Source: Oscillatoriales cyanobacterium RM2_1_1 | Lineage (GTDB): Bacteria; Cyanobacteriota; Cyanobacteriia; Cyanobacteriales; Microcoleaceae | DNA length: 64,000 nucleotides | Reading direction: 5' to 3' | NCBI GenBank assembly: GCA_012033335.1 | Contig: JAAURB010000013.1 | Span: 1 to 64,000, forward strand | In this document: positions 1 through 64,000 of the stretch, piece by piece | Layout of the letters: every line of letters begins with the position of its first letter | Numbering within the stretch: the stretch's first letter is position 1 | Translations under genes and position numbers: made by a program | Notes under the pieces: model-generated | Told to the model about the DNA's origin: nothing | The model's input: the letters and a program-made list of their open reading frames with translations, nothing else | The model's database searches: none

Positions 1-26
1 GGGCACTCTCAGACCCCCCTACATGT

Positions 27-58
27 ATCTTCTAATTAATTGTGCCTAGCTACTTATC
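27..58 (+). repeat. Partial copy of dispersed repeat A (right end)
   Basis: This stretch resembles the right-hand end of the dispersed family found best at 21277-21372: an ATCTTxTAATTAATTG block, then a GCTACTTAT end. The left part of the element is not recognisable, so it is either degenerate or lies outside the window. Confidence 0.45.
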
Positions 59-61
59 GGG

Positions 62-994
62 TTATTTTGATTGATAAACAGAGTATTTTTTGACCCAGAG
101 GGCGATCGCTCCCAGGCTCAGCAAACCCATGATTCCTGCTAGAGGATTCTGGTCTATTCCGGTGATCCATTCTGGGACTTTTCCGGTATAGCGGATCAGA
201 TTTCCAACATTCACCAGATAATAAGCCCAAACCAGGCCCCCATGAAGACCGATGGGAAAACCTAGATTTCCTTGCTGCCAGTTGCTGTTGAAATGATTAT
301 TTGAATTATTTGAATAACTATTTGAACTACTCTTAAATTCTGATTTTCCAGGGTTATCAGGTTGGGAAATTGGCCAGATGATGTACTTTCCCCAGACAAA
401 CATCAATCCCATGAAGACCAAGCCTGGAAATTCTGGCCAGGTTCGGAGAATTTCTGCCCAGGGTTTAATAAAATGTAGTCCCGCGTAAATCAAGCTACTG
501 CCCCAAAGGGCCCTCTGAAATGAATAGCCTCGCATTAATTCATCCAGCAACCATCCCCGAAAAAATAATTCCTCAGCAAACCCAATCCCCAGGGCCACCA
601 ACAATCCTTCTCCCAGGATTCTGAAGAGATTCTCCGGAGGACTTTGCCAGGTCAGCCAACCTGACAGTCCTTCTACGACAAATAGTAAAGTAAGGCTGGC
701 GATCCCTAAAACCAACCCCAGAGCAAACTTGATTAAACTTTGAGTATCAAACTTTAAACCGTAGTGACTGAGGAGGTTGGGATAATGATAAACTCGTCTT
801 CCCCAGAGCTGAACCAGAATCATAAATTCGCTATAGAGCAAGGTCAAGGCGATTATGCTGGCCGAATTTGAGTCCTGACTTAGAAGATAAATCGGTATTC
901 CTAGGGGGAGCCATATCCCTAGCAAGATGGAGACAAAAATAGCTATCCGATTCAGAGTTGGATAGCTAGCAATTTGAGATAAGTTCTTGGACAC
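62..994 (-). CDS. CPBP family intramembrane metalloprotease
   Basis: This is a polytopic membrane protein of 310 residues with about seven or eight hydrophobic segments. It carries the CPBP (Abi, CAAX-prenyl-protease-like) signature EELFFRGWLLDEL near residue 140 and downstream histidines (YAGLHF, GLHGG) that fit the remaining zinc-binding motifs. In this family the glutamates and histidines bind the catalytic metal inside the membrane; the substrate in cyanobacteria is unknown. A low-complexity Ser/Asn insert (about residues 220-240) sits between two membrane segments and derives from short DNA duplications. The start is GTG, 2 bp after the clpS stop, so the two genes are probably translationally coupled. 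Family call is firm; function is not. Confidence 0.88.
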   Translation of the reverse strand: MSKNLSQIASYPTLNRIAIFVSILLGIWLPLGIPIYLLSQDSNSASIIALTLLYSEFMILVQLWGRRVYHYPNLLSHYGLKFDTQSLIKFALGLVLGIASLTLLFVVEGLSGWLTWQSPPENLFRILGEGLLVALGIGFAEELFFRGWLLDELMRGYSFQRALWGSSLIYAGLHFIKPWAEILRTWPEFPGLVFMGLMFVWGKYIIWPISQPDNPGKSEFKSSSNSYSNNSNNHFNSNWQQGNLGFPIGLHGGLVWAYYLVNVGNLIRYTGKVPEWITGIDQNPLAGIMGLLSLGAIALWVKKYSVYQSK

Positions 995-996
995 CG

Positions 997-1278
997 CTAC
1001 TCATCCGGTTCAATTGTGCTGGTTAACCCGTGGTTTTTCAGGGTTTCACAATAGAACTCCGCGTGTTCCTGGGCACAGATAATCACTAGAGCAATCCCGT
1101 TCGTGTGAGCTTCCATCATGATGCTGACAGCCTGAGGCTGAGTCAGGCTTGGTATGGTCTGCATTAGGGTCTGGACAACGTACTCCATGGAGTTGAATTC
1201 ATCGTTGTGCAGCAATACACGGTAACGGGGGGCGAGCTTTCGGACTGTTGAACGCTTCTCTAGAGTCTCGACAGACAC
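997..1278 (-). CDS. clpS: ATP-dependent Clp protease adaptor ClpS
   Basis: This small cytoplasmic adaptor of 93 residues matches ClpS almost over its whole length. The core RYRVLLHNDEFNSMEYVV is the conserved substrate-binding face, in which the Asn-Asp pair and the following hydrophobic pocket bind N-degron amino termini. ClpS docks on the ClpC/ClpA N domain and delivers N-end-rule substrates to ClpP. The start is GTG with an AAGGAG-type ribosome site about 8 bp upstream. It is the first gene of a two-gene unit with the CPBP protease. Cyanobacteria often have two ClpS proteins; which type this one is cannot be decided here. Confidence 0.95.
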   Translation of the reverse strand: MSVETLEKRSTVRKLAPRYRVLLHNDEFNSMEYVVQTLMQTIPSLTQPQAVSIMMEAHTNGIALVIICAQEHAEFYCETLKNHGLTSTIEPDE

Positions 1279-1306
1279 GGCTCTCTCTCCTTAGCTAGAT
1301 TTTCAA

Positions 1307-1360
1307 GTGGACATCATTTGGGTGGACATTATTCAGACGGACACAGTTCAGATAGACAAC
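1307..1360. repeat. 15-bp degenerate tandem repeat, 3.6 units
   Basis: The units are GTGGACATCATTTGG, GTGGACATTATTCAG, ACGGACACAGTTCAG and a partial ATAGACAAC, directly abutting, just upstream of clpS. Confidence 0.75.
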
Positions 1361-1385
1361 AAAGATTGATTACTGACAGCCCTTG

Positions 1386-1418
1386 ACATAGTTTAAACAT
1401 AGTCTAAACATAGTTTAA
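1386..1418. repeat. 11-bp tandem repeat, three units
   Basis: ACATAGTTTAA, ACATAGTCTAA and ACATAGTTTAA follow each other without spacers; the middle unit differs by one base. A TTGACA hexamer overlaps the first unit at 1383-1388, so it could also touch promoter function. Confidence 0.8.
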
Positions 1419-1502
1419 TAAAACATTCCTTGAGCGGCAAGATTTGATCTCCCCAAATCTTCTCTCCTAAGTCATACTGGAAGTAGATGCCCCCTGCTTA
1501 AC

Positions 1503-1539
1503 ATCTCACTGTTGAGATCTCACTGTTGAGATTGCACTG
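1503..1539. repeat. 14-bp tandem repeat, 2.6 units
   Basis: ATCTCACTGTTGAG occurs twice without a spacer and is followed by the diverged partial unit ATTGCACTG. Confidence 0.8.
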
Positions 1540-1540
1540 A

Positions 1541-1630
1541 TACAGCATTTCTCGCGTGGTTGGAGTATAGGATTTAGTGATGCAGGGCGCCACAATCCCC
1601 AAATTTGTATCCCACGGGATTGCAAATTGC
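1541..1630 (+). repeat. Dispersed repeat C, copy 1 (diverged)
   Basis: It starts with ACAGCATTTCTCGCGTG, continues with TTGGAGTATAGGA and ends with a GTATCCCACGGGATTGCAAA block. The same three blocks in the same order occur at 6349-6444 and 7109-7200, with a reverse copy of the first part at 38850-38911. Confidence 0.55.
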
Positions 1631-1735
1631 TCTCAGTCAACAGTTAGAACTTCACTAGAATTCCACGGCTGGCATCAACCGACAGATAGATGGATAGATA
1701 GTAGATATATTGATAACCCCAGGAGTTGATCTGAA

Positions 1736-2266
1736 GTGTTCAAAGGCGATATGAAACGCAGAAATAAGGCCCCAAACTCCCAGTCTCCTCTAAACTACGG
1801 AACAATGGCTGTAGTGGGGGGAGTATTTATTCTTGGCATTGGTCTGGGAATTGCCATCAGTTCTACAGCGACCTTCACGCCTGAGAATGTAGCTTCGAGT
1901 CAATTTATCGATCAGAGTGCCCCTAGTACTGAGACTTGTATTAAGTTCGGGGCCAGCGCGATGGTGACTGACCTGCGGGTTTTTGTCACCCTCAATCCAT
2001 TTAGTGTCTATGTAACTCAGCCCAAGATGCAACCCGGCTGTGTGATGCGCCGCAGTAACTGGATTATCCTCAAGCAACGAGATCTAATCTCTTCGGAGCA
2101 AGAACGGGACTGTAAGCAGCGGATGAATACCTTTGGGTTTACGGGAGATCTCGAAAGTAAGCCTGAAGTCAGTTGTGTCTATCAAAACAATGCGGCAGAA
2201 AACCTATTTTTGAATCAGCCAGGAGTTGCACCAACCATTCCCCGCTCCGACTCGAATAACTTCTAG
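1736..2266 (+). CDS. DUF3172 domain-containing membrane-anchored protein
   Basis: The product of 176 residues has a short basic N-terminus, one membrane segment at about residues 23-42, and a small conserved domain of roughly 100 residues with four cysteines (TCIKFG, GCVMRR, DCKQRM, SCVYQN). This is the cyanobacterial DUF3172 family, of unknown function; the domain probably faces the lumen or periplasm, where the cysteines could pair. The start used is GTG, because AGGAG lies 10 bp upstream of it; an in-frame ATG five codons later (1751) is 25 bp from that site. It is followed after 49 bp by the acyltransferase gene and may share a transcript with it. Confidence 0.82.
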   Translation: MFKGDMKRRNKAPNSQSPLNYGTMAVVGGVFILGIGLGIAISSTATFTPENVASSQFIDQSAPSTETCIKFGASAMVTDLRVFVTLNPFSVYVTQPKMQPGCVMRRSNWIILKQRDLISSEQERDCKQRMNTFGFTGDLESKPEVSCVYQNNAAENLFLNQPGVAPTIPRSDSNNF

Positions 2267-2315
2267 TAACCCACCATGGGTATCAAGATAAAGCGAATTT
2301 GAACTCAACAGTACC

Positions 2316-3071
2316 TTGGGACAGGGAAAACCTGTTGAGGCATCGGTTATTCAGGGGAGAGTTGGGCCTCTGCTACGGCAGTATGTCAAAATAGAGCCTG
2401 GTAATTGCTCCTTAGACGTTTCAGATTTTCCCGTGTCCAGATCCCGTGAACCCCTTCCGAGTCTAGTCCTGTACCGCTTATTCAAGTGGTCAGTGGTCAA
2501 CCCCACCTTCCAGATTTACTTTCGAGGACGAATTTACGGAGCTGAACAGGTTCCACAGCAGGGGCCTGTGGTGGTAGTAAGCAACCATGCCAGTGACTTT
2601 GACCCGCCGATTTTATCCAACTGCATGGGCCGTCCCGTAGCTTTCATGGCCAAGGAGGAGTTGTTTGAGGTTCCTGTTCTCAAGCAAGCTATTCAGCTCT
2701 ATGGTGCTTATCCGGTCAAACGGGGAGCCCCTGACCGGAGTGCTATTCGGGCGGCCTTAGCCAGCTTGGATCAGGGTTGGGCAACGGGGGTTTTTCTAGA
2801 GGGAACTCGAACTCCGGATGGGCGAATTACCGATCCGAAGTTGGGGGCCGCTTTAGTCGCGGCTAAGGCTCAAGCTCCTCTGCTCCCGGTGTCTCTCTGG
2901 GGAACCCAGGCCATCTGGCAACAGGGCACCGTCCTGCCCCGGTCTGTACCCCTAACGATTCGGATTGGTCAGGTGATCAATCCACCGGATTCTACGGATC
3001 GAGACGAACTAACAGCCCTAACCCAAAAATGCGCGGCAGAAATTAATGCAATGCATGACCTGGGGCGCTAA
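2316..3071 (+). CDS. 1-acyl-sn-glycerol-3-phosphate acyltransferase (PlsC family)
   Basis: This is a lysophosphatidic-acid acyltransferase-type enzyme that adds the second acyl chain during phospholipid and glycolipid synthesis at the membrane. It shows the family's H-x4-D catalytic motif (SNHASDFDPP, about residue 90), the EGTR substrate motif (LEGTRTPDGR) and a downstream proline-containing LLPVSLWG block. At 251 residues it is of normal length. No ATG lies ahead of the catalytic domain; TTG at 2316 is the most upstream option and in-frame GTG codons at about 2431 and 2491 are alternatives, so the N-terminus is uncertain. Cyanobacteria usually have several such genes, so no specific symbol is given. 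Confidence 0.88.
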   Translation: MGQGKPVEASVIQGRVGPLLRQYVKIEPGNCSLDVSDFPVSRSREPLPSLVLYRLFKWSVVNPTFQIYFRGRIYGAEQVPQQGPVVVVSNHASDFDPPILSNCMGRPVAFMAKEELFEVPVLKQAIQLYGAYPVKRGAPDRSAIRAALASLDQGWATGVFLEGTRTPDGRITDPKLGAALVAAKAQAPLLPVSLWGTQAIWQQGTVLPRSVPLTIRIGQVINPPDSTDRDELTALTQKCAAEINAMHDLGR

Positions 3072-3104
3072 GGATCATACCAACCAATACTGCCCACTTA
3101 AAAT

Positions 3105-3243
3105 CGCCAACTTAACACCGCCAACTCAAGGCTGTAAACTTGAACCTGTAACCTTAGAACGGCCACTCAAAACTACGACGTTGAGACTGTGAATTTAAGG
3201 CTATAAACTCAAGACTGTAAGCTTGACATTGTAAACTCAACCC
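3105..3243. repeat. Degenerate ~14-bp tandem array
   Basis: Between the plsC-like and DUF2288 genes the sequence is built of about nine degenerate units resembling AACTCAAGRCTGTA (for example AACTCAAGGCTGTA, AACTTGAACCTGTA, AACTCAAGACTGTA, AGCTTGACATTGTA). The array ends at the start of a CCCTTTTTTG run. Confidence 0.7.
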
Positions 3244-3287
3244 TTTTTTGAGGGGAAATTAAATTATCCAGGTGGAATTTAGCTCTA

Positions 3288-3647
3288 GTGACTCAAAACT
3301 TTGACTCCCCTACCCCAAACTCAGGCCGTTCTGATTCCCCCGAACTCCATCAAGCCCTGCGGGATAAGTTAGCAGAAAGTTTAGATGAAGCCGAATGGGA
3401 ATGGCTGATTCCCCATTTTCAGCGAGATACCCTGGTGGTTGTTGATCCCAGCCTGGATTTGCTGGATGTTGGGGTTGAAATTGCTCAGGATAATACATTG
3501 CCCGTGCGTCACTGGCTCGAAGAGCAACTCATCCATAAACCTGATGTGGACGAAGTTACAGCCTGGGAGCGCGATCGCACCAAACGATTCAATGCCCTGA
3601 TCGTACAACCCTTCATTCTGGTACAGGAAATTCCTGGAGCAGCTTGA
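3288..3647 (+). CDS. DUF2288 domain-containing protein
   Basis: This small soluble protein of 119 residues matches the DUF2288 family found in cyanobacteria and some proteobacteria: an LRDKLAES helix, the conserved EWEWLIPHFQRDTLVVVDP core and a C-terminal WERDRTKRFNALIVQPFILV block. No activity is established for the family. The start is GTG preceded by an AGGTGG-like site; no better start exists in frame. It stands alone on its transcript, with a tandem repeat array upstream. Confidence 0.85.
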   Translation: MTQNFDSPTPNSGRSDSPELHQALRDKLAESLDEAEWEWLIPHFQRDTLVVVDPSLDLLDVGVEIAQDNTLPVRHWLEEQLIHKPDVDEVTAWERDRTKRFNALIVQPFILVQEIPGAA

Positions 3648-4113
3648 GCAGCAATTAAGCAACAGAAGATTCAAGCTATTTTGCGGTCTGGAATCAAGCT
3701 TTAAGACACAATTGATAGCATTCTAGACGATATAGAAAAGCTAATTGTTCCAGGTTTAAGCCAGTTGATTTAAGTTAGTTAATTTGACTTAATCGGCTTG
3801 GGCTTTGGAACTTTGGAGCGATCAAAAAGGTCTACTAATCAGTAAATGAATTGGGGTTTCAAGTTGTCTATTTGAATGAAGACAAATGACTTGACTTAAG
3901 CCACACTTGGGCAAAATTCGAGAAAATGCTTCTTTTGGCTGCTCTCTTTGGGTTGTATTACCCGATAAAATAAAACCCAACAAAACAAATTCATTGTGGT
4001 ATACCTGGATGATGTTTGACCAGGCTTAAGAAAGCCTGTTAAATGTTCCGCAAGGCTATCACTGAAAGACATACCTAAAAAGTTTAACTTGATAGAAGGA
4101 CATAATAATTAAG
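3648..4113. other. Intergenic region, no feature recognised
   Basis: No convincing gene, RNA or strong hairpin was seen on either strand in this A+T-rich 466-bp spacer. It should contain the promoter of the SH3-repeat gene; the last 30 bp include GATAGAAGGACA, a plausible ribosome site region. Confidence 0.5.
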
Positions 4114-4494
4114 ATGATGAATCGGAAACTATTGACTGTAATTGCATTATGCGGATTTTTTAATCTCGTCGCAGGGGTAACATCAGGAGAATTGCAACCG
4201 GCTCAAGCCCAAGCCCTGCGTTCTTCAAAGGTGCAACAGATTGCCCAACGACAACGACAGGGAGTGCTGACTACAGCTAGCAATACAGACACTCGGATTA
4301 ATCTCCGGTCTGAGCCATCAGAGCGCAGTCGAATTAGTGGCTATGGAGTGGCGGGCGATCGCGTAGAAATCCTTAATGAATCTCGCAACCGGGATGGGGA
4401 TTGGCTGGAGATTCGCTCTCCCCGTAATGAAAGAGGCTGGGTTCCGGCGAAATTGGTTCAGGTCTCCGATACGGGGTCTACCAATCAACCCTGA
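4114..4494 (+). CDS. Secreted SH3-domain protein, N-terminal fragment of a frameshifted gene
   Basis: The fragment of 126 residues starts with a signal peptide (about residues 1-34, ending near AQAQA) and continues into a bacterial SH3 domain (about residues 50-122: RINLRSEPS, GDWLEIRS, RGWVPAKLV). Such domains usually bind peptidoglycan or cell-surface ligands. Its stop falls exactly where the first of two long repeats begins in the +2 frame. In the second repeat the matching DNA reads CAG TCC CTC AAT CTC TCC, here CAA CC- CTG AAT ATA TCC, so one base appears lost in the C run at 4489-4491. The intact gene would span 4114-5411 and encode about 432 residues. Confidence 0.8.
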   Translation: MMNRKLLTVIALCGFFNLVAGVTSGELQPAQAQALRSSKVQQIAQRQRQGVLTTASNTDTRINLRSEPSERSRISGYGVAGDRVEILNESRNRDGDWLEIRSPRNERGWVPAKLVQVSDTGSTNQP

Positions 4495-4595
4495 ATATAT
4501 CCCAGGCCGGTTCTGGGCAGTTTACCCTGGCAGGACGGCGGGATCAGGGGATTACTAGCGCCGCTCTTACCGTTGATGCCCGGGGCAATGCAGAT

Positions 4596-5411
4596 TTGGC
4601 CTTGAGATTGAGCGATCGCAGTTTGATTCGTCTGGATGGGCGGGTAACGACTAGAAATGCCTCTAGTGTGTCAATTAACCTGACCAACTCCGGCAATGCC
4701 GATGCCAGTGGCACTGCCAATATTACCCTTGGAGCCAATAATTCCATTGCCCGGATCTCAGTTCAGGGCCGCTTAGATGGGCAGAATCTTTCGGCGAGTT
4801 TCACCGGCGATAACGTTTCTGGTCGCCCCGATGGCAATTCAGGTCAGTCCCTCAATCTCTCCCAGACCGGTCGGGGACAGTTTACGGTGACCGGTCGCCC
4901 AGCCCGGGAGATTACTAGTGTTTCTGTCAGTGTTAACTCCCAGGGCAATGCCAATCTGGCTTTGAGATTGAGCGATCGCAGCCTGATTCGGTTTGACGGT
5001 CGGGAAATCGCCCGGGATGCCTACAGCCTGACCATTGATCTAACCAATTCTGGCAATGCCGATGCCACAGGTACCGCCAATATTGAGTATGGAGCAAACA
5101 ATCTGATTACCCGAGTCTTTGCAGATGGTCGTTTAGATGGGCAGAATTTTTCGATTAATTTCGCCGGTGATAGCACTTCTGGTCGCTCCAATCGTCAGAA
5201 TTCAGATGAAGTTGAACGGGATCTAGCTGGACAAAATCTGGTTGGACAAAATGTCGATGAAGTCATCAGTCGTTTACGCCGGGACAGTTGGCAAGTCGCC
5301 GAATCTAGCCGCAGTACTGTGAAGTTAGACCGGGGACAAATCGGGATGGACATCGAGTTTGATCCCCGAACTCGCAGGATTATTGCTGTCCGAACCGCTG
5401 ATTTATTCTAA
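4596..5411 (+). CDS. Beta-repeat region, C-terminal fragment of the frameshifted SH3-repeat protein
   Basis: The open frame holds two similar repeats of about 117 residues and a C-terminal module. Each repeat has a FTxxGR start, an NxxGNAxLALRLSDRSLIR block, an LTNSGNADAxGTANI block and a GRLDGQN block, predicted to be mostly beta strand. Coding really begins upstream at 4491, directly after the SH3 fragment's stop; the ATG at 4596 is only the first in-frame methionine of repeat one. The final 70 residues (GQNVDEVISRLRRDSWQV and following) recall PASTA or I78-like small folds but I cannot assign them. No named family is recognised for the repeat. Role is probably extracellular or periplasmic. 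Confidence 0.7.
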   Translation: MALRLSDRSLIRLDGRVTTRNASSVSINLTNSGNADASGTANITLGANNSIARISVQGRLDGQNLSASFTGDNVSGRPDGNSGQSLNLSQTGRGQFTVTGRPAREITSVSVSVNSQGNANLALRLSDRSLIRFDGREIARDAYSLTIDLTNSGNADATGTANIEYGANNLITRVFADGRLDGQNFSINFAGDSTSGRSNRQNSDEVERDLAGQNLVGQNVDEVISRLRRDSWQVAESSRSTVKLDRGQIGMDIEFDPRTRRIIAVRTADLF

Positions 5412-5439
5412 CGAACTTAATTAGGAAGAACGCTTAACA

Positions 5440-6312
5440 ATGATTAAATTAAGTTCCGTAATTCTAGTGGGTTTGTTATCTGCAACTGGGGTGAACGACT
5501 TGAAGGTCGTTGCGGATCGATCCACCACCATTCCACAACCCACGGCAACAGTCCTAATCCCTCAAGCTCAGATGCCAGATGAGCAGTCTTCTGAAAATCC
5601 TGCAGAACGGACAACCTGGATCCTATCGGCTTGGACAGAACGCTCAGAACCCAAGATATTGCTAGCCAGCCCTGAAATTACCTTGAACCTTTCCCCGGAT
5701 CAGTTTACTGGTTTTGCCAGTTGCAATCAGTATGGAGGCTCCTATGAATTGGATCAACGGCAAATTACCGTGGGCCCCATCAGAAGCACTCGTAAGGCTT
5801 GTCCTGAGGAGATCATGACCCAGGAATTCCAATACCTAAGGGCTCTAGAGGGGGCGACTCGATATGAATTGGATGCTCAAGGGCAACTTCAGATCGTCTA
5901 TAGTCAGGGTGAGATATCGGGGGTTTTGACGTTCAAACCTCAATCTATTGATAGTTTGGACGGTTCATCCTGGACATTGCAAACCTGGGATGACCCTCAA
6001 TCCCCTGATTTTCCCCTAGCCGAAACAGCAATTACCCTCAGTTTTGCCGAGGGTCGGATTGCCGGTTCTTCAGGCTGTAATCGCTATATGGCTGCTTACG
6101 AAGTTGAGGGCAATCGGCTCAAAGTTGATACCCCAGCCGGGACTCTAAAGGCTTGTCCAGAACCAATCATGGGCCAGGAATCCAAGTTTTTGGCCGCCCT
6201 GACCCACATCCAAAACTACCAGATCACACCGGATCAACAGCTAAAAATCATTTATCAAACTCCAAACCATTCAGGTGCCATGGTGTTCATCCCTGACAGT
6301 AGCTCAAATTAG
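5440..6312 (+). CDS. Secreted protein with two META (HslJ-like) domains
   Basis: The protein of 290 residues has an N-terminal hydrophobic signal sequence and two META domains (about residues 57-168 and 173-285). Both repeats keep the same cysteine pattern: ASCNQYGGSY with RKACPEEIM, and SSGCNRYMAAY with LKACPEPIM, so a disulfide in each domain is likely if the protein is exported. META domains occur in HslJ (novobiocin resistance, heat-inducible) and in lipoproteins of the cell envelope; no enzymatic activity is known. It follows the SH3-repeat gene after 28 bp and is probably cotranscribed, which suggests a shared cell-envelope role. Confidence 0.87.
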   Translation: MIKLSSVILVGLLSATGVNDLKVVADRSTTIPQPTATVLIPQAQMPDEQSSENPAERTTWILSAWTERSEPKILLASPEITLNLSPDQFTGFASCNQYGGSYELDQRQITVGPIRSTRKACPEEIMTQEFQYLRALEGATRYELDAQGQLQIVYSQGEISGVLTFKPQSIDSLDGSSWTLQTWDDPQSPDFPLAETAITLSFAEGRIAGSSGCNRYMAAYEVEGNRLKVDTPAGTLKACPEPIMGQESKFLAALTHIQNYQITPDQQLKIIYQTPNHSGAMVFIPDSSSN

Positions 6313-6348
6313 GTTTGCCAGGTCAGGATCACCGCGTATACCCCAATC

Positions 6349-6444
6349 CTGCAGCAGCAGCGTTTCTCACGCTGCTGCAGTACGGCAAGTAGGAGAACGG
6401 TGCACTACCACCTACCAAATCCGTACCTCACAGAATTGAAAAGT
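6349..6444 (+). repeat. Dispersed repeat C, copy 2, with a strong hairpin
   Basis: The copy opens with a perfect 10-bp stem, GCAGCAGCGT (6354-6363) and ACGCTGCTGC (6369-6378) around TTCTC. It lies 42 bp after the META gene and so could act as its transcription end, although no T-run follows. It ends with AAATCCGTACCTCACAGAAT, nearly identical to the end of the 7109-7200 copy. Confidence 0.7.
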
Positions 6445-6515
6445 CCATTGAAAAGCGCTACGAACTGTTCTTTGAACGGTTGGGCTTTTACTGACTGGAT
6501 TGAGCCATCATTCAG

Positions 6516-7037
6516 CTAACTATAACTGGCTTTCCACTTCTTTTTTAACTTCAACAGAAATTTAAACCAGGCTTGAGCTGGCTGATCATAAAAGGTGAAA
6601 ATATCTCCATAGGCCACTCTGGAATTGCAGTGATGTTGCCAATGTCTTTCAGGGGTGGTGATCCAGAGCCTCTGACAAATTTTTTTGAGTAAAAATGGAG
6701 TCTGCCATTGTTGCAGTGGAAGATGTCGCCATTCTACATGACACTCCGCCACAACCAGTCCTAAAATTGTGCCAAGCGGAGAAACGATCCAGAATAGAGG
6801 AATAAACATCAAGTAGGGAAAAGCAGCAAAAAATCCTGCAATCAAAGCACAGGGTTTTCGAGTTCGGAGGGCGTAACGGACAAAGCTCCGATTTGGACTA
6901 TGGTGAACTATGGTATGGAACTTGCCGAAGATATGCTCAGGGACATGGTAGAAAAATGTTGCCACAAAATCCCCGATCAGGAGCAGTAAAAAAGTAACTA
7001 AGATAATCTTGCAAAAGACCACAAGCAAATTCCTCAC
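6516..7037 (-). CDS. Fatty acid hydroxylase / sterol desaturase-like membrane protein
   Basis: This is a small integral membrane protein (173 residues) with two hydrophobic blocks and clustered histidines in the order HVPEH (HxxxH), HTIVHHSPN (HxxHH), HVEWRH and HWQHH. That pattern is the di-iron ligand set of the fatty acid hydroxylase/sterol desaturase superfamily, which oxidises lipids or carotenoids in membranes. The substrate cannot be read from the sequence. It is shorter than most family members (200-300 residues), but all histidine motifs are present, so it may be a compact form. It is flanked on both sides by copies of repeat C, a sign of a separately acquired or isolated gene. Confidence 0.78.
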   Translation of the reverse strand: MRNLLVVFCKIILVTFLLLLIGDFVATFFYHVPEHIFGKFHTIVHHSPNRSFVRYALRTRKPCALIAGFFAAFPYLMFIPLFWIVSPLGTILGLVVAECHVEWRHLPLQQWQTPFLLKKICQRLWITTPERHWQHHCNSRVAYGDIFTFYDQPAQAWFKFLLKLKKKWKASYS

Positions 7038-7108
7038 AACCTATCACGACCCTAATCGATTCAGGTTAAGTAAATTTAATTGCCAGGTTAAACCTGATTT
7101 AAATGATG

Positions 7109-7200
7109 ACAGCATTTCTTGTGCTGCTGGAGTCCGGGAAGTGAGGGACAGGGTACACTAACCCCTGCAAAATCCGTACCTGACAGGATTGAAAATCGCT
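7109..7200 (+). repeat. Dispersed repeat C, copy 3
   Basis: The blocks are ACAGCATTTCTTGTGCTGC, then TGGAGTCCGGGAAGTGAGG, then AAATCCGTACCTGACAGGAT followed by TGAAAA. The same order of blocks is seen at 6349-6444. AGCA and TGCT form a short stem at the left end. Confidence 0.7.
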
Positions 7201-7213
7201 GTGGACTTGATGG

Positions 7214-7960
7214 CTAATGTTTTTGTTGAGTTCGATGATGAGGGTTGCCTGACCTGAAACAACCTCCACGATACCAGTTTGCCAGGGTTTGAGCTGGAAC
7301 CCCCAGTAAATAGCCCAAAATCACGATTTGATTGATCAAAGTCGCCCGACCAATGCCAAGCTGTTGCCAGCGTCGCCCAGACGTTTTTACTGCAATCGGA
7401 ACAGTGGCAATTTTACCCATCCCCTTTAGGCGACACACCAACTCAAAGTCCTCCATAATCGGCAATTCTGGAAATCCTCCCACCTGCCGAAAGGTCTCTG
7501 CCCGGAGAAAAATAGCCTGATCGCCGTAGGGCATCTGTAAATAGTGAGATCGCCATTTCACCCCCTGTTCAATCCAGCGTAGAGCTCGTTGAGATCCAGC
7601 AATTTTTAACTCAAACGCCCCAGCAATCATATGAGCCGGTTGCAATACCTGCCGAATCCAATCTTCAAAGTGCTCGGGCAACTGAGTATCAGCATGAAGG
7701 AACAACAAAATATCTCCCGTAGCCATCTCTGCCCCGCCATTCATTTGAGCCGCCCTGCCACAACGACTGCTTAAAAGTTGAACCCGATCAGGAAACTCAA
7801 AGCACAAGGATTGCGCCACTTCAACGGTTTGATCAACACTTCCCCCATCAACAATAATCACCTCAACAGCTTGAGCCTGAATCACCTGGGAAACCAGAGT
7901 TGTGATTGTCGCTGCCTCATTCAGGACAGGGATAATCACAGAAATTTTAGGATGAGCCAT
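7214..7960 (-). CDS. TIGR04283-type family 2 glycosyltransferase
   Basis: This GT-A fold enzyme (248 residues) shows ISVIIPVLNE at the N-terminus, the nucleotide-binding VDGGSVDQT and a DxD-like metal motif in LLFLHADTQLP. The SRCGRAAQMNGGA block is typical of TIGR04283 glycosyltransferases, which were linked to arsenosugar synthesis by genome context; no ars genes are present here. A possible short hydrophobic segment near the C-terminus (LINQIVILGYLLGVP) suggests membrane attachment. ATG start at 7960. Genes on either side are on the same strand but well separated, so no operon partner is evident. Confidence 0.85.
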   Translation of the reverse strand: MAHPKISVIIPVLNEAATITTLVSQVIQAQAVEVIIVDGGSVDQTVEVAQSLCFEFPDRVQLLSSRCGRAAQMNGGAEMATGDILLFLHADTQLPEHFEDWIRQVLQPAHMIAGAFELKIAGSQRALRWIEQGVKWRSHYLQMPYGDQAIFLRAETFRQVGGFPELPIMEDFELVCRLKGMGKIATVPIAVKTSGRRWQQLGIGRATLINQIVILGYLLGVPAQTLANWYRGGCFRSGNPHHRTQQKH

Positions 7961-8097
7961 TGGTCAATTGCTCCCAGAGATAGATCATCGAACCTTCAGA
8001 AAACCTGGTTCTTGATGCTCTAAATCTTGACCGATGCTTCTGAGAAGCCACTTGAATTTGCCTGAGAAATCCTTAAAGTTTAGTCAAACGTTCCGAC

Positions 8098-9228
8098 TCA
8101 ATTTCCCAGCACATCTGACGCTTCCAGACTAGCCGAAGCACCAGACGGACTGATCTCATCCGTTCCAGAATACCGTGCTGGATACTGTTCTGAATATTTT
8201 TCCGGGTACTTGAATGTGTCGGCAATCCGTTTAACAAAACTTGCAGTCGGAACCGCCAGAATTAGCCCCAAAAATCCCCCCGCCCGGGCTCCCACCAACA
8301 ACGACATAAACACCGCTGCCGGATTTAATCCAGTAATCCCACCAATCAAACGGGGAGCCACCACGTTTTCATTAATCTGCCCCAGGATGAGGGAAACCGT
8401 CAGTACTTTCGCTCCCAACCAGACATTCTGAAACGCCAGCAATCCACTCACCAGGGTAATCGTAATGGTTCCGCCAAAGGGAATCACGCTGGCAATCCCG
8501 ATTCCAATGCCAAACAGTAAGCCAAAGGGAATTTTAAGCAGAGTAAACGCGATTGATAGGGCCACCCCCAGAATAGAAGCAATGATCGCCTGGCCGGAAA
8601 AGTAACCCTGAAAGCTGGGTCGAAGCGCCATTTGAACGCGATCGCTCCACGGAGAAGGCAACCAGCTCAACAGTCCTTCCCATAGGGCTGGGCCGTTGAT
8701 AACCAGAAGAATTGACAGCACCAACGTGACCAAAAAATTCACTGTGCCATTGATCGTTTCAAAGGTAAAATTAATCAGCCTGCTGGTAAACGAGTTGAAT
8801 GTTCTAGAGATCTGGTCAGTCAGTTGATCAGCCAGACCGCTCAGATTAAAGGGTAGATTTTGCAGAATACCCTGTTCAGAGAGGACTTGTAATTGTTGTT
8901 CTGCTTTATTGAGCCAGTCCGGTAGTCGTTTGGCAAACTCAATTGATTGCTCTAACACCAGCGGCCCAAGAATCAAGCTAATAATACTGAAAATCACCAG
9001 GGCAATTAGCAAGACCAAGGAAATGGCTAAACTTCTTCTCAAGCCCTGTCTTTCCAGGGAAATAATTGGAAATTCCAGTAAAAATGCAATTAGGCTGGCG
9101 GTAATAATAATGCTAGGGATGGGCTGCAAGAACTGGCAGAGTCGGGAAAAGAGCCAGACATCTAGCACCACAATTGGAAATATGAGACATAAATTGAGCC
9201 AGATCGGTAACTTGAAATTTGAGATCAT
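8098..9228 (-). CDS. AI-2E family transporter (UPF0118)
   Basis: The product of 376 residues is a polytopic membrane protein with two N-terminal and several C-terminal hydrophobic segments separated by an amphipathic region (about residues 85-145). The C-terminal PFGGTITITLVSG and NENVVAPRLIGGITGLNPA blocks are hallmarks of the family. Members have been implicated in autoinducer-2 export or in ion transport at the inner membrane, and cyanobacteria carry several whose substrates are unknown. The C-terminal tail after residue 340 is Tyr/Ser-rich and variable. ATG start; length is normal. Confidence 0.9.
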   Translation of the reverse strand: MISNFKLPIWLNLCLIFPIVVLDVWLFSRLCQFLQPIPSIIITASLIAFLLEFPIISLERQGLRRSLAISLVLLIALVIFSIISLILGPLVLEQSIEFAKRLPDWLNKAEQQLQVLSEQGILQNLPFNLSGLADQLTDQISRTFNSFTSRLINFTFETINGTVNFLVTLVLSILLVINGPALWEGLLSWLPSPWSDRVQMALRPSFQGYFSGQAIIASILGVALSIAFTLLKIPFGLLFGIGIGIASVIPFGGTITITLVSGLLAFQNVWLGAKVLTVSLILGQINENVVAPRLIGGITGLNPAAVFMSLLVGARAGGFLGLILAVPTASFVKRIADTFKYPEKYSEQYPARYSGTDEISPSGASASLEASDVLGN

Positions 9229-9318
9229 GGAGCCAACTGAGTATTTTGGGAACCGTAATTCAGAATATACCGTTTCCCAGGGGAGTGGAAAGGTTCGGTC
9301 GGAGGATTGATCGCAGGT

Positions 9319-9873
9319 TTAGACATTCATGCACCGCTGAACCTCAATTTGAAGCTCAGGAAAGCTCAACGGTGAAATTGTTCCGACTGTCAGAATCAGT
9401 TTTGAGGTGTAATCGGCCTGAACTGGATTTCTGAAGACATATAGTTTGGCTGGCGTTAGACTCACAACCCAATACTCTTGAATATTGGCCTCAGCATAAA
9501 TAGCTTTCTTCAAATCCAAATCCTTTTCTAAAGAGGATTGAGAAAACTCAATCAGCCAGAAAATATTCTCAGGGTAAGGGTGATGACTTAAATATTCCTG
9601 TCCCAAAGGTTGAACGACTGCGATATCTGGTTCTGGCTCCGAGTCGTTGGGTAAGGTAATCGGATGATTTTCTCTAATCTTGGCCCTATTTCCTAAACTT
9701 CTACGCAAATAATCTCCAATTTCCGAACTGTAGTACGCATGGGGCTCTCCTTCTGGTGACATTACTATCAAATCTCCTCTCAAGAGCTCGAGCCGATCAT
9801 CTGCCTGAATTAAACCATTGGAGATCGCTGCATGATATCGATCCAGTGACCATTTGAAGGTTTGAATAGCCAT
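9319..9873 (-). CDS. Uma2 family nuclease-like protein (DUF820)
   Basis: This protein of 184 residues matches the very common cyanobacterial Uma2 (DUF820) family with a restriction-endonuclease fold. The conserved elements are an N-terminal hydrophobic-aromatic helix, the PEPDIAVVQP block with the catalytic aspartate, IEFSQSSLEKD with the glutamate, and the downstream lysine in DLKKAIYAEANIQEYWVV. A DNase role, often linked to mobile or defence DNA, is presumed but not shown for most members. It is a single gene with no toxin or antitoxin partner in sight. Confidence 0.9.
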   Translation of the reverse strand: MAIQTFKWSLDRYHAAISNGLIQADDRLELLRGDLIVMSPEGEPHAYYSSEIGDYLRRSLGNRAKIRENHPITLPNDSEPEPDIAVVQPLGQEYLSHHPYPENIFWLIEFSQSSLEKDLDLKKAIYAEANIQEYWVVSLTPAKLYVFRNPVQADYTSKLILTVGTISPLSFPELQIEVQRCMNV

Positions 9874-9909
9874 TTATCTTCTGGAAATGTGAGGCTTAGT
9901 TTCAATGGA

Positions 9910-9957
9910 TCAAGTTATGAATTAAATTATGGCTCAAGTTGTGAATTAAATTTAAGG
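9910..9957. repeat. 24-bp tandem duplication
   Basis: Two adjoining units start TCAAGTTATGAATTAAATTA and TCAAGTTGTGAATTAAATTT, upstream of the Uma2 gene and of glyS. Confidence 0.75.
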
Positions 9958-10082
9958 CACGGAGGAAATGTTGAATCTCCCGGGCTCGATTCCAAACCAT
10001 GCAATCAATGATAGGTTAGATAGATGTAAATCATCTGGGCTTGGGGTGTGAGACCTGACCCATCAATCGGTAACTCGCTTCT

Positions 10083-12245
10083 ATGGCTTGCTTTCTGCTT
10101 GAAGTTGGAACTGAAGAACTTCCCGCCTCCTTTGTTGCCAGCGCCATTCAACAGTGGCAACAGTTGATTCCTGAGACCTTAGCGGAGTATTTCCTGGCCT
10201 ATGACTCCCTGAAGGTCTATGGCACGCCTCGACGGCTGGCTGTAGTGATTGCAGGATTGCCCGAGCAGCAATCCGACCGCGAAGAAGACGTAAAAGGCCC
10301 TCCTGCCGCCACCGCGTTCAAAGATGGCAAGCCGACAAAGGCCGCCGAGGGATTTGTCAAAAAACAGGGAGTTTCCCTGGAGGCCATTGAAATCCGGCCC
10401 ACGGACAAGGGAGATTTTGTCTTTGTCCTGAAGCAGATTATCGGTCGGCCCACAGCAGCCATTCTCACCGAGCTGATTCCCCAGTGGATTGCCAACCTGG
10501 AAGGCAAGCGGTTCATGCGCTGGAGCGATGGGGATCTGCGGTTTCCCCGTCCGATTCGTTGGTTAGTCGTTTTGCTGGATGACAATGTTCTGCCCGTTAC
10601 CCTGGTGAATGGTTCAGAAACCCTGCACAGCGATCGTATCTCCCAGGGCCATCGGGTTTTGCATCCAGCGCCCCTTTCTATTCCCACGGCTCAAGCTTAC
10701 CCCCAGGCTCTAGAAGCCGGGTTTGTGGAAGTCAGTTCCCCGGCCAGAATCAAGCGGATTCAACAGCAGATTCAGACGGCGGCCCAGACCGTTCAGGGAG
10801 CCGTAGAAATTCCCCCGGATTTGCTTGAAGAAGTCGTAAACCTGGTGGAATGGCCAACGGCAGTGGTAGGAAAATTTGACGAGGAATTTTTACAACTGCC
10901 GCCGGAAGTGATCAAAACTGTCATGGTGACCCATCAGCGGTATTTTCCGATCCTGGAAACGACTGAAACTCGTGAAACCCTTGAAAAAATCCAACTCAAA
11001 CCCTATTTCATCACCATTTCCAATGGTGATCCGGCAAAGGCAGCGGCGATCGCTGCTGGGAATGGACGGGTAATTCGAGCCCGATTGGCGGATGGTCAAT
11101 TTTTTTATCAGGCTGATTTAAAGCAACCGTTAGAAGGGTATTTACCTGCCCTAGAAACTGTTACGTTTCAAGAAGATTTAGGTACCGTTCGAGACAAGGT
11201 GAATCGGATAGGTCAGATTGTTGAATTAATTCTGGAACAGTTAAACATTGCCGATTCAGAGCGCCAGTCCATTCAACGGGCAGCCTTACTTTGCAAGACC
11301 GATCTAGTCACCCAAATGGTGTACGAATTTCCAGAGCTTCAAGGGGTGATGGGAGAGAAATACGCTCGGGCGGGGGGCGAGTCAGAAACCATTGCTATCG
11401 CCATTTTTGAACATTATTTGCCCCGAGGGGCTGGGGATGGATTGCCCCAAACCCTGGGGGGTCAGGTTGTGGGGTTAGCGGATCGATTAGATACATTGGT
11501 GAGTATTTTTGGGTTGGGTATGATCCCCTCAGGTTCTTCGGATCCCTTTGCCCTACGACGAGCTGCCAACGCCATAATCAATGTAATCTGGGCTGCCAAC
11601 TTATCCCTGAATCTCTCCGACCTTTTAGGTCAATTGGCCATAGAATTCACTCAATCCCATGAGAAATCTCTTCCTGATTTAACGGCTCAACTTGATGACT
11701 TTTTCCTGCAACGAATTCGAACCTTATTGCAGGATGAAAAAGGCATTGATTATGATCTGGTGAATGCGGTGTTGGGGGAAGACGATTCTGAGTACGCTGA
11801 ACGGGCTTTGAAAGATTTACTCGATGTCCGCGATCGCGCCCTATTTCTACAATCTATCCGTCAAGATGGTCACCTGGAAAAAATTTATGAAACCATCAAC
11901 CGCTCCACCCGTCTGGCTCGCCAAGGGCTCCTCAACACAACCCAACTCAATCCCGAGCAAGTCATCAATCCAGAGTTATTTGAAAAGCCTTCGGAGCAGG
12001 AATTTTATCAGGGGCTAATTCAGCTCGTTCCTAAAACGGCAGCGGCTCAATCTACCCGCAATTATCGTCAACTTGTGGAGGCTTTGACGGAAATTATCCC
12101 AACGGTGAGTCAATTTTTTGATGGGCCAGACAGCGTTTTAGTGATGGATGAGAATCCAGACATTCAGCGCAATCGCCTAAACCTGCTGGGATTGTTGCGA
12201 AACCATAGTCGGGTACTGGCGGATTTTGGCCCCATCGTCAAGTAA
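10083..12245 (+). CDS. glyS: Glycine--tRNA ligase beta subunit
   Basis: The protein of 720 residues is the full-length beta subunit of the heterotetrameric bacterial glycyl-tRNA synthetase. The N-terminus [14 protein letters not shown] is diagnostic, followed by PRRLAVVI, the [17 protein letters not shown] block, the HD-type region around residues 390-480 and a C-terminal anticodon-binding DALR-like domain (about residues 600-700). It binds and positions tRNA-Gly; the catalytic alpha subunit (GlyQ) is encoded elsewhere. ATG start; murD follows after 57 bp, but the two need not form an operon. Confidence 0.97.
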
Positions 12246-12302
12246 GGGCCATGGAACGGGGTACAATCAGGTTTACTCCTCTACAATGACCCGTCCTACT
12301 CT

Positions 12303-13127
12303 ATGCCCACTGCCCATGTGATCGGTTTGGGCCGATCTGGAAATGCTGCGGCCCGCCTCCTACAACGTCAGGGATGGCAGGTCACCCTCAGCGATCGCAA
12401 TACTTCAGCCGCGCTAGAATCCCAGAAGCAACCGTTGGTTCAAGCCGGGATCAGGGTTGAACTGGGGACAGACTTTGCCCCAGACACCGCTCCGGATCTG
12501 GTGGTGGTCAGCCCAGGAGTTCCCTGGGATATTCCTCCCCTGGAGCAAGCTCGCCGTCTGGGAATTGCCACAATCGGTGAAATGGAACTGGCCTGGCGTA
12601 ATTTGCAGGCTAGTCCTTGGGTTGGGATCACCGGAACCAATGGTAAAACGACCACCACGGCCTTGATTGCAGCAATTTTTCAAGCTGCCGGACTCAATGC
12701 CCCTGCCTGTGGCAACATTGGCTATGCAGCCTGTGAATTAGCCTTAAAACAGCAGCAAAGCCCTAAACCTCCTGACTGGGTGATCGCTGAAATCAGCAGC
12801 TACCAAATTGAATCCGCCACCACCCTTGCCCCCCGAATTGGCATCTGGACAACCTTCACTCCCGATCACCTCAATCGTCATCACACCCTGGAGAACTACT
12901 ACACCATTAAGGCGAAGTTACTAAACCAAGCTGAAATCCAAATCCTCAATGGGGATGATGCCTATCTCCGTCACCATGCCATCGCTCAATGGCCCGAAGC
13001 CTGCTGGACTAGTGTCACCGGAAAGGCCAGCTTACCCGGCAATCCAGAGGGGGGAGTCTATCTGGAAAACGGTTGGGTGATGCAGAACGGTGAAGCCATT
13101 GTGGACGCTAGAACCTTGAAATGGTAG
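12303..13127 (+). CDS. murD: MurD, N-terminal fragment (UDP-N-acetylmuramoyl-L-alanine--D-glutamate ligase), gene frameshifted
   Basis: MurD adds D-glutamate to UDP-MurNAc-L-Ala in the cytoplasm during peptidoglycan synthesis. This fragment of 274 residues holds the N-terminal UDP-binding domain ([16 protein letters not shown]) and most of the ATP-binding central domain (P-loop [12 protein letters not shown] around Lys115, then ISSYQIE and DHLNRHHT). It ends in ...TLKW-stop at AAATGGTAG, while the remainder of the protein continues in the next frame from MVGSHNQQN. Adding one A to the run at 13119-13121 restores [14 protein letters not shown] and one gene, 12303-13672, of about 457 residues, the normal MurD length. 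As murD is essential, a sequencing error or slippage is likely. Confidence 0.93.
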
Positions 13128-13672
13128 GCAGTCACAATCAGCAGAATTTGCTGATGGCAGTGGCGGCAGCCCGATTGGCCGGGATCCGTAACGCTGCCAT
13201 TGCCCAAGGGATTTATGCTTTTCCTGGGGTGCCCCATCGGCTTGAGCATCTGTGTACCTGGCGGGGAATTGACTGGATCAACGATAGCAAGGCCACCAAT
13301 TACGATGCTGCCGATGTTGGATTAAGTGCTGTTGCGGCCCCTGTTATTTTAATTGCCGGGGGAGAGGCGAAAGCCGGAAACGATACTCAATGGTTGCGAA
13401 CCATCCAGCAAAAAGCTGCCAGGGTGCTGTTGATTGGTGATGCGGCCTCCGGTTTCGCCCAGCGGCTGCAACAGGTAGGATACTTGCAGTTTGAACAGGT
13501 TGAAACCCTGGCTGAGGCAGTTTTCAGAGCCAGGGAACTGGCCCCTGAATTGAACGCGAAGGTGGTGTTGCTGTCTCCTGCCTGCGCCAGTTTTGATCAA
13601 TTTACCAGCTTTGAACATCGGGGCGATCGCTTCCGGCAATTGTGTCAAGAATTACTGCCTCAGGATTGTTAA
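13121..13672 (+). CDS. murD: MurD, C-terminal fragment
   Basis: This open frame of 183 residues is the rest of MurD: the [19 protein letters not shown] end of the central domain and the C-terminal glutamate-binding domain with GVPHRLEHL, the invariant DSKATN loop and the [10 protein letters not shown] block. The ATG at 13121 is the methionine just after the lost base, not a natural start; there is no ribosome site of its own. All conserved C-terminal residues are intact, which argues against long-standing decay. Confidence 0.93.
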
Positions 13673-13748
13673 TCTCGAGTTGATCATTCCCGATTCATTT
13701 TGAACTATTAAACTATTAATTCCAAGTAATTCCAAGCACCAACCCGCT

Positions 13749-14087
13749 TTAACCCGCCCAGAGCTTCAACAGCCAGCCGATCACCACGCCTAACCCCCCA
13801 AACCGCACCGCCTGCCAGAAGGGTTCCCTCAGGCTCCCCCAGGTAAACAGTTGACTCTCCAGATTTAGTTCCAGGGTTTCCAGTTCTGTTTCCAGGTGCT
13901 TGAGTTCCTGCCGCAATTCCTGGGAACGCCGATGCTGCCATGCCTCGTTGATGACTTCGATCCGATTTTTGAGTTCCACCTGACGCTGTTGATCCCGCTT
14001 CACTTGGATATAGCGATCCCTCAAGCTGAGGAGCGATCGCTCTAATTCTGACAGGGCTTGCTCAAACTCAGGGATTTCAGAGGCCAT
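13749..14087 (-). CDS. Small coiled-coil protein with C-terminal membrane anchor
   Basis: I do not recognise a named family. The protein of 112 residues consists of a long, highly charged coiled coil (about residues 5-80, heptad-rich Leu/Glu/Arg/Gln) followed by one hydrophobic segment at the C-terminus (FGGLGVVIGWLLKLW), an arrangement of a tail-anchored or C-terminally anchored protein. ATG start with the gene standing alone on the minus strand, convergent with murD. Codon use and composition look native. The function is unknown. Confidence 0.6.
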   Translation of the reverse strand: MASEIPEFEQALSELERSLLSLRDRYIQVKRDQQRQVELKNRIEVINEAWQHRRSQELRQELKHLETELETLELNLESQLFTWGSLREPFWQAVRFGGLGVVIGWLLKLWAG

Positions 14088-14203
14088 AAAAAATGATGTT
14101 TAAATCAACAATCTTGCGATAAACTGAGGGGAATTAAACTGAACATTCAAACTTGAGGAAGTCTGAGGATAATTGAGTCATTCTAATGACTTAAGTCATT
14201 TAT

Positions 14204-14300
14204 ACTAAGTAGCTTGACGCCATTAATGAGAAGATTGATGGGGGGTTAAAGCCCCAGATCCCCTTCCATTGAACAATTGATTACAACCCCTTACTTAGGT
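14204..14300 (-). repeat. Dispersed repeat A, copy in reverse orientation
   Basis: Read on the minus strand it has GGGGTTGTAATCAATTGTTC near the left end, AATGGAAGGGG, CCCCCCATCAATCTTCT and a GGCGTCAAGCTACTTAGT end, the same order as the copy at 21277-21372. It fills much of the 358-bp spacer 14088-14445, in which no gene is seen. Confidence 0.8.
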
Positions 14301-14445
14301 CATTTTAGTTCTTGAGGTACATTTTTCCCTGGCCCTGAACTCTAGCATTAGATTTGAGGATTAGATTCTAATTTTAGTCTCCGGTCTAATCCTGGATCCT
14401 GGCATCTCTTCTCAAAACTGAACCTCAATTCTTAATCTCAAGTCT

Positions 14446-14841
14446 ATGATCCCAAGTTCTCTAGCAGACATCAGGAATAGAAATCAACCACACACATCAG
14501 TAATAACTAGTAATACAATGGAAAAATTAGATCTGCCTCCCATGACCCAACGCCTAGCCAGTCCTGAGACTTCTGGTCTAAATCAATATAGCGAACTGGA
14601 GCTTGCCCGAGCCCTCGCCGAACGATTGGCGATTCCTGAACGAGACTGGCATCAACTCAAATCTAACCCCTCAGTCAGGGCGGGTGAGCTGTTGGCAGCA
14701 GCCCTGGTATTTCTAGCCACAAATCAACCTGAAGAAGCGTTGCCCCGTCTGGAGCAAGCCGTTGGCTGGTTAAATCGTTCAGTCAAGGCTCCACCCTGTC
14801 CTACCCACGGGGATCAAGCCCGAGGGAAAGCCAGGGAATAG
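14446..14841 (+). CDS. Small conserved cyanobacterial protein (DUF6439-like)
   Basis: The conserved part is about residues 45-125: a helical LELARALAERLAIPERDWHQL block, then RAGELLAAALVFLATNQPEEALPRLEQAVGWL, ending in a conserved APPCPTHG. I recall this pattern as the DUF6439 family, with no known function; the second helix pair resembles a single TPR-like hairpin. Two starts are possible: ATG at 14446 or ATG at 14518, and the latter gives the protein a length closer to the conserved part. It converges with the RsbW-like gene, with one base between the stop codons. Confidence 0.7.
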   Translation: MIPSSLADIRNRNQPHTSVITSNTMEKLDLPPMTQRLASPETSGLNQYSELELARALAERLAIPERDWHQLKSNPSVRAGELLAAALVFLATNQPEEALPRLEQAVGWLNRSVKAPPCPTHGDQARGKARE

Positions 14842-14842
14842 C

Positions 14843-15286
14843 TCAAGCCAGATCCTTACACAGGGTCAGCTCCGTCCCTCTGTAATTCCATTCGACCCGA
14901 TCAAAAACTTGATGCAAAATATAAAGTCCTCGACCGCATTCGTGATCAGTGTGAGGCAAATTGGTGCGTGAAGATGCAGGGGGAGTAGGTTCGTCGGAAC
15001 AACAACAGTGGGGAGGTTTGAAGCCAATGCCCTGATCGGAAATAATCCACCAGAGCTGATTCTTGAGAATGGAAAATCGAACGAGAACGGTTTTACCCGG
15101 ATCCAACTGGTTGCCATGCTTTGCTGCATTGACCAATGCCTCTTGAAGTCCAAGTCGTAGCTCGGCCTGCCACTGCCTCGGAACTTCAGCAAGAAGCAGA
15201 TCTAAGACTGGACAAAGATAAAGCGTAGAAGCAAAGCTTATAGTTATCCAGTTGCGCTTAGCCGGACGTGCTGAGACTGCAATCAC
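14843..15286 (-). CDS. RsbW-like anti-sigma regulatory ATPase (HATPase_c)
   Basis: The protein of 147 residues has the GHKL/HATPase fold of serine-protein kinases that act as anti-sigma factors. Motif N is LGLQEALVNAAKHGN, motif G1 is ISDQGIGF and G2 is CGRGLYILHQVFDRVEW. Such proteins phosphorylate STAS anti-anti-sigma factors or serve PP2C-linked switch modules. A Cys/Pro-rich insert (PPHCCCSDEPTPP) separates the G1 and G2 boxes. No STAS, PP2C or sigma partner adjoins it, so its target is encoded elsewhere. Start is GTG at 15286. Confidence 0.85.
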   Translation of the reverse strand: MIAVSARPAKRNWITISFASTLYLCPVLDLLLAEVPRQWQAELRLGLQEALVNAAKHGNQLDPGKTVLVRFSILKNQLWWIISDQGIGFKPPHCCCSDEPTPPASSRTNLPHTDHECGRGLYILHQVFDRVEWNYRGTELTLCKDLA

Positions 15287-15678
15287 TCAAAAAACTCCCT
15301 GGCTAACTAGTGGACATTATCAACGTTCTGGCCCATAGACTGAATACCCGACTTGAACTTGAATTGAATGGTCTGAGTTAGTTGGTCTGAGTTAATTTCT
15401 AATCTATCTAAAGTCAGTCGGCTTGTTGCTTAAGTTAAGCTAGTCAGGCTCAACTGCAAGTATTCATTCTTACTTTTAAGGTTACCAAAATCATTACAAA
15501 AATGCATCCTCTGGGGTAGGCCATTTTCGCAATTTTCTTAAATTTTTTTTGGTGGGGTTGATCAAAACGCCTGTGGAGTAGGGAAAGTGGAAATCTGAGT
15601 TGGGATGATTTTTACTCCAACTTAAAAATCTATTAGGATATGACATGAAGGTTATCAAAACTTTATCCACTTTACAAA
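15287..15678. other. Intergenic region with a short duplication
   Basis: No gene is seen. The main structure is a 14-bp duplication at 15369-15396 (TGGTCTGAGTTAGT, TGGTCTGAGTTAAT). A T-rich run lies at about 15541-15553 on the plus strand. Confidence 0.5.
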
Positions 15679-16572
15679 ATGCCATCGACTGTAATAACGG
15701 ACACCACCTCAGGGTCGGGGGAATACTGGCAGTGGCGAGATCAATCAATCCATTACGTCCACGCCGGAACACCTCAGGCTCAACGTCCAGCCTTGCTTCT
15801 AGTTCATGGATTTGGGGCTTCAACGGATCATTGGCGAAAGAATATTTCAGGATTACAGGCCGATTTTGAAGTTTGGGCCATTGATTTGCTAGGATTTGGT
15901 CGATCAGCCAAGCCCCAGTGGGAATACAACGGCGATCTCTGGCGGGATCAACTGGGTGATTTTATGGCTCAAGTCATTCAACGTCCCACGGTACTGGCAG
16001 GCAATTCCTTGGGAGGTTATGGTGCGCTTGCGGCGGCGGTTCATTGCCCAACCCTAGTAGCTGGCTTGATCTTGCTCAATAGTGCGGGCTCCTTCACAGA
16101 CCCGACTCCGCCCCCAGAACCCTCCCTCTCCCAGAAAATCAGAGGCCAATTGCAGCGATCGCTGGTGCGCCAGCCCTGGGTGAGTCGCTTGATTTTTCAC
16201 TGGACAAGACGGCGTTCCACCATTCGTCGCGTCCTCAAACAGGTCTATCTGGATCATGGGGCGATCACCGACCAGTTAGTTGAAGATATCTATCGCCCTT
16301 CCTGCTCTCCGGGGGCGGCTGAGGTTTTTGCCTCTGTGTTCAAATCCGCAGCGGGGGAAAAAGTTGATGTGCTCCTGGGTCAGTTGCAATGTCCCCTATT
16401 CTTGCTCTGGGGGGAAGGGGATCCCTGGGTTGACTGTCGCAGTCGCAGTGCTAAATTTCATCAGTATTATCCAAATTTGACTGAATCCTTTTTGCAGGCA
16501 GGTCATTGCCCCCACGATGAAGTTCCTGACCTGGTGAATGACTCGATTCGATCCTGGATTTTGTCCCTGTGA
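15679..16572 (+). CDS. Alpha/beta-fold hydrolase
   Basis: This is a soluble alpha/beta hydrolase of 297 residues. The oxyanion region is LLLVHGFGASTDHW, the nucleophile elbow is GNSLGG with Ser110, the acid is probably the Asp in WGEGDPWVD and the catalytic His lies in AGHCPHDE. The organisation resembles the family close to plant chlorophyll- or pheophytin-linked hydrolases that is common in cyanobacteria, but the substrate is not deducible. ATG start; ilvN follows 57 bp later on the same strand. Confidence 0.9.
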   Translation: MPSTVITDTTSGSGEYWQWRDQSIHYVHAGTPQAQRPALLLVHGFGASTDHWRKNISGLQADFEVWAIDLLGFGRSAKPQWEYNGDLWRDQLGDFMAQVIQRPTVLAGNSLGGYGALAAAVHCPTLVAGLILLNSAGSFTDPTPPPEPSLSQKIRGQLQRSLVRQPWVSRLIFHWTRRRSTIRRVLKQVYLDHGAITDQLVEDIYRPSCSPGAAEVFASVFKSAAGEKVDVLLGQLQCPLFLLWGEGDPWVDCRSRSAKFHQYYPNLTESFLQAGHCPHDEVPDLVNDSIRSWILSL

Positions 16573-16629
16573 CGTTCAGGGAATCTCCTACAATGGACGA
16601 AATATCCCTATCAGAAATGCATAGCTAGA

Positions 16630-17157
16630 ATGAAGCACACCCTTTCCGTATTAGTTGAGGATGAAGCAGGAGTATTAACGCGCATTGCCGGTTTGTTTGC
16701 CCGTCGAGGATTTAATATTGAGAGTCTGGCTGTAGGCTCAGCAGAGCAGTTGGGGGTTTCCCGAATTACGATGATCGTTTCTGGAGATGATAGCGTCATC
16801 GAACAAATTTCTAAGCAACTCTACAAGCTGATCAATGTTCTCAAGGTTCAAGATGTTACGGAGATTCCCTGTGTAGAGCGGGAACTCATGTTAATTAAAG
16901 TGAATTGTAGCAGCAGTGCCATTCGTTCTGAGATCATTGAAATTGTCCAGATTTTCAGGGCAAAAGTGGTGGATATGGGGGAGGATAGCCTGACAGTTGA
17001 AGTAGTAGGGGATCCCGGTAAGATGGTGGCGATCATTCAGCAACTGAGTCGATTTGGCCTGCGGGAGATCGCCCGGACTGGTAAAATTGCCTTGGTGCGA
17101 GAGTCCGGTGTCAATACTGAGTTCCTGAAAACTCAAGTGGCGGAAGTCAGATTGTAG
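16630..17157 (+). CDS. ilvN: Acetolactate synthase small (regulatory) subunit
   Basis: IlvN (often named IlvH) is the valine-sensitive regulatory subunit of acetolactate synthase in branched-chain amino acid synthesis. The N-terminal ACT domain begins [19 protein letters not shown] and includes [14 protein letters not shown]; the C-terminal ALS_ss_C domain covers about residues 82-165 and ends with the family's [13 protein letters not shown]. Length (175) is normal. The catalytic subunit gene is not adjacent, as is usual in cyanobacteria. Confidence 0.97.
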
Positions 17158-17198
17158 ATGTTTCTGAAATTTCCCAAACTCCTAAATGCCTAAAATGC

Positions 17199-17600
17199 AT
17201 GGTTAATGATAAGCCTAGGTTAATGATTGTAGATGACGAGCCGGATAACCTCGATCTGATCTACCGTACCTTCCGCCGTCAATTTCAAGTGATCAAAGCC
17301 AATAGTCCGGCTCAAGCAATTGAGCTCCTAGAAACTGAAGGGGAGGTTGCCCTGGTAATCTCCGATCAAAGTATGCCAGAGATGACTGGGATTGAGTTGC
17401 TAGAAAAGGTCAAGGCTCGTTTCCCCAAAACCATCTGTATACTCCTCACCGGTTATTCAGAGGAAGCCCTGGAACGGGAAGCGAGCGCCCTGGGAATGGC
17501 TCACATTTTTCGTTGTATTTCTAAGCCCTGGGATGTGGAAGAGTTTAAGTTGGTCGTTCAGCAAGCGGTTGACGCTTATCACTCTACTGAGCCTACCTAG
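17199..17600 (+). CDS. Single-domain response regulator
   Basis: A CheY-like receiver of 133 residues with every key residue: acidic pair Asp12/Asp13 (IVDDEP), phosphoacceptor Asp56 in ISDQSMP, Thr84 in LLTGYS and Lys109 in ISKPW. There is no output domain. The SDQSMPEMTGIELL sequence is close to the receiver domains of RpfG-type and Hik-associated regulators. It follows ilvN by 41 bp and may be cotranscribed, but no histidine kinase is nearby, so its input is unknown. Confidence 0.93.
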   Translation: MVNDKPRLMIVDDEPDNLDLIYRTFRRQFQVIKANSPAQAIELLETEGEVALVISDQSMPEMTGIELLEKVKARFPKTICILLTGYSEEALEREASALGMAHIFRCISKPWDVEEFKLVVQQAVDAYHSTEPT

Positions 17601-17633
17601 GAACCAGAATTAAATAATCTTGATTTTTGCGGG

Positions 17634-17656
17634 TTGGGTTCCATGCTTCAACCCAA
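17634..17656 (+). terminator. Possible terminator hairpin after the response regulator
   Basis: TTGGGTT (17634-17640) and AACCCAA (17650-17656) form a 7-bp stem around a 9-base loop, 34 bp after the stop, followed by a short T-containing stretch. The stem is modest, so this is tentative. Confidence 0.4.
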
Positions 17657-17829
17657 TTACTTTCAATCCAATCTAGGGCCATGATTTAACTTGCAGTCTG
17701 ATTGCTTTAAGTTCAAGTTACTTCAAGTTCAGCATATTGTTATTAAAAGTTTAAGGTTAGTTAAAGAAAAATAGCTAGCAAATTCAGGGATTACAGGATT
17801 AAATTGGGGTAACCCCTGAAGGCGGGATA

Positions 17830-17931
17830 ATGTCAATCCTGGAGCAGGGCGCATCCCTTTCTACCGTCTTTAGTCGATTCGTTAGTTGGTTTGCTAGCTG
17901 GTTTACTCAAATTGGGCGGGTATCAATATAG
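17830..17931 (+). CDS. Possible small protein (33 residues), unrecognised
   Basis: An ATG-initiated frame in the 531-bp spacer encodes MSILEQGASLSTVFSRF, then an aromatic amphipathic stretch VSWFASWFTQIGRVSI. It ends in TAG. The upstream GAAGGCGGG is a weak ribosome site. The composition looks like a membrane-associating helix, but there is no family match I recognise and chance is a real possibility. The rest of the spacer 17657-18131 holds nothing else recognisable. Confidence 0.25.
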   Translation: MSILEQGASLSTVFSRFVSWFASWFTQIGRVSI

Positions 17932-18131
17932 GGCGGAATAGTAGATGGCTGAACCGCTCACTATGCCGTCAAAATTACTCCGTCTCGAGCAGGAACCCCG
18001 GTTGGCAGAATAACTATGAATAATTATTTAGAGTTGTGCAAGTACCTAGTCATCCTGGATCTATCTGGGAAACTCAGACCATAATTTGCTCTAATTCAGT
18101 ATCCTGGCCCTCATTTCCATCCATAATTCCT

Positions 18132-19406
18132 ATGCAAAATCGACGAGCAGCTATTCTTCCAATTCTTTTGCTGAGTGTTTTGGGAGCGAGCTTTTTTGGT
18201 GTGTTATTGATGTTAAGACACTCATCCAATCGAGTTTATAACCTAACCCTGGCAACCGGCGGCAAAAATGGTCAGTATTATGCATTTGGAGAAACTTTAG
18301 CAAAAGTTGTCAACCATCATCATCCTAAAATCCAGCTCAAAGTACTTGAAACCGATGGCTCTCTGGAAAATATTGAATTGCTGAATCAAAACAAAGCTCA
18401 ACTGGCTCTGGTTCAGAGTGATGTTCCATTAACCTTATCAATTCAGTTGGTTTCCTATTTATTCCCTGAGGTTTTTCATCTGGTGGCGACTCGCAATTCT
18501 GGGATTCAAACCGTTAGCGATCTCCAGGATAAACAGATTGCAATTATGCCAGAGGGGAGTGGTTCTAATCAATTATTCTGGCAGCTTTCTCAGCATTATG
18601 GATTTACTACGGGTAGTTTTGAGGCTATTCCTTTTGCGCCCGATGATGCCTATACTGCCCTAAAAAATGGATACGTTGATGCTTTATTTCGGGTGCTGAC
18701 TTTGGGAACATCCGGCATGACCCAGCTTTTACAATCAGGGGAAAATATCTTAGTTCCGATTGATCAGTCAGCAGCTTTACAATTATTTCAACCTGCCTTA
18801 GAAACTAGCGAAATTCCCCGGGGAACTTATAATGGCTCAATTCCGATTCCCCCAGATAATTTGCAAACCGTATCCGTGCGGGCTTTGTTGGTGACGCGGG
18901 AGGATGTCCCTGAACTTGTAATCCATGAAATTGCAAAGACCCTATTTGAAGCCCGAAATGAACTGGTTACCCTCAATCCCCAGGCAGCATTGATCCGCCA
19001 GCCGGAATCTTTGCAAGAACTGGGGTTCTCTTTCCATCCGGGGGCAAAGCGTTATTATACTCAGGATGATCCCAGTTTTTTGGAGCGATATGCTGAACCG
19101 ATTGGTCTGGGAATTTCTACAACGGTACTGGTTGGATCGGCCCTGTGGCAATTTAAACTCTGGTTACAACGACGGGAGAAAAATCGGGCTGATCTACACA
19201 ACATGGAAATTTTGAATTTACTAGATCAGATTCCTAAAATCGATGACGTTGATCATCTGGAAAAATTCGCGATCAACTCTTCCAATTGTTTAAAGAGGTG
19301 GTGGTTGAGCTCGATAGCGATCGCATTTCTGCTGAGTCTTTTCAGTCCTTTAGTTTTACCTGGCAGGCTGCCATTGCTACCATTCGTCATCGGGAGACTC
19401 TATTAA
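18132..19406 (+). CDS. TAXI-family solute-binding protein, membrane anchored, frameshifted near the C-terminus
   Basis: The protein starts at ATG 18132 (MQNRRAAIL) with an N-terminal membrane anchor, then a TAXI-type periplasmic binding domain (LTLATGGKNGQYYAFGETLA, LALVQSDVPL, IAIMPEGSGSNQLFW). A second membrane segment (ISTTVLVGSALW) leads to a cytoplasmic tail. After LEKF the annotated frame becomes nonsense (AINSSNCLKRWWL), while the adjacent frame reads DQLFQLFKEVVVELDSDRIS and continues to a stop at 19412-19414. One base is therefore missing after 19268; intact length would be about 427 residues. TAXI proteins normally feed TRAP permeases, but no TRAP gene is here, and the cytoplasmic tail suggests a sensor role. 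Confidence 0.82.
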   Translation: MQNRRAAILPILLLSVLGASFFGVLLMLRHSSNRVYNLTLATGGKNGQYYAFGETLAKVVNHHHPKIQLKVLETDGSLENIELLNQNKAQLALVQSDVPLTLSIQLVSYLFPEVFHLVATRNSGIQTVSDLQDKQIAIMPEGSGSNQLFWQLSQHYGFTTGSFEAIPFAPDDAYTALKNGYVDALFRVLTLGTSGMTQLLQSGENILVPIDQSAALQLFQPALETSEIPRGTYNGSIPIPPDNLQTVSVRALLVTREDVPELVIHEIAKTLFEARNELVTLNPQAALIRQPESLQELGFSFHPGAKRYYTQDDPSFLERYAEPIGLGISTTVLVGSALWQFKLWLQRREKNRADLHNMEILNLLDQIPKIDDVDHLEKFAINSSNCLKRWWLSSIAIAFLLSLFSPLVLPGRLPLLPFVIGRLY

Positions 19407-19436
19407 GGAAATAGCAAAGTAAAACAGAGCCTATAG

Positions 19437-21104
<1,668 letters not shown>

Positions 21105-21179
21105 GAACTAAATGGTCTGAAATCCTCTGGTTTTCTGGCAAGATCTGGGGATTTCAGGAACGCTCATTATAATCGCAAT

Positions 21180-21272
21180 ACGTGTGGGGTAGGCATCCTG
21201 CCTGCTGTGAACGGCCATCTCGGCTGTCACTGTAAAACAGTCGAGACGACTATTCCACAATTTACTCTATGG
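21180..21272 (+). repeat. Dispersed repeat B, copy 1
   Basis: The left end is GTGTGGGGTAGGCATCCTGC and the right end is GACTATTCCACAATTTACTC. Both ends recur at 35966-36087, and partial forms lie at 34577-34632 and 45937-46004. Repeat A follows 4 bp later. Confidence 0.75.
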
Positions 21273-21276
21273 TTTA

Positions 21277-21372
21277 CTAAGTAGGTGGTTGTAATTAATT
21301 GTTAAATGGAAGGGGGCACTGCTCCCTTCACCCCCCCATCAATCTTTTAATTAATTGCGTCAAGCTACTTAT
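21277..21372 (+). repeat. Dispersed repeat A, best copy
   Basis: Reading left to right: AAGTAGGTGGTTGTAATTAA, AATGGAAGGGGGCACTGCTCCC, CCCCCCATCAATCTTTTAAT and ATTGCGTCAAGCTACTTAT. The outer GTAGGT/GCTACTT ends are roughly inverted. Copies occur at 14204, 34882, 45663 and 61479. Confidence 0.85.
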
Positions 21373-21401
21373 ATGGTTCAGACTTTATCTGAGCTAACCC
21401 A

Positions 21402-23072
21402 TTACTGGGGCTGCAACTGAGGTTTTGATTGGGACTGTAACTGGGACTTTGGCCAGGGAATGGTCGGCTCTGCTGCAAGTTTCTGAGCCACTGCCCTGGC
21501 CCCATCTGTATTTAAATGGCTGGGGTCAACAAAGTATTCGTAGCGGGTAAGGGATTGTTCTGAGAAATTGATAAAAATGAAGCCATATTCCGCAGAGAGC
21601 TGGCCCATAGTAGCATTAAACTCAGCTTCAGCATTGCCGCGAATGGCATCAAGGTAATCATCCGTAACCGGTAAACTCACCAAAATCAAAGGAATGTTTT
21701 GGGATTTGAGAAATGCCGTGACTGAACTCAAGGCCCCAAGTTGTGGGCCCCCAAGATTAAAAGCCCGGTAATCTCCATCGTAGGTTCCTGAAACATAGGG
21801 ACGGGCTTGATAGTAGGTTTCTGGATCGTAGCGAGTGGAGAGGGACAAAAAACCATTGGCATCAATTGGACTGGTTGCGCCTAAAATCGTCAGGGTTTCC
21901 TGAACCAAAGCCGGGTTAGCGAGAAATCGCAATCGGGCAGGGGCAATTTGAGTTCCCAGGGGCTTGATTGCTGGAACTCTGGAGTTGAGATTATTAGCCG
22001 CTTGCCATTTAGACTGCTTTACCTTACAAGGCTGGGGAAATTCATGGCAAACTGAGCGATCGGGGGGCATCGAAGGAACTTGAGGACGAATCCCCGCCGC
22101 AATTTTTTGGTTGCCCATCGACTCCATAATGGCATCATAAGTCCGGTCAATTCGACCACTATTAAACGCCCGCACCCCATCGGCCCAGACCACAACCTGA
22201 GGCAATTGATCCGGAGTCAGAAGTTGCCGCAGAATATAGTCTACAACCTGGGCCGTGGCTCCATTCACCCCAAAGTTGAACACCTCCAATTCTTTGTAAC
22301 CTTCAGCAGCTAGGGATTGCCGCATCTGGGATGGATCAATGCCCTGAAGTGCTCGGGAACTCCCGACAATCAAGACATCCGGCTTGCCAATGGTGCTGAT
22401 ATAAGACAGATAAAGACGGAGCTGCTGATCGAGAATCTTACTGTTAAAGCTGGGAAACGCGCTCTTGGTAGAGGCTTTTGTGGCCTGTTGCTGAGCATAA
22501 GCCAGATTCCGCATATATTCTGCGACTTTTTTCTCAGCATAGGCCCGTTTGGGACTATCGGGAGGAACCGCCTGCATCCAGGCTACCGCTTGCACCCAAT
22601 GACGAGAAACTTCATCCCAGTCAGACTTTGACTCAGCCTTTTGTACCAGGTTAGCGGCTTTGATCGCAAAGCGAACTGATTCATCAAAGGGGCTCTGGGC
22701 AACACAGGCATTCGTTTTGGTAATCTCTGGATCTGGCGAAGGATTATCTGTAGTTTGTCGGGTTGGAGCGGGGGTTAGTGCTGGAATTGAAACTGGAGTT
22801 GGAGTTGAGGCTTGATTTGCCGGTGACGGTTGGCTGGACTTTTGGACTGGCTTTGGGGTTGAATTTTGGGTCAAAACAGCATTTGGAACCGGGTTCTGGC
22901 ATTGGATCTCCGGTGAGGGGTTTGCTTGTAAATCAGTCACAGGCTCGGCAACGGGTCTGGTGACTGATTTTACGGAAGGCTTGTTCAGCGATTCAGCCAG
23001 GAACACGGTCACGGCTGGGATTGCTAGAATCAAACCGACAGCTCTCAATTGATTCAGCCAAGGGCGACGCAT
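21402..23072 (-). CDS. DUF1574 family SGNH-like secreted/membrane protein
   Basis: This protein of 556 residues has an N-terminal membrane anchor (about residues 7-25), a long Pro/Thr/Gln-rich disordered region (about 30-110), and a C-terminal SGNH-hydrolase-like DUF1574 domain. The domain shows DVLIVGSSRALQGIDP (block I Ser), FNFGVNGATAQ (block II/III Gly-Asn) and FVDPSHLNTDGARAVA (block V Asp and His). It probably acts outside the membrane on polysaccharide or lipid esters, as related AlgX/AlgJ-like proteins do, but no substrate is known. The ATG at 23072 is preferred over one four codons upstream because MRRPWLNQLR is a typical anchor start. Confidence 0.8.
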   Translation of the reverse strand: MRRPWLNQLRAVGLILAIPAVTVFLAESLNKPSVKSVTRPVAEPVTDLQANPSPEIQCQNPVPNAVLTQNSTPKPVQKSSQPSPANQASTPTPVSIPALTPAPTRQTTDNPSPDPEITKTNACVAQSPFDESVRFAIKAANLVQKAESKSDWDEVSRHWVQAVAWMQAVPPDSPKRAYAEKKVAEYMRNLAYAQQQATKASTKSAFPSFNSKILDQQLRLYLSYISTIGKPDVLIVGSSRALQGIDPSQMRQSLAAEGYKELEVFNFGVNGATAQVVDYILRQLLTPDQLPQVVVWADGVRAFNSGRIDRTYDAIMESMGNQKIAAGIRPQVPSMPPDRSVCHEFPQPCKVKQSKWQAANNLNSRVPAIKPLGTQIAPARLRFLANPALVQETLTILGATSPIDANGFLSLSTRYDPETYYQARPYVSGTYDGDYRAFNLGGPQLGALSSVTAFLKSQNIPLILVSLPVTDDYLDAIRGNAEAEFNATMGQLSAEYGFIFINFSEQSLTRYEYFVDPSHLNTDGARAVAQKLAAEPTIPWPKSQLQSQSKPQLQPQ

Positions 23073-23382
23073 AACACAAATCACTCAATCGGAAATCATC
23101 AACACAGGACTAACACCGTCTATTATTACCTGAGAATGAGACTTCTGAAGGGGCAATCTGAAGTTATTTGCTATGAATCGAGAGTGAATCGGGGTATCTA
23201 CTCAAGGGGTCGGGGGAAGCGGGCCGCGCCCCATCCGAGGGAGTTACCCATTAACCTGAGGTGAGTCGCCTTGAGAGTAACCTGGAGTTAGAGATAATCC
23301 TCTACTATATCTTCTCAAAATCCTTAAATCCCTCAGATAACCCCTGGAGAGAATCTGTCCAGCCCATCCGAATCAATCCCCC
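23073..23382. other. Divergent intergenic region, no feature recognised
   Basis: This 310-bp spacer separates the DUF1574 gene and the divergent permease gene. I see no gene, repeat or strong hairpin in it; both promoters should be here. Confidence 0.45.
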
Positions 23383-24315
23383 ATGCCATTATTTAACGTT
23401 ACCTCTATTACCCCTGACCCTGCCATTTCCCCGACAAAGCCCCGAACTCTATGGGGCGAAGTCTGGCGGAGATTCCGGCGAGATCGGATGGCTGTTGCTG
23501 GGGCCATTGTCTTGAGCCTAATTGTCCTGGCTGTCCTGGTGGGGCCATTGATTTACACCACTTCGGCCAATCAAATTGACTTTGGCCAATCGGCTGCTCC
23601 TCCCAGTTGGGAGCATCCCCTGGGAACAAACGACTTGGGCCAGGATCAGCTAGCTCGAATTTTGGCCGGGGGGAGAATTTCTCTGACGGTTGGGGTCACT
23701 GCCATGGGGGTAGCCATGACTGTGGGGGTTTTGATCGGGGCGATCGCGGGATTTTATGGAGGTTTGACTGATAGTTTATTGATGCGACTGACGGATTTAT
23801 TTATTGCCTTACCCCAATTGCCCTTGCTATTACTGATTATTTATCTATTGCGAGAGTCGATGAAGGCGATCTCTGGGCCAGAAGTTGGGATTTTTGTATT
23901 AATTGTGGTGGTGGTTGGGGGCTTGAATTGGATGTCAGTGGCGCGGTTAGTTCGGGCCAATTTTCTGACTACTCGAGAACAGGATTTCGTTACTGCCGCC
24001 CGCGCCATTGGGGCTAGACCCCAGCGGTTAATCTGGCTGCATATTTTACCCAATGTCCTCAGTCCCGTGATTGTGGCTGCGACCCTAGCGGTGGGTAATG
24101 CCATTATTACTGAATCCACCCTGAGCTTTCTGGGTTTGGGGTTTCCACCCGATGTCCCCACCTGGGGCAGAATGCTCTACGATGCGCAGAACTATATTGA
24201 AACCGCCCCCTATATGGCCCTGTTTCCCGGGGCAGCCATCTTCTTGAGCGTCCTGAGTATTAACTTCATTGGGGATGGGTTGAGGGATGCCCTCGATCCG
24301 CAATCAAGACGATAA
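23383..24315 (+). CDS. ABC transporter permease, OppC/DppC type
   Basis: This inner-membrane permease of 310 residues belongs to the dipeptide/oligopeptide (and nickel) ABC importer family. It has the N-terminal OppC_N-like segment (MAVAGAIVLSLIVLAVLVGP), about six membrane helices, and the EAA loop that contacts the ATPase (VTAARAIGARPQRLIWLHIL). The HPLGTNDLGQDQLARIL block is diagnostic for DppC-type subunits. Partner permease, ATPases and binding protein are not adjacent, which is common in cyanobacteria. It converges with the pentapeptide gene, with 13 bp between the ends. Confidence 0.92.
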   Translation: MPLFNVTSITPDPAISPTKPRTLWGEVWRRFRRDRMAVAGAIVLSLIVLAVLVGPLIYTTSANQIDFGQSAAPPSWEHPLGTNDLGQDQLARILAGGRISLTVGVTAMGVAMTVGVLIGAIAGFYGGLTDSLLMRLTDLFIALPQLPLLLLIIYLLRESMKAISGPEVGIFVLIVVVVGGLNWMSVARLVRANFLTTREQDFVTAARAIGARPQRLIWLHILPNVLSPVIVAATLAVGNAIITESTLSFLGLGFPPDVPTWGRMLYDAQNYIETAPYMALFPGAAIFLSVLSINFIGDGLRDALDPQSRR

Positions 24316-24328
24316 CTGGGGCATCCCC

Positions 24329-26632
24329 TCAGACTGATTGTTCTGACCTAATCTTGAGTTGATTTTTGAGCTCATCAGATAAGCCAGAATTCTCTCCAAA
24401 TTTCGCGCCATTAACTATAGCTGCGATCAGATTACTACCAAAGAGATTAGCCCCTCTCAAGTTAGTATTCTTGAGGATGGCCTGATTTAAATTCGCATGA
24501 CGAATCTGGGCATAGGCCAGGTTAGTATCGGTCAAGTCCACCTGAGCTAAATTCGCCCGAGTCAAATCCCCGTAGCGAGCAACGGCCTGTTTCAAACTAC
24601 TGTATTGCAAATTGGCATGACGTAACACCGCTGCGCTCAAGTTGACCTGATCCAAGGTGGCATGTTCTAAACTCGCCCAATTCAGGCTGGCACTGGTAAG
24701 GTTCGCCCCCCGCAAATTAGCGTGGATCAACTCAGCCCGATAGAAATTTGTATTGCTCAAATTGGTTTGACTCAAGTTGGCTTGCTTTAAATTTGCCTGA
24801 CTCAGATCAACACCACTGAGGTTGGCTCCCCTCAAATCCGCTCCCTGTAAATTGGCCTCTTGGAGATTGGCATAACTGAGGTTGGTGTGACTCAAATTGG
24901 CATAGCTGAGGTTGGCTTTTTTCAAATTTGCATTGTACAAATTGGCCTGATTTAAACTAGCCCCCTCCAAACTGGCAGACCTTAAATTTGCGAGACTCAA
25001 ATTGGCTCCATGGAGCTTTGTCAGATCAAGCTTAGCGCTTTCTAGATTGGCTTTCAAAAGATTGGCTTGCTGGAGATCTGATCGGCGCAAATCGGTTCCT
25101 ATCAACAGCGCTTCGTTCAAGTTTGCATGGCTCAAGTTCACAATCAAAAGCTGCGCCTGGTTGAGGACAACACCAATCAGGTTTGCTCCAGTGAGATTCG
25201 CCAATCTCATATCAATCTGACTCAAATCAATTCCCCGCAGATCGCTTTCTCGCAGATTCGCTCCTCGCAAATCCAGACTTCTAATGTTAGTATTCTTCAG
25301 GTCTGCCCCCCGGAGGTCTAACCCTTGAGACTGAGCAAATAATCGATAAGTCGAGGGATTTTTATCGTTATTTTTGAGAAACTCGGTGGGAGATTCCTCA
25401 TCTCCTACCCTCACCAGATGATATTGAACATTTTCTGTAAAAATTGCGAAAACCAGATTAAAGACTTCTAAAAAATAGATTAAAGGTTTACATTTGGCTT
25501 CGTCTTGATCTTGATAGTATTCAATCAATTTAGATACACATAAATCAAGATGGGCCCGGGTTGAATTACTAATCAGTACAACCTTTAATAAAAGAATGAC
25601 CAAGGTCAAAGAACTTCCATAGGCCATAAATGCAGTGAAGGTCGGAGATGGAGTTTCCCGATCTTCTGTGGTGAGAACCTCAATCATGCGATTGCAGGTA
25701 CGAAGGGTCAAGCCTTTTGTGATCGGCTGAGAATTATGAATTTTGTAGAGAGAATCCAGTTTCTTACAAACCTGCTCTCTCAAGGTTTTGATGGGAGGTT
25801 GATTACTGGCATGAACCATTAAATACTGAGGCAGGCTTTGCTTGAACTCTTGATAGGAGAGAGACTGGGTTTCCTTGAGAAAAAGCTTGGCCTGGTTTTT
25901 ATAATTGGAGAGGCGCTGGCTTGAAATAGTGCGTTTAATTAAATTTAAAACTTCGTCCCCAAGCTCAGTAGGATTAGTTTGCTTTTTAGTCGTAGAATGA
26001 GCCGATTCGGATCTAGCAATGTACATGGCTAGATCAAACTTATATTTGTCCTTGAGTTGCTTTGACAGATTACGAGCAAACTCTTTTTGCTCATCGGACA
26101 CATTGGGATCATTGAACTGAGGAACCAATAGATAAGAGGTGTAGCGGCTGCTCCAACTCGTTCTAGGTGCGACTGAACATTGCTGAATCTCCTGGTAATC
26201 AGGGCTGTCCAAAAAACCTAGCAATCTGGTTCTGAGAAGATTGAGTAGGGGCTCAACGGCAACACTATCATCTTCTTTTTCCAGGTTCAATCGATGGACA
26301 AAATGCTGAATAGACTGGTGTTTTCGATTGATGTACCAGTTATTAATCAGAATGTAGCAAACTCGCTTTAATGTTGCGTTGAAGACGGCATCATTTCCCT
26401 GTTCCAAGAGATACGTTAAAGCTCGATCAACCTGAATCTCATCGTCTGGAGACTGCAACTGAAAGAAAAGTTCTTCAAAGTCTATCAGAACATTTTCAGG
26501 CTCTCTCTGACTAACGGCCTCAATAAAAAAACTGTAAATCAGGTTTTGTGCTGCCTCAATGCTTTCAAAAGAGGAGCCTATTTTGGCAGGAAGCTCGACC
26601 TGATTATCGAAATAAACGTACCCGTTTGTCAT
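24329..26632 (-). CDS. Pentapeptide-repeat protein with large helical N-terminal region
   Basis: The C-terminal part (about residues 437-750 of 767) is an uninterrupted run of roughly sixty A(N/D)LxX pentapeptides forming a right-handed quadrilateral beta helix. The N-terminal 430 residues are different: a charged helical region (residues 20-330) and one or two hydrophobic stretches (FTAFMAYGSSLTLVILLLKVVLI, LIYFLEVFNLVFAIF). I do not recognise a named domain there. Pentapeptide helices are usually binding scaffolds, sometimes DNA mimics of gyrase inhibitors, but this length and anchor point to a structural membrane-linked role. ATG start at 26632; monocistronic. Confidence 0.88.
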   Translation of the reverse strand: MTNGYVYFDNQVELPAKIGSSFESIEAAQNLIYSFFIEAVSQREPENVLIDFEELFFQLQSPDDEIQVDRALTYLLEQGNDAVFNATLKRVCYILINNWYINRKHQSIQHFVHRLNLEKEDDSVAVEPLLNLLRTRLLGFLDSPDYQEIQQCSVAPRTSWSSRYTSYLLVPQFNDPNVSDEQKEFARNLSKQLKDKYKFDLAMYIARSESAHSTTKKQTNPTELGDEVLNLIKRTISSQRLSNYKNQAKLFLKETQSLSYQEFKQSLPQYLMVHASNQPPIKTLREQVCKKLDSLYKIHNSQPITKGLTLRTCNRMIEVLTTEDRETPSPTFTAFMAYGSSLTLVILLLKVVLISNSTRAHLDLCVSKLIEYYQDQDEAKCKPLIYFLEVFNLVFAIFTENVQYHLVRVGDEESPTEFLKNNDKNPSTYRLFAQSQGLDLRGADLKNTNIRSLDLRGANLRESDLRGIDLSQIDMRLANLTGANLIGVVLNQAQLLIVNLSHANLNEALLIGTDLRRSDLQQANLLKANLESAKLDLTKLHGANLSLANLRSASLEGASLNQANLYNANLKKANLSYANLSHTNLSYANLQEANLQGADLRGANLSGVDLSQANLKQANLSQTNLSNTNFYRAELIHANLRGANLTSASLNWASLEHATLDQVNLSAAVLRHANLQYSSLKQAVARYGDLTRANLAQVDLTDTNLAYAQIRHANLNQAILKNTNLRGANLFGSNLIAAIVNGAKFGENSGLSDELKNQLKIRSEQSV

Positions 26633-27031
26633 ATACTTCGAGAACTATCTCAACAATTCATCAGTACGGCTAGATCGATGCAATCACCATCTCAAGAGGA
26701 GAACGTAAACAATTTCCCCAATCAACTTCCCCAATCAACTTCTCAAAGTAATCCCTCCAAATCATGTTCTCAAACTGCTTTCTCAGTTTTCTCAAACTAT
26801 ATGTCTTGAACTGTTTTCTCCAATCCCTGAGCAAAACTTTCCTGGGGTAGGCAACTCAATGCCACAGATCTTAGTTGCCATGGAGAGGAACAATTGAGCA
26901 GTGATTGATTCAGGGGTAATACTAACTAAGGGAGACAAGACTAGAGGGGGACAAGACTAGAGAGCTAAAACTAGAGAGTCCTGTCCATTATACTCACTTA
27001 TTTGGTGGATCGGAAATGTTGGGTATTCTGG
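26633..27031. other. Intergenic region with tandem duplications
   Basis: No gene is seen. Two exact 13-bp units CCCCAATCAACTT lie at 26716-26741, and near 26931-26980 a second array repeats a GACAAGACTAGAG core twice and a partial AACTAGAGAG once more. Confidence 0.6.
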
Positions 27032-28480
27032 CTAAAAACTTCGCCCTGAACCCCCTCCACCACTTTCTCCACCGCCGAAGCTGCCACCCCCACTCCCTCC
27101 ACCACTGAATCCACCTCCCCCTCCAAGGTTCCCACCCCTGGAATATCCACCCCGATAACCCCCAACGCTTGATCCTCTGCCCACGTAGATCACCTGAGAG
27201 GCTGGCAGGCGAGGAATTACCTCAAGATTGTCTGTCTTGTAGGAGCAGCATTGACAGCGATCCGTAAGCAGCCGTTGACCATTGAGATATTGAGTGGGTT
27301 GCCGGACAATCTGAGATTTTTGAGTCACAGTCAACTCTTGACCAACCGGGCAATACTTAACCCCCGCTTCGGTCAAGACATAGGCGACTAGATGAACCCC
27401 TTGACGATTGCGAGGGGCATCAGAACTGAGTTGACAATGGGGACAGGACAATCCTTCAAAGGCAACTGTTCCCAGGCGTTGGGCTACCTGTTCGTGATCG
27501 GTGAGCAGGGAATAAACTTTCGAGGCGGACAAGGGCTCCATTAAGTGTTGACAATCTTCGCATTTACAATACTCTTGTAAATGTCCATCTTTTAGCTTTT
27601 TAAAAAATACCTGTTCCAATACCCAAGCCATCAGAATAGACAGAAAAATACTCAGAATCAGGACAATAATTATAGTAAAAATATCAATTACAATTCCCAG
27701 GATCAAACAGGCAATTAAAGCAAAGATCGCAATCAATAAACCAGAAGCCAATCTCAGTTGAAATAAATAAGTTTCAGTATCGAGACGGTAATCCTGACCC
27801 TTGAGACGGGTATAGCCTAAAGGTTTTAAGCTGCGATTGGCTGACTTTCTTGAGGCCGAAAAAAAGCTGAAAATTGATCCGGCTGCAGCCACAGGAATTA
27901 AGAAATCTAAACTGTCTTCCGCTGGCGTTGAACCCGTAGCAGGGCCAAAGGCTTCAGGCTCTAAAGCGTTAACTAGGGCATTTGTTCCAGCCAGAATCCC
28001 CGATTCATAGTCCCGTTGTTTGAGCTGGGGGATGACCTGTTCGTCTAGAATCCGCCCGGCCTTAGCATCATTTAAAACTGCCTCTGCACCGTAGCCCGTC
28101 TCAATTTCAACACGACCATCATTCACTGCAACTAAAAACAATACTCCATTGTCCTGACCTGCTTTTCCAATACCCCAGGCATTGAGTAAAGCCGTTGCGA
28201 AGGCTTTTGGAGATTCTGGTGCGGTAGAGGGGACTGTCACGACGGCAATTTCAGAACCGTTAGTGGCCTCAAGGTCTGAAATTGTTTGATTGAGTCGGGC
28301 TTCTGTCTCACTACTTAAGATGTCAGCTGTATCCGCGACCCATCCGCCATTCAGTTGTCGAGGATTGGGAATGTCCTGAACTGTCAGGGCGTGACTGATT
28401 ATTGGTATCCAGAAGCACAAGCTGAAGCCCAGAATCAATGCCCAAATCAATCTTCTGCAACGGGGAAAGGCAGTGAACAT
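27032..28480 (-). CDS. TPM-domain membrane protein (YgcG-like) with zinc ribbons and glycine-rich tail
   Basis: The protein of 482 residues has a signal sequence (1-31) and a TPM domain (about 35-170: GGWVADTADILSSETEARLN, IAVVTVPS, GVLFLVAVNDGRVEIETGYG). Two or three membrane helices follow (about 195-285), then cysteine-rich segments resembling zinc ribbons (CKCEDCQH, CPHCQLS, CQCCS) and a Gly/Ser tail ending GGGGSGRSF. TPM proteins are envelope proteins linked to photosystem II repair in plants (TLP18.3/Psb32) and pair with LemA in bacteria. A lemA-like gene is indeed divergently transcribed next to it, so the two probably work together. Confidence 0.87.
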   Translation of the reverse strand: MFTAFPRCRRLIWALILGFSLCFWIPIISHALTVQDIPNPRQLNGGWVADTADILSSETEARLNQTISDLEATNGSEIAVVTVPSTAPESPKAFATALLNAWGIGKAGQDNGVLFLVAVNDGRVEIETGYGAEAVLNDAKAGRILDEQVIPQLKQRDYESGILAGTNALVNALEPEAFGPATGSTPAEDSLDFLIPVAAAGSIFSFFSASRKSANRSLKPLGYTRLKGQDYRLDTETYLFQLRLASGLLIAIFALIACLILGIVIDIFTIIIVLILSIFLSILMAWVLEQVFFKKLKDGHLQEYCKCEDCQHLMEPLSASKVYSLLTDHEQVAQRLGTVAFEGLSCPHCQLSSDAPRNRQGVHLVAYVLTEAGVKYCPVGQELTVTQKSQIVRQPTQYLNGQRLLTDRCQCCSYKTDNLEVIPRLPASQVIYVGRGSSVGGYRGGYSRGGNLGGGGGFSGGGSGGGSFGGGESGGGGSGRSF

Positions 28481-28895
28481 GATTTAGACTTCCTTAGGAT
28501 GAATCTGAAAAGTAATCGTTACCTGCTATGATCACCGCAGATAGGTAGTCTTGTCAAAGATTTTTTGATTTTATCTTTAATTTAATCATTTTGATGAGTA
28601 GTTTTGAGGCCGAGTTGGGAGGATCAATTTTGTAGTATTTGAAGCTTGTAGTACTTAAAGTTTGTAGGATACTGTTCAGATTAATGTTACAGATTACTAT
28701 ATATTTTAGTTTAAATATTTTAGTTTGAGTCGATTCTAATCAGGGGTTGATTCTATGTTAAAAGTTTCAGGCTAAAAGTAGCTTAAAACCCTGGCAAAAA
28801 CGAAGTTAGAAAGTTGAAGGAAGAGTTAGAAAATGACGAACGAACACCACTAAAAAACCAACTAGAAAACCAATCAAAATTCAGGTTCTATTTCT
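28481..28895. other. Divergent TPM/LemA intergenic region with two tandem duplications
   Basis: No gene is seen in 415 bp. At 28629-28672 a 16-bp unit repeats 2.75 times (TTTGTAGTATTTGAAG, CTTGTAGTACTTAAAG, TTTGTAGGATAC). At 28701-28728 a 14-bp unit repeats twice (ATATTTTAGTTTAA, ATATTTTAGTTTGA). Both promoters of the divergent pair must lie here. Confidence 0.6.
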
Positions 28896-29669
28896 ATGAG
28901 TCAGCCCGATCCTAGAATTCCAGAAGATATTGCCGATGATGTCCTAGAAATTGCATCGCGACTTTATTCTGAGGCCAACAATAGCTACTCAATTCAGGAA
29001 CTTCAAGAGGCCGGAAAAGAAGTCTCTATTCCCCCTGAATTTGTTGAACAAGCTGTTCGAGAAGTCAAAGAAAAGCGTCGTCAGGCAGAACTTGAACACC
29101 AGCAAACCGCAGAACGCCGGCAAACGTTCAAATGGGTTAGTCTTGGAGTTGGGGTCGCGGCTATTCTCTGGGGAATATTCAGCTACAATTCTCTTTCCCG
29201 TTCCGATCAAGCCGTAGATGCAGCTTGGGCGGAGATTGACAATCAACTTCAGCGTCGTTCGGATCTAATACCAAACCTGGTCAGCGTTGCCAAGAGTCAA
29301 GCCAATCAGGAACAACAATTGATCAACTCCCTATCTCAGGCGCGAGCAAGCTATCTGAATGCCGATTCTCCATCTGAAAAGATCCAGGCTTCAGACAACA
29401 TAGATCGGGCCATCCAACAGTTTAATCAATCCATCCTGGGCAATCCTCAACTGTCTCAAGCCTATGTGGGTCTTCAGGATGAACTAGCAGGAACCCAAAA
29501 CCGAATTGCTGTAGCTAAAAAGCGCTATAACGAAGCAGTCCAGAACTACAACCAGCAGCTTAGTTCATTTCCCACCTCTATGGTTGGAGCTGTTTTGGGC
29601 TTTGATCAGGCCGACTTTATTCAGGCTCAGAACACCGCTAATCCAAACGTCGAAGATTTGTTGAAATAG
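28896..29669 (+). CDS. LemA family protein with an N-terminal extension
   Basis: The LemA domain (about residues 75-255) has the typical single membrane helix (WVSLGVGVAAILWGIFSY) followed by DAAWAEIDNQLQRRSDLIPNLV and the long three-helix coil. Unusually, about 70 residues precede the helix: a charged helical segment (PEDIADDVLEIASRLYSEAN, then EVKEKRRQAELEHQQ) seen in cyanobacterial members, probably cytoplasmic. The function of LemA proteins is unresolved; they sit in the envelope and co-occur with TPM proteins, as here with the divergent gene at 27032-28480. ATG at 28896. Confidence 0.9.
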   Translation: MSQPDPRIPEDIADDVLEIASRLYSEANNSYSIQELQEAGKEVSIPPEFVEQAVREVKEKRRQAELEHQQTAERRQTFKWVSLGVGVAAILWGIFSYNSLSRSDQAVDAAWAEIDNQLQRRSDLIPNLVSVAKSQANQEQQLINSLSQARASYLNADSPSEKIQASDNIDRAIQQFNQSILGNPQLSQAYVGLQDELAGTQNRIAVAKKRYNEAVQNYNQQLSSFPTSMVGAVLGFDQADFIQAQNTANPNVEDLLK

Positions 29670-29697
29670 TCGCCAATCATACTCAGGCGAGTTGATA

Positions 29698-30120
29698 TCA
29701 CTTGATGCAAGCGGCAAACATCTGCTTGAGGGTTTGGGAGGCTCCCTGCCAGTTCTGGGGATTGGTTTCAGGACAACTCACCCCCACGGTCTTGACTCTG
29801 CCATCGGCATGAAAAGTGAAGGCAACTGGAACAGAACCCCGCTCAAAATTAGCTGTATAGTTTCCATTCCCTAAGGTTTGGACTCCCTGGTAAGTCCCCA
29901 AAATTGAGGGCAATTCTTTTAATACCCTTACCCGCTGCTGAATTCGAGGGGGCAGGGGTAAGCTTCGTCGTGACCGAAATACAGTGTCAATCATCACCTC
30001 GGGAGCTGGAAGTAAAGGGTTTCCCGCCAATAATTGAGGTTCAACCGTTACGGTTTCTAGAGTTAGAGACGGCGCGGTCACAACCAGCAGACTGGCAAAC
30101 AAACTGGAAGAAATACCCAT
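29698..30120 (-). CDS. Small secreted protein, unrecognised
   Basis: The product of 140 residues starts with a hydrophobic signal-like stretch (MGISSSLFASLLVVTAPS) and is followed by a region ending in two cysteines (VGVSCPETNPQ, MFAACIK). The middle has short beta-like blocks (GTYQGVQTLGNGNYTANFERG, shown here in parts: GTYQGVQTL, NGNYTANF, PVAFTFHADG). No family is recognised. It is convergent with the LemA gene and stands alone; ATG at 30120. Confidence 0.6.
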   Translation of the reverse strand: MGISSSLFASLLVVTAPSLTLETVTVEPQLLAGNPLLPAPEVMIDTVFRSRRSLPLPPRIQQRVRVLKELPSILGTYQGVQTLGNGNYTANFERGSVPVAFTFHADGRVKTVGVSCPETNPQNWQGASQTLKQMFAACIK

Positions 30121-30292
30121 AGATAAATGGTCTCAAGTGCATCGGCATCAGCATAGCACTCCATCTCTTCAAGCTAAAAAAATCTTAGTACAAACTTTAC
30201 AAAAACCTACGGGTTCATCCGGGTTCATTAAGTTGCTGATTTTTTCCGACACCACACCATCAAGGGCATCAGGGAATTCTGCCCATCATAGT

Positions 30293-30320
30293 AAAAACGG
30301 GGCAATCCCTAGACTGCCCC
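30293..30320 (-). terminator. Rho-independent terminator for the RTX-type gene
   Basis: On the minus strand GGGGCA and TGCCCC pair around a 10-base loop and are followed by G and TTTTT. It lies about 100 bp after the stop of the minus-strand gene ending at 30423. A second GGGCA/TGCCC pair is found just beyond it at 30264-30284. Confidence 0.7.
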
Positions 30321-30336
30321 ATTCACTGACCTGACT

Positions 30337-30369
30337 GAACTATTTCAGAACCATTTCAGAACTGTTTCA
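30337..30369. repeat. 11-bp tandem repeat, three units
   Basis: GAACTATTTCA, GAACCATTTCA and GAACTGTTTCA follow directly one after another, then GAATCAGGAAT as a decayed unit. It lies between the terminator and the RTX-type gene within an otherwise empty 302-bp spacer. Confidence 0.8.
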
Positions 30370-30422
30370 GAATCAGGAATTCTCTAAAACTAAAAATTGA
30401 GATACTTTTCAAGCCTGAGACG

Positions 30423-31130
30423 TTAAATTTCCAGAACCTCAATTAAGCCAATGCTGCCAAATTCTGCCACTGAGGTTGTCTGCAAGATTGCCAGGGTTTC
30501 ACCGGTGGAAATCAGGTTAATCAACATGCTGCCATTATTAACTCCAGTTCCATCTACAAGGGCTACACTGGCTGCACTGATGCCATCACTGGCATCAAAG
30601 ACAATGCTATCCCCAGCACTGTAGTTAATGATGATATCTGTGCCATCCCCAGGTCGGAAGACAAATCGATCATTGCCAGTTCCACCAAACAAAGTATCGT
30701 TTCCACCGTCCCCAAACAGCCAGTCATTACCCAGGCTGCCAGCGATACTGTCATTGCCCTGACCACCAAATAGGGTATCGTCACCGTTACCCCCATCTAA
30801 GGTATCTTCAGCTTGGTTCCCAAAGACCTGATCAGCCCCATCACCCCCAAAGGCTTCATCGTTACCAATGTCACCAAAGATCACGTCGTTGCCCCCAAGA
30901 CCATCCAACCGATCATTGCCTTTGCCTGCAAAAAGATAATCATTACCTGCAAATCCAGTAACGTTATTGGCATTATTCCCAGTTAGAGCGTCATCTCCTG
31001 GGCCACCAAATAGGGTGTCATTTCCCCCGCCTCCCCGAATCACATCATTGCCATCTAAACCAAAGATAGAGTCTTCAAAGTCACTTCCGAGTAGATTGTC
31101 CTGGCCGTTTGTTCCTAATAAAGAAGTCAT
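30423..31130 (-). CDS. RTX-type calcium-binding repeat protein
   Basis: About 150 of the 235 residues are nonapeptide repeats of the GGxGxDxLx type (GGGGNDTLFGGPGDDALTG, GGNGDDTLFGG, GGNDTLFGGTGNDRFVF), which bind calcium in a parallel beta roll after type I secretion. The C-terminal 75 residues (PGDGTDIIINYSAGDSIVFD onward) form the usual RTX cap with secretion information. There is no catalytic domain, so it is probably a surface or matrix protein. The start at 31130 (MTSLLGTNGQDN) is chosen over an ATG eleven codons upstream because the repeats begin right there. No type I exporter genes adjoin it. Confidence 0.85.
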   Translation of the reverse strand: MTSLLGTNGQDNLLGSDFEDSIFGLDGNDVIRGGGGNDTLFGGPGDDALTGNNANNVTGFAGNDYLFAGKGNDRLDGLGGNDVIFGDIGNDEAFGGDGADQVFGNQAEDTLDGGNGDDTLFGGQGNDSIAGSLGNDWLFGDGGNDTLFGGTGNDRFVFRPGDGTDIIINYSAGDSIVFDASDGISAASVALVDGTGVNNGSMLINLISTGETLAILQTTSVAEFGSIGLIEVLEI

Positions 31131-31167
31131 AAGTTCACTTTTCCTGGGATATCGTTGATACAATTGG

Positions 31168-31201
31168 AGATTTCAAAGATTTGAAGATTTCAAAGATTTG
31201 A
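31168..31201. repeat. 17-bp exact tandem duplication
   Basis: AGATTTCAAAGATTTGA occurs twice in direct succession, followed by partly inverted TCTTCAAATGAATCTTTGAA. It lies 38 bp upstream of the RTX-type gene, inside the 383-bp spacer 31131-31513, which otherwise holds no recognisable gene. Confidence 0.85.
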
Positions 31202-31513
31202 CATTTGCATCTTCAAATGAATCTTTGAATTTTCACGAATTACAGAGTAATATTTGCTCCCTGATTAAAGTTGTGAAAGCCAGCAACTTCAAACGGAGCC
31301 ATTCACTCACAACCAAAACATAGGAAAAAGTTTTAGATATTATGCAGTGTGAGAATTCTTAGATGAGAATTACCAGATTGATCCAGATGAATACATTGCA
31401 GTAGACCCTGACAATCAAGCCCTAGTAGTATTTTTTCAAGGGGGAGGGCGATCTCACAGCAGAGGATGGCCACGCTAGAATACAACTGTCTAGCGGATTC
31501 AAAGACAGGACTA

Positions 31514-34459
31514 ATGGCGAACAACCGGATCAAGCTGATGCTCCAAAGTCTAGCCCTGACAACGCTTCTCAGCACCCCATCTGGTTTGGCGATTCCCCCT
31601 GGATCCCGTCTAAGCGCTCAACAACCCCCGGCAAACTCTGCAGCCGAAACTCGCGCCCGAGCTGTACAACTGTTTGAACAAGGATTTCAGCTCTACCAAC
31701 AGGGCACTGGGGAATCTCTCCCACAAGCACTAGAGAAATTACAAGCCGCTCTTCTCCTATTTCGGGAATTGGGGGACAAACAAGGGGAAGCTCCTACTCT
31801 GCTGGGTATAGGTCGAATCTACGAAGTTCTTGGAGATCCGCAGAAAGCTCTAGAATTTTACAACCTGGCTCTGCCGCTCCATCAGACCATCGGCGATAGT
31901 ATTGGAGAAGCCGCAAATCTCAACAATATCGGTGGTCTCTACGATGCTCTAGGAGAATCGCAAAAGGCCCTGGAGTTTTACAACCAATCTTTGCGGTTAT
32001 TTCAAGCCCTGGAAGACCGCGAAGGGGAAGCCACCACCCTCAATAATCTGGGCCACATCCATAGTGGCCTAGGAGAAAAGCAGAAGGCCCTAGAATTTTA
32101 CAACCAATCTTTGCGGTTACTTCAAGCCCTGGGAGATTCCCAAGGAGAAGCCATCACTCTCAACAATATTGGCAATGTCTACAATGCCATCGGCGAAAAG
32201 CAAGATGCCCTAGAGTTTCTCTATCAATCCCTGGCCTTGAGTCGAGCGGTGGGCAATAGGACAGAAGCCGCCATCCTCAACAATATTGGTCTAGTCTACG
32301 CCTCCTTGGGAGAACGGCAAAAGGCTCTGGATTTTTACAATCAGGCCCTATCCGTGAAAAGAGCCTTGGGAGATTCCCGAGGCGAAGCCACCACCCTGAA
32401 CAATATTGGGACTCTCTACGATGCTCTAGGAGAACCGCAAAAGGCTGTGGAATTCCATGATCAAGCCTTGTCTCTCAGAAGAGCCGTGGGAGACACCCGG
32501 GGAGAAGCTACCACCCTGAATAATCTTGGCCTGGTCTACGATACTCTGGGAGAGCCCCAAAAAGCTCTGGAATTTTACAATCAGGCCCTATCCCTCAGAA
32601 GAGCCGTAGGAGATCCTAGAGGCGAAGCCACCACCCTCAATAATATTGGGACTATCTACTTCTCTCTGGAAGAACAACAGAAAGCATTAGAATTCTTCTC
32701 TCAATCTCTGCCCTTGAGTCGGGCAGTGGGCGATCGCGCCCTGGAAGCCCTCAGCCTGACCAATATTGCTGTTCTAGAAAGGAGTCGGGGCAAGCTTGAA
32801 GCGGCGCTACAAAATATTGAAGCAGCGATCGCGATTTTGGAGGATTTACGGACAGAGGTAAACAGTCCAGAGTTAAAAACTGCCTTCTTTGCCACGACCC
32901 AGAACAAGTACGAGTTTTATATTGATCTGTTGATGGAACTGCACCAGCAACCCTCAAATCAAATGCCAGATCAGGGATTTGATGCCAGGGCATTGCATAT
33001 TTCAGAGCGGTCGAAGGCGAGAACCTTGCTAGAGCTATTGCAGGAAGCCAATGCCAACATCCGTGAGGGCATTGATGCCCAACTGTTGGCCCAGGAGAAA
33101 CTACTTCAGCAAAAGTTGGATGCAGTTGAAAAACGACGATTGGAGCTGTCCAGTCAGGCAGAATCTCTGGATGAACAACAGATCAGAATCCAGCAGCAAC
33201 AGAAAACCTTAACAGAACAGTATCAAGCACTCCAATCAAAAATCCGAGCCACCAGTCCCAATTATGCGGCCCTGACTCAACCTGAACCGCTGACCTTAGC
33301 CCAGATTCAACAGCAGGTTTTGGATGAAGAGACGGTGCTATTGCAGTATGCTCTGGGCAAAAACCGTAGTTACCTGTGGGTCGTGGGGAAAAACAGCTTC
33401 AACAGCTATATCCTACCGCCTCGCCTAGAAATCGAAACTGCCATTCGTAGCTTCAGCACCGCTCTAAACAATCCCCGAGCTACAACCAGTGCTGAGTTGG
33501 CCGCAGCAAAAACCGCTGAAGACCTGAGTAATTTGATTCTGCAACCTGCGGCGGCTCAATTGGATAGAAAGCGATTGCTGGTGGTGGCCGACGGGGCTTT
33601 GCAATATATTCCCTTTGCCGCCTTGGCCCAACCTGAAAGTCCAGAATATCAGCCCTTGATCCTCAACCACGAAATTGTCAATTCGCCTTCGGCTTCTACC
33701 ATTGCGATCCTGCGTCAGGAAACCCAAAATCGCCAATCTGGAGAGAAAACCATCGCCGTTCTGGCTGACCCGGTATTTAATATGGATGACGAACGAGTAT
33801 CCACGCAGCAAACCATTGATCAGGATACCCTACCGATCGCAGCCCAACAAATCTCTCGCTCAGCACAAACGGCTGGAATTGATTGGAATCGTCTACCGGG
33901 AACCCGCCAGGAAGCCCAGGTAATCCTGGAGTTAGTGCCTGAAGCAGAACGAACTGAAGCCTTTGACTTCAATGCCAATCGCGACTGGACTCAGCAGGAT
34001 TTGACCGATTATCAGATTATCCATCTGGCAACCCACGGATTTTTTGATGCCGCGAATCCGGCCTTGTCTGGGATTGTATTATCCCTAGTGGATCAACGGG
34101 GCAACTGGCAAAACGGTTATCTGCGATTGCATGAGATTTTCAACCTGAAGCTGCCAGCGGAGCTAATTGTACTCAGTGCTTGCCAAACGGCCTTAGGGGA
34201 TAATATTCGGGGAGAGGGCTTGGTCGGAATTACCCGAGGATTCATGTATGCCGGTACGCCGCGAGTCATGTCAACCCTGTGGCAGGTAGATGATAAAGGG
34301 ACAGCAGAATTGATTTCCAGGTTCTACCATAAGTTACTGATCGAAAACTTGTCTCCGGCGGCAGCGTTGCGTTCGGCTCAAATTGAGCTGTGGCAGATTG
34401 AAAGGTGGCGATCGCCCCACTTCTGGGCCAGTTTTACCCTGCAAGGGGAATGGCAATAG
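31514..34459 (+). CDS. TPR-CHAT protein (caspase-like protease family)
   Basis: The protein (982 residues from ATG 31514) has a signal-like N-terminus, about ten 40-residue tetratricopeptide repeats (GEATTLNNIGxxYxxLGExQKALEFY type), a coiled-coil region (about residues 520-590) and a C-terminal CHAT domain (about 690-982). The CHAT catalytic dyad is present: His841 in HLATHGFF and Cys890 in LSACQTALG. The frame extends to an ATG at 31466, but 31514 is preceded by AGGA at proper spacing and gives a normal signal sequence. Such proteins are numerous in filamentous cyanobacteria, with mostly unknown roles; CHAT members can be specific proteases. Several TPR units are nearly identical at DNA level, showing recent internal duplication. 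Confidence 0.92.
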   Translation: MANNRIKLMLQSLALTTLLSTPSGLAIPPGSRLSAQQPPANSAAETRARAVQLFEQGFQLYQQGTGESLPQALEKLQAALLLFRELGDKQGEAPTLLGIGRIYEVLGDPQKALEFYNLALPLHQTIGDSIGEAANLNNIGGLYDALGESQKALEFYNQSLRLFQALEDREGEATTLNNLGHIHSGLGEKQKALEFYNQSLRLLQALGDSQGEAITLNNIGNVYNAIGEKQDALEFLYQSLALSRAVGNRTEAAILNNIGLVYASLGERQKALDFYNQALSVKRALGDSRGEATTLNNIGTLYDALGEPQKAVEFHDQALSLRRAVGDTRGEATTLNNLGLVYDTLGEPQKALEFYNQALSLRRAVGDPRGEATTLNNIGTIYFSLEEQQKALEFFSQSLPLSRAVGDRALEALSLTNIAVLERSRGKLEAALQNIEAAIAILEDLRTEVNSPELKTAFFATTQNKYEFYIDLLMELHQQPSNQMPDQGFDARALHISERSKARTLLELLQEANANIREGIDAQLLAQEKLLQQKLDAVEKRRLELSSQAESLDEQQIRIQQQQKTLTEQYQALQSKIRATSPNYAALTQPEPLTLAQIQQQVLDEETVLLQYALGKNRSYLWVVGKNSFNSYILPPRLEIETAIRSFSTALNNPRATTSAELAAAKTAEDLSNLILQPAAAQLDRKRLLVVADGALQYIPFAALAQPESPEYQPLILNHEIVNSPSASTIAILRQETQNRQSGEKTIAVLADPVFNMDDERVSTQQTIDQDTLPIAAQQISRSAQTAGIDWNRLPGTRQEAQVILELVPEAERTEAFDFNANRDWTQQDLTDYQIIHLATHGFFDAANPALSGIVLSLVDQRGNWQNGYLRLHEIFNLKLPAELIVLSACQTALGDNIRGEGLVGITRGFMYAGTPRVMSTLWQVDDKGTAELISRFYHKLLIENLSPAAALRSAQIELWQIERWRSPHFWASFTLQGEWQ

Positions 34460-34472
34460 CAAGGCAAGTCTG

Positions 34473-34503
34473 ACAGGTCGTAACCATAAAATCGACCTGT
34501 TTT
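34473..34503 (+). terminator. Rho-independent terminator after the TPR-CHAT gene
   Basis: ACAGGTCG (34473-34480) and CGACCTGT (34493-34500) pair perfectly around a 12-base loop and run into TTT, 13 bp after the stop codon. Confidence 0.7.
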
Positions 34504-34554
34504 AGGAGCATCAGTTCACAATCTCGGTCTAAAATCGAAGGTATAGCCCTAGGA

Positions 34555-34938
34555 ATGTCTATCAAACAAGATCAATCTTGTGGTGCAGGCATCTTGCCTG
34601 CTGGCAAACAGCCGGGATGGCTATTCTACTCTGTATCAATCCATAATTCTTTTAACAGCACCTTCTTTATATTGCTGCCTTTGGGGAAGCCCGCAGAACT
34701 TTGGGCCACTGAGTTTCGCCTTGATCCGATTGGTTTTTCCTTGTCACTTTTAGTAGAGGTTTTGACCGTTGCCTTGACGTTCTGGGTCTATACCCAACGG
34801 CGGACTAGACCTATAGTTTTGGCTAGTGCTCAATCTGGCCATCCTAACCTGATCCCAAAGCTAGCACTTTTGCATAGAAAGGATTCTGGGGCTTCGTCCC
34901 AGGAAGGGGACAGCGCCCCCCATCAATCTTCTAGCTAA
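34555..34938 (+). CDS. Doubtful ORF between repeats B and A
   Basis: The frame of 127 residues begins inside a repeat B copy and its last 20 codons lie in repeat A, so both ends are repeat DNA. Only the middle (about residues 43-85: a hydrophobic LDPIGFSLSLLVEVLTVALT stretch and a basic VYTQRRTRP tail) looks like protein, perhaps one membrane helix. I see no family match and think it is probably not a real gene. Confidence 0.2.
   Translation: MSIKQDQSCGAGILPAGKQPGWLFYSVSIHNSFNSTFFILLPLGKPAELWATEFRLDPIGFSLSLLVEVLTVALTFWVYTQRRTRPIVLASAQSGHPNLIPKLALLHRKDSGASSQEGDSAPHQSSS
34577..34632 (+). repeat. Dispersed repeat B, partial copy
   Basis: TTGTGGTGCAGGCATCTTGC, then CTGCTGGCAAACAGCCGGGA and ending GGCTATTCTAC. 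The copy lacks the ATTTACT right end of the others. Confidence 0.6.
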
Positions 34939-34954
34939 TTGCGTCAAGCCACCT
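34882..34954 (+). repeat. Dispersed repeat A, copy lacking the left end
   Basis: TTCTGGGGCTTCGTCCCAGGA corresponds to the GGGCTTCGCCCCAGGAAGG insert of the 45663 copy; CCCCCCATCAATCTTCTAGC and ATTGCGTCAAGCCACCTAAC match the right half. It overlaps the end of the uppP gene. Confidence 0.7.
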
Positions 34955-35852
34955 AACTATTCTCCAAAACTCCCCCGGCGATCGCTGTCAGGATGGCTAC
35001 CCCAAAGGCCAGACGATACCAAACAAACACCCAGGTATTTTGGGTCTGAAGATAGCGCAGCAACCAGGCGATCGCCAGATAGGAAAATAGGGCTGAGGAA
35101 ATCAAACTTACCACCAAGGGTAGGGCTCCGATATTACCCAATCCATTCTCTAGCATTCCTTTTAGCTCCACCAATCCCGCCAGGGTAATGGCCGGAATCC
35201 CCAAGAGAAAGGAGAATCTTGCGGCGGTGGCCCGTTGCAGCCCAGAAAACAATCCCGCTGTCAAGGTAGAACCTGAACGAGAAACCCCAGGAATCAAGGC
35301 CAGGGATTGGGCCAATCCCATAACCACCCCATCCTGAAGGGTCAACTGCTCATAGTCTCGCTTGCGAGTCCCCAACTTTTCGGCCAATCCCAAAAGAATT
35401 GCCATCACAATTGAAGCGAGGGCGATCGCCCCAATGCTCCTTAGAGGAGAATTATCAAAGTCAGGAATAAAAACTTTAATCAAAACCCCCAAACACAAAA
35501 TGGGTAATGTCCCCAGGGCAATTCCGGCAGCGATCCGAAAATTTGGAGCCTGATAATCTGACTGACGAATAGCCTGAAAAGCACCGGAAAGCACCGTTGT
35601 GATATCGTTCCAGAAATACCAAAGTACTGCTGCAATACTTCCTAATTGAATTACCGCCGTGATAGCTACCCCCGGATCCCCCCACCCTAAGGCCACTGGA
35701 ACCACTTTCAGATGAGCGGTGCTGCTGATGGGCAAAAACTCCGTCAGTCCCTGCACCATCCCCAAAATGATGGCCTGAAAAATATCAATATCCGCTGACG
35801 CTGCTACGGTTGATGTCTCCACAATAATCCTGCCAGTGAATGTAATGAGCAT
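34953..35852 (-). CDS. uppP: Undecaprenyl-diphosphatase
   Basis: UppP (BacA) dephosphorylates undecaprenyl pyrophosphate at the membrane, recycling the lipid carrier for peptidoglycan and polysaccharide synthesis. The two signature regions are present: LTEFLPISSTAH with the catalytic Glu, and IPGVSRSGSTL with the Ser/Arg cluster. About seven or eight membrane helices cover the rest. ATG at 35852 is chosen; the frame opens two codons earlier at TTG. Some bacitracin tolerance is usual for this family. The stop lies at the edge of repeat A. Confidence 0.95.
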   Translation of the reverse strand: MLITFTGRIIVETSTVAASADIDIFQAIILGMVQGLTEFLPISSTAHLKVVPVALGWGDPGVAITAVIQLGSIAAVLWYFWNDITTVLSGAFQAIRQSDYQAPNFRIAAGIALGTLPILCLGVLIKVFIPDFDNSPLRSIGAIALASIVMAILLGLAEKLGTRKRDYEQLTLQDGVVMGLAQSLALIPGVSRSGSTLTAGLFSGLQRATAARFSFLLGIPAITLAGLVELKGMLENGLGNIGALPLVVSLISSALFSYLAIAWLLRYLQTQNTWVFVWYRLAFGVAILTAIAGGVLENS

Positions 35853-35965
35853 TTGCAACGAACTGAGGCAATATTATACGCCTTCCTGATGCTCTGCACC
35901 TGAACCTAGTCTAGCAAGCTGGTTTGGTTCATTAGCCAGTTATTTTGATTGGTTATTTTAATGAG

Positions 35966-36087
35966 TTGTTGTGGAGTAGGCATTTTGCCCATGGAGAAAT
36001 CGTAATCTTGCTTGTTGAGAAACCTGTAGAACAGGTAGCTTGCCCATTGAGAAACAACAAGACGGCTATTCCACAATTTACTTTATG
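35966..36087 (+). repeat. Dispersed repeat B, long copy
   Basis: Left end GTTGTGGAGTAGGCATTTTG, right end GACGGCTATTCCACAATTTA followed by CTTTATG. The interior contains two CTTG(C/T)...GCCCATxGAGAAA segments, so it is an internally duplicated copy. Confidence 0.7.
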
Positions 36088-36170
36088 CTCTCCTGAGCCA
36101 ACGATCCTGAGCCAATTTCCCAAAGCTTCTGAGAATTTCCTCTGAGAATTTATAGTGTTTCTCCAAAAAA

Positions 36171-36231
36171 TCCCCCCAGGGGGGATACAAAACCCTATAA
36201 TATTAAGATAGAAATACCCCAGGGGGGGATA
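36171..36231 (+). promoter_or_regulatory. Twin GC-rich palindromes flanking a TATAAT box upstream of the DUF3120 gene
   Basis: ATCCCCCCAGGGGGGAT (36170-36186) is a near-perfect palindrome; ACCCCAGGGGGGGAT (36216-36230) is a closely related second copy, 43 bp away centre to centre. TATAAT at 36196-36201 lies between them. The arrangement could be a pair of operator sites around a promoter, or hairpins in the leader. The 438-bp spacer 35853-36290 otherwise holds repeat B and no gene. Confidence 0.5.
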
Positions 36232-36290
36232 AAAACGTGACTGAAAACCTTAGAGACTGTAAACTTAAGTAAATAAATCTTAATATAACC

Positions 36291-37019
36291 TTGTTAAATC
36301 TTATTCGACCAGAGTCTATTGTCAGTTCAATCCAGTCAGCATGGCCCAAAAGAGGGGCTGGTTTTCAGGTTTCCTGGCGTTCTATCAGTCAACCCTGGGG
36401 GGTATTTCTAGGGGCAGTATTCTTAGTATCGGTTCCTGTCTTTTTTCAAGCCCCCCTGGTCAGAATCTGGCCGGAACTCAGTTTGGTCTTTACAATCAAC
36501 TGGTTCATTATTAGTTTTTTACTGCTGAGGAACCCTAAAACCCACGTCTGGGGCGACTTGCTTCTGGGCTTTACCTGGAGCTGGTTAGCAGGTTCCGTCT
36601 ATTGGGGCTGGTTGCGCTGGGAACCCCTCTGGCATCTGCCGGTTGAGGCTATTGGCGTTCCCTTTGCCATCTGGTATCTCAGTCGAGGTCAAGGGAAAAT
36701 TGGTCACTGGTTCTATCTGGGTTCCCTGTTTGGCACGGCGGTTACTGATGGCTATTTTTACCTGATGGATTTGATTCCCAATTGGCGACAATTGATGCAG
36801 GTGGATGCTTCCCTGGCCCTCCCAATATTCCAGAATGCCCTGGAAAAGATTAGCACTCCCTGGGGGGGACTATGGGCCATTGAATTTGTAGCCATTTTAC
36901 TGGCGGTAGGGTTGGCCGGTTTGCAGTCTGACAGACTTCACTGGCGGGCTTTTAGCGGGGCGGTGCTGAGTACGATTTTAGTGGATTCGCTGTTTTTGGT
37001 TGCGGCCATGTTTGCCTGA
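36291..37019 (+). CDS. DUF3120 domain-containing membrane protein
   Basis: The product of 242 residues is an integral membrane protein with about six hydrophobic segments, matching the cyanobacterial and plastid-lineage DUF3120 family: SQPWGVFLGAVFLVSVPVFF, WSWLAGSVYWGWLRWEP, HLPVEAIGVPFAIWYL, and LGSLFGTAVTDGYFYLMDL. Function is unknown; occurrence across phototrophs suggests a thylakoid-related role. The start is uncertain: TTG at 36291 opens the frame, with no ATG ahead of the conserved part. The palindromes described at 36171-36231 lie 60-120 bp upstream. Confidence 0.82.
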   Translation: MLNLIRPESIVSSIQSAWPKRGAGFQVSWRSISQPWGVFLGAVFLVSVPVFFQAPLVRIWPELSLVFTINWFIISFLLLRNPKTHVWGDLLLGFTWSWLAGSVYWGWLRWEPLWHLPVEAIGVPFAIWYLSRGQGKIGHWFYLGSLFGTAVTDGYFYLMDLIPNWRQLMQVDASLALPIFQNALEKISTPWGGLWAIEFVAILLAVGLAGLQSDRLHWRAFSGAVLSTILVDSLFLVAAMFA

Positions 37020-37096
37020 GGGTTGGTCTGCGCCAACTGATACTTGCTCTAACACCTTCAAACTCCCTCAAGTGGTTGATCTGCTTTGATAACCCT

Positions 37097-37603
37097 TCAG
37101 TTATTTAAAGGTTCGTCTCTTTTTACTTCTGGCTTTTGCGGTTCTAGCTGCTTGACGCGATCGCGCAGTAGATTTAGCTGCCGCTGATTGGATTGTAATG
37201 CTTCTGATAGGCTGGTCAACTCCTCTGGAGTATCATTCTGGAGAGTTCGGAGTTGTTGCTGTTGACGCTGGAGTCGAGTTTCTATCTGTTCTAATTGTTC
37301 CAGGATTTTGGCATCAGTGGCCTGGGTCTGTTGGGTTTCTCGTTGGGCCACTTGTTTTTGTACCAGAAGTTGATAGGCAAACCAACCGACAACCCCCAGG
37401 GTCATCAGCACGGCGATCACCAAACCAATCACTAAGGTCTGAACCAGTCCCCGGATTTGATTAAATTTGCGAGTGAGTTCGTCAATATTAAGTCTGAGGC
37501 TATTTTGCTGATCCTCTAAGGTTTCCAGGGAGGGAACCCGCAGCGGAGTTTGCTCAGAATTTGGATTGAAGGTTGGATTGGAATTGGACTCAGGAGTATA
37601 CAT
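37097..37603 (-). CDS. Membrane-anchored coiled-coil protein, unrecognised
   Basis: From ATG 37603 (MYTPESNSNPT) the product is about 168 residues: a polar N-terminus, an amphipathic helix (NSLRLNIDELTRKFNQI), one membrane segment (VIGLVIAVLMTLGVVGWFAY), then a long Gln/Leu-rich coiled coil and an acidic/basic tail. No family name is recognised. It lies 100 bp downstream of the first MscS gene on the same strand and may share its transcript, so an accessory role to the channel is conceivable but unproven. Confidence 0.6.
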   Translation of the reverse strand: MYTPESNSNPTFNPNSEQTPLRVPSLETLEDQQNSLRLNIDELTRKFNQIRGLVQTLVIGLVIAVLMTLGVVGWFAYQLLVQKQVAQRETQQTQATDAKILEQLEQIETRLQRQQQQLRTLQNDTPEELTSLSEALQSNQRQLNLLRDRVKQLEPQKPEVKRDEPLNN

Positions 37604-37706
37604 GATTCTGATTAAAGAGATGGGGTTAAAGCAGGTGGGGTCGGAGAGGCTTAGCAAAGAACTATTCAGAGAGATTGGCTTAAAAAAATTGGCTTAAAGA
37701 GATTGG

Positions 37707-38813
37707 TTAAAGAGACATGGGGGAGTCGATGTAGATGGTCGGTTCAGGCACGGCAAAGCGGAGGTCGTGGGTGACCAGTTTTTGGGCGATCGCCCGATTG
37801 ACCAGGTCAAGTAAGCGTTTACGGAGTTCCAGGGAGTTTTCACTGGGACTGGTAATGAAGAAAAACACCCGAGCCCGAGTGTTAATAGCTTCTGTAGAGT
37901 ATTGAATTCTGGTATTGGCCTTATCAAATCCCCAGAAAAATTTACTCTCCTGCTCTACGGTTTGGGTGACGAGGGCTTTTTCATCCTCCCTTAAGGGCTT
38001 GGGAAAATCCAGGCAGAGCATTGCCATAATTTTCTTGCCCCGGCTGACATTTTCGATATTTTTGCTAGCCATGGTGGAGTTAGGTACAATCATCATAGTA
38101 TTTTGGGCCACAATCCGAATTTTAGTTGACCGTAAACCAATGGCTTCCACTCGACCATAAACATCCTCAGCATAGGGATTGAAGTTGACCCGGATGTATT
38201 CTCCGGCAATATAGGGTCGATCAAGATATAGCTCTAAAGTACCAAAAAGCCGTCCAAGGGTCTGCTGAGCGGCAAAGGCGATCGCCGCCCCCCCAATGCC
38301 AATACTGGTTCCCAAGGCCACTAGGTTCAGCTTCAGGCCAATGGCAAAAATTACCAGGCCCAGCAACACAATCACCACATAGATCAAGGTTTCAAAAATC
38401 AGCACCACTTCACTGACCTCCCCAAACCAGCGATGTACCAGGCTGAGGACAGACCGATGAATGATTTTTTGAGAGACCCTAGAGGCAAACCATCCCAGAC
38501 TAATTGAGAGGGCGGAATAGACAAAAATTCCCACAAAGTTGTAGAGATCCTCGTAGCGGGTCAGTAAATTCAGACAGAGGGCAATGAAGGAGAACGTACC
38601 AATTAAGGACAGGGAGGTTTGAAACGGCTTTACGGTCTGACGGTAGACTACGGCATGGTTTTCAAATGCCCCACAACGCTCCAGCAATCGGAAGACTTGC
38701 TGCACCAGATACGGGAGAAATCGCCCGGCAAAGGGGGAAACTACCAGCACCAGGGCAAATAACCCCAGCCGCGCCATCAGTTCTACAACATATTGGAGGA
38801 TTTCCTGATCCAT
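37707..38813 (-). CDS. Mechanosensitive ion channel, MscS family
   Basis: This inner-membrane channel of 368 residues has four hydrophobic helices, the pore-lining glycine/alanine-rich helix (LGTSIGIGGAAIAFAAQQTL) and the MscS beta domain (DRPYIAGEYIRV, GRVEAIGLRSTKIR, VPNSTMASKNIENVSRG). The pore helix with GxGxxA packing is characteristic. It probably opens under membrane tension to release osmolytes. A second MscS gene lies directly upstream on the same strand (38914-40023), 100 bp away, with a repeat C copy between them. Confidence 0.92.
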   Translation of the reverse strand: MDQEILQYVVELMARLGLFALVLVVSPFAGRFLPYLVQQVFRLLERCGAFENHAVVYRQTVKPFQTSLSLIGTFSFIALCLNLLTRYEDLYNFVGIFVYSALSISLGWFASRVSQKIIHRSVLSLVHRWFGEVSEVVLIFETLIYVVIVLLGLVIFAIGLKLNLVALGTSIGIGGAAIAFAAQQTLGRLFGTLELYLDRPYIAGEYIRVNFNPYAEDVYGRVEAIGLRSTKIRIVAQNTMMIVPNSTMASKNIENVSRGKKIMAMLCLDFPKPLREDEKALVTQTVEQESKFFWGFDKANTRIQYSTEAINTRARVFFFITSPSENSLELRKRLLDLVNRAIAQKLVTHDLRFAVPEPTIYIDSPMSL

Positions 38814-38849
38814 GGGTATAGCGATTCTTAATCACGTGAGGTAAAGATT

Positions 38850-38911
38850 TGAGAGATGGCGGCACGGTGGGCTGCCACCTCTCGTACTCCAGCAGCATTG
38901 GAAATGCTGTA
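38850..38911 (-). repeat. Dispersed repeat C, partial copy in reverse orientation
   Basis: On the minus strand it reads CTACAGCATTTCCAATGCTG, CTGGAGTACGAGAGGTGGCA and GCCCACCGTGCCGCC. AGCATT and AATGCT form a stem. It separates the two MscS genes. Confidence 0.65.
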
Positions 38912-38913
38912 GG

Positions 38914-40023
38914 TTAAATAATCATGGGCTGACTGACATCGACAATACTTTCAGCCACCTCAAAGTTAATCCCATAGTTGTGAAGCTGCTGAATAATATT
39001 TTCTCGAGCCATTTCCAGTAAGCCTTTTCGCAGTTCCATGGATTTCCCCGTTGACCCTAGAATGAAAAAAATCACCTGGGCTTGGGCTCGATATTGACCG
39101 GATGGATCCACTAAGTCCTGAAAATTGACCTGGGTCAGTTGATGATCAATACCGAGAATATCTCGGGTACAGTCTAGAAGCTGTTGCTGGATCATGGCCT
39201 TTTCTTCATTGGACATGGAGCGGAAAAAGGTCAGGGTCACCATGGAAATCAGCCGCCGCGCCCCCGTGAGGTTTTCAATACTGGTTTGAGCCAGGTTGCT
39301 ATTGGGGACGATAACCAGGGTATTTTTTCCCGAGAGCCGAATCTTGGTTGAGCGCCAACCGATGGACTCCACCCGGCCAATGGTGCGATCTGGAAGATGA
39401 ATATAGTCTCCAATTGTAAAGGGACGGTCAATAAATAAAACGACACTCCAGAGAATTTGCTCAATCACTCTCTGGGAGGCAAAGGCGATCGCAAATCCTC
39501 CTACCCCAAGGCTAGCCACCAACCCGATTAAATTAATTTGATGGGCCTGGGCGAAACAAAAAATCACCACCAGAATCATTACAGCCTTAGTCAGGAACTT
39601 CCCCAGGGTCAGCAGTTCGCTGTTAATTTCGCTATCATCTCCCAGGACAATCCCCAATAAATACTGATCAAACAAGGTAGCAAATAGCTGAAAACCAAGC
39701 CAGATGATACTGACTGACAACCCCAAACTCAACGGAAATTCTAGAATACCCGACCCCCGAAGCTGAGGATTCTGCAAGAGAACTAAATCCAGCCCTGAGG
39801 CGATCGCAATCGCAATGAGTCCAATTTGATAAGGTTGAATCACACGTTGATAAATTTCTTGACTCTTGAACATGGCCAGGGAATGGGTTAGATCTCTCTT
39901 GAACTTAAAGTGTTTAAATGGTTGAGGATCAGATAGTTTGATATTGAGTTGTTTAATATTAAATAAACCCATAATCAACAAAACCATTAAAACAAAGATC
40001 ATACTAAAGATCAGAATAATCAC
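38914..40023 (-). CDS. Mechanosensitive ion channel, MscS family (second copy)
   Basis: The 369-residue protein has the same plan as its downstream neighbour: an N-terminal helix, two further helices, the pore helix (LVASLGVGGFAIAFASQRVI) and the beta domain (DRPFTIGDYIHLPDRTIGRV, WRSTKIRLSGKNTLVIVPNS). Overall similarity to the neighbour is moderate, so the pair is an old duplication or two independent members rather than a recent copy. ATG at 40023. Confidence 0.92.
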   Translation of the reverse strand: MIILIFSMIFVLMVLLIMGLFNIKQLNIKLSDPQPFKHFKFKRDLTHSLAMFKSQEIYQRVIQPYQIGLIAIAIASGLDLVLLQNPQLRGSGILEFPLSLGLSVSIIWLGFQLFATLFDQYLLGIVLGDDSEINSELLTLGKFLTKAVMILVVIFCFAQAHQINLIGLVASLGVGGFAIAFASQRVIEQILWSVVLFIDRPFTIGDYIHLPDRTIGRVESIGWRSTKIRLSGKNTLVIVPNSNLAQTSIENLTGARRLISMVTLTFFRSMSNEEKAMIQQQLLDCTRDILGIDHQLTQVNFQDLVDPSGQYRAQAQVIFFILGSTGKSMELRKGLLEMARENIIQQLHNYGINFEVAESIVDVSQPMII

Positions 40024-40234
40024 AGGGGTGACTCCATAGGTGGCTCAATAGCTGTGGTGAAAACGTCTACATAGTCAGTCATCGTTCAAGCTAGGGATAG
40101 AATTCGTTGAAAGCCCTGTTTGGGTCAATATTGATACTGTCCTGTAGGGAATTTTCCGATGGATTCAGCCATGATATTGTAACTTCCAGACTGAGATCAG
40201 GGTATTGTCAACTCCTAATGGAGTGATATAGATT

Positions 40235-41269
40235 TTGTACGGCTTGAACCCAAATACTCCAGTGACCTTTCTCCAAACCGTTGTGCAGCTCCATCACACC
40301 CCTTATTTAAAGCTGCTTGGTAAAGGCAGTAGCCAATTCTTACCGTTAACTTCAGGTAAGAACTATTGGACATTGGGCCGGAGTGAAGACAATAATTTTG
40401 TCCTGAAAGACCAATGGGCTTCGCGGAATCATGCAATGTTACAACGCATGGAGCACGGAGAATTCTTCCTAATTGATCTGGGTAGTCGAAATGGTTCTTT
40501 TATCAATGGCCGCCGATTAACAATTCCAGTGATTCTCAAGGATAGAGATCTGATTCTTCTGGGGCAAACTGAGTTTGAGTTTCATTCTCCGGTATTGACC
40601 GACATTGACCCAAATCCCTCCGGAGAGGATCAGGACTCTGAGTCAGACTTTACCGCCACCTTGACCGTCAGGCGGCTCATTTCGGTATTAGTCGTGGATA
40701 TTCGGGATTTCACAGTATTGACTCGGCGGCTCGATGAGCGGATTCTTTCAGAAGTGATCGGGCGCTGGTTCCGTCATGCCGGTGAGATTATTCGGGATCA
40801 TGGCAGTTGGGTAGACAAATACATTGGCGATGCCATAATGGCAGTCTGGTTTCATGGAACCCAGGGGGTTAGTCCCCAAGAGATGCTCCGAATTTGTCAA
40901 GCCTTACATGAAATGTATCGGATGACGATGGAACTGAGCGACGCTTATCCATTGCCCTTTCCCCTGAGGGTAGGAGCAGGACTGAATACCGGCTATGCGA
41001 TGGTGGGCAATACCGGCAGTGGAGGAACCGCAGACTATACCGCTCTAGGGGACACGGTGAATGCGGCCTTTCGGTTAGAGTCTTCCACAAAACAGCTTGG
41101 GGTCGATGTTGCCCTGGGAGAAGCTACCTACAAATACTTATCCCGCCTGAAGCCAGAAAAAAATTTTGATCAGTACCGGGTGAACCTGAAGGGCTACGAT
41201 ATCCCAACTCTAACCTACACCACTACATTTGAGAGCTTGAAGATCTTCTTAGAAAAGACCAGTGAGTAA
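40235..41269 (+). CDS. FHA-domain class III adenylate cyclase
   Basis: The protein (344 residues) joins an N-terminal FHA phosphopeptide-binding domain (about residues 45-117: WTLGRSEDNNFVL, SRNHAML, DLGSRNGSFING) to a C-terminal class III nucleotide cyclase domain (about 145-335). Catalytic residues are present: metal-binding Asp154 (VVDIRDF) and Asp198 (YIGDAIMAVW), Lys194, the substrate-selecting Asp266 (ADYTALGD), and transition-state Asn275 and Arg279. This predicts an active cAMP-forming enzyme controlled by binding a phosphothreonine protein. The start is TTG (40235) with GGAG upstream; no ATG precedes the FHA domain. Confidence 0.92.
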   Translation: MYGLNPNTPVTFLQTVVQLHHTPYLKLLGKGSSQFLPLTSGKNYWTLGRSEDNNFVLKDQWASRNHAMLQRMEHGEFFLIDLGSRNGSFINGRRLTIPVILKDRDLILLGQTEFEFHSPVLTDIDPNPSGEDQDSESDFTATLTVRRLISVLVVDIRDFTVLTRRLDERILSEVIGRWFRHAGEIIRDHGSWVDKYIGDAIMAVWFHGTQGVSPQEMLRICQALHEMYRMTMELSDAYPLPFPLRVGAGLNTGYAMVGNTGSGGTADYTALGDTVNAAFRLESSTKQLGVDVALGEATYKYLSRLKPEKNFDQYRVNLKGYDIPTLTYTTTFESLKIFLEKTSE

Positions 41270-41343
41270 ACTCGTTCTTTAGCTCCGTTGATTAGAGAGG
41301 GGTCTCTGGAAGAATCATCCCTCAAAGTTTTTTACAAGGTTCT

Positions 41344-43494
41344 CTAGAGGTTTTCCAGGGGTAGGGTTGGGGCTGCTGGGGGAACTACTGGCCGCTCCAA
41401 CACAACTTTGCGGCTTTCTCGCTGGGTTTGCATTTCAACGGCGATCGCCTCAATTTGTACCTCCAGGCTGCCGTAGACAATCTCAATATTCGTAGTTGTT
41501 TCAATTTGATCCAGACCATTGGGAGAAAACTCAGTCAGCCACCGGGGGCCATCAATGATTTGACGAGATTGCCGATCGTAAACCCATACCTTGACATAGA
41601 TGCGAGTCAATCCCTCGGGCAACTTGACCCGGACTGGCACTGACCGACCTGCCACCAGTTCTGTTTCAGTCACTTCCAGGATTGGCGCAGGAATGGGCTG
41701 ATCCTCAGAGAGTTCATCGGCCTGGGTTTTCCCAGACCCTACTTGAGGGGGAGTCGATCCCCCCAAGGGTTGACGGGGGAAAGCTGAAGTTTGATGGGGC
41801 TCGGGCCGCTCATCCTCTACGACTACTTCCTGAGCATCGAACTCCTGAATGATTGAAGGGCTAAAAAACGAATGGTCTTCATGATCTAATACCAATCTAG
41901 ACGGAGAAGTTGCTGGGATTGAGCTAGAGATAGGGGAAGAGTCCACAAAGGGAGTTTCTGGCAGGGGAGGGGTGGCTCGCTTCATCCATTGGGATAAGTC
42001 TTGATCCTCAGCGAGGGAAGTCAGTCTTGACCAAAAACGATTCTGTAAATTTAACTGATTGAAGGCATTCTGGGGCGGAGAAGCTGTCGAGGGTTCAGGT
42101 TGTCGGGGTTGATCAGGAGAGGGATTGAGCAATTCACCTCCTTCACTTTTTGCTGAGTCCAAAATGGCTTCTGCCGGAATCAACTGGGATGAGACCAGAG
42201 AGATTGAAACCTCAGATTCAGATTTTGCCGCGATCGCCGATTTGAGGGGTTGTGATTTTAGAGTTGGGGTGGGTAGGGGAGGGGGGGACAGTATGGGTCT
42301 ACCGCCAGCAAAATCCCGCAGGCTCGGCAGGTTCAAAGAGGCTGCCGGGGGACGAAACTTCATCCGGGGCAAGGGAGGAGGGGCAGGAAACTCAGATTCA
42401 AGGGGGAGCTGAATCGCCTGTAGGTTTGATACCTCTGCCAATCCCTCTAAATCTTCTGGCTCATCTTCAAACTCTGGTCGGATCACCTCAAGCAAATGCT
42501 CCACCTGGGTGGCCACGGTGAAGGAAGATTTGGTCACTAAAACCTTGTCCCAGTAGAGATTGATCTCCCCCAAAATAGAGCGGGTCTGGCACTCAAAGGG
42601 CGTGTAAAGTAGGCAGGCAAATGGAAAGGGTAGAGCAATCTGAGGCAATGGCTGCTGTACCTGGGATAGGATTGCTGAAGTTTGGGGATCCCGCAACAGA
42701 ATTTGGACTGAGAGCCCGAATTCTGAAATATCGTCTGGAACACCATCTGGAGAATTATTTGAAGTAGTTGAATCTAAAGTGTTATTGGTTGCCGACTCAG
42801 CGCCTGAAGAGTTAACAGCTCGAGACTCAGCCGGAGATTTAGTTGTTTGAACAACCCCTACTAGTACAAAAGACTGCCCTAACTTGGTGACGTAGGACGT
42901 TTGATCTAGGGTAAGTTTGAGCCTTTGCAACGCTTCGGGCAGGGGAGCGATCGCCGCCGCTTCAGTGACTCCATCAGGATTGTGATAGGACATGGGTCTA
43001 AAATTCGAGCTAGAAACAGATTTCGCAGTTAGATCCGCATTGAGTTGAGGAGGAGCAGATGGCTGAGAAATCGAACTCCGTTCTACAGGATCAACGGCAA
43101 TGGGATGAACATACTCTGGGGACTCTGATTCCCCCAATAAAACCTGCAACTTTACTTTAGCTAGGGGGGTTTTCGGGATCTCCTGGACGGAAGCCCCGGG
43201 AAAACAGGAAATCTCCCAGATTCCTGACTTGAGGCGACTATAGGGCAGGATGCTGGCTAAACCTTCAGGATTAATCTCAACTACCCGAGTCTGTACCCGA
43301 TGAACTGGAGGTATCTCATCGAGAGCATGATGGGTAATCCGAATCTCCAGTTTTCCATTGGGGGATTTTCCGCTGATCGCTCCAACCCGGGCAACAATTC
43401 GGTAACGCCCCTCCAGGATTTCTACATCAGGGGACTCTAGAGGCAGCCAAGTCGTATCACCCTCTTTTTGCAGTAGAAATTCCCAACTCTCCAT
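41344..43494 (-). CDS. Large unrecognised cyanobacterial protein (716 residues)
   Basis: I do not recognise a named family. The N-terminal 125 residues look like a folded beta-rich domain (MESWEFLLQKEGDTTWLPLE, RYRIVARVGAI, EIRITHHALDE). A second folded segment is about residues 185-345 (LQRLKLTLDQTSYVTKLGQ, VTKSSFTVATQVEHLLEVIRP, given in parts). A long Pro/Ser/Glu-rich disordered linker (about 370-610) leads to a final beta-sandwich-like domain (ILEVTETELVAGRSVPVRV, VWVYDRQSRQIIDGPRWL). There is no signal peptide or membrane segment, so it should be cytoplasmic. ATG start at 43494; it follows apcC on the same strand by 127 bp but need not be part of that operon. Confidence 0.7.
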   Translation of the reverse strand: MESWEFLLQKEGDTTWLPLESPDVEILEGRYRIVARVGAISGKSPNGKLEIRITHHALDEIPPVHRVQTRVVEINPEGLASILPYSRLKSGIWEISCFPGASVQEIPKTPLAKVKLQVLLGESESPEYVHPIAVDPVERSSISQPSAPPQLNADLTAKSVSSSNFRPMSYHNPDGVTEAAAIAPLPEALQRLKLTLDQTSYVTKLGQSFVLVGVVQTTKSPAESRAVNSSGAESATNNTLDSTTSNNSPDGVPDDISEFGLSVQILLRDPQTSAILSQVQQPLPQIALPFPFACLLYTPFECQTRSILGEINLYWDKVLVTKSSFTVATQVEHLLEVIRPEFEDEPEDLEGLAEVSNLQAIQLPLESEFPAPPPLPRMKFRPPAASLNLPSLRDFAGGRPILSPPPLPTPTLKSQPLKSAIAAKSESEVSISLVSSQLIPAEAILDSAKSEGGELLNPSPDQPRQPEPSTASPPQNAFNQLNLQNRFWSRLTSLAEDQDLSQWMKRATPPLPETPFVDSSPISSSIPATSPSRLVLDHEDHSFFSPSIIQEFDAQEVVVEDERPEPHQTSAFPRQPLGGSTPPQVGSGKTQADELSEDQPIPAPILEVTETELVAGRSVPVRVKLPEGLTRIYVKVWVYDRQSRQIIDGPRWLTEFSPNGLDQIETTTNIEIVYGSLEVQIEAIAVEMQTQRESRKVVLERPVVPPAAPTLPLENL

Positions 43495-43621
43495 CTACGT
43501 GTCCCGCCAGAGCCATTTACCCCTCTATAATAGCGGACAAAGGCAGCATCAAAAACGTGTTCTACTGGACTGCACCTGACATATTTCCCCGGCCATCCAA
43601 GAGCTAGCACGGGGAATCAAG

Positions 43622-43825
43622 CTACAGTAAACCAGTATTGGTTCCGGGTTTTCCGGTTGCCAATTCAACCTTAACGATTCTCCCCCCCATTTTCATAATT
43701 CGCTGCTGCTCACGGAACCAGCTATCGTAGGGAACCAATTTAGTAAAGTAAGTATTCTGCAATTCCCGCTGAGTCCGAATGCGAGTTTGACTAGGAACAC
43801 AGGCAGTCACCTTAAACATTCTCAT
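43622..43825 (-). CDS. apcC: Phycobilisome core linker, 7.8 kDa
   Basis: ApcC caps allophycocyanin trimers in the phycobilisome core. The 67-residue protein is of CpcD type and nearly invariant across cyanobacteria (RMFKVTACVPSQTRIRTQR, ELQNTYFTKLVPYD, MKMGGRIVKVELATG). The start at 43825 (MRMFKV) matches the family; a longer frame opens two codons earlier at TTG. It is the last gene of apcABC, 243 bp after apcB. The long spacer 43826-44067 is where differential expression of the linker relative to ApcAB is usually set. Confidence 0.95.
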   Translation of the reverse strand: MRMFKVTACVPSQTRIRTQRELQNTYFTKLVPYDSWFREQQRIMKMGGRIVKVELATGKPGTNTGLL

Positions 43826-44067
43826 GATCAATCTTCTCCCAAGGGTAAAAAGAGTAGTTTTACATTAAGTTTCTTATAGACAGTGAAGGCCGGGAGTTTG
43901 GAATCCATACCAGTCCGCTGAAACCCATCATCAACTCCAACGAGCTTTGACGGCCTGGCATTTAACCCCAGACTTCCCGAACCTTACTGGATGGATCACT
44001 AACCAAGGAGGATAAACTTGATACCCATTTCCCAGCCCTTGATCCTGAGGAAATTCCCCAAACCGAG

Positions 44068-44553
44068 TTAGCTCAAGCCAGAGCAAATGTAGTCGAAGTA
44101 AACGCCCATTTCACGACCAGCATCAGAACCAACTAGACCAGCAGTAACCTCTTTCATGGCTTGAATAGCCTGAACGGTGGAACCGATGGGTACACCCAGA
44201 GAATTGTAAGTTTCCTTCAAGCCATTGAGTACGCGCTCATCCAAAATGGACGGATCCCCTGCCAACATGGCATAGGTGGCATAACGCAGGTAGTAATCGA
44301 GGTCGCGAATGCAAGCAGCATAGCGACGGGTGGTGTACATATTGCCACCGGGACGAGTCACATCGGAATAAAGCAGGGACTTAGCAACAGCTTCCTTAAC
44401 GATGTTTGCGGCATTGGCGCTAATGGTTGTTGCCGCCCGAACCCGCAGTTCTCCGGTGGCGAAGTAAGCCTTGAGTCTGTCTAGAGAATTGGAGTCCAGG
44501 TATTTCCCTTGAACGTCAGAAGAGTTAATTACAGCAGTAATTGCGTCTTGCAT
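44068..44553 (-). CDS. apcB: Allophycocyanin beta subunit
   Basis: ApcB (161 residues) carries one phycocyanobilin on Cys81 ([16 protein letters not shown]) and the conserved Asn71 (GGNMY) that is methylated in beta subunits. With ApcA it forms the core discs that pass energy to the photosystems on the thylakoid surface. The C-terminal DYICSGLS end is typical. ATG start with AGCAAGGAAAT upstream; 90 bp after apcA. Confidence 0.97.
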
Positions 44554-44643
44554 GGTGATTTGATTTCCTTGCTAGAGGTCAATAAGTTAAAGAATCAGCT
44601 TGTGAGCACTAAATAAATCTAAAGGCAAGAACCCAGACTACGC

Positions 44644-45129
44644 TTATGACATCGCACCGATGACATAGTCGAAGTAAGCGGCAGCTTCTGCAGAATCTTC
44701 ACCGGCGAGTAGGGAAGTGGCAACGCTCTTCATAGCGCGAACTCCTTCAACCACTGCATCAATAGGGGTGCCAAGAGACTTGTACATCTCGCGAACGCCC
44801 ACAATCCCGATTTCTTCAATGGGAGTAATATCACCGGCAACAATTCCGTAGGTGACCAGACGGAGGTAGTAATCCAGGTCACGCAGGCAGGTCGCAGTCA
44901 TTTCTTCACCGTAAGCATTTCCGCCGGGAGAAACAACATCAGGGCGCTTCTGGAACAGTTGGTTTCCAGCTTCCTTGATGATGCGATCGCGGGCAGCAGT
45001 CATGGTTTCAGCAATCCGAACCCGACGCTCACCGCTCGTAACAAAGGACTTGATCCGGTCTAGCTCACCGGGGCTGAGATAACGAGCCTCAGCGTCAGCA
45101 TTCACGATGGATTTTGTGACGATACTCAT
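44644..45129 (-). CDS. apcA: Allophycocyanin alpha subunit
   Basis: ApcA (161 residues) begins [20 protein letters not shown] and has the bilin-binding Cys81 in [14 protein letters not shown]. It is the first gene of the apcABC operon; no apcE gene lies upstream inside the window. Synonymous codon choice is that of a highly expressed gene. The long upstream region must contain the strong, light-regulated promoter, but I cannot place it with confidence. Confidence 0.97.
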
Positions 45130-45662
45130 TTTATACCAAAGAGTTTAGCTAACGTGTTCATATTCGAACTCTTCAGTCCTACTCGATCCACGGCAAAAAG
45201 GATTAACTGACCAGTCGAGAAAACTCAAAATGGTGGAAAATCTTTTGCTTTAGATCCTTTCTCAAGAGCTTTTGCAAACGCCCTGAAAGGTTGAGTAGTG
45301 CTGAAGTCCCAAAAAACCTTCGCTGATAAAAACTGAGAAAGTATTGGGGGCAGGTCGAGATTCACTGAATTTTACCATTGGGCTGGCTATTCACAACGGC
45401 ATGAACTGCTGTTGATCCTGATCCAGGGCCATGGGTTTTATCCAGGGGTTTGATCAATAGATGGCCAGGAAATTTACCCGGCAAACAACTACTCATCAAT
45501 CGTATTTTCAGGCATTAAGCTCCCTAGACTAGGGTTCTCGTAATAGTTTTTAACATTTTCTCTCATTCTGAATCCGGGTTCGGGGCTCAGGATCAGTTAA
45601 GGGATAGCCAGTCGCAACCCCCTGAATTGAATTCCAGAATTGAATTCCAGAATCGAGTAAGG

Positions 45663-45793
45663 GGCTTGACGCAATCAAAATTAATTAAAAGTTAAAAGAT
45701 TGATATGGGGTGAAGAGGGGCAGTGCTTCCTTCCTGGGGCGAAGCCCATACCCCCTGCCATTGAACAATTAATTAATGGTAACCACCTACTGA
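45663..45793 (-). repeat. Dispersed repeat A, long copy in reverse orientation
   Basis: On the minus strand: CAGTAGGTGGTTACCATTAA, AATGGCAGGGGGTATGGGCT, TCGCCCCAGGAAGG, CACTGCCCC, ATCAATCTTTTAACTTTTAA and GATTGCGTCAAGCCCC. It has an extra GGGCTTCGCCCC hairpin in the middle compared with 21277-21372. Confidence 0.8.
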
Positions 45794-45936
45794 TCTATAG
45801 GCTGTTGGCTGAATTATGGCTGACTAGGCTATCTGGTGAGCCGAACTCGTTCCATGAGAATTTTGATTGAGCCGATTGAGTTCCCTGACTCAGGAACGTC
45901 GATCAAGTAAACTGATTAGCAAGCCAAAAGCCCTTC

Positions 45937-46004
45937 GGTGTGGGCACCTTGTCTGATGGGAAACACCCAAGCTGACTGTTCTGCTTGATTTACTCTATGA
46001 TCCT
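45937..46004 (+). repeat. Dispersed repeat B, diverged copy
   Basis: GGTGTGGGCACCTTGTCTGA at the left and CTGTTCTGCTTGATTTACTC at the right correspond to the ends of the 21180-21272 copy. Confidence 0.5.
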
Positions 46005-46020
46005 AACCATAAACTTTTAG

Positions 46021-46638
46021 ATGGCGGTTAAACAAATTTCTATCATGTTGAGATTCTGCATCCGTTTTTATTCAGGATGGATAACCCGTGGGCTTGCGAT
46101 TGGGAGCCTAGTACTGGTCATGGTGATAGTCTGGTCGGGACTGGGGATGCCATCTGCCCTTGCAGGTCTGGAGGATGATGGATTTGATGGTAATATCTTT
46201 GCCCTCTATAGCGGCAATGGTTCTCTGGTTCCTCCTCGAGTCACCCTGACTGATTCCTTCAATCGTGCCAAACCCGCCTTATTGGTGTTTTATATCGATG
46301 ACAGCCGGGATTGTAAAACCTTTGCTACCACAGTGTCTCAACTTCAGCAATTCTATGGTCGGGCGGCTGATTTTATTCCAATCAGCGCCGATGCGATCGC
46401 CCCTGAAACTGTAGACGATCCCAAAGAACCGGGTCATTACTATCGCGGACTCGTCCCCCAGACGGTGTTAATTAATCAGGCGGGAGAGGTCGTTCTTGAT
46501 GAAGTCGGTCAGGTTTCCTTTGAAACGATTGATGATCAATTCCGGCAGGTATTTGATTTGCTGCCCCGGGCTGAGTCGAAGGAATTAAAGCGCAAGGCGA
46601 TCAATGAGATCAACACAGAACTGGTGCGGGAGGAATAA
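46021..46638 (+). CDS. Thioredoxin-fold thylakoid protein, PSI-accumulation-factor-like
   Basis: The 205-residue protein has a hydrophobic N-terminal export/anchor segment (about residues 22-45) and a thioredoxin-like domain (about 70-185: PALLVFYIDDSRDCKTFATT, GRAADFIPISADAI, LVPQTVLINQAGEVVLDEVG). The usual CxxC redox pair is absent; only one cysteine (DDSRDCKTF) lies near that site. I associate this with the cyanobacterial family annotated as thylakoid membrane photosystem I accumulation factor, of which the mechanism is not clear. ATG at 46021. Identification is moderate; the fold call is firmer. Confidence 0.75.
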   Translation: MAVKQISIMLRFCIRFYSGWITRGLAIGSLVLVMVIVWSGLGMPSALAGLEDDGFDGNIFALYSGNGSLVPPRVTLTDSFNRAKPALLVFYIDDSRDCKTFATTVSQLQQFYGRAADFIPISADAIAPETVDDPKEPGHYYRGLVPQTVLINQAGEVVLDEVGQVSFETIDDQFRQVFDLLPRAESKELKRKAINEINTELVREE

Positions 46639-46746
46639 CCTGATACCAATTTTCTTTGATATTACTACAGATAGGCCCCTGGCACACAAGGCGCTTCGGC
46701 ATGCTCTGGGTTTTGCGTCATGCCAATTTTAAGAATTGGTATCAGG
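46639..46746. mobile_element. MITE-like element with terminal inverted repeats
   Basis: CCTGATACCAATTTTCTT (46639-46656) at the left end and AAGAATTGGTATCAGG (46731-46746) at the right end are inverted repeats with one mismatch over 16 bp. The 74-bp interior holds a further GGCATG...CATGCC stem. It has no coding capacity and starts at the base after the stop of the previous gene; it could also serve as its terminator. Confidence 0.65.
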
Positions 46747-46831
46747 TCATGGCCCAGAAGTAGATACAGGTAGATGTACAGAGGCTTGAGGTATGGCTAT
46801 CAGCTCAAGCAAGAGAAACCGAAAGCAGCAA

Positions 46832-49096
46832 TCAGGGAGTCGAACGAATCGGGATAAACCCTGCCCCTTGAATGAGTTGTTGACCTTGATTGGTCAAGAG
46901 CAAATCAGCATAGGCTTCTCCAACTCGCTGATCCACTGAGTTATCCTGTTTGATCACGACAAAGATTCGCCGGGTAATCGGGTATTGACCTTCTAAAAAA
47001 GCTTCCCCATTGAGTTGATTGCGCTTTTGGGGACATTCTCCGGGGGGAACCAGAGGTTCTTGATAGGGAGCAACCAAGGGACTAGTAGAATTGGCCTGGA
47101 TCGCAAGGGGCTTAATCTGGCACTGAGAAACCACTTCTGAAGCCGTTGCGTAGTAGATTCCCCCCAGGTTTTGGCTGAGTTGGCTGATAGCCGTGGTGGT
47201 GGTGGAAATGGTTTTTACACCAGGGTCAAATTTAGCATTTCCCAGGATGTTTTCTTTGAAAAACTCGGTGGTTCCACTCTCAATCGGGCGGGAATAGGGA
47301 GTGATTTTTAAGTCGGGGCCCCCGACTTGATTCCAGTTGGTAATGGCTCCGGTGTAGATTTTTTGTAGTTGCTCAATGGTCAATCCTTTGATGTCTAAAT
47401 TGGGATGAACGACAATGGCGATCGCATCAATTGCCACTGGAACTGACTTTAATAAAAAGCCCTGATTGGCCGCAGCCTGAATCTCCTCAGGCAGTAACGA
47501 CCGGGAAGATTCGGCAAAAGAAATCTGATTTTTAATCAACATCTCAATCCCACTGCCGGAACCGGGAGCTTGATTGGAGGACTGTTGATAGGTGAGGCGA
47601 TAGTTGGGATGAACCTGTTCGATTTGAGGATTGACCCGTTCTCGGATTGGAGCCCAGGTCGTGCTACCCCCATGCAAAACATTGCCACTGGGCACATCAA
47701 TACCTGCAAAACATTCATCGCTTTTTGCCCCTTTTGCTGTTGCTGGAACAGCCTGGGTCGGGCAGTTTTCGGGGTTACTTGCAACTGAGTTGGTTTGATC
47801 CTGCAACGTTTGATAAATTTGCCAGCCCAAACCTGCAACTAAAATTCCAACCAGAATCGGGAGATATTTGGGGAGAAATTGAGATAGAGATTGAAATTTA
47901 GATTTGGTAGCCTTGGGGTCAGTAGGCTGAGATAGAAGTTTAGGTTCAATCAGTTTTTCCCAGAGTAACGGATCACTCAGGGCTGATTCTCGGATACACA
48001 ATCTGGGGAGCCACATGACACCGGGATATTGTTTGGGATTGTCAAAGCTTTCCAGGGCAGTTCTGGCTTGATGCATGGCTGCAAACAACGATTTGTTGCG
48101 GATAAATTCATCAAAAAAGCTTTTGATAAACTTGACTGCTACTTCATCTGGAATGGGTTCTTGCATGACAATACATCGGGGCAAATTCAGTTCTGCCAAT
48201 TGATGGGCTAACCCTAAACCATCGCAGGAATTAAACAGTGCCAGTTGTAGTCCTCGATTAATCGCAACCCTGAAGTTTCGCTTGAATTCATCAATGGATA
48301 ATTCATCATCGTCCCGCAACCCAATCCAGCCAATTTTGCCTTCTGTATCGCTGTCAGTATCGCTGCGACTATGGCCCGAAAACACAAAAATATGATATCC
48401 CCGTTCATCGCGCAACGCTTCGGATAATTGCTCTCGGGTCGGTTGAGCCAGATACTTGACTTCGGCCCCTTTGGCTTCCAAATTTCTCACCACTTCTACA
48501 TCAAGATGGGTATTCAACCCGCCGTTACCCCCTTCTACGAGCAAGATTCTGGCTTTTGGGGCTTTGATAATGGGCTTGATTGGGTCAGAGCCTTTGCCTC
48601 GAATTCGCAGGGCAATTTCAGTTTGGGGAAACCGGGATTCTAAGAGTTCCCATTCCTGCCAGGGGTAGAGACAGAGGTGCAAGTTTTCATCATCTAAAAG
48701 TAGTCTGATTTCTTCATCTGGCCCTTGTGAGCGGCTGAGCAACAGAATTAACTCTTCTCGCAGGCGTTGCCAGCGACTATCACTGCCAGAATTTAACCAT
48801 TCATTCAGGCTTTGTTTGACCTGATTTCGAGCCTGAATGCTGGAATAACGGGTGACTACGGGCTGATCTGATTGGGGTTTGATCACAATTTCTTTGGGCT
48901 GGAGGCGGCTCATTCTCCGCACTGGCTCTAAATCACAATAATCCCCTCTCCAGGACTGAAATGATAAATTTAACTGAGGGGGTAATTCTGGTAGATTGGC
49001 TTTTTTAGACTCGAAGTGTTCGGCCCCAATGGCAGCCAAACTCAGTCGATAACCTTGTTCCGAATTACCATCAATTTCAAGTTTTGCAATTAGCAT
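46832..49096 (-). CDS. CHAT protease - membrane segment - PstS-like binding domain (receptor 3)
   Basis: Of 754 residues, about 1-180 form a conserved N-terminal region (ending in LYPWQEWELL), 181-375 a CHAT caspase-like domain with His242 (VFSGHSRSD) and Cys291 (LFNSCDGLG). One membrane segment follows (about 411-428, YLPILVGILVAGLGWQIY), then a phosphate-binding-protein-like domain (about 465-750: VLHGGSTTWAPIRERV, QQSSNQAPGSGSGIEML, IEQLQKIYTGAITNW). The order predicts a cytoplasmic protease and a periplasmic ligand domain. It is the last gene of the sigma-DUF1822-CHAT cluster, 15 bp after its paralogue. Ligand and substrate are unknown. Confidence 0.9.
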   Translation of the reverse strand: MLIAKLEIDGNSEQGYRLSLAAIGAEHFESKKANLPELPPQLNLSFQSWRGDYCDLEPVRRMSRLQPKEIVIKPQSDQPVVTRYSSIQARNQVKQSLNEWLNSGSDSRWQRLREELILLLSRSQGPDEEIRLLLDDENLHLCLYPWQEWELLESRFPQTEIALRIRGKGSDPIKPIIKAPKARILLVEGGNGGLNTHLDVEVVRNLEAKGAEVKYLAQPTREQLSEALRDERGYHIFVFSGHSRSDTDSDTEGKIGWIGLRDDDELSIDEFKRNFRVAINRGLQLALFNSCDGLGLAHQLAELNLPRCIVMQEPIPDEVAVKFIKSFFDEFIRNKSLFAAMHQARTALESFDNPKQYPGVMWLPRLCIRESALSDPLLWEKLIEPKLLSQPTDPKATKSKFQSLSQFLPKYLPILVGILVAGLGWQIYQTLQDQTNSVASNPENCPTQAVPATAKGAKSDECFAGIDVPSGNVLHGGSTTWAPIRERVNPQIEQVHPNYRLTYQQSSNQAPGSGSGIEMLIKNQISFAESSRSLLPEEIQAAANQGFLLKSVPVAIDAIAIVVHPNLDIKGLTIEQLQKIYTGAITNWNQVGGPDLKITPYSRPIESGTTEFFKENILGNAKFDPGVKTISTTTTAISQLSQNLGGIYYATASEVVSQCQIKPLAIQANSTSPLVAPYQEPLVPPGECPQKRNQLNGEAFLEGQYPITRRIFVVIKQDNSVDQRVGEAYADLLLTNQGQQLIQGAGFIPIRSTP

Positions 49097-49111
49097 ATTT
49101 AGGGTGATGTA

Positions 49112-51499
49112 TTAAGGAATGATTGATCTGAGTAACAGTTCAGGAATCTGAATAGTTTTAATAGAATTGAAACGAGAATTCTCCGCCGCTGGGCTCCGAA
49201 TCGGGGTAAATCCTGACTCCTGAATTAACCGTTGGCCTTCATCGGTGAGCAGAAGTTCTGTATAGATTTCCCCTGCCTTTTGATCTAGTTGACTATCCTG
49301 TTTGATAATCACAAATAGCCGCCGGGTCAGGGGATATTGCCCGATTCTAAAGGCTTGATGATTGATCTGATTGGGTTGCTCCAGACAGGTAGTTGGAGAG
49401 GCCATGGTTCCCAGGTAGGGGGTGACAAACTCTTGACCCGCCTGAAAGCTCAGAGGCAACGGTTTCACCAAACACTGACCCACCAGATTCGTAGCGGTTG
49501 CCATATAAATCCCCCCGCGACTCTGGCGATCGCGGCCAATTTTATTAATGGCTTCCGTTGGGGTATTGATCCGGATCAAATTGGGGCTGAAGGTTTCGCC
49601 GGGGGCAAATAAATTCTGTTGCATAAACATCGGAGAACCGCTCCCTTTCGGAGACGCATAGAGCACAATCGGCAGATCCGGGCCCCCAACCTCCCCCCAG
49701 TTGGTGATTTTGCCGGTGTAGATATTTGTAAGCTGTGCCAGGGTCAGCCCTTTCACCGCCAAGTCAGGGTGAACCACTACCACAATGCCATCAATAGCCA
49801 CCGGAATTTGCTTGAGCTGGAATCCCCGCTGCTCGGCCATTTTGTATTCCTGATCCTCCAGGGGGCGGGAGGATTGGGCAAAGGACAGTTGCCCATTCAA
49901 TACCATCTGAATCCCCATGCCTGAACCGGGGGGTTGGGTTGGATGGGAAATATAGGTCAGCTTGAAATCGGGATGGGCCTGCCGAATCGCCTGATCCACG
50001 GTCTTACGAATGGCAGCCCAGGCGGTACTGCCGCTGTAGCGCCAGACTCCAGGTAGAGTTTCTACGGATTTCAGGGTGGTGACTCCAGAGTCAGGGATCG
50101 ACTCAACAAATCGGGCTGGGGAGCGATCGCACCGGGTCGGATTCCACTGGCAAATCAACCGATCAAGTCCCAAACCAATCCCCAGACCAAGTATCCCGAT
50201 CAGCAGCAATCCCAACAGGGGATTGTACCAGTTGGCTCTCAGGCTGAAGACCTGGGCTAAAGCCTGACCCTGGCTTGATGAACGCAACGGCAGAGGCTGC
50301 ATCGGTATCTGAACAGACATTCCAGATTGAGTCGAGGGCGGAGTGGCGAATGGAATAGCGGATTGATCCGGAAGCCGGGGTTGGGGGGGGAGAGGCGGAA
50401 TCCGAGGCTTGGGCCTGGAATTGATCCCACTCCAGGTTACGGGAACCGTCCCCAGTTTCAAACATAAAATCGGCAACCATATAACCCCGGGATAGCTGGA
50501 TTTAAAGGGTTCAAGTTGTCGCCTGGCCCGACGGACTGCCGTGAGCAACGAGTAATTTTGAGTAAATTCTTTGAAGAAATATTTGAAGAAATCCACGGCG
50601 ACAGAATCAGGCACGGGTTCTCGCATCACAATGCATTGAGACAGGTTGAGTTCTGCCAGTTGATAAGCCAGTCCCAGGCCATCACAGGAATTAAAAATGG
50701 CCAGTTGTAACCCATTGCCAATAACTTCTTTTAAAGCATCCCGGAAGTCTTCAATGCTCAACCTTTCCTGACCATTCAGATCAATCCAGCCAATTTTTCC
50801 TGTTTGATCACTACTGCTATGGCCGGTATAAATCAAAATATGATATCCCCGATCATCCCAAAGGGCTTCACAGAGGGTCTGGCGACTGGGTTGAATCAAA
50901 GCCACCACCTCTGCCCCCGCCGTTTCCAACTTCTGAATCACCTGGAGATCGGCGGTCGTATTAATCCCGTCACTCTGACCCACAATCACTAAAATTCGGG
51001 CATGGCGGCTTTTGGGGTGGGGGGTTGCCTGGGTAGCTGAGGTGGTCTTGATCGCGCTCAAAACCACCTCAGCTTTGGGATAGTATTGCTCGAACAGGTT
51101 CCATTCCTGCCAGGGTAGGTGACGCAGTTCGGATTCCTTGGCATCTAGAATAATCGAAGTATCCTGGTGCTGAAACCGGGCCGAGATCTGCACCAGACAG
51201 TCTCGAATGGTTTGCCACCCGGAACTATTGGCATTGAGCCAGTGATTCAAATGGGTTTTGATGTCTTGAACGGCAGTTAACGAACAGCCAAACTCAATCT
51301 TCTGGGGAGTCAGGCGAAAATCGGCTTGCTGACGCACCGCTGATAGATCCCGATAGGCACATTGCCAGGAATCAAAGGAGATCTGCAGTGCTTTCGGAGG
51401 CAGGGGTAAAAACCCCTCAATTTCCTTATTTTGATAGTAGAGGGTGACTAGAAATCCTGTATTTAGAGAACGCCTAAGTTTGAGCCGGATGGTTTCCAT
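49112..51499 (-). CDS. CHAT protease - membrane segment - PstS-like binding domain (receptor 2)
   Basis: The 795-residue protein has the same plan as the downstream paralogue: N-terminal region with HLPWQEWNLF, CHAT domain with His227 (IYTGHSSSD) and Cys272 (IFNSCDGLG), a Pro-rich linker (about 365-405), one membrane segment (about 425-448, LLGLLLIGILGLGIGLGL) and a PstS-like domain (about 480-765: YSGSTAWAAIRKTV, PGSGMGIQMVLNGQLSF, LAQLTNIYTGKITNWGEVGG). Sequence identity to receptor 3 is clear across all parts, so the pair arose by duplication. ATG start; 198 bp separate it from the upstream CHAT gene. Confidence 0.9.
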   Translation of the reverse strand: METIRLKLRRSLNTGFLVTLYYQNKEIEGFLPLPPKALQISFDSWQCAYRDLSAVRQQADFRLTPQKIEFGCSLTAVQDIKTHLNHWLNANSSGWQTIRDCLVQISARFQHQDTSIILDAKESELRHLPWQEWNLFEQYYPKAEVVLSAIKTTSATQATPHPKSRHARILVIVGQSDGINTTADLQVIQKLETAGAEVVALIQPSRQTLCEALWDDRGYHILIYTGHSSSDQTGKIGWIDLNGQERLSIEDFRDALKEVIGNGLQLAIFNSCDGLGLAYQLAELNLSQCIVMREPVPDSVAVDFFKYFFKEFTQNYSLLTAVRRARRQLEPFKSSYPGVIWLPILCLKLGTVPVTWSGINSRPKPRIPPLPPQPRLPDQSAIPFATPPSTQSGMSVQIPMQPLPLRSSSQGQALAQVFSLRANWYNPLLGLLLIGILGLGIGLGLDRLICQWNPTRCDRSPARFVESIPDSGVTTLKSVETLPGVWRYSGSTAWAAIRKTVDQAIRQAHPDFKLTYISHPTQPPGSGMGIQMVLNGQLSFAQSSRPLEDQEYKMAEQRGFQLKQIPVAIDGIVVVVHPDLAVKGLTLAQLTNIYTGKITNWGEVGGPDLPIVLYASPKGSGSPMFMQQNLFAPGETFSPNLIRINTPTEAINKIGRDRQSRGGIYMATATNLVGQCLVKPLPLSFQAGQEFVTPYLGTMASPTTCLEQPNQINHQAFRIGQYPLTRRLFVIIKQDSQLDQKAGEIYTELLLTDEGQRLIQESGFTPIRSPAAENSRFNSIKTIQIPELLLRSIIP

Positions 51500-51697
51500 A
51501 CAAGATAGATGATAAGCATAGTAGAAGGTAGGTTTATAAGCCCGGAGTCAGTCAAAATCGACATTGGTCATCTTAGGGTTCCGGAAGCTTTTTCTGATCA
51601 ACTTCCATTTCTAGTTTACTATGAAAATTCCTAGGAAAACTGATGTTTTTCCAAGCATTTTAAAAAAAATCTAACTTCCTAAAACAAACTTTACAGT

Positions 51698-52654
51698 TTA
51701 CTTTTCTAATAATTCAAAGCTGTATCCATCGGCTGAATTTTCGGTTGAATCGGGCCGGACCTGGACTAATATCCCTAGCTGATGATCAGCAGTTAATTTG
51801 CGATCACCAGAAAGTTCAAATTCTACAGTTCCGGTAGCCCCTAGGGCTAAGAAATCAGGGCTCGAAAGTATGCGCTGTACCTGTCGCCGACTACAACTTT
51901 TTCCACATTGATTCAGAGCATTAATTAAAGCTTGGGCCGCATCATAAGTTGTAGCAGTACGCCAATTCACTGGGGCTTGCCAAAAAACTTGAGCTTGATT
52001 TGCAAATTCAGAATCCAGAGTACGATGCCAGGGAATAGAAATCACCAAGTCCCCCTTAATAGATTCCTTTCCGGCATCTTTGAGCACTCTCACGTTATAA
52101 ACAGCATCCCCCCCTAACAGTTTGATATCGCCTTGGTTGTAGGTGATAATCCGAATAGCTGCTGAGAGCGTTTGATCCGTAGCTGGAACCAGTAAAAAAA
52201 CTTCTGCACCATTTTTTTGAGCCATTTTAACGCATTCCGCAGCACTAAAATCTCCCCGACTTAAATCACATCGATAAACAAATGGAGTTGGTAAACTTCT
52301 CTCAAATTCTTGAACCAAAGATTCGCTATAAGAATTACCAGGAACATTAGCAACTGCAACATTTGAAAACTCCCCAGAATGGATTTTTAAATAATTGTAG
52401 AGATTTTCTGCAGCAAATTTGTCACTCGGAGCAGTCCGAAATACAAAGGAATTAAAGTTGGATAGCTGTACCGAGGTGCTAGTGGGAGAGATTGCAACGA
52501 GGCCATTTTTTCCATACAAATCCCCAGCTCTTAGGCTCATATCGCTGGAAAAATGACCCACAACCCCAAGAATACTAGAATCTTCGATAAAAGCTTGGGC
52601 GATTTTCTCAGCCGTTGCCGGAGTATATTGATCATCTCCAATGACAACCTGCAA
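51698..52654 (-). CDS. CHAT-TPR-PBP1 receptor, C-terminal fragment (leucine-binding-protein-type domain)
   Basis: This frame encodes most of a type 1 periplasmic binding fold of the branched-chain amino-acid (Leu/Ile/Val) ABC receptor family: LQVVIGDDQYTPATAEKIAQ, ILGVVGHFSSDMSLRAGDLY, LVAISPTSTSVQLSN, IKLLGGDAVYNVRVLKDAG, ATTYDAAQALINALNQC. The nominal ATG is internal; in the same frame the coding region extends upstream through SGGNGGTF to about 52695, where one base has been lost from the parent gene. It is the ligand domain of the CHAT protein encoded at 52537-54375 (intact span 51698-54375). Confidence 0.88.
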   Translation of the reverse strand: MQVVIGDDQYTPATAEKIAQAFIEDSSILGVVGHFSSDMSLRAGDLYGKNGLVAISPTSTSVQLSNFNSFVFRTAPSDKFAAENLYNYLKIHSGEFSNVAVANVPGNSYSESLVQEFERSLPTPFVYRCDLSRGDFSAAECVKMAQKNGAEVFLLVPATDQTLSAAIRIITYNQGDIKLLGGDAVYNVRVLKDAGKESIKGDLVISIPWHRTLDSEFANQAQVFWQAPVNWRTATTYDAAQALINALNQCGKSCSRRQVQRILSSPDFLALGATGTVEFELSGDRKLTADHQLGILVQVRPDSTENSADGYSFELLEK

Positions 52655-54375
52655 AAATGTACCTCCATTTCCTCCAGAACAAGGAAGTGGGGTTTGAAAT
52701 TTTCAATGGTTTGAATAAGTTCAGGGAGATTACAATTGAATCTACTTTGAGCTTGAGCGACTCCTCGCAATACTTCTTGGGCTGCATTAACCTCATCGGT
52801 AATTGGCACGCTGAGAGCAATTTTTTGCAACCTACCGATATTCATTGAAAATTTTTGCTCGGCGATCGCATTGTTTAAATAAATCCAGCTCTCCGGATCA
52901 TTTCTATTCTCTAATAAAGCCTGTCTAAACTGTTCTATGGCCTTACCATAATCTCTGGCCAAATAGGCTTGTATACCGGCTTCTTTGGCGGGGTTGGTAT
53001 TCTCTGAAATCAGCAATCTTTCTCCCTGACTGATCAGTTGATTAATCGTCTGGCTTGATTCTGGAGAAGAAATTGTAGTTGGCGCGATCAGAGACTTCGA
53101 CCGCAATCCCCAATAGGCTAAACCCGACAAAGCCAGCGTTAAAATCCCGAATCCCAAAACCTTTAGCAATCTAAACGAGGACTTCTGCAGGATAAAATCC
53201 TTCCAGAATAGGGGCTGGGCTGCCACGGCATCCTGCATACAGAGCATTGGTAGCCAGGTGGCCCCAGGATAGGGACTATCGTAATGGCAGTCTGCTAGTT
53301 GTTCTCTCGCCTGATGAAACGCAGGGACAAGTCCCCGCTGTTTTCCGGCAAACTCCTGGAAAAAGTATTTCAAGAAACTGGCGGCAACTTCGTTGGGCAC
53401 CACTTCCCGCATGACAATACTGCGGGGTAAGCCAATTTTTGCCAGTTGATTCGCCAGTCCAATCCCATCACAGGAATTAAAAATGGCCACCTGCAAACCC
53501 TGGGAAACTGCCCTGCTAAAGGCCCGAATAAAGGCATCACCCTGAATTTCCAGGGAACGATTTGGGCTGAGTTCCAACCAACCAATCCCACCGTGATCAT
53601 CACTGCGGCTATGACCCGAAAACACAAACAGGTGATATCCCAGTTCGGATCGGAGCGCCTCGGATAGTTCATCGTAATCCGGTTGCTCCAGAAGTCTTAC
53701 CTCGGCCCCCTGCTGTTTTAGAAGTTGAACCACCTGTCGATCTGGAGTCAGATCAATCCCTTCATTGTCCCCAAACACCACCAGAATTCTGGGCTTGGGC
53801 CAGGGCTGAGGGGATTTCAGGCCGCTATTATTCCCCTCAACTTGTAGAATTACCTCAGCCTGGGGAAAGTGCTGCTTGAACAGGTTCCACTCCTGCCACG
53901 GCAACCGTCGCAGCACTGGGGAAAGAGGTTGAAGCTGACCATTTTCATCTTGATCTTCGATTTCCACCAGTAAATGTACCGATTCTCCCAGTTGACCTGA
54001 CGCTTTGATCAGGCTTTCTCGAATGGGTTGCCAAGTCGGATCATTACCCTCTAGCCAGAGATTCAGAATGGCTTTAATTTGAGTTGAATTAGCTTTTGCC
54101 TGATTGTTGGCATTAGCACAGGAACCATGAACTACGCCCTTCGTTTTGAGGCGGACTTGCGGAATATCGTAGTAAACCTGTCGCCAATTGCTCAAAACAG
54201 TTTCCAGTTCCGGGGGGATCCGGGGCAAAAAACCACTGCGAGAATTGAAACTGCCGTCATTGGTCATCAATCGAGCCCGAAACTGAGATTTATTACTGTT
54301 CCACAGCAGGACGAGTTTGATTATGGTTGGGGATGTATTGGATGGTGAGAGGGATGAACGAGATAAGATTGCCAT
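52537..54375 (-). CDS. CHAT-TPR-PBP1 receptor, N-terminal fragment (receptor 1), gene frameshifted
   Basis: Numbering from ATG 54375, the fragment contains an N-terminal region (RLPWQEWNLF), a CHAT domain with His255 (VFSGHSRSD) and Cys302 (IFNSCDGIG), one membrane segment (about 405-425), a short TPR-like stretch (YLARDYGKAIEQFRQALLEN) and the first strand of a type 1 binding domain (KIALSVPITDEVNAAQEVLR). After TIENF the frame turns to nonsense, and the true continuation lies in another frame (51698-52654). Adding one base in the run near 52689-52699 joins them. ATG 54375 lies 5 bp after the DUF1822 stop; a longer frame opens at 54414 inside that gene. Confidence 0.88.
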   Translation of the reverse strand: MAILSRSSLSPSNTSPTIIKLVLLWNSNKSQFRARLMTNDGSFNSRSGFLPRIPPELETVLSNWRQVYYDIPQVRLKTKGVVHGSCANANNQAKANSTQIKAILNLWLEGNDPTWQPIRESLIKASGQLGESVHLLVEIEDQDENGQLQPLSPVLRRLPWQEWNLFKQHFPQAEVILQVEGNNSGLKSPQPWPKPRILVVFGDNEGIDLTPDRQVVQLLKQQGAEVRLLEQPDYDELSEALRSELGYHLFVFSGHSRSDDHGGIGWLELSPNRSLEIQGDAFIRAFSRAVSQGLQVAIFNSCDGIGLANQLAKIGLPRSIVMREVVPNEVAASFLKYFFQEFAGKQRGLVPAFHQAREQLADCHYDSPYPGATWLPMLCMQDAVAAQPLFWKDFILQKSSFRLLKVLGFGILTLALSGLAYWGLRSKSLIAPTTISSPESSQTINQLISQGERLLISENTNPAKEAGIQAYLARDYGKAIEQFRQALLENRNDPESWIYLNNAIAEQKFSMNIGRLQKIALSVPITDEVNAAQEVLRGVAQAQSRFNCNLPELIQTIENFKPHFLVLEEMEVHFCRLSLEMINILRQRLRKSPKLLSKILVFLGLWVIFPAI

Positions 54376-54379
54376 GACC

Positions 54380-55354
54380 TCAAACCTCAAATTGCTCAGT
54401 GATTGTTTGGTCACCCAGATTCATCTGAACGCTAAATTTCTCTTGGGGCTTACAGCTAAACTCCAACTGCATCCAACTGTCAGCCTCCCGGGATGTTGCG
54501 GTCATTTGGGAGGTTCCAGTCTCATCAATGATGGCAATTTGCAGGCCAGAGGGCAGGTGTTCTATATTGCCATCGGGGCGGCAAACTCGCAGTCTAATAT
54601 CAATCTCCTCAAAAGCCCGATCAATCACGCTCAAAGTCAGTATCAGATTTTGGTCATTCCTTACCAGAGTATCGGTGGAGGTCTCATCTGTAATCCTAGA
54701 GGCGGATGCTAGCGTGACTAATTTGCCTCGGGTAATACTGCGTTCAGCGGTAGCATCACGAGTCAATGCCGTCCGCACCGGAGAGAATGGGCCAGGGTTC
54801 AGTTGATTTCCCAGAGATTGCAGGGACTCTGGCGGTTGCCAATCCTTCAGGATATGCCAGAGTCTGGCCCAGCGTTTGTGCCAGTCAATAGTATCAATTA
54901 GTTCCTCTAAGGAAGATAAGTTTCCCAACGGCATGGATCTGGCCGTTTGGGAGAGCTTTCTAGCCGGAACAAACCCCAAAAGCTCCGCTTGATTTAAATC
55001 TTCACTGAATTGCACCGCCACATAGCCAATTCGATCTTCCCCCAATTCATCGATCACTAAGATTTCATTTCCAGACAAAACGGGGCAACATTCCAGCTTA
55101 CCAATCTCGGGTAAGACCAAATCCGCAACATTAAAGGCGGCCCGCAACCCTGAATTCCAGCTATCTGCCTGATCTAAATTGGTTTTAATCTCTAACCATT
55201 TTAAATAGGAATGAACGGTGTAGACTGCCAGGGTATTCAGATAAACCTGCTTGCCTTTTTGAGGGTTGACCTGTTCCGCTGCAAACCGCTTTGCAAAGGT
55301 ATGGGCGTGCTGGTCTAATAAAACAACTAGGGCCGGGGACTGGGTTGAGCTCAT
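54380..55354 (-). CDS. DUF1822 family protein
   Basis: The 324-residue protein matches DUF1822: LVVLLDQHAHTFAKRFAAEQ, VYLNTLAVYTVHSYLKWLEI, LECCPVLSGNEILVIDELGE and RIGYVAVQFSEDLNQAELLGFVP. A C-terminal beta-rich part (about 215-320) follows. No enzyme motif or membrane segment is seen, so it should be cytoplasmic. DUF1822 genes are known as a cyanobacterial family beside sigma-like and CHAT genes, with no established function. In this cluster it stands between a sigma-like factor and CHAT proteases, so it may be an anti-sigma factor or the protease substrate. ATG 55354 is used; an upstream in-frame start at 55387 has no better support. Confidence 0.87.
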   Translation of the reverse strand: MSSTQSPALVVLLDQHAHTFAKRFAAEQVNPQKGKQVYLNTLAVYTVHSYLKWLEIKTNLDQADSWNSGLRAAFNVADLVLPEIGKLECCPVLSGNEILVIDELGEDRIGYVAVQFSEDLNQAELLGFVPARKLSQTARSMPLGNLSSLEELIDTIDWHKRWARLWHILKDWQPPESLQSLGNQLNPGPFSPVRTALTRDATAERSITRGKLVTLASASRITDETSTDTLVRNDQNLILTLSVIDRAFEEIDIRLRVCRPDGNIEHLPSGLQIAIIDETGTSQMTATSREADSWMQLEFSCKPQEKFSVQMNLGDQTITEQFEV

Positions 55355-55415
55355 GGTTAAACATCTCCAACAGTTAACTAGGGTCAATGATCAAAAAACG
55401 TTACTTAAAAAAACG

Positions 55416-56105
55416 TTACTCAAGACGGTGCACAATCTCTTGCAGCAGGGGCAAGCATTTTTTCTTCCAATGGCTATAAAGGGTCTGATCACTCACCTCA
55501 AACTCCCGGGCAATGTCTCGGATCCGCTGGGGAGGATCCCGGAGCAACAGCCGAATGGCTAACACTTGAGCACTGCAATCAGGATGATTTCTCAGGTGGC
55601 AAGCTCTCAATTGGTGCTCTGGATCTCGCTCAATGTAGTCCCAGATGGTCTCTCCTAAACGATGGCGGTTTTCTTGTTGTTCCCGTTCCACCAGATCCTC
55701 GAGATCGTTCAAAAATCGACTGGGCAATAGATCACCCAAGGTGAGGGAATCGGTGGGTTCCCCTGCAATTGACTTATCCAGGGAAATCTCCCGCTGATAC
55801 TTAGAATCAGGGAAAAACAAATCCCGAACTCGCCAGTAAAGATAACCGTTGATCCAGACGATAAAGCCCTTCACAATTGAGTCAGAATGAGTGTTGAGCT
55901 TATCGACATCAAACTGGTCAATATTTTTGAATGCCCATTCCCAAGTGAGGTTGAGGGCCTCAGGATAATCTTTGTGCTGGGAGCGATAAAGATTGGGATG
56001 CCGCTGAATCATTATGATCAGTCGGGTAAAGCATTTCCGACGGTGAGAACTGGCAGGTTCGGACTGAGATAATTCATGGATCAGTTTTAATAGTTGTTCA
56101 TCCAT
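55416..56105 (-). CDS. Sigma-70-like (ECF-like) regulatory factor
   Basis: The 229-residue product has a helical region 2-like N-terminal half (LTWEWAFKNIDQFDVDKLN, FIVWINGYLYWRVRDLFFP) and a C-terminal helix-turn-helix resembling region 4 (RIRDIAREFEVSDQTLYSHW). No receiver, membrane or metal-binding domain is fused. The ATG at 56105 has AAGGGGAA upstream; the frame is open to 56249 but that part looks non-coding. It is first in the cluster, 61 bp ahead of DUF1822, and presumably directs RNA polymerase to a small regulon, perhaps including its own cluster. Divergence from classic ECF factors is considerable, so binding to core polymerase needs proof. Confidence 0.82.
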   Translation of the reverse strand: MDEQLLKLIHELSQSEPASSHRRKCFTRLIIMIQRHPNLYRSQHKDYPEALNLTWEWAFKNIDQFDVDKLNTHSDSIVKGFIVWINGYLYWRVRDLFFPDSKYQREISLDKSIAGEPTDSLTLGDLLPSRFLNDLEDLVEREQQENRHRLGETIWDYIERDPEHQLRACHLRNHPDCSAQVLAIRLLLRDPPQRIRDIAREFEVSDQTLYSHWKKKCLPLLQEIVHRLE

Positions 56106-56741
56106 ACAGTTCCCCTTCCTGGAATACTCCGAGCATTGGTATTGAGACAAACTCACAATAGTTTGCCTTGAGTTTAACGGAAGCAGGGGAGAACTGCAGG
56201 GTTCTGGATTGGGGAACAGACGAGTCATAGAAAGGCATTTCCAATGCACTACTGTCCCTATCAGTGAGTATCGAAAATTTATGAAACGAATGCATTCTGA
56301 AGCTGGCCCCCATGGATGGAGGACGCATCATTACAAACTGCCATTCTTTACAGAAACTTTATAAGACCGGGTTTGAACTGACTGTTAGATCTGATTAAGA
56401 TAAACTCCAGGTCATTTCTGGCTACTTAAAGTGCTGAAATAAGTGCCAGAATAAGCGTTAAAATAAGTGTGGTTTGTGGGTCAATTCCAGAGACTTATCC
56501 AGATTCAGGTGTAGCTATAGCTGTTGACTGGTAAGGATCACCTACGGTGCATAGCTTAAGAGATTATTCATGGTGACATTCTAAATGGCATTCTAGACAA
56601 CGTTCTGAACCGTGAATGCTATTGGGAAGACTATAGGAATTTTTCAAGGGCTCTCTCGCCCCGGAAAATTGTTTTGATGTTTGGCCAATTGACGGGCTGA
56701 CTGATGCGGTTTGTCTGAGAGTTTGTTATGGGTTATGAACG
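56106..56741. other. Divergent intergenic region with two tandem arrays
   Basis: This 636-bp spacer separates the sigma-like gene and wecB/tagA-like gene. A 12-bp unit repeats three times at 56431-56466 (GTGCTGAAATAA, GTGCCAGAATAA, GCGTTAAAATAA), and another 12-bp unit three times at 56575-56610 (GACATTCTAAAT, GGCATTCTAGAC, AACGTTCTGAAC). The promoter controlling the CHAT cluster should lie near 56110-56400. No gene is seen. Confidence 0.6.
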
Positions 56742-57923
56742 ATGAAAACAACTAAGATTCTCAATGTTTCGATTGATGAAATCTCTCTAGGAGAACTCCT
56801 CGAGCAACTGGGCAGCCGAGGCGGGGTAGTTTTTACCCCCAATGTTGACCATGTGATGAAACTCCAAAAAGACCGGGAGTTTTATGACATCTATCAATAT
56901 TCAGACTATCGAGTCTGTGATAGCAAAGTTTTATATTATGCGGCTCAGGTTTTGGGGCAGTCTATTCCGGAGAAAATCTCTGGCTCTGACTTATTTCCGG
57001 CGTTCTATCATTATTTTCGCAATTGCGAAAACACCAGGATTTTTCTCCTGGGTGCAGCGGAGGGAGTCGCCCCGAAAGCCCAACAAAAAATTAATCAATT
57101 GGTGGGTCGAGAGATGGTTGTGGACTGCTACTCTCCGCCCTTCGGATTTGAGCATGATAAAGCTGAATGTCAACGGATTATTGATCGGGTGAACCGCTCA
57201 GAGGCAACAGTTCTAGCAGTTGGGCTGGGATCGCCCAAGCAGGAAAAATGGATTATTCGGCATCGTAAATATTTGACTCGGATTAAGACGATTCTGGCAG
57301 TTGGGGCAACCATTGACTTTGAGGCCGGAGAAAAACCGCGATCGCCCAAATGGATCAGCGAGGCAGGATTAGAATGGTTATTTCGCCTATCCATTGAACC
57401 GGGACGGTTGTGGAGACGTTACCTGTTCGATGATTTGCCCTTTGTCTGGCTGATTTTGCAGCAAAAGCTCAATTGGTACGCTGTCCCTTACTTTTCTCAG
57501 AATTCCCCTCGGATTCCATCTGATCGTTTGGGACGTAAACCATTATTGGGTAATCTTCTGGAAGAAGCGGGTCTGATCACCTCAAAGCAGCTTGATTTAG
57601 CCCTAGTGACCCAAGCCCAAGCAGACATGCGACTAGGGGAAATTGTTGCAGGTCAGGGATGGCTTCCCCAAGAAACCATCGATTTTTTTGCCGATCAGTT
57701 ACCCCAGCTTTCCAAAAATACGCAGACCTATCCCCTAGGGCACTATCTCAAAGCGGCGAAGCTCCTGAATGAAGCACAAATCAATACAATCCTGACAGAA
57801 CAACCCCATCGAAAACTGAAATTTGGGGAGCTGGCCGTCCAGAAAGGATGGCTCAAGTCAGAAACCCTTGAGACGTTCTTACACTATCTCAAGCGGGATT
57901 CAGACTGCCTAGTTGCAAGCTAG
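56742..57923 (+). CDS. WecB/TagA/CpsF-type glycosyltransferase with two C-terminal GspE-N/MshEN-like repeats
   Basis: Residues 1-245 form a WecB/TagA/CpsF (GT26) glycosyltransferase: ILNVSIDEISLGELLEQL, VFTPNVDHVMKLQKD with the catalytic Asp, the ISGSDLFPAF motif and GLGSPKQEKWI. It should transfer a ManNAc-type or related sugar to a lipid-linked acceptor at the membrane. Residues 265-390 are a second module made of two similar segments (LGNLLEEAGLITSKQLDLAL and FGELAVQKGWLKSETLETFL) with the LGEIV/LGHYL pattern of type II secretion ATPase N-terminal (MshEN/GspE-N) domains. That fold can bind cyclic di-GMP, so it may gate exopolysaccharide synthesis. ATG start with no operon partner. Confidence 0.88.
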   Translation: MKTTKILNVSIDEISLGELLEQLGSRGGVVFTPNVDHVMKLQKDREFYDIYQYSDYRVCDSKVLYYAAQVLGQSIPEKISGSDLFPAFYHYFRNCENTRIFLLGAAEGVAPKAQQKINQLVGREMVVDCYSPPFGFEHDKAECQRIIDRVNRSEATVLAVGLGSPKQEKWIIRHRKYLTRIKTILAVGATIDFEAGEKPRSPKWISEAGLEWLFRLSIEPGRLWRRYLFDDLPFVWLILQQKLNWYAVPYFSQNSPRIPSDRLGRKPLLGNLLEEAGLITSKQLDLALVTQAQADMRLGEIVAGQGWLPQETIDFFADQLPQLSKNTQTYPLGHYLKAAKLLNEAQINTILTEQPHRKLKFGELAVQKGWLKSETLETFLHYLKRDSDCLVAS

Positions 57924-58086
57924 CAGCCGCTTGAGAATAGTGACCTGAATCAATATGTGGTAAACTAAGACACAGTGTCGTTTTAAAGATTTTCCTGAAT
58001 AGTTCAGGGTTCAAAGATGTTGAGACGGCCAAGAATTTTGGTTTTTCAAAGTTGTTGTCAGTTTAAAATTATCCAGAGAGGAAAAG

Positions 58087-58500
58087 ATGCGTTCTATTCT
58101 GTCTATTGCTAAGCGAGTTGCTGTGAGCTTATCTGTGGTTCTACTGGTAGCCAGTAGCTTTTTGTTAAATGCTGCTCCAGCTTCAGCGGCAGACTACACG
58201 GTTAAAATGGGGAGTGATAAAGGAATGTTGGCGTTTGAGCCCAAAACCCTGACAGTCAAGCCCGGAGATACTGTTGACTTTGTCAATAACAAGCTCCCTC
58301 CCCACAATGTTGTCTTTGACAAGAGCAAGGCTCCTAGCGCAGAGGTTGCAGAGAGCCTCTCCCATCAGCAATTGCTGAATAGACCTGGTGAGGATTTCAA
58401 AGTAGCATTTACTGATGATATGCCAGCAGGAACCTATGAATATTATTGCCAGCCCCATCGGGGAGCTGGAATGGTAGCAAAGATTACCCTCGAAAAGTAA
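58087..58500 (+). CDS. petE: Plastocyanin
   Basis: Plastocyanin carries electrons from cytochrome b6f to photosystem I in the thylakoid lumen. A signal peptide (about residues 1-34, AAPASA) precedes the cupredoxin domain of about 100 residues. The copper ligands are His73 (PPHNVV), Cys121, His124 and Met129 ([12 protein letters not shown]). Length (137 residues with signal) is normal. ATG with GAGAGGAAAAG upstream. The gene is monocistronic, ending in a strong terminator; petE is usually copper-induced, but no operator is identified here. Confidence 0.97.
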
Positions 58501-58553
58501 TCCCCGCTGTTGATTGTGGGTTACTGCATCAGGCAAGATAATCTTAATGATAG

Positions 58554-58578
58554 AAGGGGGTGCGATGCACCCCCTTTT
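58554..58578 (+). terminator. Strong bidirectional terminator between petE and mlaD-like gene
   Basis: AAGGGGGTGC (58554-58563) and GCACCCCCTT (58567-58576) form a perfect 10-bp stem with a 3-base loop, followed by TT. It is a rho-independent terminator for petE; read on the opposite strand the hairpin is also available to the convergent gene. Confidence 0.85.
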
Positions 58579-58626
58579 AGTGTCTGATCTGAACTACAAA
58601 ATCTCATCTCATACCAACTCTTAACA

Positions 58627-59280
58627 CTAAAAATGGGTTTGAGTTTCTGACTTTTCCTCTGGTTTTGAAAGTACCAGATCAAGAGGTTGATCAAGCTCTG
58701 TTAAGCTCAACTGTGGCAGAACCGTATAGGTTGCCGGGCCTTCAGAATCCTGTACTTCAGAGATTTGCCCTTCTAAAGTCTCAGTTGAGGCTAAAATATT
58801 GCCCAATCCCTTAATTAAATTTCGTAAACTGTCGCGAAATTGCGGATCTCCTGTGAGATCGTCTAGATCAGCGGTGATTTTTTCAATATTCTGGAGTGCG
58901 GCCCGGGCTGAATCCAGGGTTTGTTTTAGCAGGATCACATTGGCTGGGTCATTGACGGCCTTGGATAAATCCCGCAGATTGGAGGAGGCTTCTGCTGCGT
59001 TAGATGAAACAGTTTCCAGGTTAGATACTACATTGCTCTGTTCAATTTGAGTAATCAGAGGGGTTAAGCTGGCGATCGCCCGACCCAATTCCTGGGTTGT
59101 CTGGTTAATCCCGTCCAAGGTTGAAACGATACTGTCTCGATTGCTGACAATCAAAGATTCCACCTCATTGCCAATCTCCCCAGCTTGCATGGCGATCTGG
59201 TTGACGGATTTGCTCGATTCGACGGCAGCTTGAGTAATTTCCCCTGTAGATTGCTCCAGAGAGCTTGAAAGAGAAGTCAC
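58627..59280 (-). CDS. MlaD/MCE-family protein, C-terminal fragment
   Basis: The 217-residue fragment is a helical, Ser/Gln/Asn-rich coiled-coil tail (SLEQSTGEITQAAVESSKSV, LDGINQTTQELGRAIASL, LDSARAALQNIEKI), as found after the MCE domain of cyanobacterial and plastid lipid-transfer proteins (TGD2-like). The coding frame actually continues upstream of the nominal ATG at 59280 through EATKLTGKIAGFVDTTQTEI to about 59396, where it meets the MCE-containing fragment. The intact gene spans 58627-59948. It is convergent with petE. Confidence 0.85.
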   Translation of the reverse strand: MTSLSSSLEQSTGEITQAAVESSKSVNQIAMQAGEIGNEVESLIVSNRDSIVSTLDGINQTTQELGRAIASLTPLITQIEQSNVVSNLETVSSNAAEASSNLRDLSKAVNDPANVILLKQTLDSARAALQNIEKITADLDDLTGDPQFRDSLRNLIKGLGNILASTETLEGQISEVQDSEGPATYTVLPQLSLTELDQPLDLVLSKPEEKSETQTHF

Positions 59281-59375
59281 TTCAGTAGAAAAAACATTAA
59301 TCCCGGCCTCGAGAGAACGACTGAGATCCTGAATTTCTGTCTGGGTGGTGTCTACAAAACCAGCGATTTTTCCAG

Positions 59376-59948
59376 TTAGCTTGGTAGCTTCCTGGGCGCG
59401 ATCGCCGTATTATTGACTGCGGTATTGATACTGGCAAATAATTTTGGATCCCCATAGAGATCGCTAAATTCTTGCATGGATTGCAGCAGCCTCGTGATAC
59501 TGACCCCGCTCTTTCCCTGCAATTGCGTTCCATCACAGATGATTGTTTCAGGACAGCTTGAGCTGAGGGGATTGGCGGCCAAACTGGCTTCAGGAAGGGG
59601 AGCTTCTGAGGGCATCAGATCAATAAACCCTTCACTCAAAAGTCCTGTTTGGTTAATTTGAATGTCTACGTCCCGAGGAATAACCAGATTTGCTGGGCTG
59701 ACCTCTACGGAAACATCCACCGTATTGGTTTGGGGTCGAATTGCTACAACTCGACCCACATTAACACCCCGGTATCGCACTGGAGTGCCGATTTGCAGAC
59801 CCGTAGCATCGCCAAATTCGAGTCTGAATTCATAGCTTTGACCTGAAAGACTTAAGCCTCTCAGCCAAAGCGCACCAAGACTAAATATACCAAAAGCGAC
59901 CAAGGCAAGTAATCCCACTGATCCTTCTCGAACGGCTCGCGATCGCAT
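59376..59948 (-). CDS. MlaD/MCE-family protein, N-terminal fragment, gene frameshifted
   Basis: This part has an N-terminal membrane anchor (SVGLLALVAFGIFSLGALWL) and the MCE domain (about residues 35-125: YEFRLEFGDATGLQIGTPVR, RGVNVGRVVAI, LLSEGFIDLMPSE). Such proteins form periplasmic hexameric rings that carry phospholipids or other lipids between membranes for an ABC transporter. After NTAVNNTAIA the frame enters nonsense (PRKLPS-stop), while another frame reads QEATKLTGKIAGF. One base is missing near 59392-59400, perhaps in the CCC run on the minus strand. The MlaF-like ATPase gene lies 524 bp upstream. Confidence 0.88.
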   Translation of the reverse strand: MRSRAVREGSVGLLALVAFGIFSLGALWLRGLSLSGQSYEFRLEFGDATGLQIGTPVRYRGVNVGRVVAIRPQTNTVDVSVEVSPANLVIPRDVDIQINQTGLLSEGFIDLMPSEAPLPEASLAANPLSSSCPETIICDGTQLQGKSGVSITRLLQSMQEFSDLYGDPKLFASINTAVNNTAIAPRKLPS

Positions 59949-60472
59949 GCTCCCATCCTTAATAACCTACTGTAAGCTTGAGACTCGGATGCTAACAATC
60001 TCCCATAACGATAAACCAAAACCAATTAACTGTTATCCCCTGCTGCAGGGATTAATTCCAGGATTCCAGAACTACGGCAAGCTGATTGAAATCGTCAATC
60101 TATCGATAACCCTTTACCATTAACTTGAATGGCCGTAACAAGTTTAAATTAGCAGATTTCGATTGAAACTCGAAGGACGACCATTGGGTTAATAGTGTGC
60201 TGGTTTGAGAGTTTCCTGAAGAACATTAGTCTGAAAGTTATTGCGGCAAGGGAGATCCAGATAACGGCCAGAAAAATGATGTCACTTGATTCTGGTTTTT
60301 TAAACTCAGTAATTCATTCTACAGTCAGAAAAAATTACGGCTTCGTTGACTTTACTGTGACTGAACCTCCTATTCTTATCATAGCCACTCTAATCCGCTG
60401 TTGATCGGAGAATTTTGCCTTAAGGGGGGATCTCAGGATTCAATCAATTTAACGATCTACCCCTCAAGGCCC
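59949..60472. other. Intergenic region between MlaF-like and MlaD-like genes
   Basis: No convincing gene is found in 524 bp; a short plus-strand frame at 60195-60404 has no ribosome site and no recognisable protein. The inverted repeat listed at 60417-60470 lies at the right end. Confidence 0.45.
60417..60470 (-). terminator. Inverted repeat after the MlaF-like gene
   Basis: GCCTTAAGGGGGGATC (60417-60432) and GATCTACCCCTCAAGGC (60454-60470) form an imperfect stem of about 15 bp with a 21-base loop, directly after the stop of the minus-strand gene; the following minus-strand bases AAAATTCTCC are not T-rich, so termination is only possible. Confidence 0.45.
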
Positions 60473-61303
60473 CTAGGCATTAACAATCTGAATGGGCCCA
60501 TTCAAACTGCCACTCATGAACTGTTGAACAATCGGGCTGTCCGTTGTTTCAATCTCCGCTGCTGTGCCACTCCATTGCACCTGACCCTGATATAGCAAAA
60601 TCACCCTGTCAGCGGTACTGCGAATTGTACTGTGAACATGGGTAACGATGGCATAGGTTCCTCCTCCACCCCCTTCCTGCTGCAATTGGCGAATTAAATT
60701 TTCTACCACTGTTGAGGCAATCGGATCAAGCCCCGCCGTGGGCTCATCGTAGAGAATCACAGCGGGATTGTCGGCAGGATTTTCTGGGTTGGGCATGATC
60801 GCTCGGGCAAAGCTAACCCGTTTTCGCATTCCGCCGGATAGTTCAGCGGGATAGCGATCGCTAATATCTTTGAGCCCCACCATCTCTAGATTTTTCTCAA
60901 CGAGTTGCTGAATCACCGTGGGGGAGAGCCGGGTGTGTTGATCCAGGAGAAATCCAACATTTTCCCGAACCGTGAGGGAATCAAATAAAGCGGCATTCTG
61001 AAAGACCATACCAATCCCAATCGGATCCGATAAGTCATCTACCCATCCCGTCCGTTTTTTGCCCATAATATAGACTTCCCCTTCATCGGGGGGAAGTAGC
61101 CCTGCAATAATCCGGAGAATCGTTGACTTCCCAGTTCCAGAGGGGCCAATAATTCCCAGGGCTTGCTTGGGATAAATTTTCAGGTCAACCTTATTCAGAA
61201 TCAGATTGCGACCAAAGGATTTACTCACCCCTTTCAATTCGATCAAAGGTTCGGTCAAGAACTGAACTGCTGGTTCAATTAAGGATTCATGATCATGGGA
61301 CAT
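60473..61303 (-). CDS. ABC transporter ATP-binding protein, MlaF-like
   Basis: The 276-residue ATPase has Walker A GPSGTGKST (about 53-61), Q-loop QNAALFDSLTVRENV, the signature LSGGMRKRVSFARAI and Walker B VILYDEPTAGLDP. The LSGGMRKR form and the FDSLTVRENVGF block are typical of MlaF/TGD3 subunits that drive lipid transport by MCE systems. The MlaD-like protein follows on the same strand; the permease (MlaE/TGD1) is not in the window, as often in cyanobacteria. ATG 61303 (MSHDHESLIE) is preferred over one seven codons upstream. Confidence 0.92.
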   Translation of the reverse strand: MSHDHESLIEPAVQFLTEPLIELKGVSKSFGRNLILNKVDLKIYPKQALGIIGPSGTGKSTILRIIAGLLPPDEGEVYIMGKKRTGWVDDLSDPIGIGMVFQNAALFDSLTVRENVGFLLDQHTRLSPTVIQQLVEKNLEMVGLKDISDRYPAELSGGMRKRVSFARAIMPNPENPADNPAVILYDEPTAGLDPIASTVVENLIRQLQQEGGGGGTYAIVTHVHSTIRSTADRVILLYQGQVQWSGTAAEIETTDSPIVQQFMSGSLNGPIQIVNA

Positions 61304-61478
61304 AGCCTGATATGAAAGTAGCAACCATTCCGGCGGAGGTGGGGATGAGCAGCCAATATGAGCCGATCAGGAATCAGGACTGCTAGTCCTTTCATCATAT
61401 CAAACCCGATTGCTCCCTCCCGTTTTCGTTTTCCCCAGGGTTCCCTGGGGAAAAATTCCCGCTCAAGGCGGAACAATT

Positions 61479-61590
61479 AAGTTAGTGGTTGTAATTAATT
61501 AATTAATAAATGAAAGGAGGCACTGCTCCTTCATCCCCCCATCAATCTTCTTAATTGCGTCCAGTAGTGATTGCATCGAGCTACCTACGT
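61479..61590 (+). repeat. Dispersed repeat A, copy with duplicated right end
   Basis: AGTTAGTGGTTGTAATTAAT, GAAAGGAGGCACTGCTCC, CCCCCCATCAATCTTCTTAA and ATTGCGTC match the 21277-21372 copy; the end then repeats as ATTGCATCGAGCTACCTAC. It lies in the 300-bp spacer between the MlaF-like gene and pta, with no gene seen there. Confidence 0.8.
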
Positions 61591-61603
61591 TAATACCCAT
61601 GTT

Positions 61604-62809
61604 TTATGCAGCGTTTAACCCTGGGGTTGTCATATTAGTTGCCATATTCTGGGCCTGAATCGCAGTAATCGCTACGGTATTAACAATGTCAGGAATGGTA
61701 CAGCCCCGGCTGAGATCATTCACAGGTTTCTTCAATCCCTGGAGTACTGGGCCGATAGCCACAGCATGGGCCGCCCGCTGCACCGCTTTATAGGTGTTGT
61801 TGCCCGTATTCAAGTCTGGGAAGATAAACACCGTGGCATGGCCCGCCACTTCACTGTCGGGGAGCTTGGTTCGAGCAACACTTTCATCAATGGCGGCATC
61901 ATATTGGATTGGCCCCTCAATTTTGAGATCGGGTCTTTGGCGGCGGGCAATCTGGGTGGCTTCCCGAACTTTGTCCACATCTTCCCCATGACCTGACTCC
62001 CCGGTGGAATAGGACAATAGAGCAACGAAGGGCTCAACCCCAAAGGTTTTAGCAGTTTCAGCGGAACTGATAGCAATATCGGCGAGTTGTTGGGGATCGG
62101 GATTGGGATTCACGGCACAGTCTCCGTACACTAAAATGCGATCGCTCAAACACATCAAAAATACGCTGGATACAATCGAGCACCCGGGCTGGGTTCGAAC
62201 AAATTCAAACGCAGGACGAATTGTATGGGCCGTGGTGTGTACCGAACCGGACACCATCCCGTCTGCGACTCCTTTGTAGACCATCATCGTGCCAAAATAG
62301 CTAACATCATGCATCACATCACGGGCACAGTCCAGGTTAATTCCCTTATGTTTTCGTAGCTCATAGTAGGTTTGGGCATAGTCCTCTAGCCAATCAGACT
62401 GGGCCGGATCGATGATCTGAGCCCCCTTCAGGTTCAGTCCCAACGCCGCAACTTTCTGGCGAATTTCATGGTCTGGCCCCAGTAAGGTCAAATTAACCAC
62501 TCCTCGCTGTAGCAAAATTTCACTGGCCCGCAGAATCCGCTCCTCGGTGCCTTCCGGTAGAACAATATGTTTTTTATCCCCCTTAGCCCGCTCCACCAGA
62601 GCATACTCAAACATCAATGGGGTAACGCGACTGGAACAGGAAGCCGAAAGCCGATTTCCAAGTTTTTCGGCATCCACATGGGCTTCAAATAACCCCAAGG
62701 CCGCCGCAATTTTTCGGGGGGTTTCTGCGGTAATCTGGGCTTGAACTCGACTGGCCTGGGAGGCTACTCCATAGGTATCAGCTTTTACTGTAAAATGGGT
62801 ACAGTCCAC
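61604..62809 (-). CDS. pta: Phosphate acetyltransferase, C-terminal fragment (catalytic domain)
   Basis: This holds the PTA_PTB catalytic domain (about residues 60-390: MFEYALVERAKGDKKHIVLP, GTEERILRASEILLQRGV, VSGSVHTTAHTIRPAFEFV, TGESGHGEDVDKVREATQ). It converts acetyl-CoA and phosphate to acetyl phosphate. The nominal start inside the frame is an artefact: the first residues (MDCTH) are out of register, and the real continuation reads ...WTVPIF-TVKADTYGVASQ. Adding one T to the run at 62792-62795 (A on the plus strand) fuses it with the N-terminal fragment; intact pta spans 61604-63723, about 706 residues. Confidence 0.93.
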   Translation of the reverse strand: MDCTHFTVKADTYGVASQASRVQAQITAETPRKIAAALGLFEAHVDAEKLGNRLSASCSSRVTPLMFEYALVERAKGDKKHIVLPEGTEERILRASEILLQRGVVNLTLLGPDHEIRQKVAALGLNLKGAQIIDPAQSDWLEDYAQTYYELRKHKGINLDCARDVMHDVSYFGTMMVYKGVADGMVSGSVHTTAHTIRPAFEFVRTQPGCSIVSSVFLMCLSDRILVYGDCAVNPNPDPQQLADIAISSAETAKTFGVEPFVALLSYSTGESGHGEDVDKVREATQIARRQRPDLKIEGPIQYDAAIDESVARTKLPDSEVAGHATVFIFPDLNTGNNTYKAVQRAAHAVAIGPVLQGLKKPVNDLSRGCTIPDIVNTVAITAIQAQNMATNMTTPGLNAA

Positions 62810-63723
62810 TGGGTAAAGCCATCCACGAGTTTCTGAACAGCAGGGTCGAGGGTCAGTCCCCCCGTGAGCACAATTCCAGCAACGTTTGGATAGGCATCGG
62901 ATAGGAATGCCGTCAGGCAGGCTACTAAAATATCCGTGCGATCGCCTGGTGTGATCACTAGGCTGCCCTCCTCGATATGTTCGAGAAAGTGGGGCATTTG
63001 CATGGCGGCGACCTTAAAGTTCTGGACTTCCCGACTCAGATGAGCCTGATTTCCATGAATCAGTTCAGCATCCAGGGCTTGGGCAATTTCCCGGATGGTG
63101 GGTTTCCAGAGACTGGCCTCCTCTGGAATCACAAAGATTGGGTCTTCCTCTTGCCAGATGGCCCCAAGGGTTTGCTGGATTAATTCGACCTCTGCCGGAT
63201 GGGCCCGGTTGATCAGGGTAGCAGAGATCGCGCAACCCTCCTCTATCAGAGCTTCCCGTCCGGCCCGTACCGTATCGACTACGTCTTCAGGAGTTTTTTC
63301 CTGACCACTGGCCACAATCAGAACGGGTGCACCCAGTTCCTTGGCAATCCGAGCATTAAAGTCAAACTCAAAGGCAGCGGTAATCTCTTCAGAATTTGTC
63401 CCTGCACACAAAACAAAATCGCATTGTTGCTCCAGGGCTTTGTACTTCTCTAGAACGATCTGGCTGAGTTCATCCTGTTTGCCTGCGGCGACAAAATGTT
63501 GAACTTCCTCATGGGTCAGGGCATATTGAGCTTCATAGGAAGCCGTCATCGGATAACGACTCTGGATTAATTCAATGGCTGGATCTTTGTGACTGGAATG
63601 GATGACTGGACGAAAAAATCCGAGTTTACCAATTCGTTTTGATAAAATTTCCATGACTCCCAAGAGAATTAGGGAGCGACCTCCTCCTGACTCAATCGCT
63701 GTAACGTAAAGATTCAAAACCAT
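62785..63723 (-). CDS. pta: Phosphate acetyltransferase, N-terminal fragment, gene frameshifted
   Basis: The 312-residue fragment carries the N-terminal BioD-like P-loop domain (LNLYVTAIESGGGRSLILLG, GFFRPVIH) and the DRTGG domain (ITPGDRTDILVACLTAFLSD, VAGIVLTGGLTLDPAVQKLV) of long-form Pta. These domains are regulatory; the catalytic domain is in the next fragment. The frame ends WTVPILQ-stop because a T has been lost from an ATTTT run; the complete enzyme is otherwise normal in length and motifs. ATG at 63723. No ackA gene is adjacent inside the window. Confidence 0.93.
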   Translation of the reverse strand: MVLNLYVTAIESGGGRSLILLGVMEILSKRIGKLGFFRPVIHSSHKDPAIELIQSRYPMTASYEAQYALTHEEVQHFVAAGKQDELSQIVLEKYKALEQQCDFVLCAGTNSEEITAAFEFDFNARIAKELGAPVLIVASGQEKTPEDVVDTVRAGREALIEEGCAISATLINRAHPAEVELIQQTLGAIWQEEDPIFVIPEEASLWKPTIREIAQALDAELIHGNQAHLSREVQNFKVAAMQMPHFLEHIEEGSLVITPGDRTDILVACLTAFLSDAYPNVAGIVLTGGLTLDPAVQKLVDGFTQWTVPILQ

Positions 63724-63858
63724 AGTTTTCTCCAGATCTTGAGTTCAGATGCCTGAGTGTTGAGGAATAGCGATTCTTAGTTAAGCACTGGTTTACAGGG
63801 AACCAGAAGAATTTAACTTGATCTTCAAGAGTGATTTAGACCCTGACGACAAACAGTC

Positions 63859-64000
63859 CTAAACCAGAGTATGGTCTGCCCTGTAGGACGTAATGGCCTT
63901 CATGTATTGGGCCCGTTCATAGGCGGATTCGTCCTGACAATGAAGCTGAGACATGGAACCGATCATCTGTTGAACTGATTCATATTCATGCTCCTCTAGC
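63859..64000 (-). CDS. C-terminal end of an unidentified gene (continues beyond the window)
   Basis: A minus-strand frame open to the window edge ends at TAG (63859-63861) and encodes the last 46 residues: LEEHEYESVQQMIGSMSQLH, CQDESAYERAQYMKAITSYR and ADHTLV. It reads like a helical conserved protein end. No start lies before the edge in this frame and no family is recognised. Confidence 0.55.
   Translation of the reverse strand, partial: LEEHEYESVQQMIGSMSQLHCQDESAYERAQYMKAITSYRADHTLV

Follow-up and report, generated by a model that had tools for sequence, protein, structure and literature searches.

The window, a stretch of 64,000 nucleotides from a contig of Oscillatoriales cyanobacterium RM2_1_1, carries on its minus strand (46832-56105) consecutive genes for a sigma-like factor, a DUF1822 protein and three proteins in which a CHAT protease is followed by a membrane segment and a binding domain (Table 1). 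This suggests a receptor-protease that has its own sigma factor and a partner with a probable cutting site, a little-studied route on which a chemical signal from outside is turned into gene expression by the cutting of a protein. An earlier note on this DNA had proposed a flow from a solute outside via the protease inside to the sigma factor that executes transcription. This flow fits our results, but DUF1822 had been given no role in it; overall, the observation made in that note was largely right, and its interpretation is partly supported.

In our preferred reading, to which we give an even chance, the ligand state gates CHAT, CHAT cuts DUF1822, and the freed sigma factor switches on its own operon. 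A PstS- or LivJ-type domain held in the periplasm on the single membrane segment would report the occupancy by a solute, which would be phosphate for c3 and probably an amino acid for c1 if this gene is read through, and occupancy would alter the activity of the cytoplasmic CHAT protease. Active CHAT would cut DUF1822 in a disordered linker, at or next to a near-invariant Arg-(Ser). Since DUF1822 is most likely an inhibitor of the sigma factor, cutting would release the latter, which would then transcribe its own operon, as a positive feedback, and adjacent effector genes from TTCATAAA-N15-TGATA promoters. Linkage, dyad, domain content, sigma fold, the pocket motif of c3 and the conservation of motif and Arg are supported by sequence and comparison; we infer the direction of gating, the cleavage and anti-sigma role of DUF1822, and that this sigma factor recognises the motif.

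Table 1. Features of the receptor-protease operon and its upstream region (window positions).
Feature	Position	Strand	Remark
Promoter-like motif	56249..56285	-	5' of operon; TTCATAAA-N14-TGATA-N7-TAG
ECF-like sigma factor, 229 aa	55416..56105	-	ATG start at 56105
DUF1822 gene	54380..55354	-	Alignment of relatives begins at ATG 55354; ORF opens at TTG 55387
Candidate CHAT cleavage-site codon, DUF1822 linker Arg R205 (ORF numbering)	54773..54775	-	
c1: CHAT - membrane segment - short TPR-like linker - LivJ/Peripla_BP_6-like domain	51698..54375	-	One frameshift
c2: CHAT - membrane segment - PstS-like domain	49112..51499	-	Phosphate motif degenerate
c3: CHAT - membrane segment - PstS-like domain	46832..49096	-	Phosphate motif complete; dyad His242/Cys291

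As a prediction, the chassis has been published before, namely as the EACC2-caspase/ECF-sigma/DUF1822 systems; this corrects the earlier note, whose author knew of no described function for this architecture. The available text of Kaur et al. 2021 (PMC8195603) reports caspase proteins with variable C-termini adjoining an ECF sigma factor and DUF1822, and proposes both protease-to-sigma signalling and activation as an autopeptidase. Like the window operon, these systems combine a variable C-terminal sensor with sigma and DUF1822 neighbours, and their constant alpha+beta EACC2 domain ahead of the caspase domain may correspond to the conserved N-terminal region of the window proteases. The same text names CHASE2 and 'several small-molecule-binding domains', and periplasmic-binding-protein sensors were not found named in it; the variant of the chassis that is presumably gated by a binding protein is new here. 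DUF1822 is a TPR protein in that text, whereas our model has a helical/beta module and an Ig-like C-domain, the latter common to TRADD-N partners. A promoter or cleavage site was not found described there either, whereas candidates for both are given here. Cyanobacteria are rich in caspase systems of the EACC2 type, for which 335 of 391 sampled genomes of the host order gave matches, and we found no trigger or substrate reported in the literature on them. Given a recognisable sensor with phosphate as candidate ligand, a candidate substrate with its cut residue and a candidate promoter, the chain from ligand to transcript becomes testable in one reconstituted system. Such a test would tell whether nutrient signalling, besides death or defence, is among the roles of bacterial caspase relatives, and a one-chain sensor-protease of this kind, if true, would offer an alternative to signalling by two-component systems or by regulated intramembrane proteolysis.

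Among tested mechanisms, Csx29-Csx30-CASP-sigma comes closest: there, the CHAT protease Csx29 cuts Csx30, the inhibitor of an ECF-like sigma factor (PMC10028731). In this CASP system as in the window, a single locus encodes a CHAT protease together with an ECF-like sigma factor, and for CASP positive autoregulation has been proposed besides the cleavage of the inhibitor. However, CASP is triggered by target RNA via Cas7-11, and Csx29 is a soluble TPR-CHAT protein, whereas the window proteases have a membrane segment; no Cas7-11 was noticed among the listed neighbour genes of the window operon. As to Csx30, the comparison with DUF1822 consisted of a search of the DUF1822 profile against the sequences of solved structures, which gave no match. 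HetF, a CHAT protease of Anabaena, can cleave the negative regulator PatU3 (PMC12288457) and is a cyanobacterial CHAT-type protease like those of the window, but it belongs to the divisome and has no binding-protein sensor, and its equivalog profile gave 25-40 bits for the window proteins against a cut-off of 1200. In the available text of Asplund-Samuelsson 2012 (PMC3501461), an ANF_receptor domain is listed for a cyanobacterial metacaspase, and a receptor-outside/protease-inside topology is argued for in the case of a metacaspase-CHASE2 protein. These cyanobacterial proteins resemble those of the window in their N-terminal caspase-like and extracellular receptor domains, but they are single proteins, and neither a sigma/DUF1822 linkage nor a PstS-type sensor was found described in that text. 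In DegS-RseA-SigE and RsiW-SigW, protease and membrane anti-sigma factor are separate, whereas the window system joins sensor and protease in a single chain, and its presumed inhibitor appears to be soluble.

The operon might instead belong to a conflict branch of EACC2, either anti-invader or suicidal, in which an envelope disturbance or an invader-related solute is sensed, CHAT becomes active by cleaving itself, and the programme run by sigma factor and DUF1822 serves defence or death instead of a response to nutrients. The chassis is that of the systems of Kaur et al. 2021, for which autopeptidase activation is proposed in the available text, and in sister systems the protease is paired with EAD4-TRADD-N or PIN-like partners. 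The swapping of sensor domains between close paralogues points in the same direction, as does a fusion, in one Okeania assembly, of a NACHT ATPase with a sigma remnant and DUF1822. We nevertheless regard this reading as possible but unlikely: PADLOC returned no defence family beyond a marginal SAVED_CHAT match (E 0.007), the phosphate motif is kept where mere variation would erode it, and the neighbours marked by the promoter-like motif are not toxins but include a lipoprotein of the binding-protein/vWA kind as well as, in a single genome, an operon for a PHO4 phosphate transporter. Profile searches with NCBIfam and PADLOC assigned no specific system to the operon.

The identity of the DUF1822 protein, named as such from the start, is certain (PF08852, E 6e-57), and it is predicted to consist of a helical/beta N-terminal module, a disordered linker and an Ig-like beta-sandwich C-terminal domain. 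The structural matches of the C-domain were generic Ig-like (Z <=7), so no specific function, such as that of a protease inhibitor, is read from them. The DUF1822 profile matched none of the sequences of solved structures, hence no solved anti-sigma factor, and the CHAT profile found no informative relatives among these sequences. DUF1822 is most likely the partner of the sigma factor and its presumed inhibitor, and because it accompanies these proteases almost constantly, it probably connects protease and sigma factor; it is proposed as anti-sigma factor or tether, and its gene is linked to that of the sigma factor. Two features appear to be new here, namely that the Ig-like domain is the probable common partner module of nearly all such proteases, TRADD-N partners included, and that the near-invariant linker Arg before it is a candidate cut site. 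The linker alignment is gappy; among 91 ungapped relatives, 90 have Arg at this position and 1 has Lys, and hydrophobic-Arg-Ser was present in 53 of 100 linkers compared with 9.3 +/- 2.8 in shuffled ones. The Arg is also found in most TRADD-N/HTH-type partners, which have only the Ig-like domain in common with DUF1822; some DUF1822-C proteins that contain inserted repeats do not have it.

A positive adaptor or scaffold function of DUF1822, with CHAT cutting itself or the sigma factor and the linker Arg serving as a docking residue instead of a cut site, seems rather improbable to us. It would agree with the autoproteolysis proposed in the available text of Kaur et al. 2021, with the finding of no anti-sigma homology of DUF1822 against solved structures, and with the Ig-like C-domain as a common interaction fold. 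However, the Arg lies in a segment that is predicted to be disordered and has variable neighbours, thus resembling a cleavage site more than a docking surface, and the helix-linker-Ig arrangement recurs behind unrelated HTH, TRADD-N and PIN-like modules. Returning to cleavage of DUF1822, we only tentatively put forward, at less than an even chance, a wider version in which periplasmic occupancy directly gates the caspase-like protease, the Arg cut frees an ECF sigma factor to act on a class of self-reinforcing promoters, and EACC2-type proteases universally use Arg-linker-Ig as the substrate handle when they release sigma factors, TRADD-N or other effectors.

CHAT (PF12770) was recognised in c1, c2 and c3 with 43-51 bits against a cut-off of 24. 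The His242/Cys291 dyad (c3 numbering) is intact in all three and, as to its conservation in orthologues, which had been proposed as a test, it was found in 72 of 72 aligned relatives. The proteases also have a conserved N-terminal region that they share with sister proteases adjoining TRADD-N proteins. CHAT is separated from the binding domain by a single hydrophobic segment, with more basic residues on its N-side than on its C-side (positive-inside) in c3 and in 32 of 47 relatives, and the reverse in 3. This bias would usually place one domain on either side of the membrane, as the earlier note had assumed; the exception is c2, in which the pattern is reversed (1 vs 4 basic residues).

One chassis carries several C-terminal sensors, including PstS, LivJ, CHASE2 and soluble forms. 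A PBP_like_2/PstS domain was detected in c3 (1e-33; NCBIfam PstS_2 1e-50) and c2 (3e-28), and a Peripla_BP_6/ANF_receptor domain in c1 (9e-16). Unlike in the secreted or lipoprotein PstS of ABC transporters, the PstS domain of c3 and c2 is placed C-terminal to CHAT and the membrane segment, and no Pst permease gene was seen beside the operon. The phosphate-contact motif is complete in c3 (GSTTW, SSR, R-P-I-E-S-G-T) and whole in most CHAT-PstS orthologues (S478, the SSR Arg and G608 in 40 of 40, R603 in 35 and T609 in 36), while the degenerate motif of c2 (Y-A-S-P-K-G-S-G-S) has lost the pocket R and T. Of the solutes suggested earlier, phosphate is plausible for c3 and an amino acid probably for c1, if read through, judging from these domains; neither is plausible for c2, since key phosphate-binding residues are missing there.

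The first protease gene, c1, directly follows the sigma and DUF1822 genes and is not one reading frame, as its CHAT-membrane part (52537-54414) and its LivJ-like domain (51698-52654) lie in different frames, with one frameshift at about 52684-52702 according to tblastn with a full-length relative. The initial description of five adjoining minus-strand genes, three of them for such proteases, was accurate in coordinates, domains and dyads, but due to this frameshift only c2 and c3 are intact. It is improbable that the operon is decaying in this genome, with c1 as a pseudogene and c2 as a non-binding decoy. The frameshift, the long branch of c1 in the tree and the lost pocket residues of c2 would fit such a decay, as would the stops or splits found in some relatives, but both halves of c1 align along their length to the relative (41% and 54% identity), the dyads are intact, the frameshift is possibly a draft-assembly error, and c3 and the operon head are unimpaired.

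Sigma and DUF1822 genes were located within 6 kb upstream on the same strand for 31 of 43 distinct CHAT-PstS/LivJ genes, those at contig ends being left out, and the order sigma - DUF1822 - receptor protease recurs in many, distant genera. The linkage, whose conservation in distant genomes the earlier note had named as a check, is more than chance. That it reflects descent only, with the binding domain as a tethered scavenging protein and CHAT serving another partner, is very improbable; scavenging alone and a pure pseudogene were both ranked low. Free-standing membrane-anchored LivJ proteins without CHAT in some Okeania loci and the 12 CHAT-PstS genes without a local sigma gene would fit a linkage by descent only, but in diverse genera most receptor genes come directly after a sigma gene followed by a DUF1822 gene, and a close sigma relative is encoded in 8 of 8 sampled genomes, most of which have a receptor gene without a local sigma gene.

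For the sigma factor itself, the ATG at 56105 is preferred as start, because the upstream GTG at 56249 would lie at or before the predicted transcript start. Its earlier designation as sigma-70-like is borne out by the predicted fold but not by Pfam, since the Sigma70 profiles (r2/r4) did not match the window protein above cut-off; at E<=0.01, r4_2 was found in 2 and r2 in 1 of 30 sigma relatives. A profile search against PDB sequences gave weak HTH and unrelated matches only and was uninformative, so a fold comparison was needed. All 50 listed structural matches were sigma factors, the best listed being SigW region 2 (Z 9.4, 2.7 A, 83 residues), and the predicted fold matched region 2 of SigW, SigE and SigK with Z 8-9 across 79-87 residues and ended in a helix-turn-helix. 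At the level of the modelled fold, this agrees with an ECF sigma factor, which has regions 2 and 4 but no region 3.

Likewise new as a candidate element is a promoter-like motif that is conserved ahead of the sigma operon, of DUF1822 genes and of neighbouring genes. The window copy, TTCATAAA...TGATA at 56259-56285, has an N14 spacer followed by N7-TAG, whereas the orthologues have N15/N6 at equal total length; its spacer is one base shorter, and it scores low in the fixed-spacing matrix. Since a genome-wide search of ten genomes with the short form hardly exceeded background in most of them, our claim is limited to sites near the locus that were found with the full matrix. Three further pattern matches in the own genome had no matching neighbour genes and were rejected. 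The motif was found at 0 of 23 partners of the sigma-less system type. Of 57 sigma genes only 17 have it upstream, and of 84 DUF1822 genes only 19. With the full matrix (score >=16), 61 matches were obtained in 4.1 Mb compared with 3 in the reversed sequence, mostly ahead of sigma, DUF1822, vWA-SBP and a small membrane gene.

The five adjoining minus-strand genes reported in the earlier note are present, in the order ECF-like sigma factor, DUF1822 protein and the CHAT proteases c1, c2 and c3. The set looks like an operon because the gaps are short (about 61, 4, 198 and 15 bases, in order), with a second start possible before c2. Pfam matches cover DUF1822 and the CHAT domain of all three proteases; by the same profiles the binding domain is of PstS type for c2 and c3 and of LivJ/ANF type for c1. 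The assignment as a sigma-70-like factor held by predicted fold but not by sequence, as sigma-region profiles did not recognise the protein. Sigma factors filled the structural matches listed for its model (mean pLDDT 89), with region 2 of SigW, SigE and SigK aligning over 79–87 residues (2.3–3.1 A) at Z 8–9, values in themselves moderate for a helical protein; it is the uniformity of the list, not the Z values, that makes the predicted sigma-factor identity convincing. The start ATG 56105 is favoured over GTG 56249 because of the window's own copy of a promoter-like motif.

Coordinates of the features discussed (L-numbers: comparison stretches from relatives or the same genome)
Feature	Stretch	Positions	Strand
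Five-gene set	window	56105 to 46832	minus
c1 (LivJ-type)	window	51698-54375	minus
Single shift in c1	window	about 52684-52702	minus
A-AAT-TTC region of c1	window	52655-52702	minus
c2 (PstS-type)	window	49112-51499	minus
c3 (PstS-type)	window	46832-49096	minus
CHAT domain in 1015-aa TPR-type protein	window	33509-34450	plus
Motif, membrane gene and PHO4 gene, Cyanosarcina radialis	L074	11502-13334	
SBP_bac_8/vWA lipoprotein	L065	5122-6816	
SBP_bac_8/vWA lipoprotein	L057	854-2551	
SBP_bac_8/vWA lipoprotein	L064	11961-13661	
Motif-marked operon, Pleurocapsa group	L083	15983-18675	
Motif-marked operon, Pleurocapsa group	L084	13727-16340	
NACHT fusion, Okeania sp. SIO3I5	L063 (= L114)	5386-8478	
TPR-LivJ protein, Okeania	L057	6539-8014	
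TPR-LivJ protein, Okeania	L053	11301-12884	
CHAT-CHASE2 gene behind histidine kinase gene, own genome	L014 (contig C35)	6340-10163	

All three proteases carry the proposed domains, but c1 lacks a continuous frame: its CHAT-membrane part and LivJ domain lie in different frames, and a full-length Lyngbya aestuarii relative spans both halves with a single shift. The A-AAT-TTC at this point has the form of a slippery heptamer for a -1 shift, which would yield IENFQTPLPC as in relatives; a few bases further on there is a hairpin (-14.7 kcal/mol, z -2.0). Relatives are in frame without any such shift, so an ordinary indel or a mistake in the assembly is still likelier than a programmed shift. A separate, stronger CHAT domain lies elsewhere in the window.

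Conservation of the His/Cys dyad, set as a test, was found in 72/72 aligned relatives. A single hydrophobic segment lies C-terminal to CHAT, and because basic residues are richer on the CHAT side (32 of 47 proteins), CHAT is likely inside and the binding domain outside. The proposed placement on opposite sides thus holds as a general pattern, but less surely for c2, one of three proteins with reversed charge.

The linkage is conserved. The family of this CHAT constant region is very common in the order (335 of 391 genomes with a match), and c1, c2 and c3 all fall in one well-supported 43-row branch with PstS or LivJ sensors in nearly all rows. With duplicates removed and contig-edge genes excluded, sigma and DUF1822 genes stand close upstream of 31/43 CHAT-PstS/LivJ genes, so that the suggested co-occurrence is borne out in many genera (Okeania, Lyngbya, Gomphosphaeria, Nostoc, Amazonocrinis, Cyanosarcina, Moorena, Mastigocoleus, Pegethrix, Pantanalinema, Rivularia, Calothrix and others). 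A close-type sigma factor was encoded in all eight genomes sampled, most of them picked because they hold a CHAT-PstS gene that has no sigma gene nearby. In the tree, c1 and c3 lie near each other and LivJ sensors are spread over two or more separate branches, which indicates that the sensor is exchanged on an unchanging protease chassis.

In Okeania sp. SIO3I5, a NACHT-type ATPase fused to a sigma-factor remnant and a complete DUF1822 immediately precedes a CHAT-PstS gene, possibly a recombined new effector or an assembly join. Membrane-anchored TPR-LivJ proteins without CHAT, possibly co-receptors or decoys, lie between two receptor-proteases in Okeania, in L053 followed by tandem short LivJ fragments. 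In the window's own genome, the gene immediately before a CHAT-CHASE2 receptor-protease gene encodes a KaiB-domain (SasA-like) histidine kinase. In a Thiomargarita MAG (L180, gammaproteobacterial assembly), a DUF1822-C partner accompanies a CHAT gene of EACC2 type, by either transfer or contamination.

The PstS-like domains closely resemble solved phosphate-binding proteins, and the LivJ-like domain is akin to amino-acid-binding proteins. The phosphate-contact motif is preserved in c3 and most relatives (Ser478, Arg532 and Gly608 each 40/40, Thr609 36/40, Arg603 35/40), while c2 has A-S-P-K-G-S-G-S instead of S-R-P-I-E-S-G-T. In L071, from another genome, a second copy has degenerated at this position too. 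Phosphate binding can therefore be expected for the first-line PstS-type sensor, and has probably been altered or lost in some extra copies; the proposed phosphate sensing fits c3 but not c2.

In its predicted model (mean pLDDT 86), DUF1822 has a helical/beta N-module joined by a disordered linker (196-212) to a beta-sandwich of Ig-like fold, for which the matches were generic Ig-like only; it is not a TPR protein, the label used in the 2021 paper (Kaur et al., PMC8195603). Without the N-module, the C-domain is also found in genes adjoining sister proteases, where the N-terminus is EAD4-TRADD-N, TRADD-N, PIN-like or HTH-like, and all ten scanned partners reached the DUF1822 model, one being a full DUF1822. 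Because it recurs close upstream of 73/84 non-PstS/LivJ proteases (contig-end genes excluded), and is in one genome fused to the protease itself (L106), the Ig-like domain, taken together with the linker before it, is, by gene neighbourhood, the constant partner of EACC2-type proteases. One linker column is basic in all 91 ungapped relatives (90 Arg, 1 Lys), amid variable positions. Hydrophobic-Arg-Ser occurs in 53/100 linkers against 9.3 +/- 2.8 in shuffles, a count inflated by sequence relatedness, and also in most partners with unrelated N-termini. Given a near-invariant basic residue, a disordered linker and an adjoining clan-CD-type protease gene, this Arg is best read as a candidate cleavage site. 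DUF1822 is the likely link between protease and sigma factor.

In the favoured model, solute state outside would alter CHAT activity inside, CHAT would cleave DUF1822 within its linker, and the sigma factor thereby set free would turn on its own operon and neighbours. Such a chain is possible in principle, since its logic has been shown in two tested systems: Csx30, which inhibits a sigma factor, is the substrate of Csx29 (PMC10028731), and PatU3 is cleavable by HetF in Anabaena (PMC12288457).

Many of these operons have TTCATAAA-N15-TGATA-N6-TAG upstream of the sigma gene; the window's copy of this motif has the same two ends and overall length, with the TGATA box one base early. A matrix trained solely on sites before sigma genes found 61 sites scoring >=16 in 4.1 million bases (both strands) against 3 in reversed sequence. 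Behind them lie sigma (17), DUF1822 (19), binding-protein/vWA lipoprotein beside the operon (7), small membrane (4), CHAT (2), unassigned (10) and other genes (2). The motif was absent before 23/23 partners from sigma-less systems. From this co-occurrence we infer that the sigma factor recognises it.

The earlier note knew of no described function for this architecture. In the parts of the literature covered, a metacaspase carrying a receptor domain of ANF type has been on record since 2012 (PMC3501461), and the chassis and sensing-to-sigma idea were published in 2021; those EACC2-caspase/ECF sigma/DUF1822 systems, predicted like the present one, appear to share its chassis. Relative to that literature, four points appear new: a branch putatively gated by binding proteins, whose gene linkage is conserved and whose phosphate motif is intact; the motif that resembles a promoter; the role of the DUF1822 C-domain as a partner module common to the proteases; and the conserved linker Arg.

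In Cyanosarcina radialis, the motif precedes a 160-aa membrane gene that lies beside a CHAT-PstS operon and overlaps a PHO4 phosphate transporter gene. An SBP_bac_8/vWA lipoprotein gene adjoins the operon in Okeania, Lyngbya, Gomphosphaeria and Hydrocoleum, with at least one sigma-type motif upstream. In two Pleurocapsa-group genomes, a motif-marked operon near CHAT-PstS genes encodes an enzyme of the RiPP-modifying MbnB/TglH/ChrH kind together with a membrane protein of DUF2207 type.
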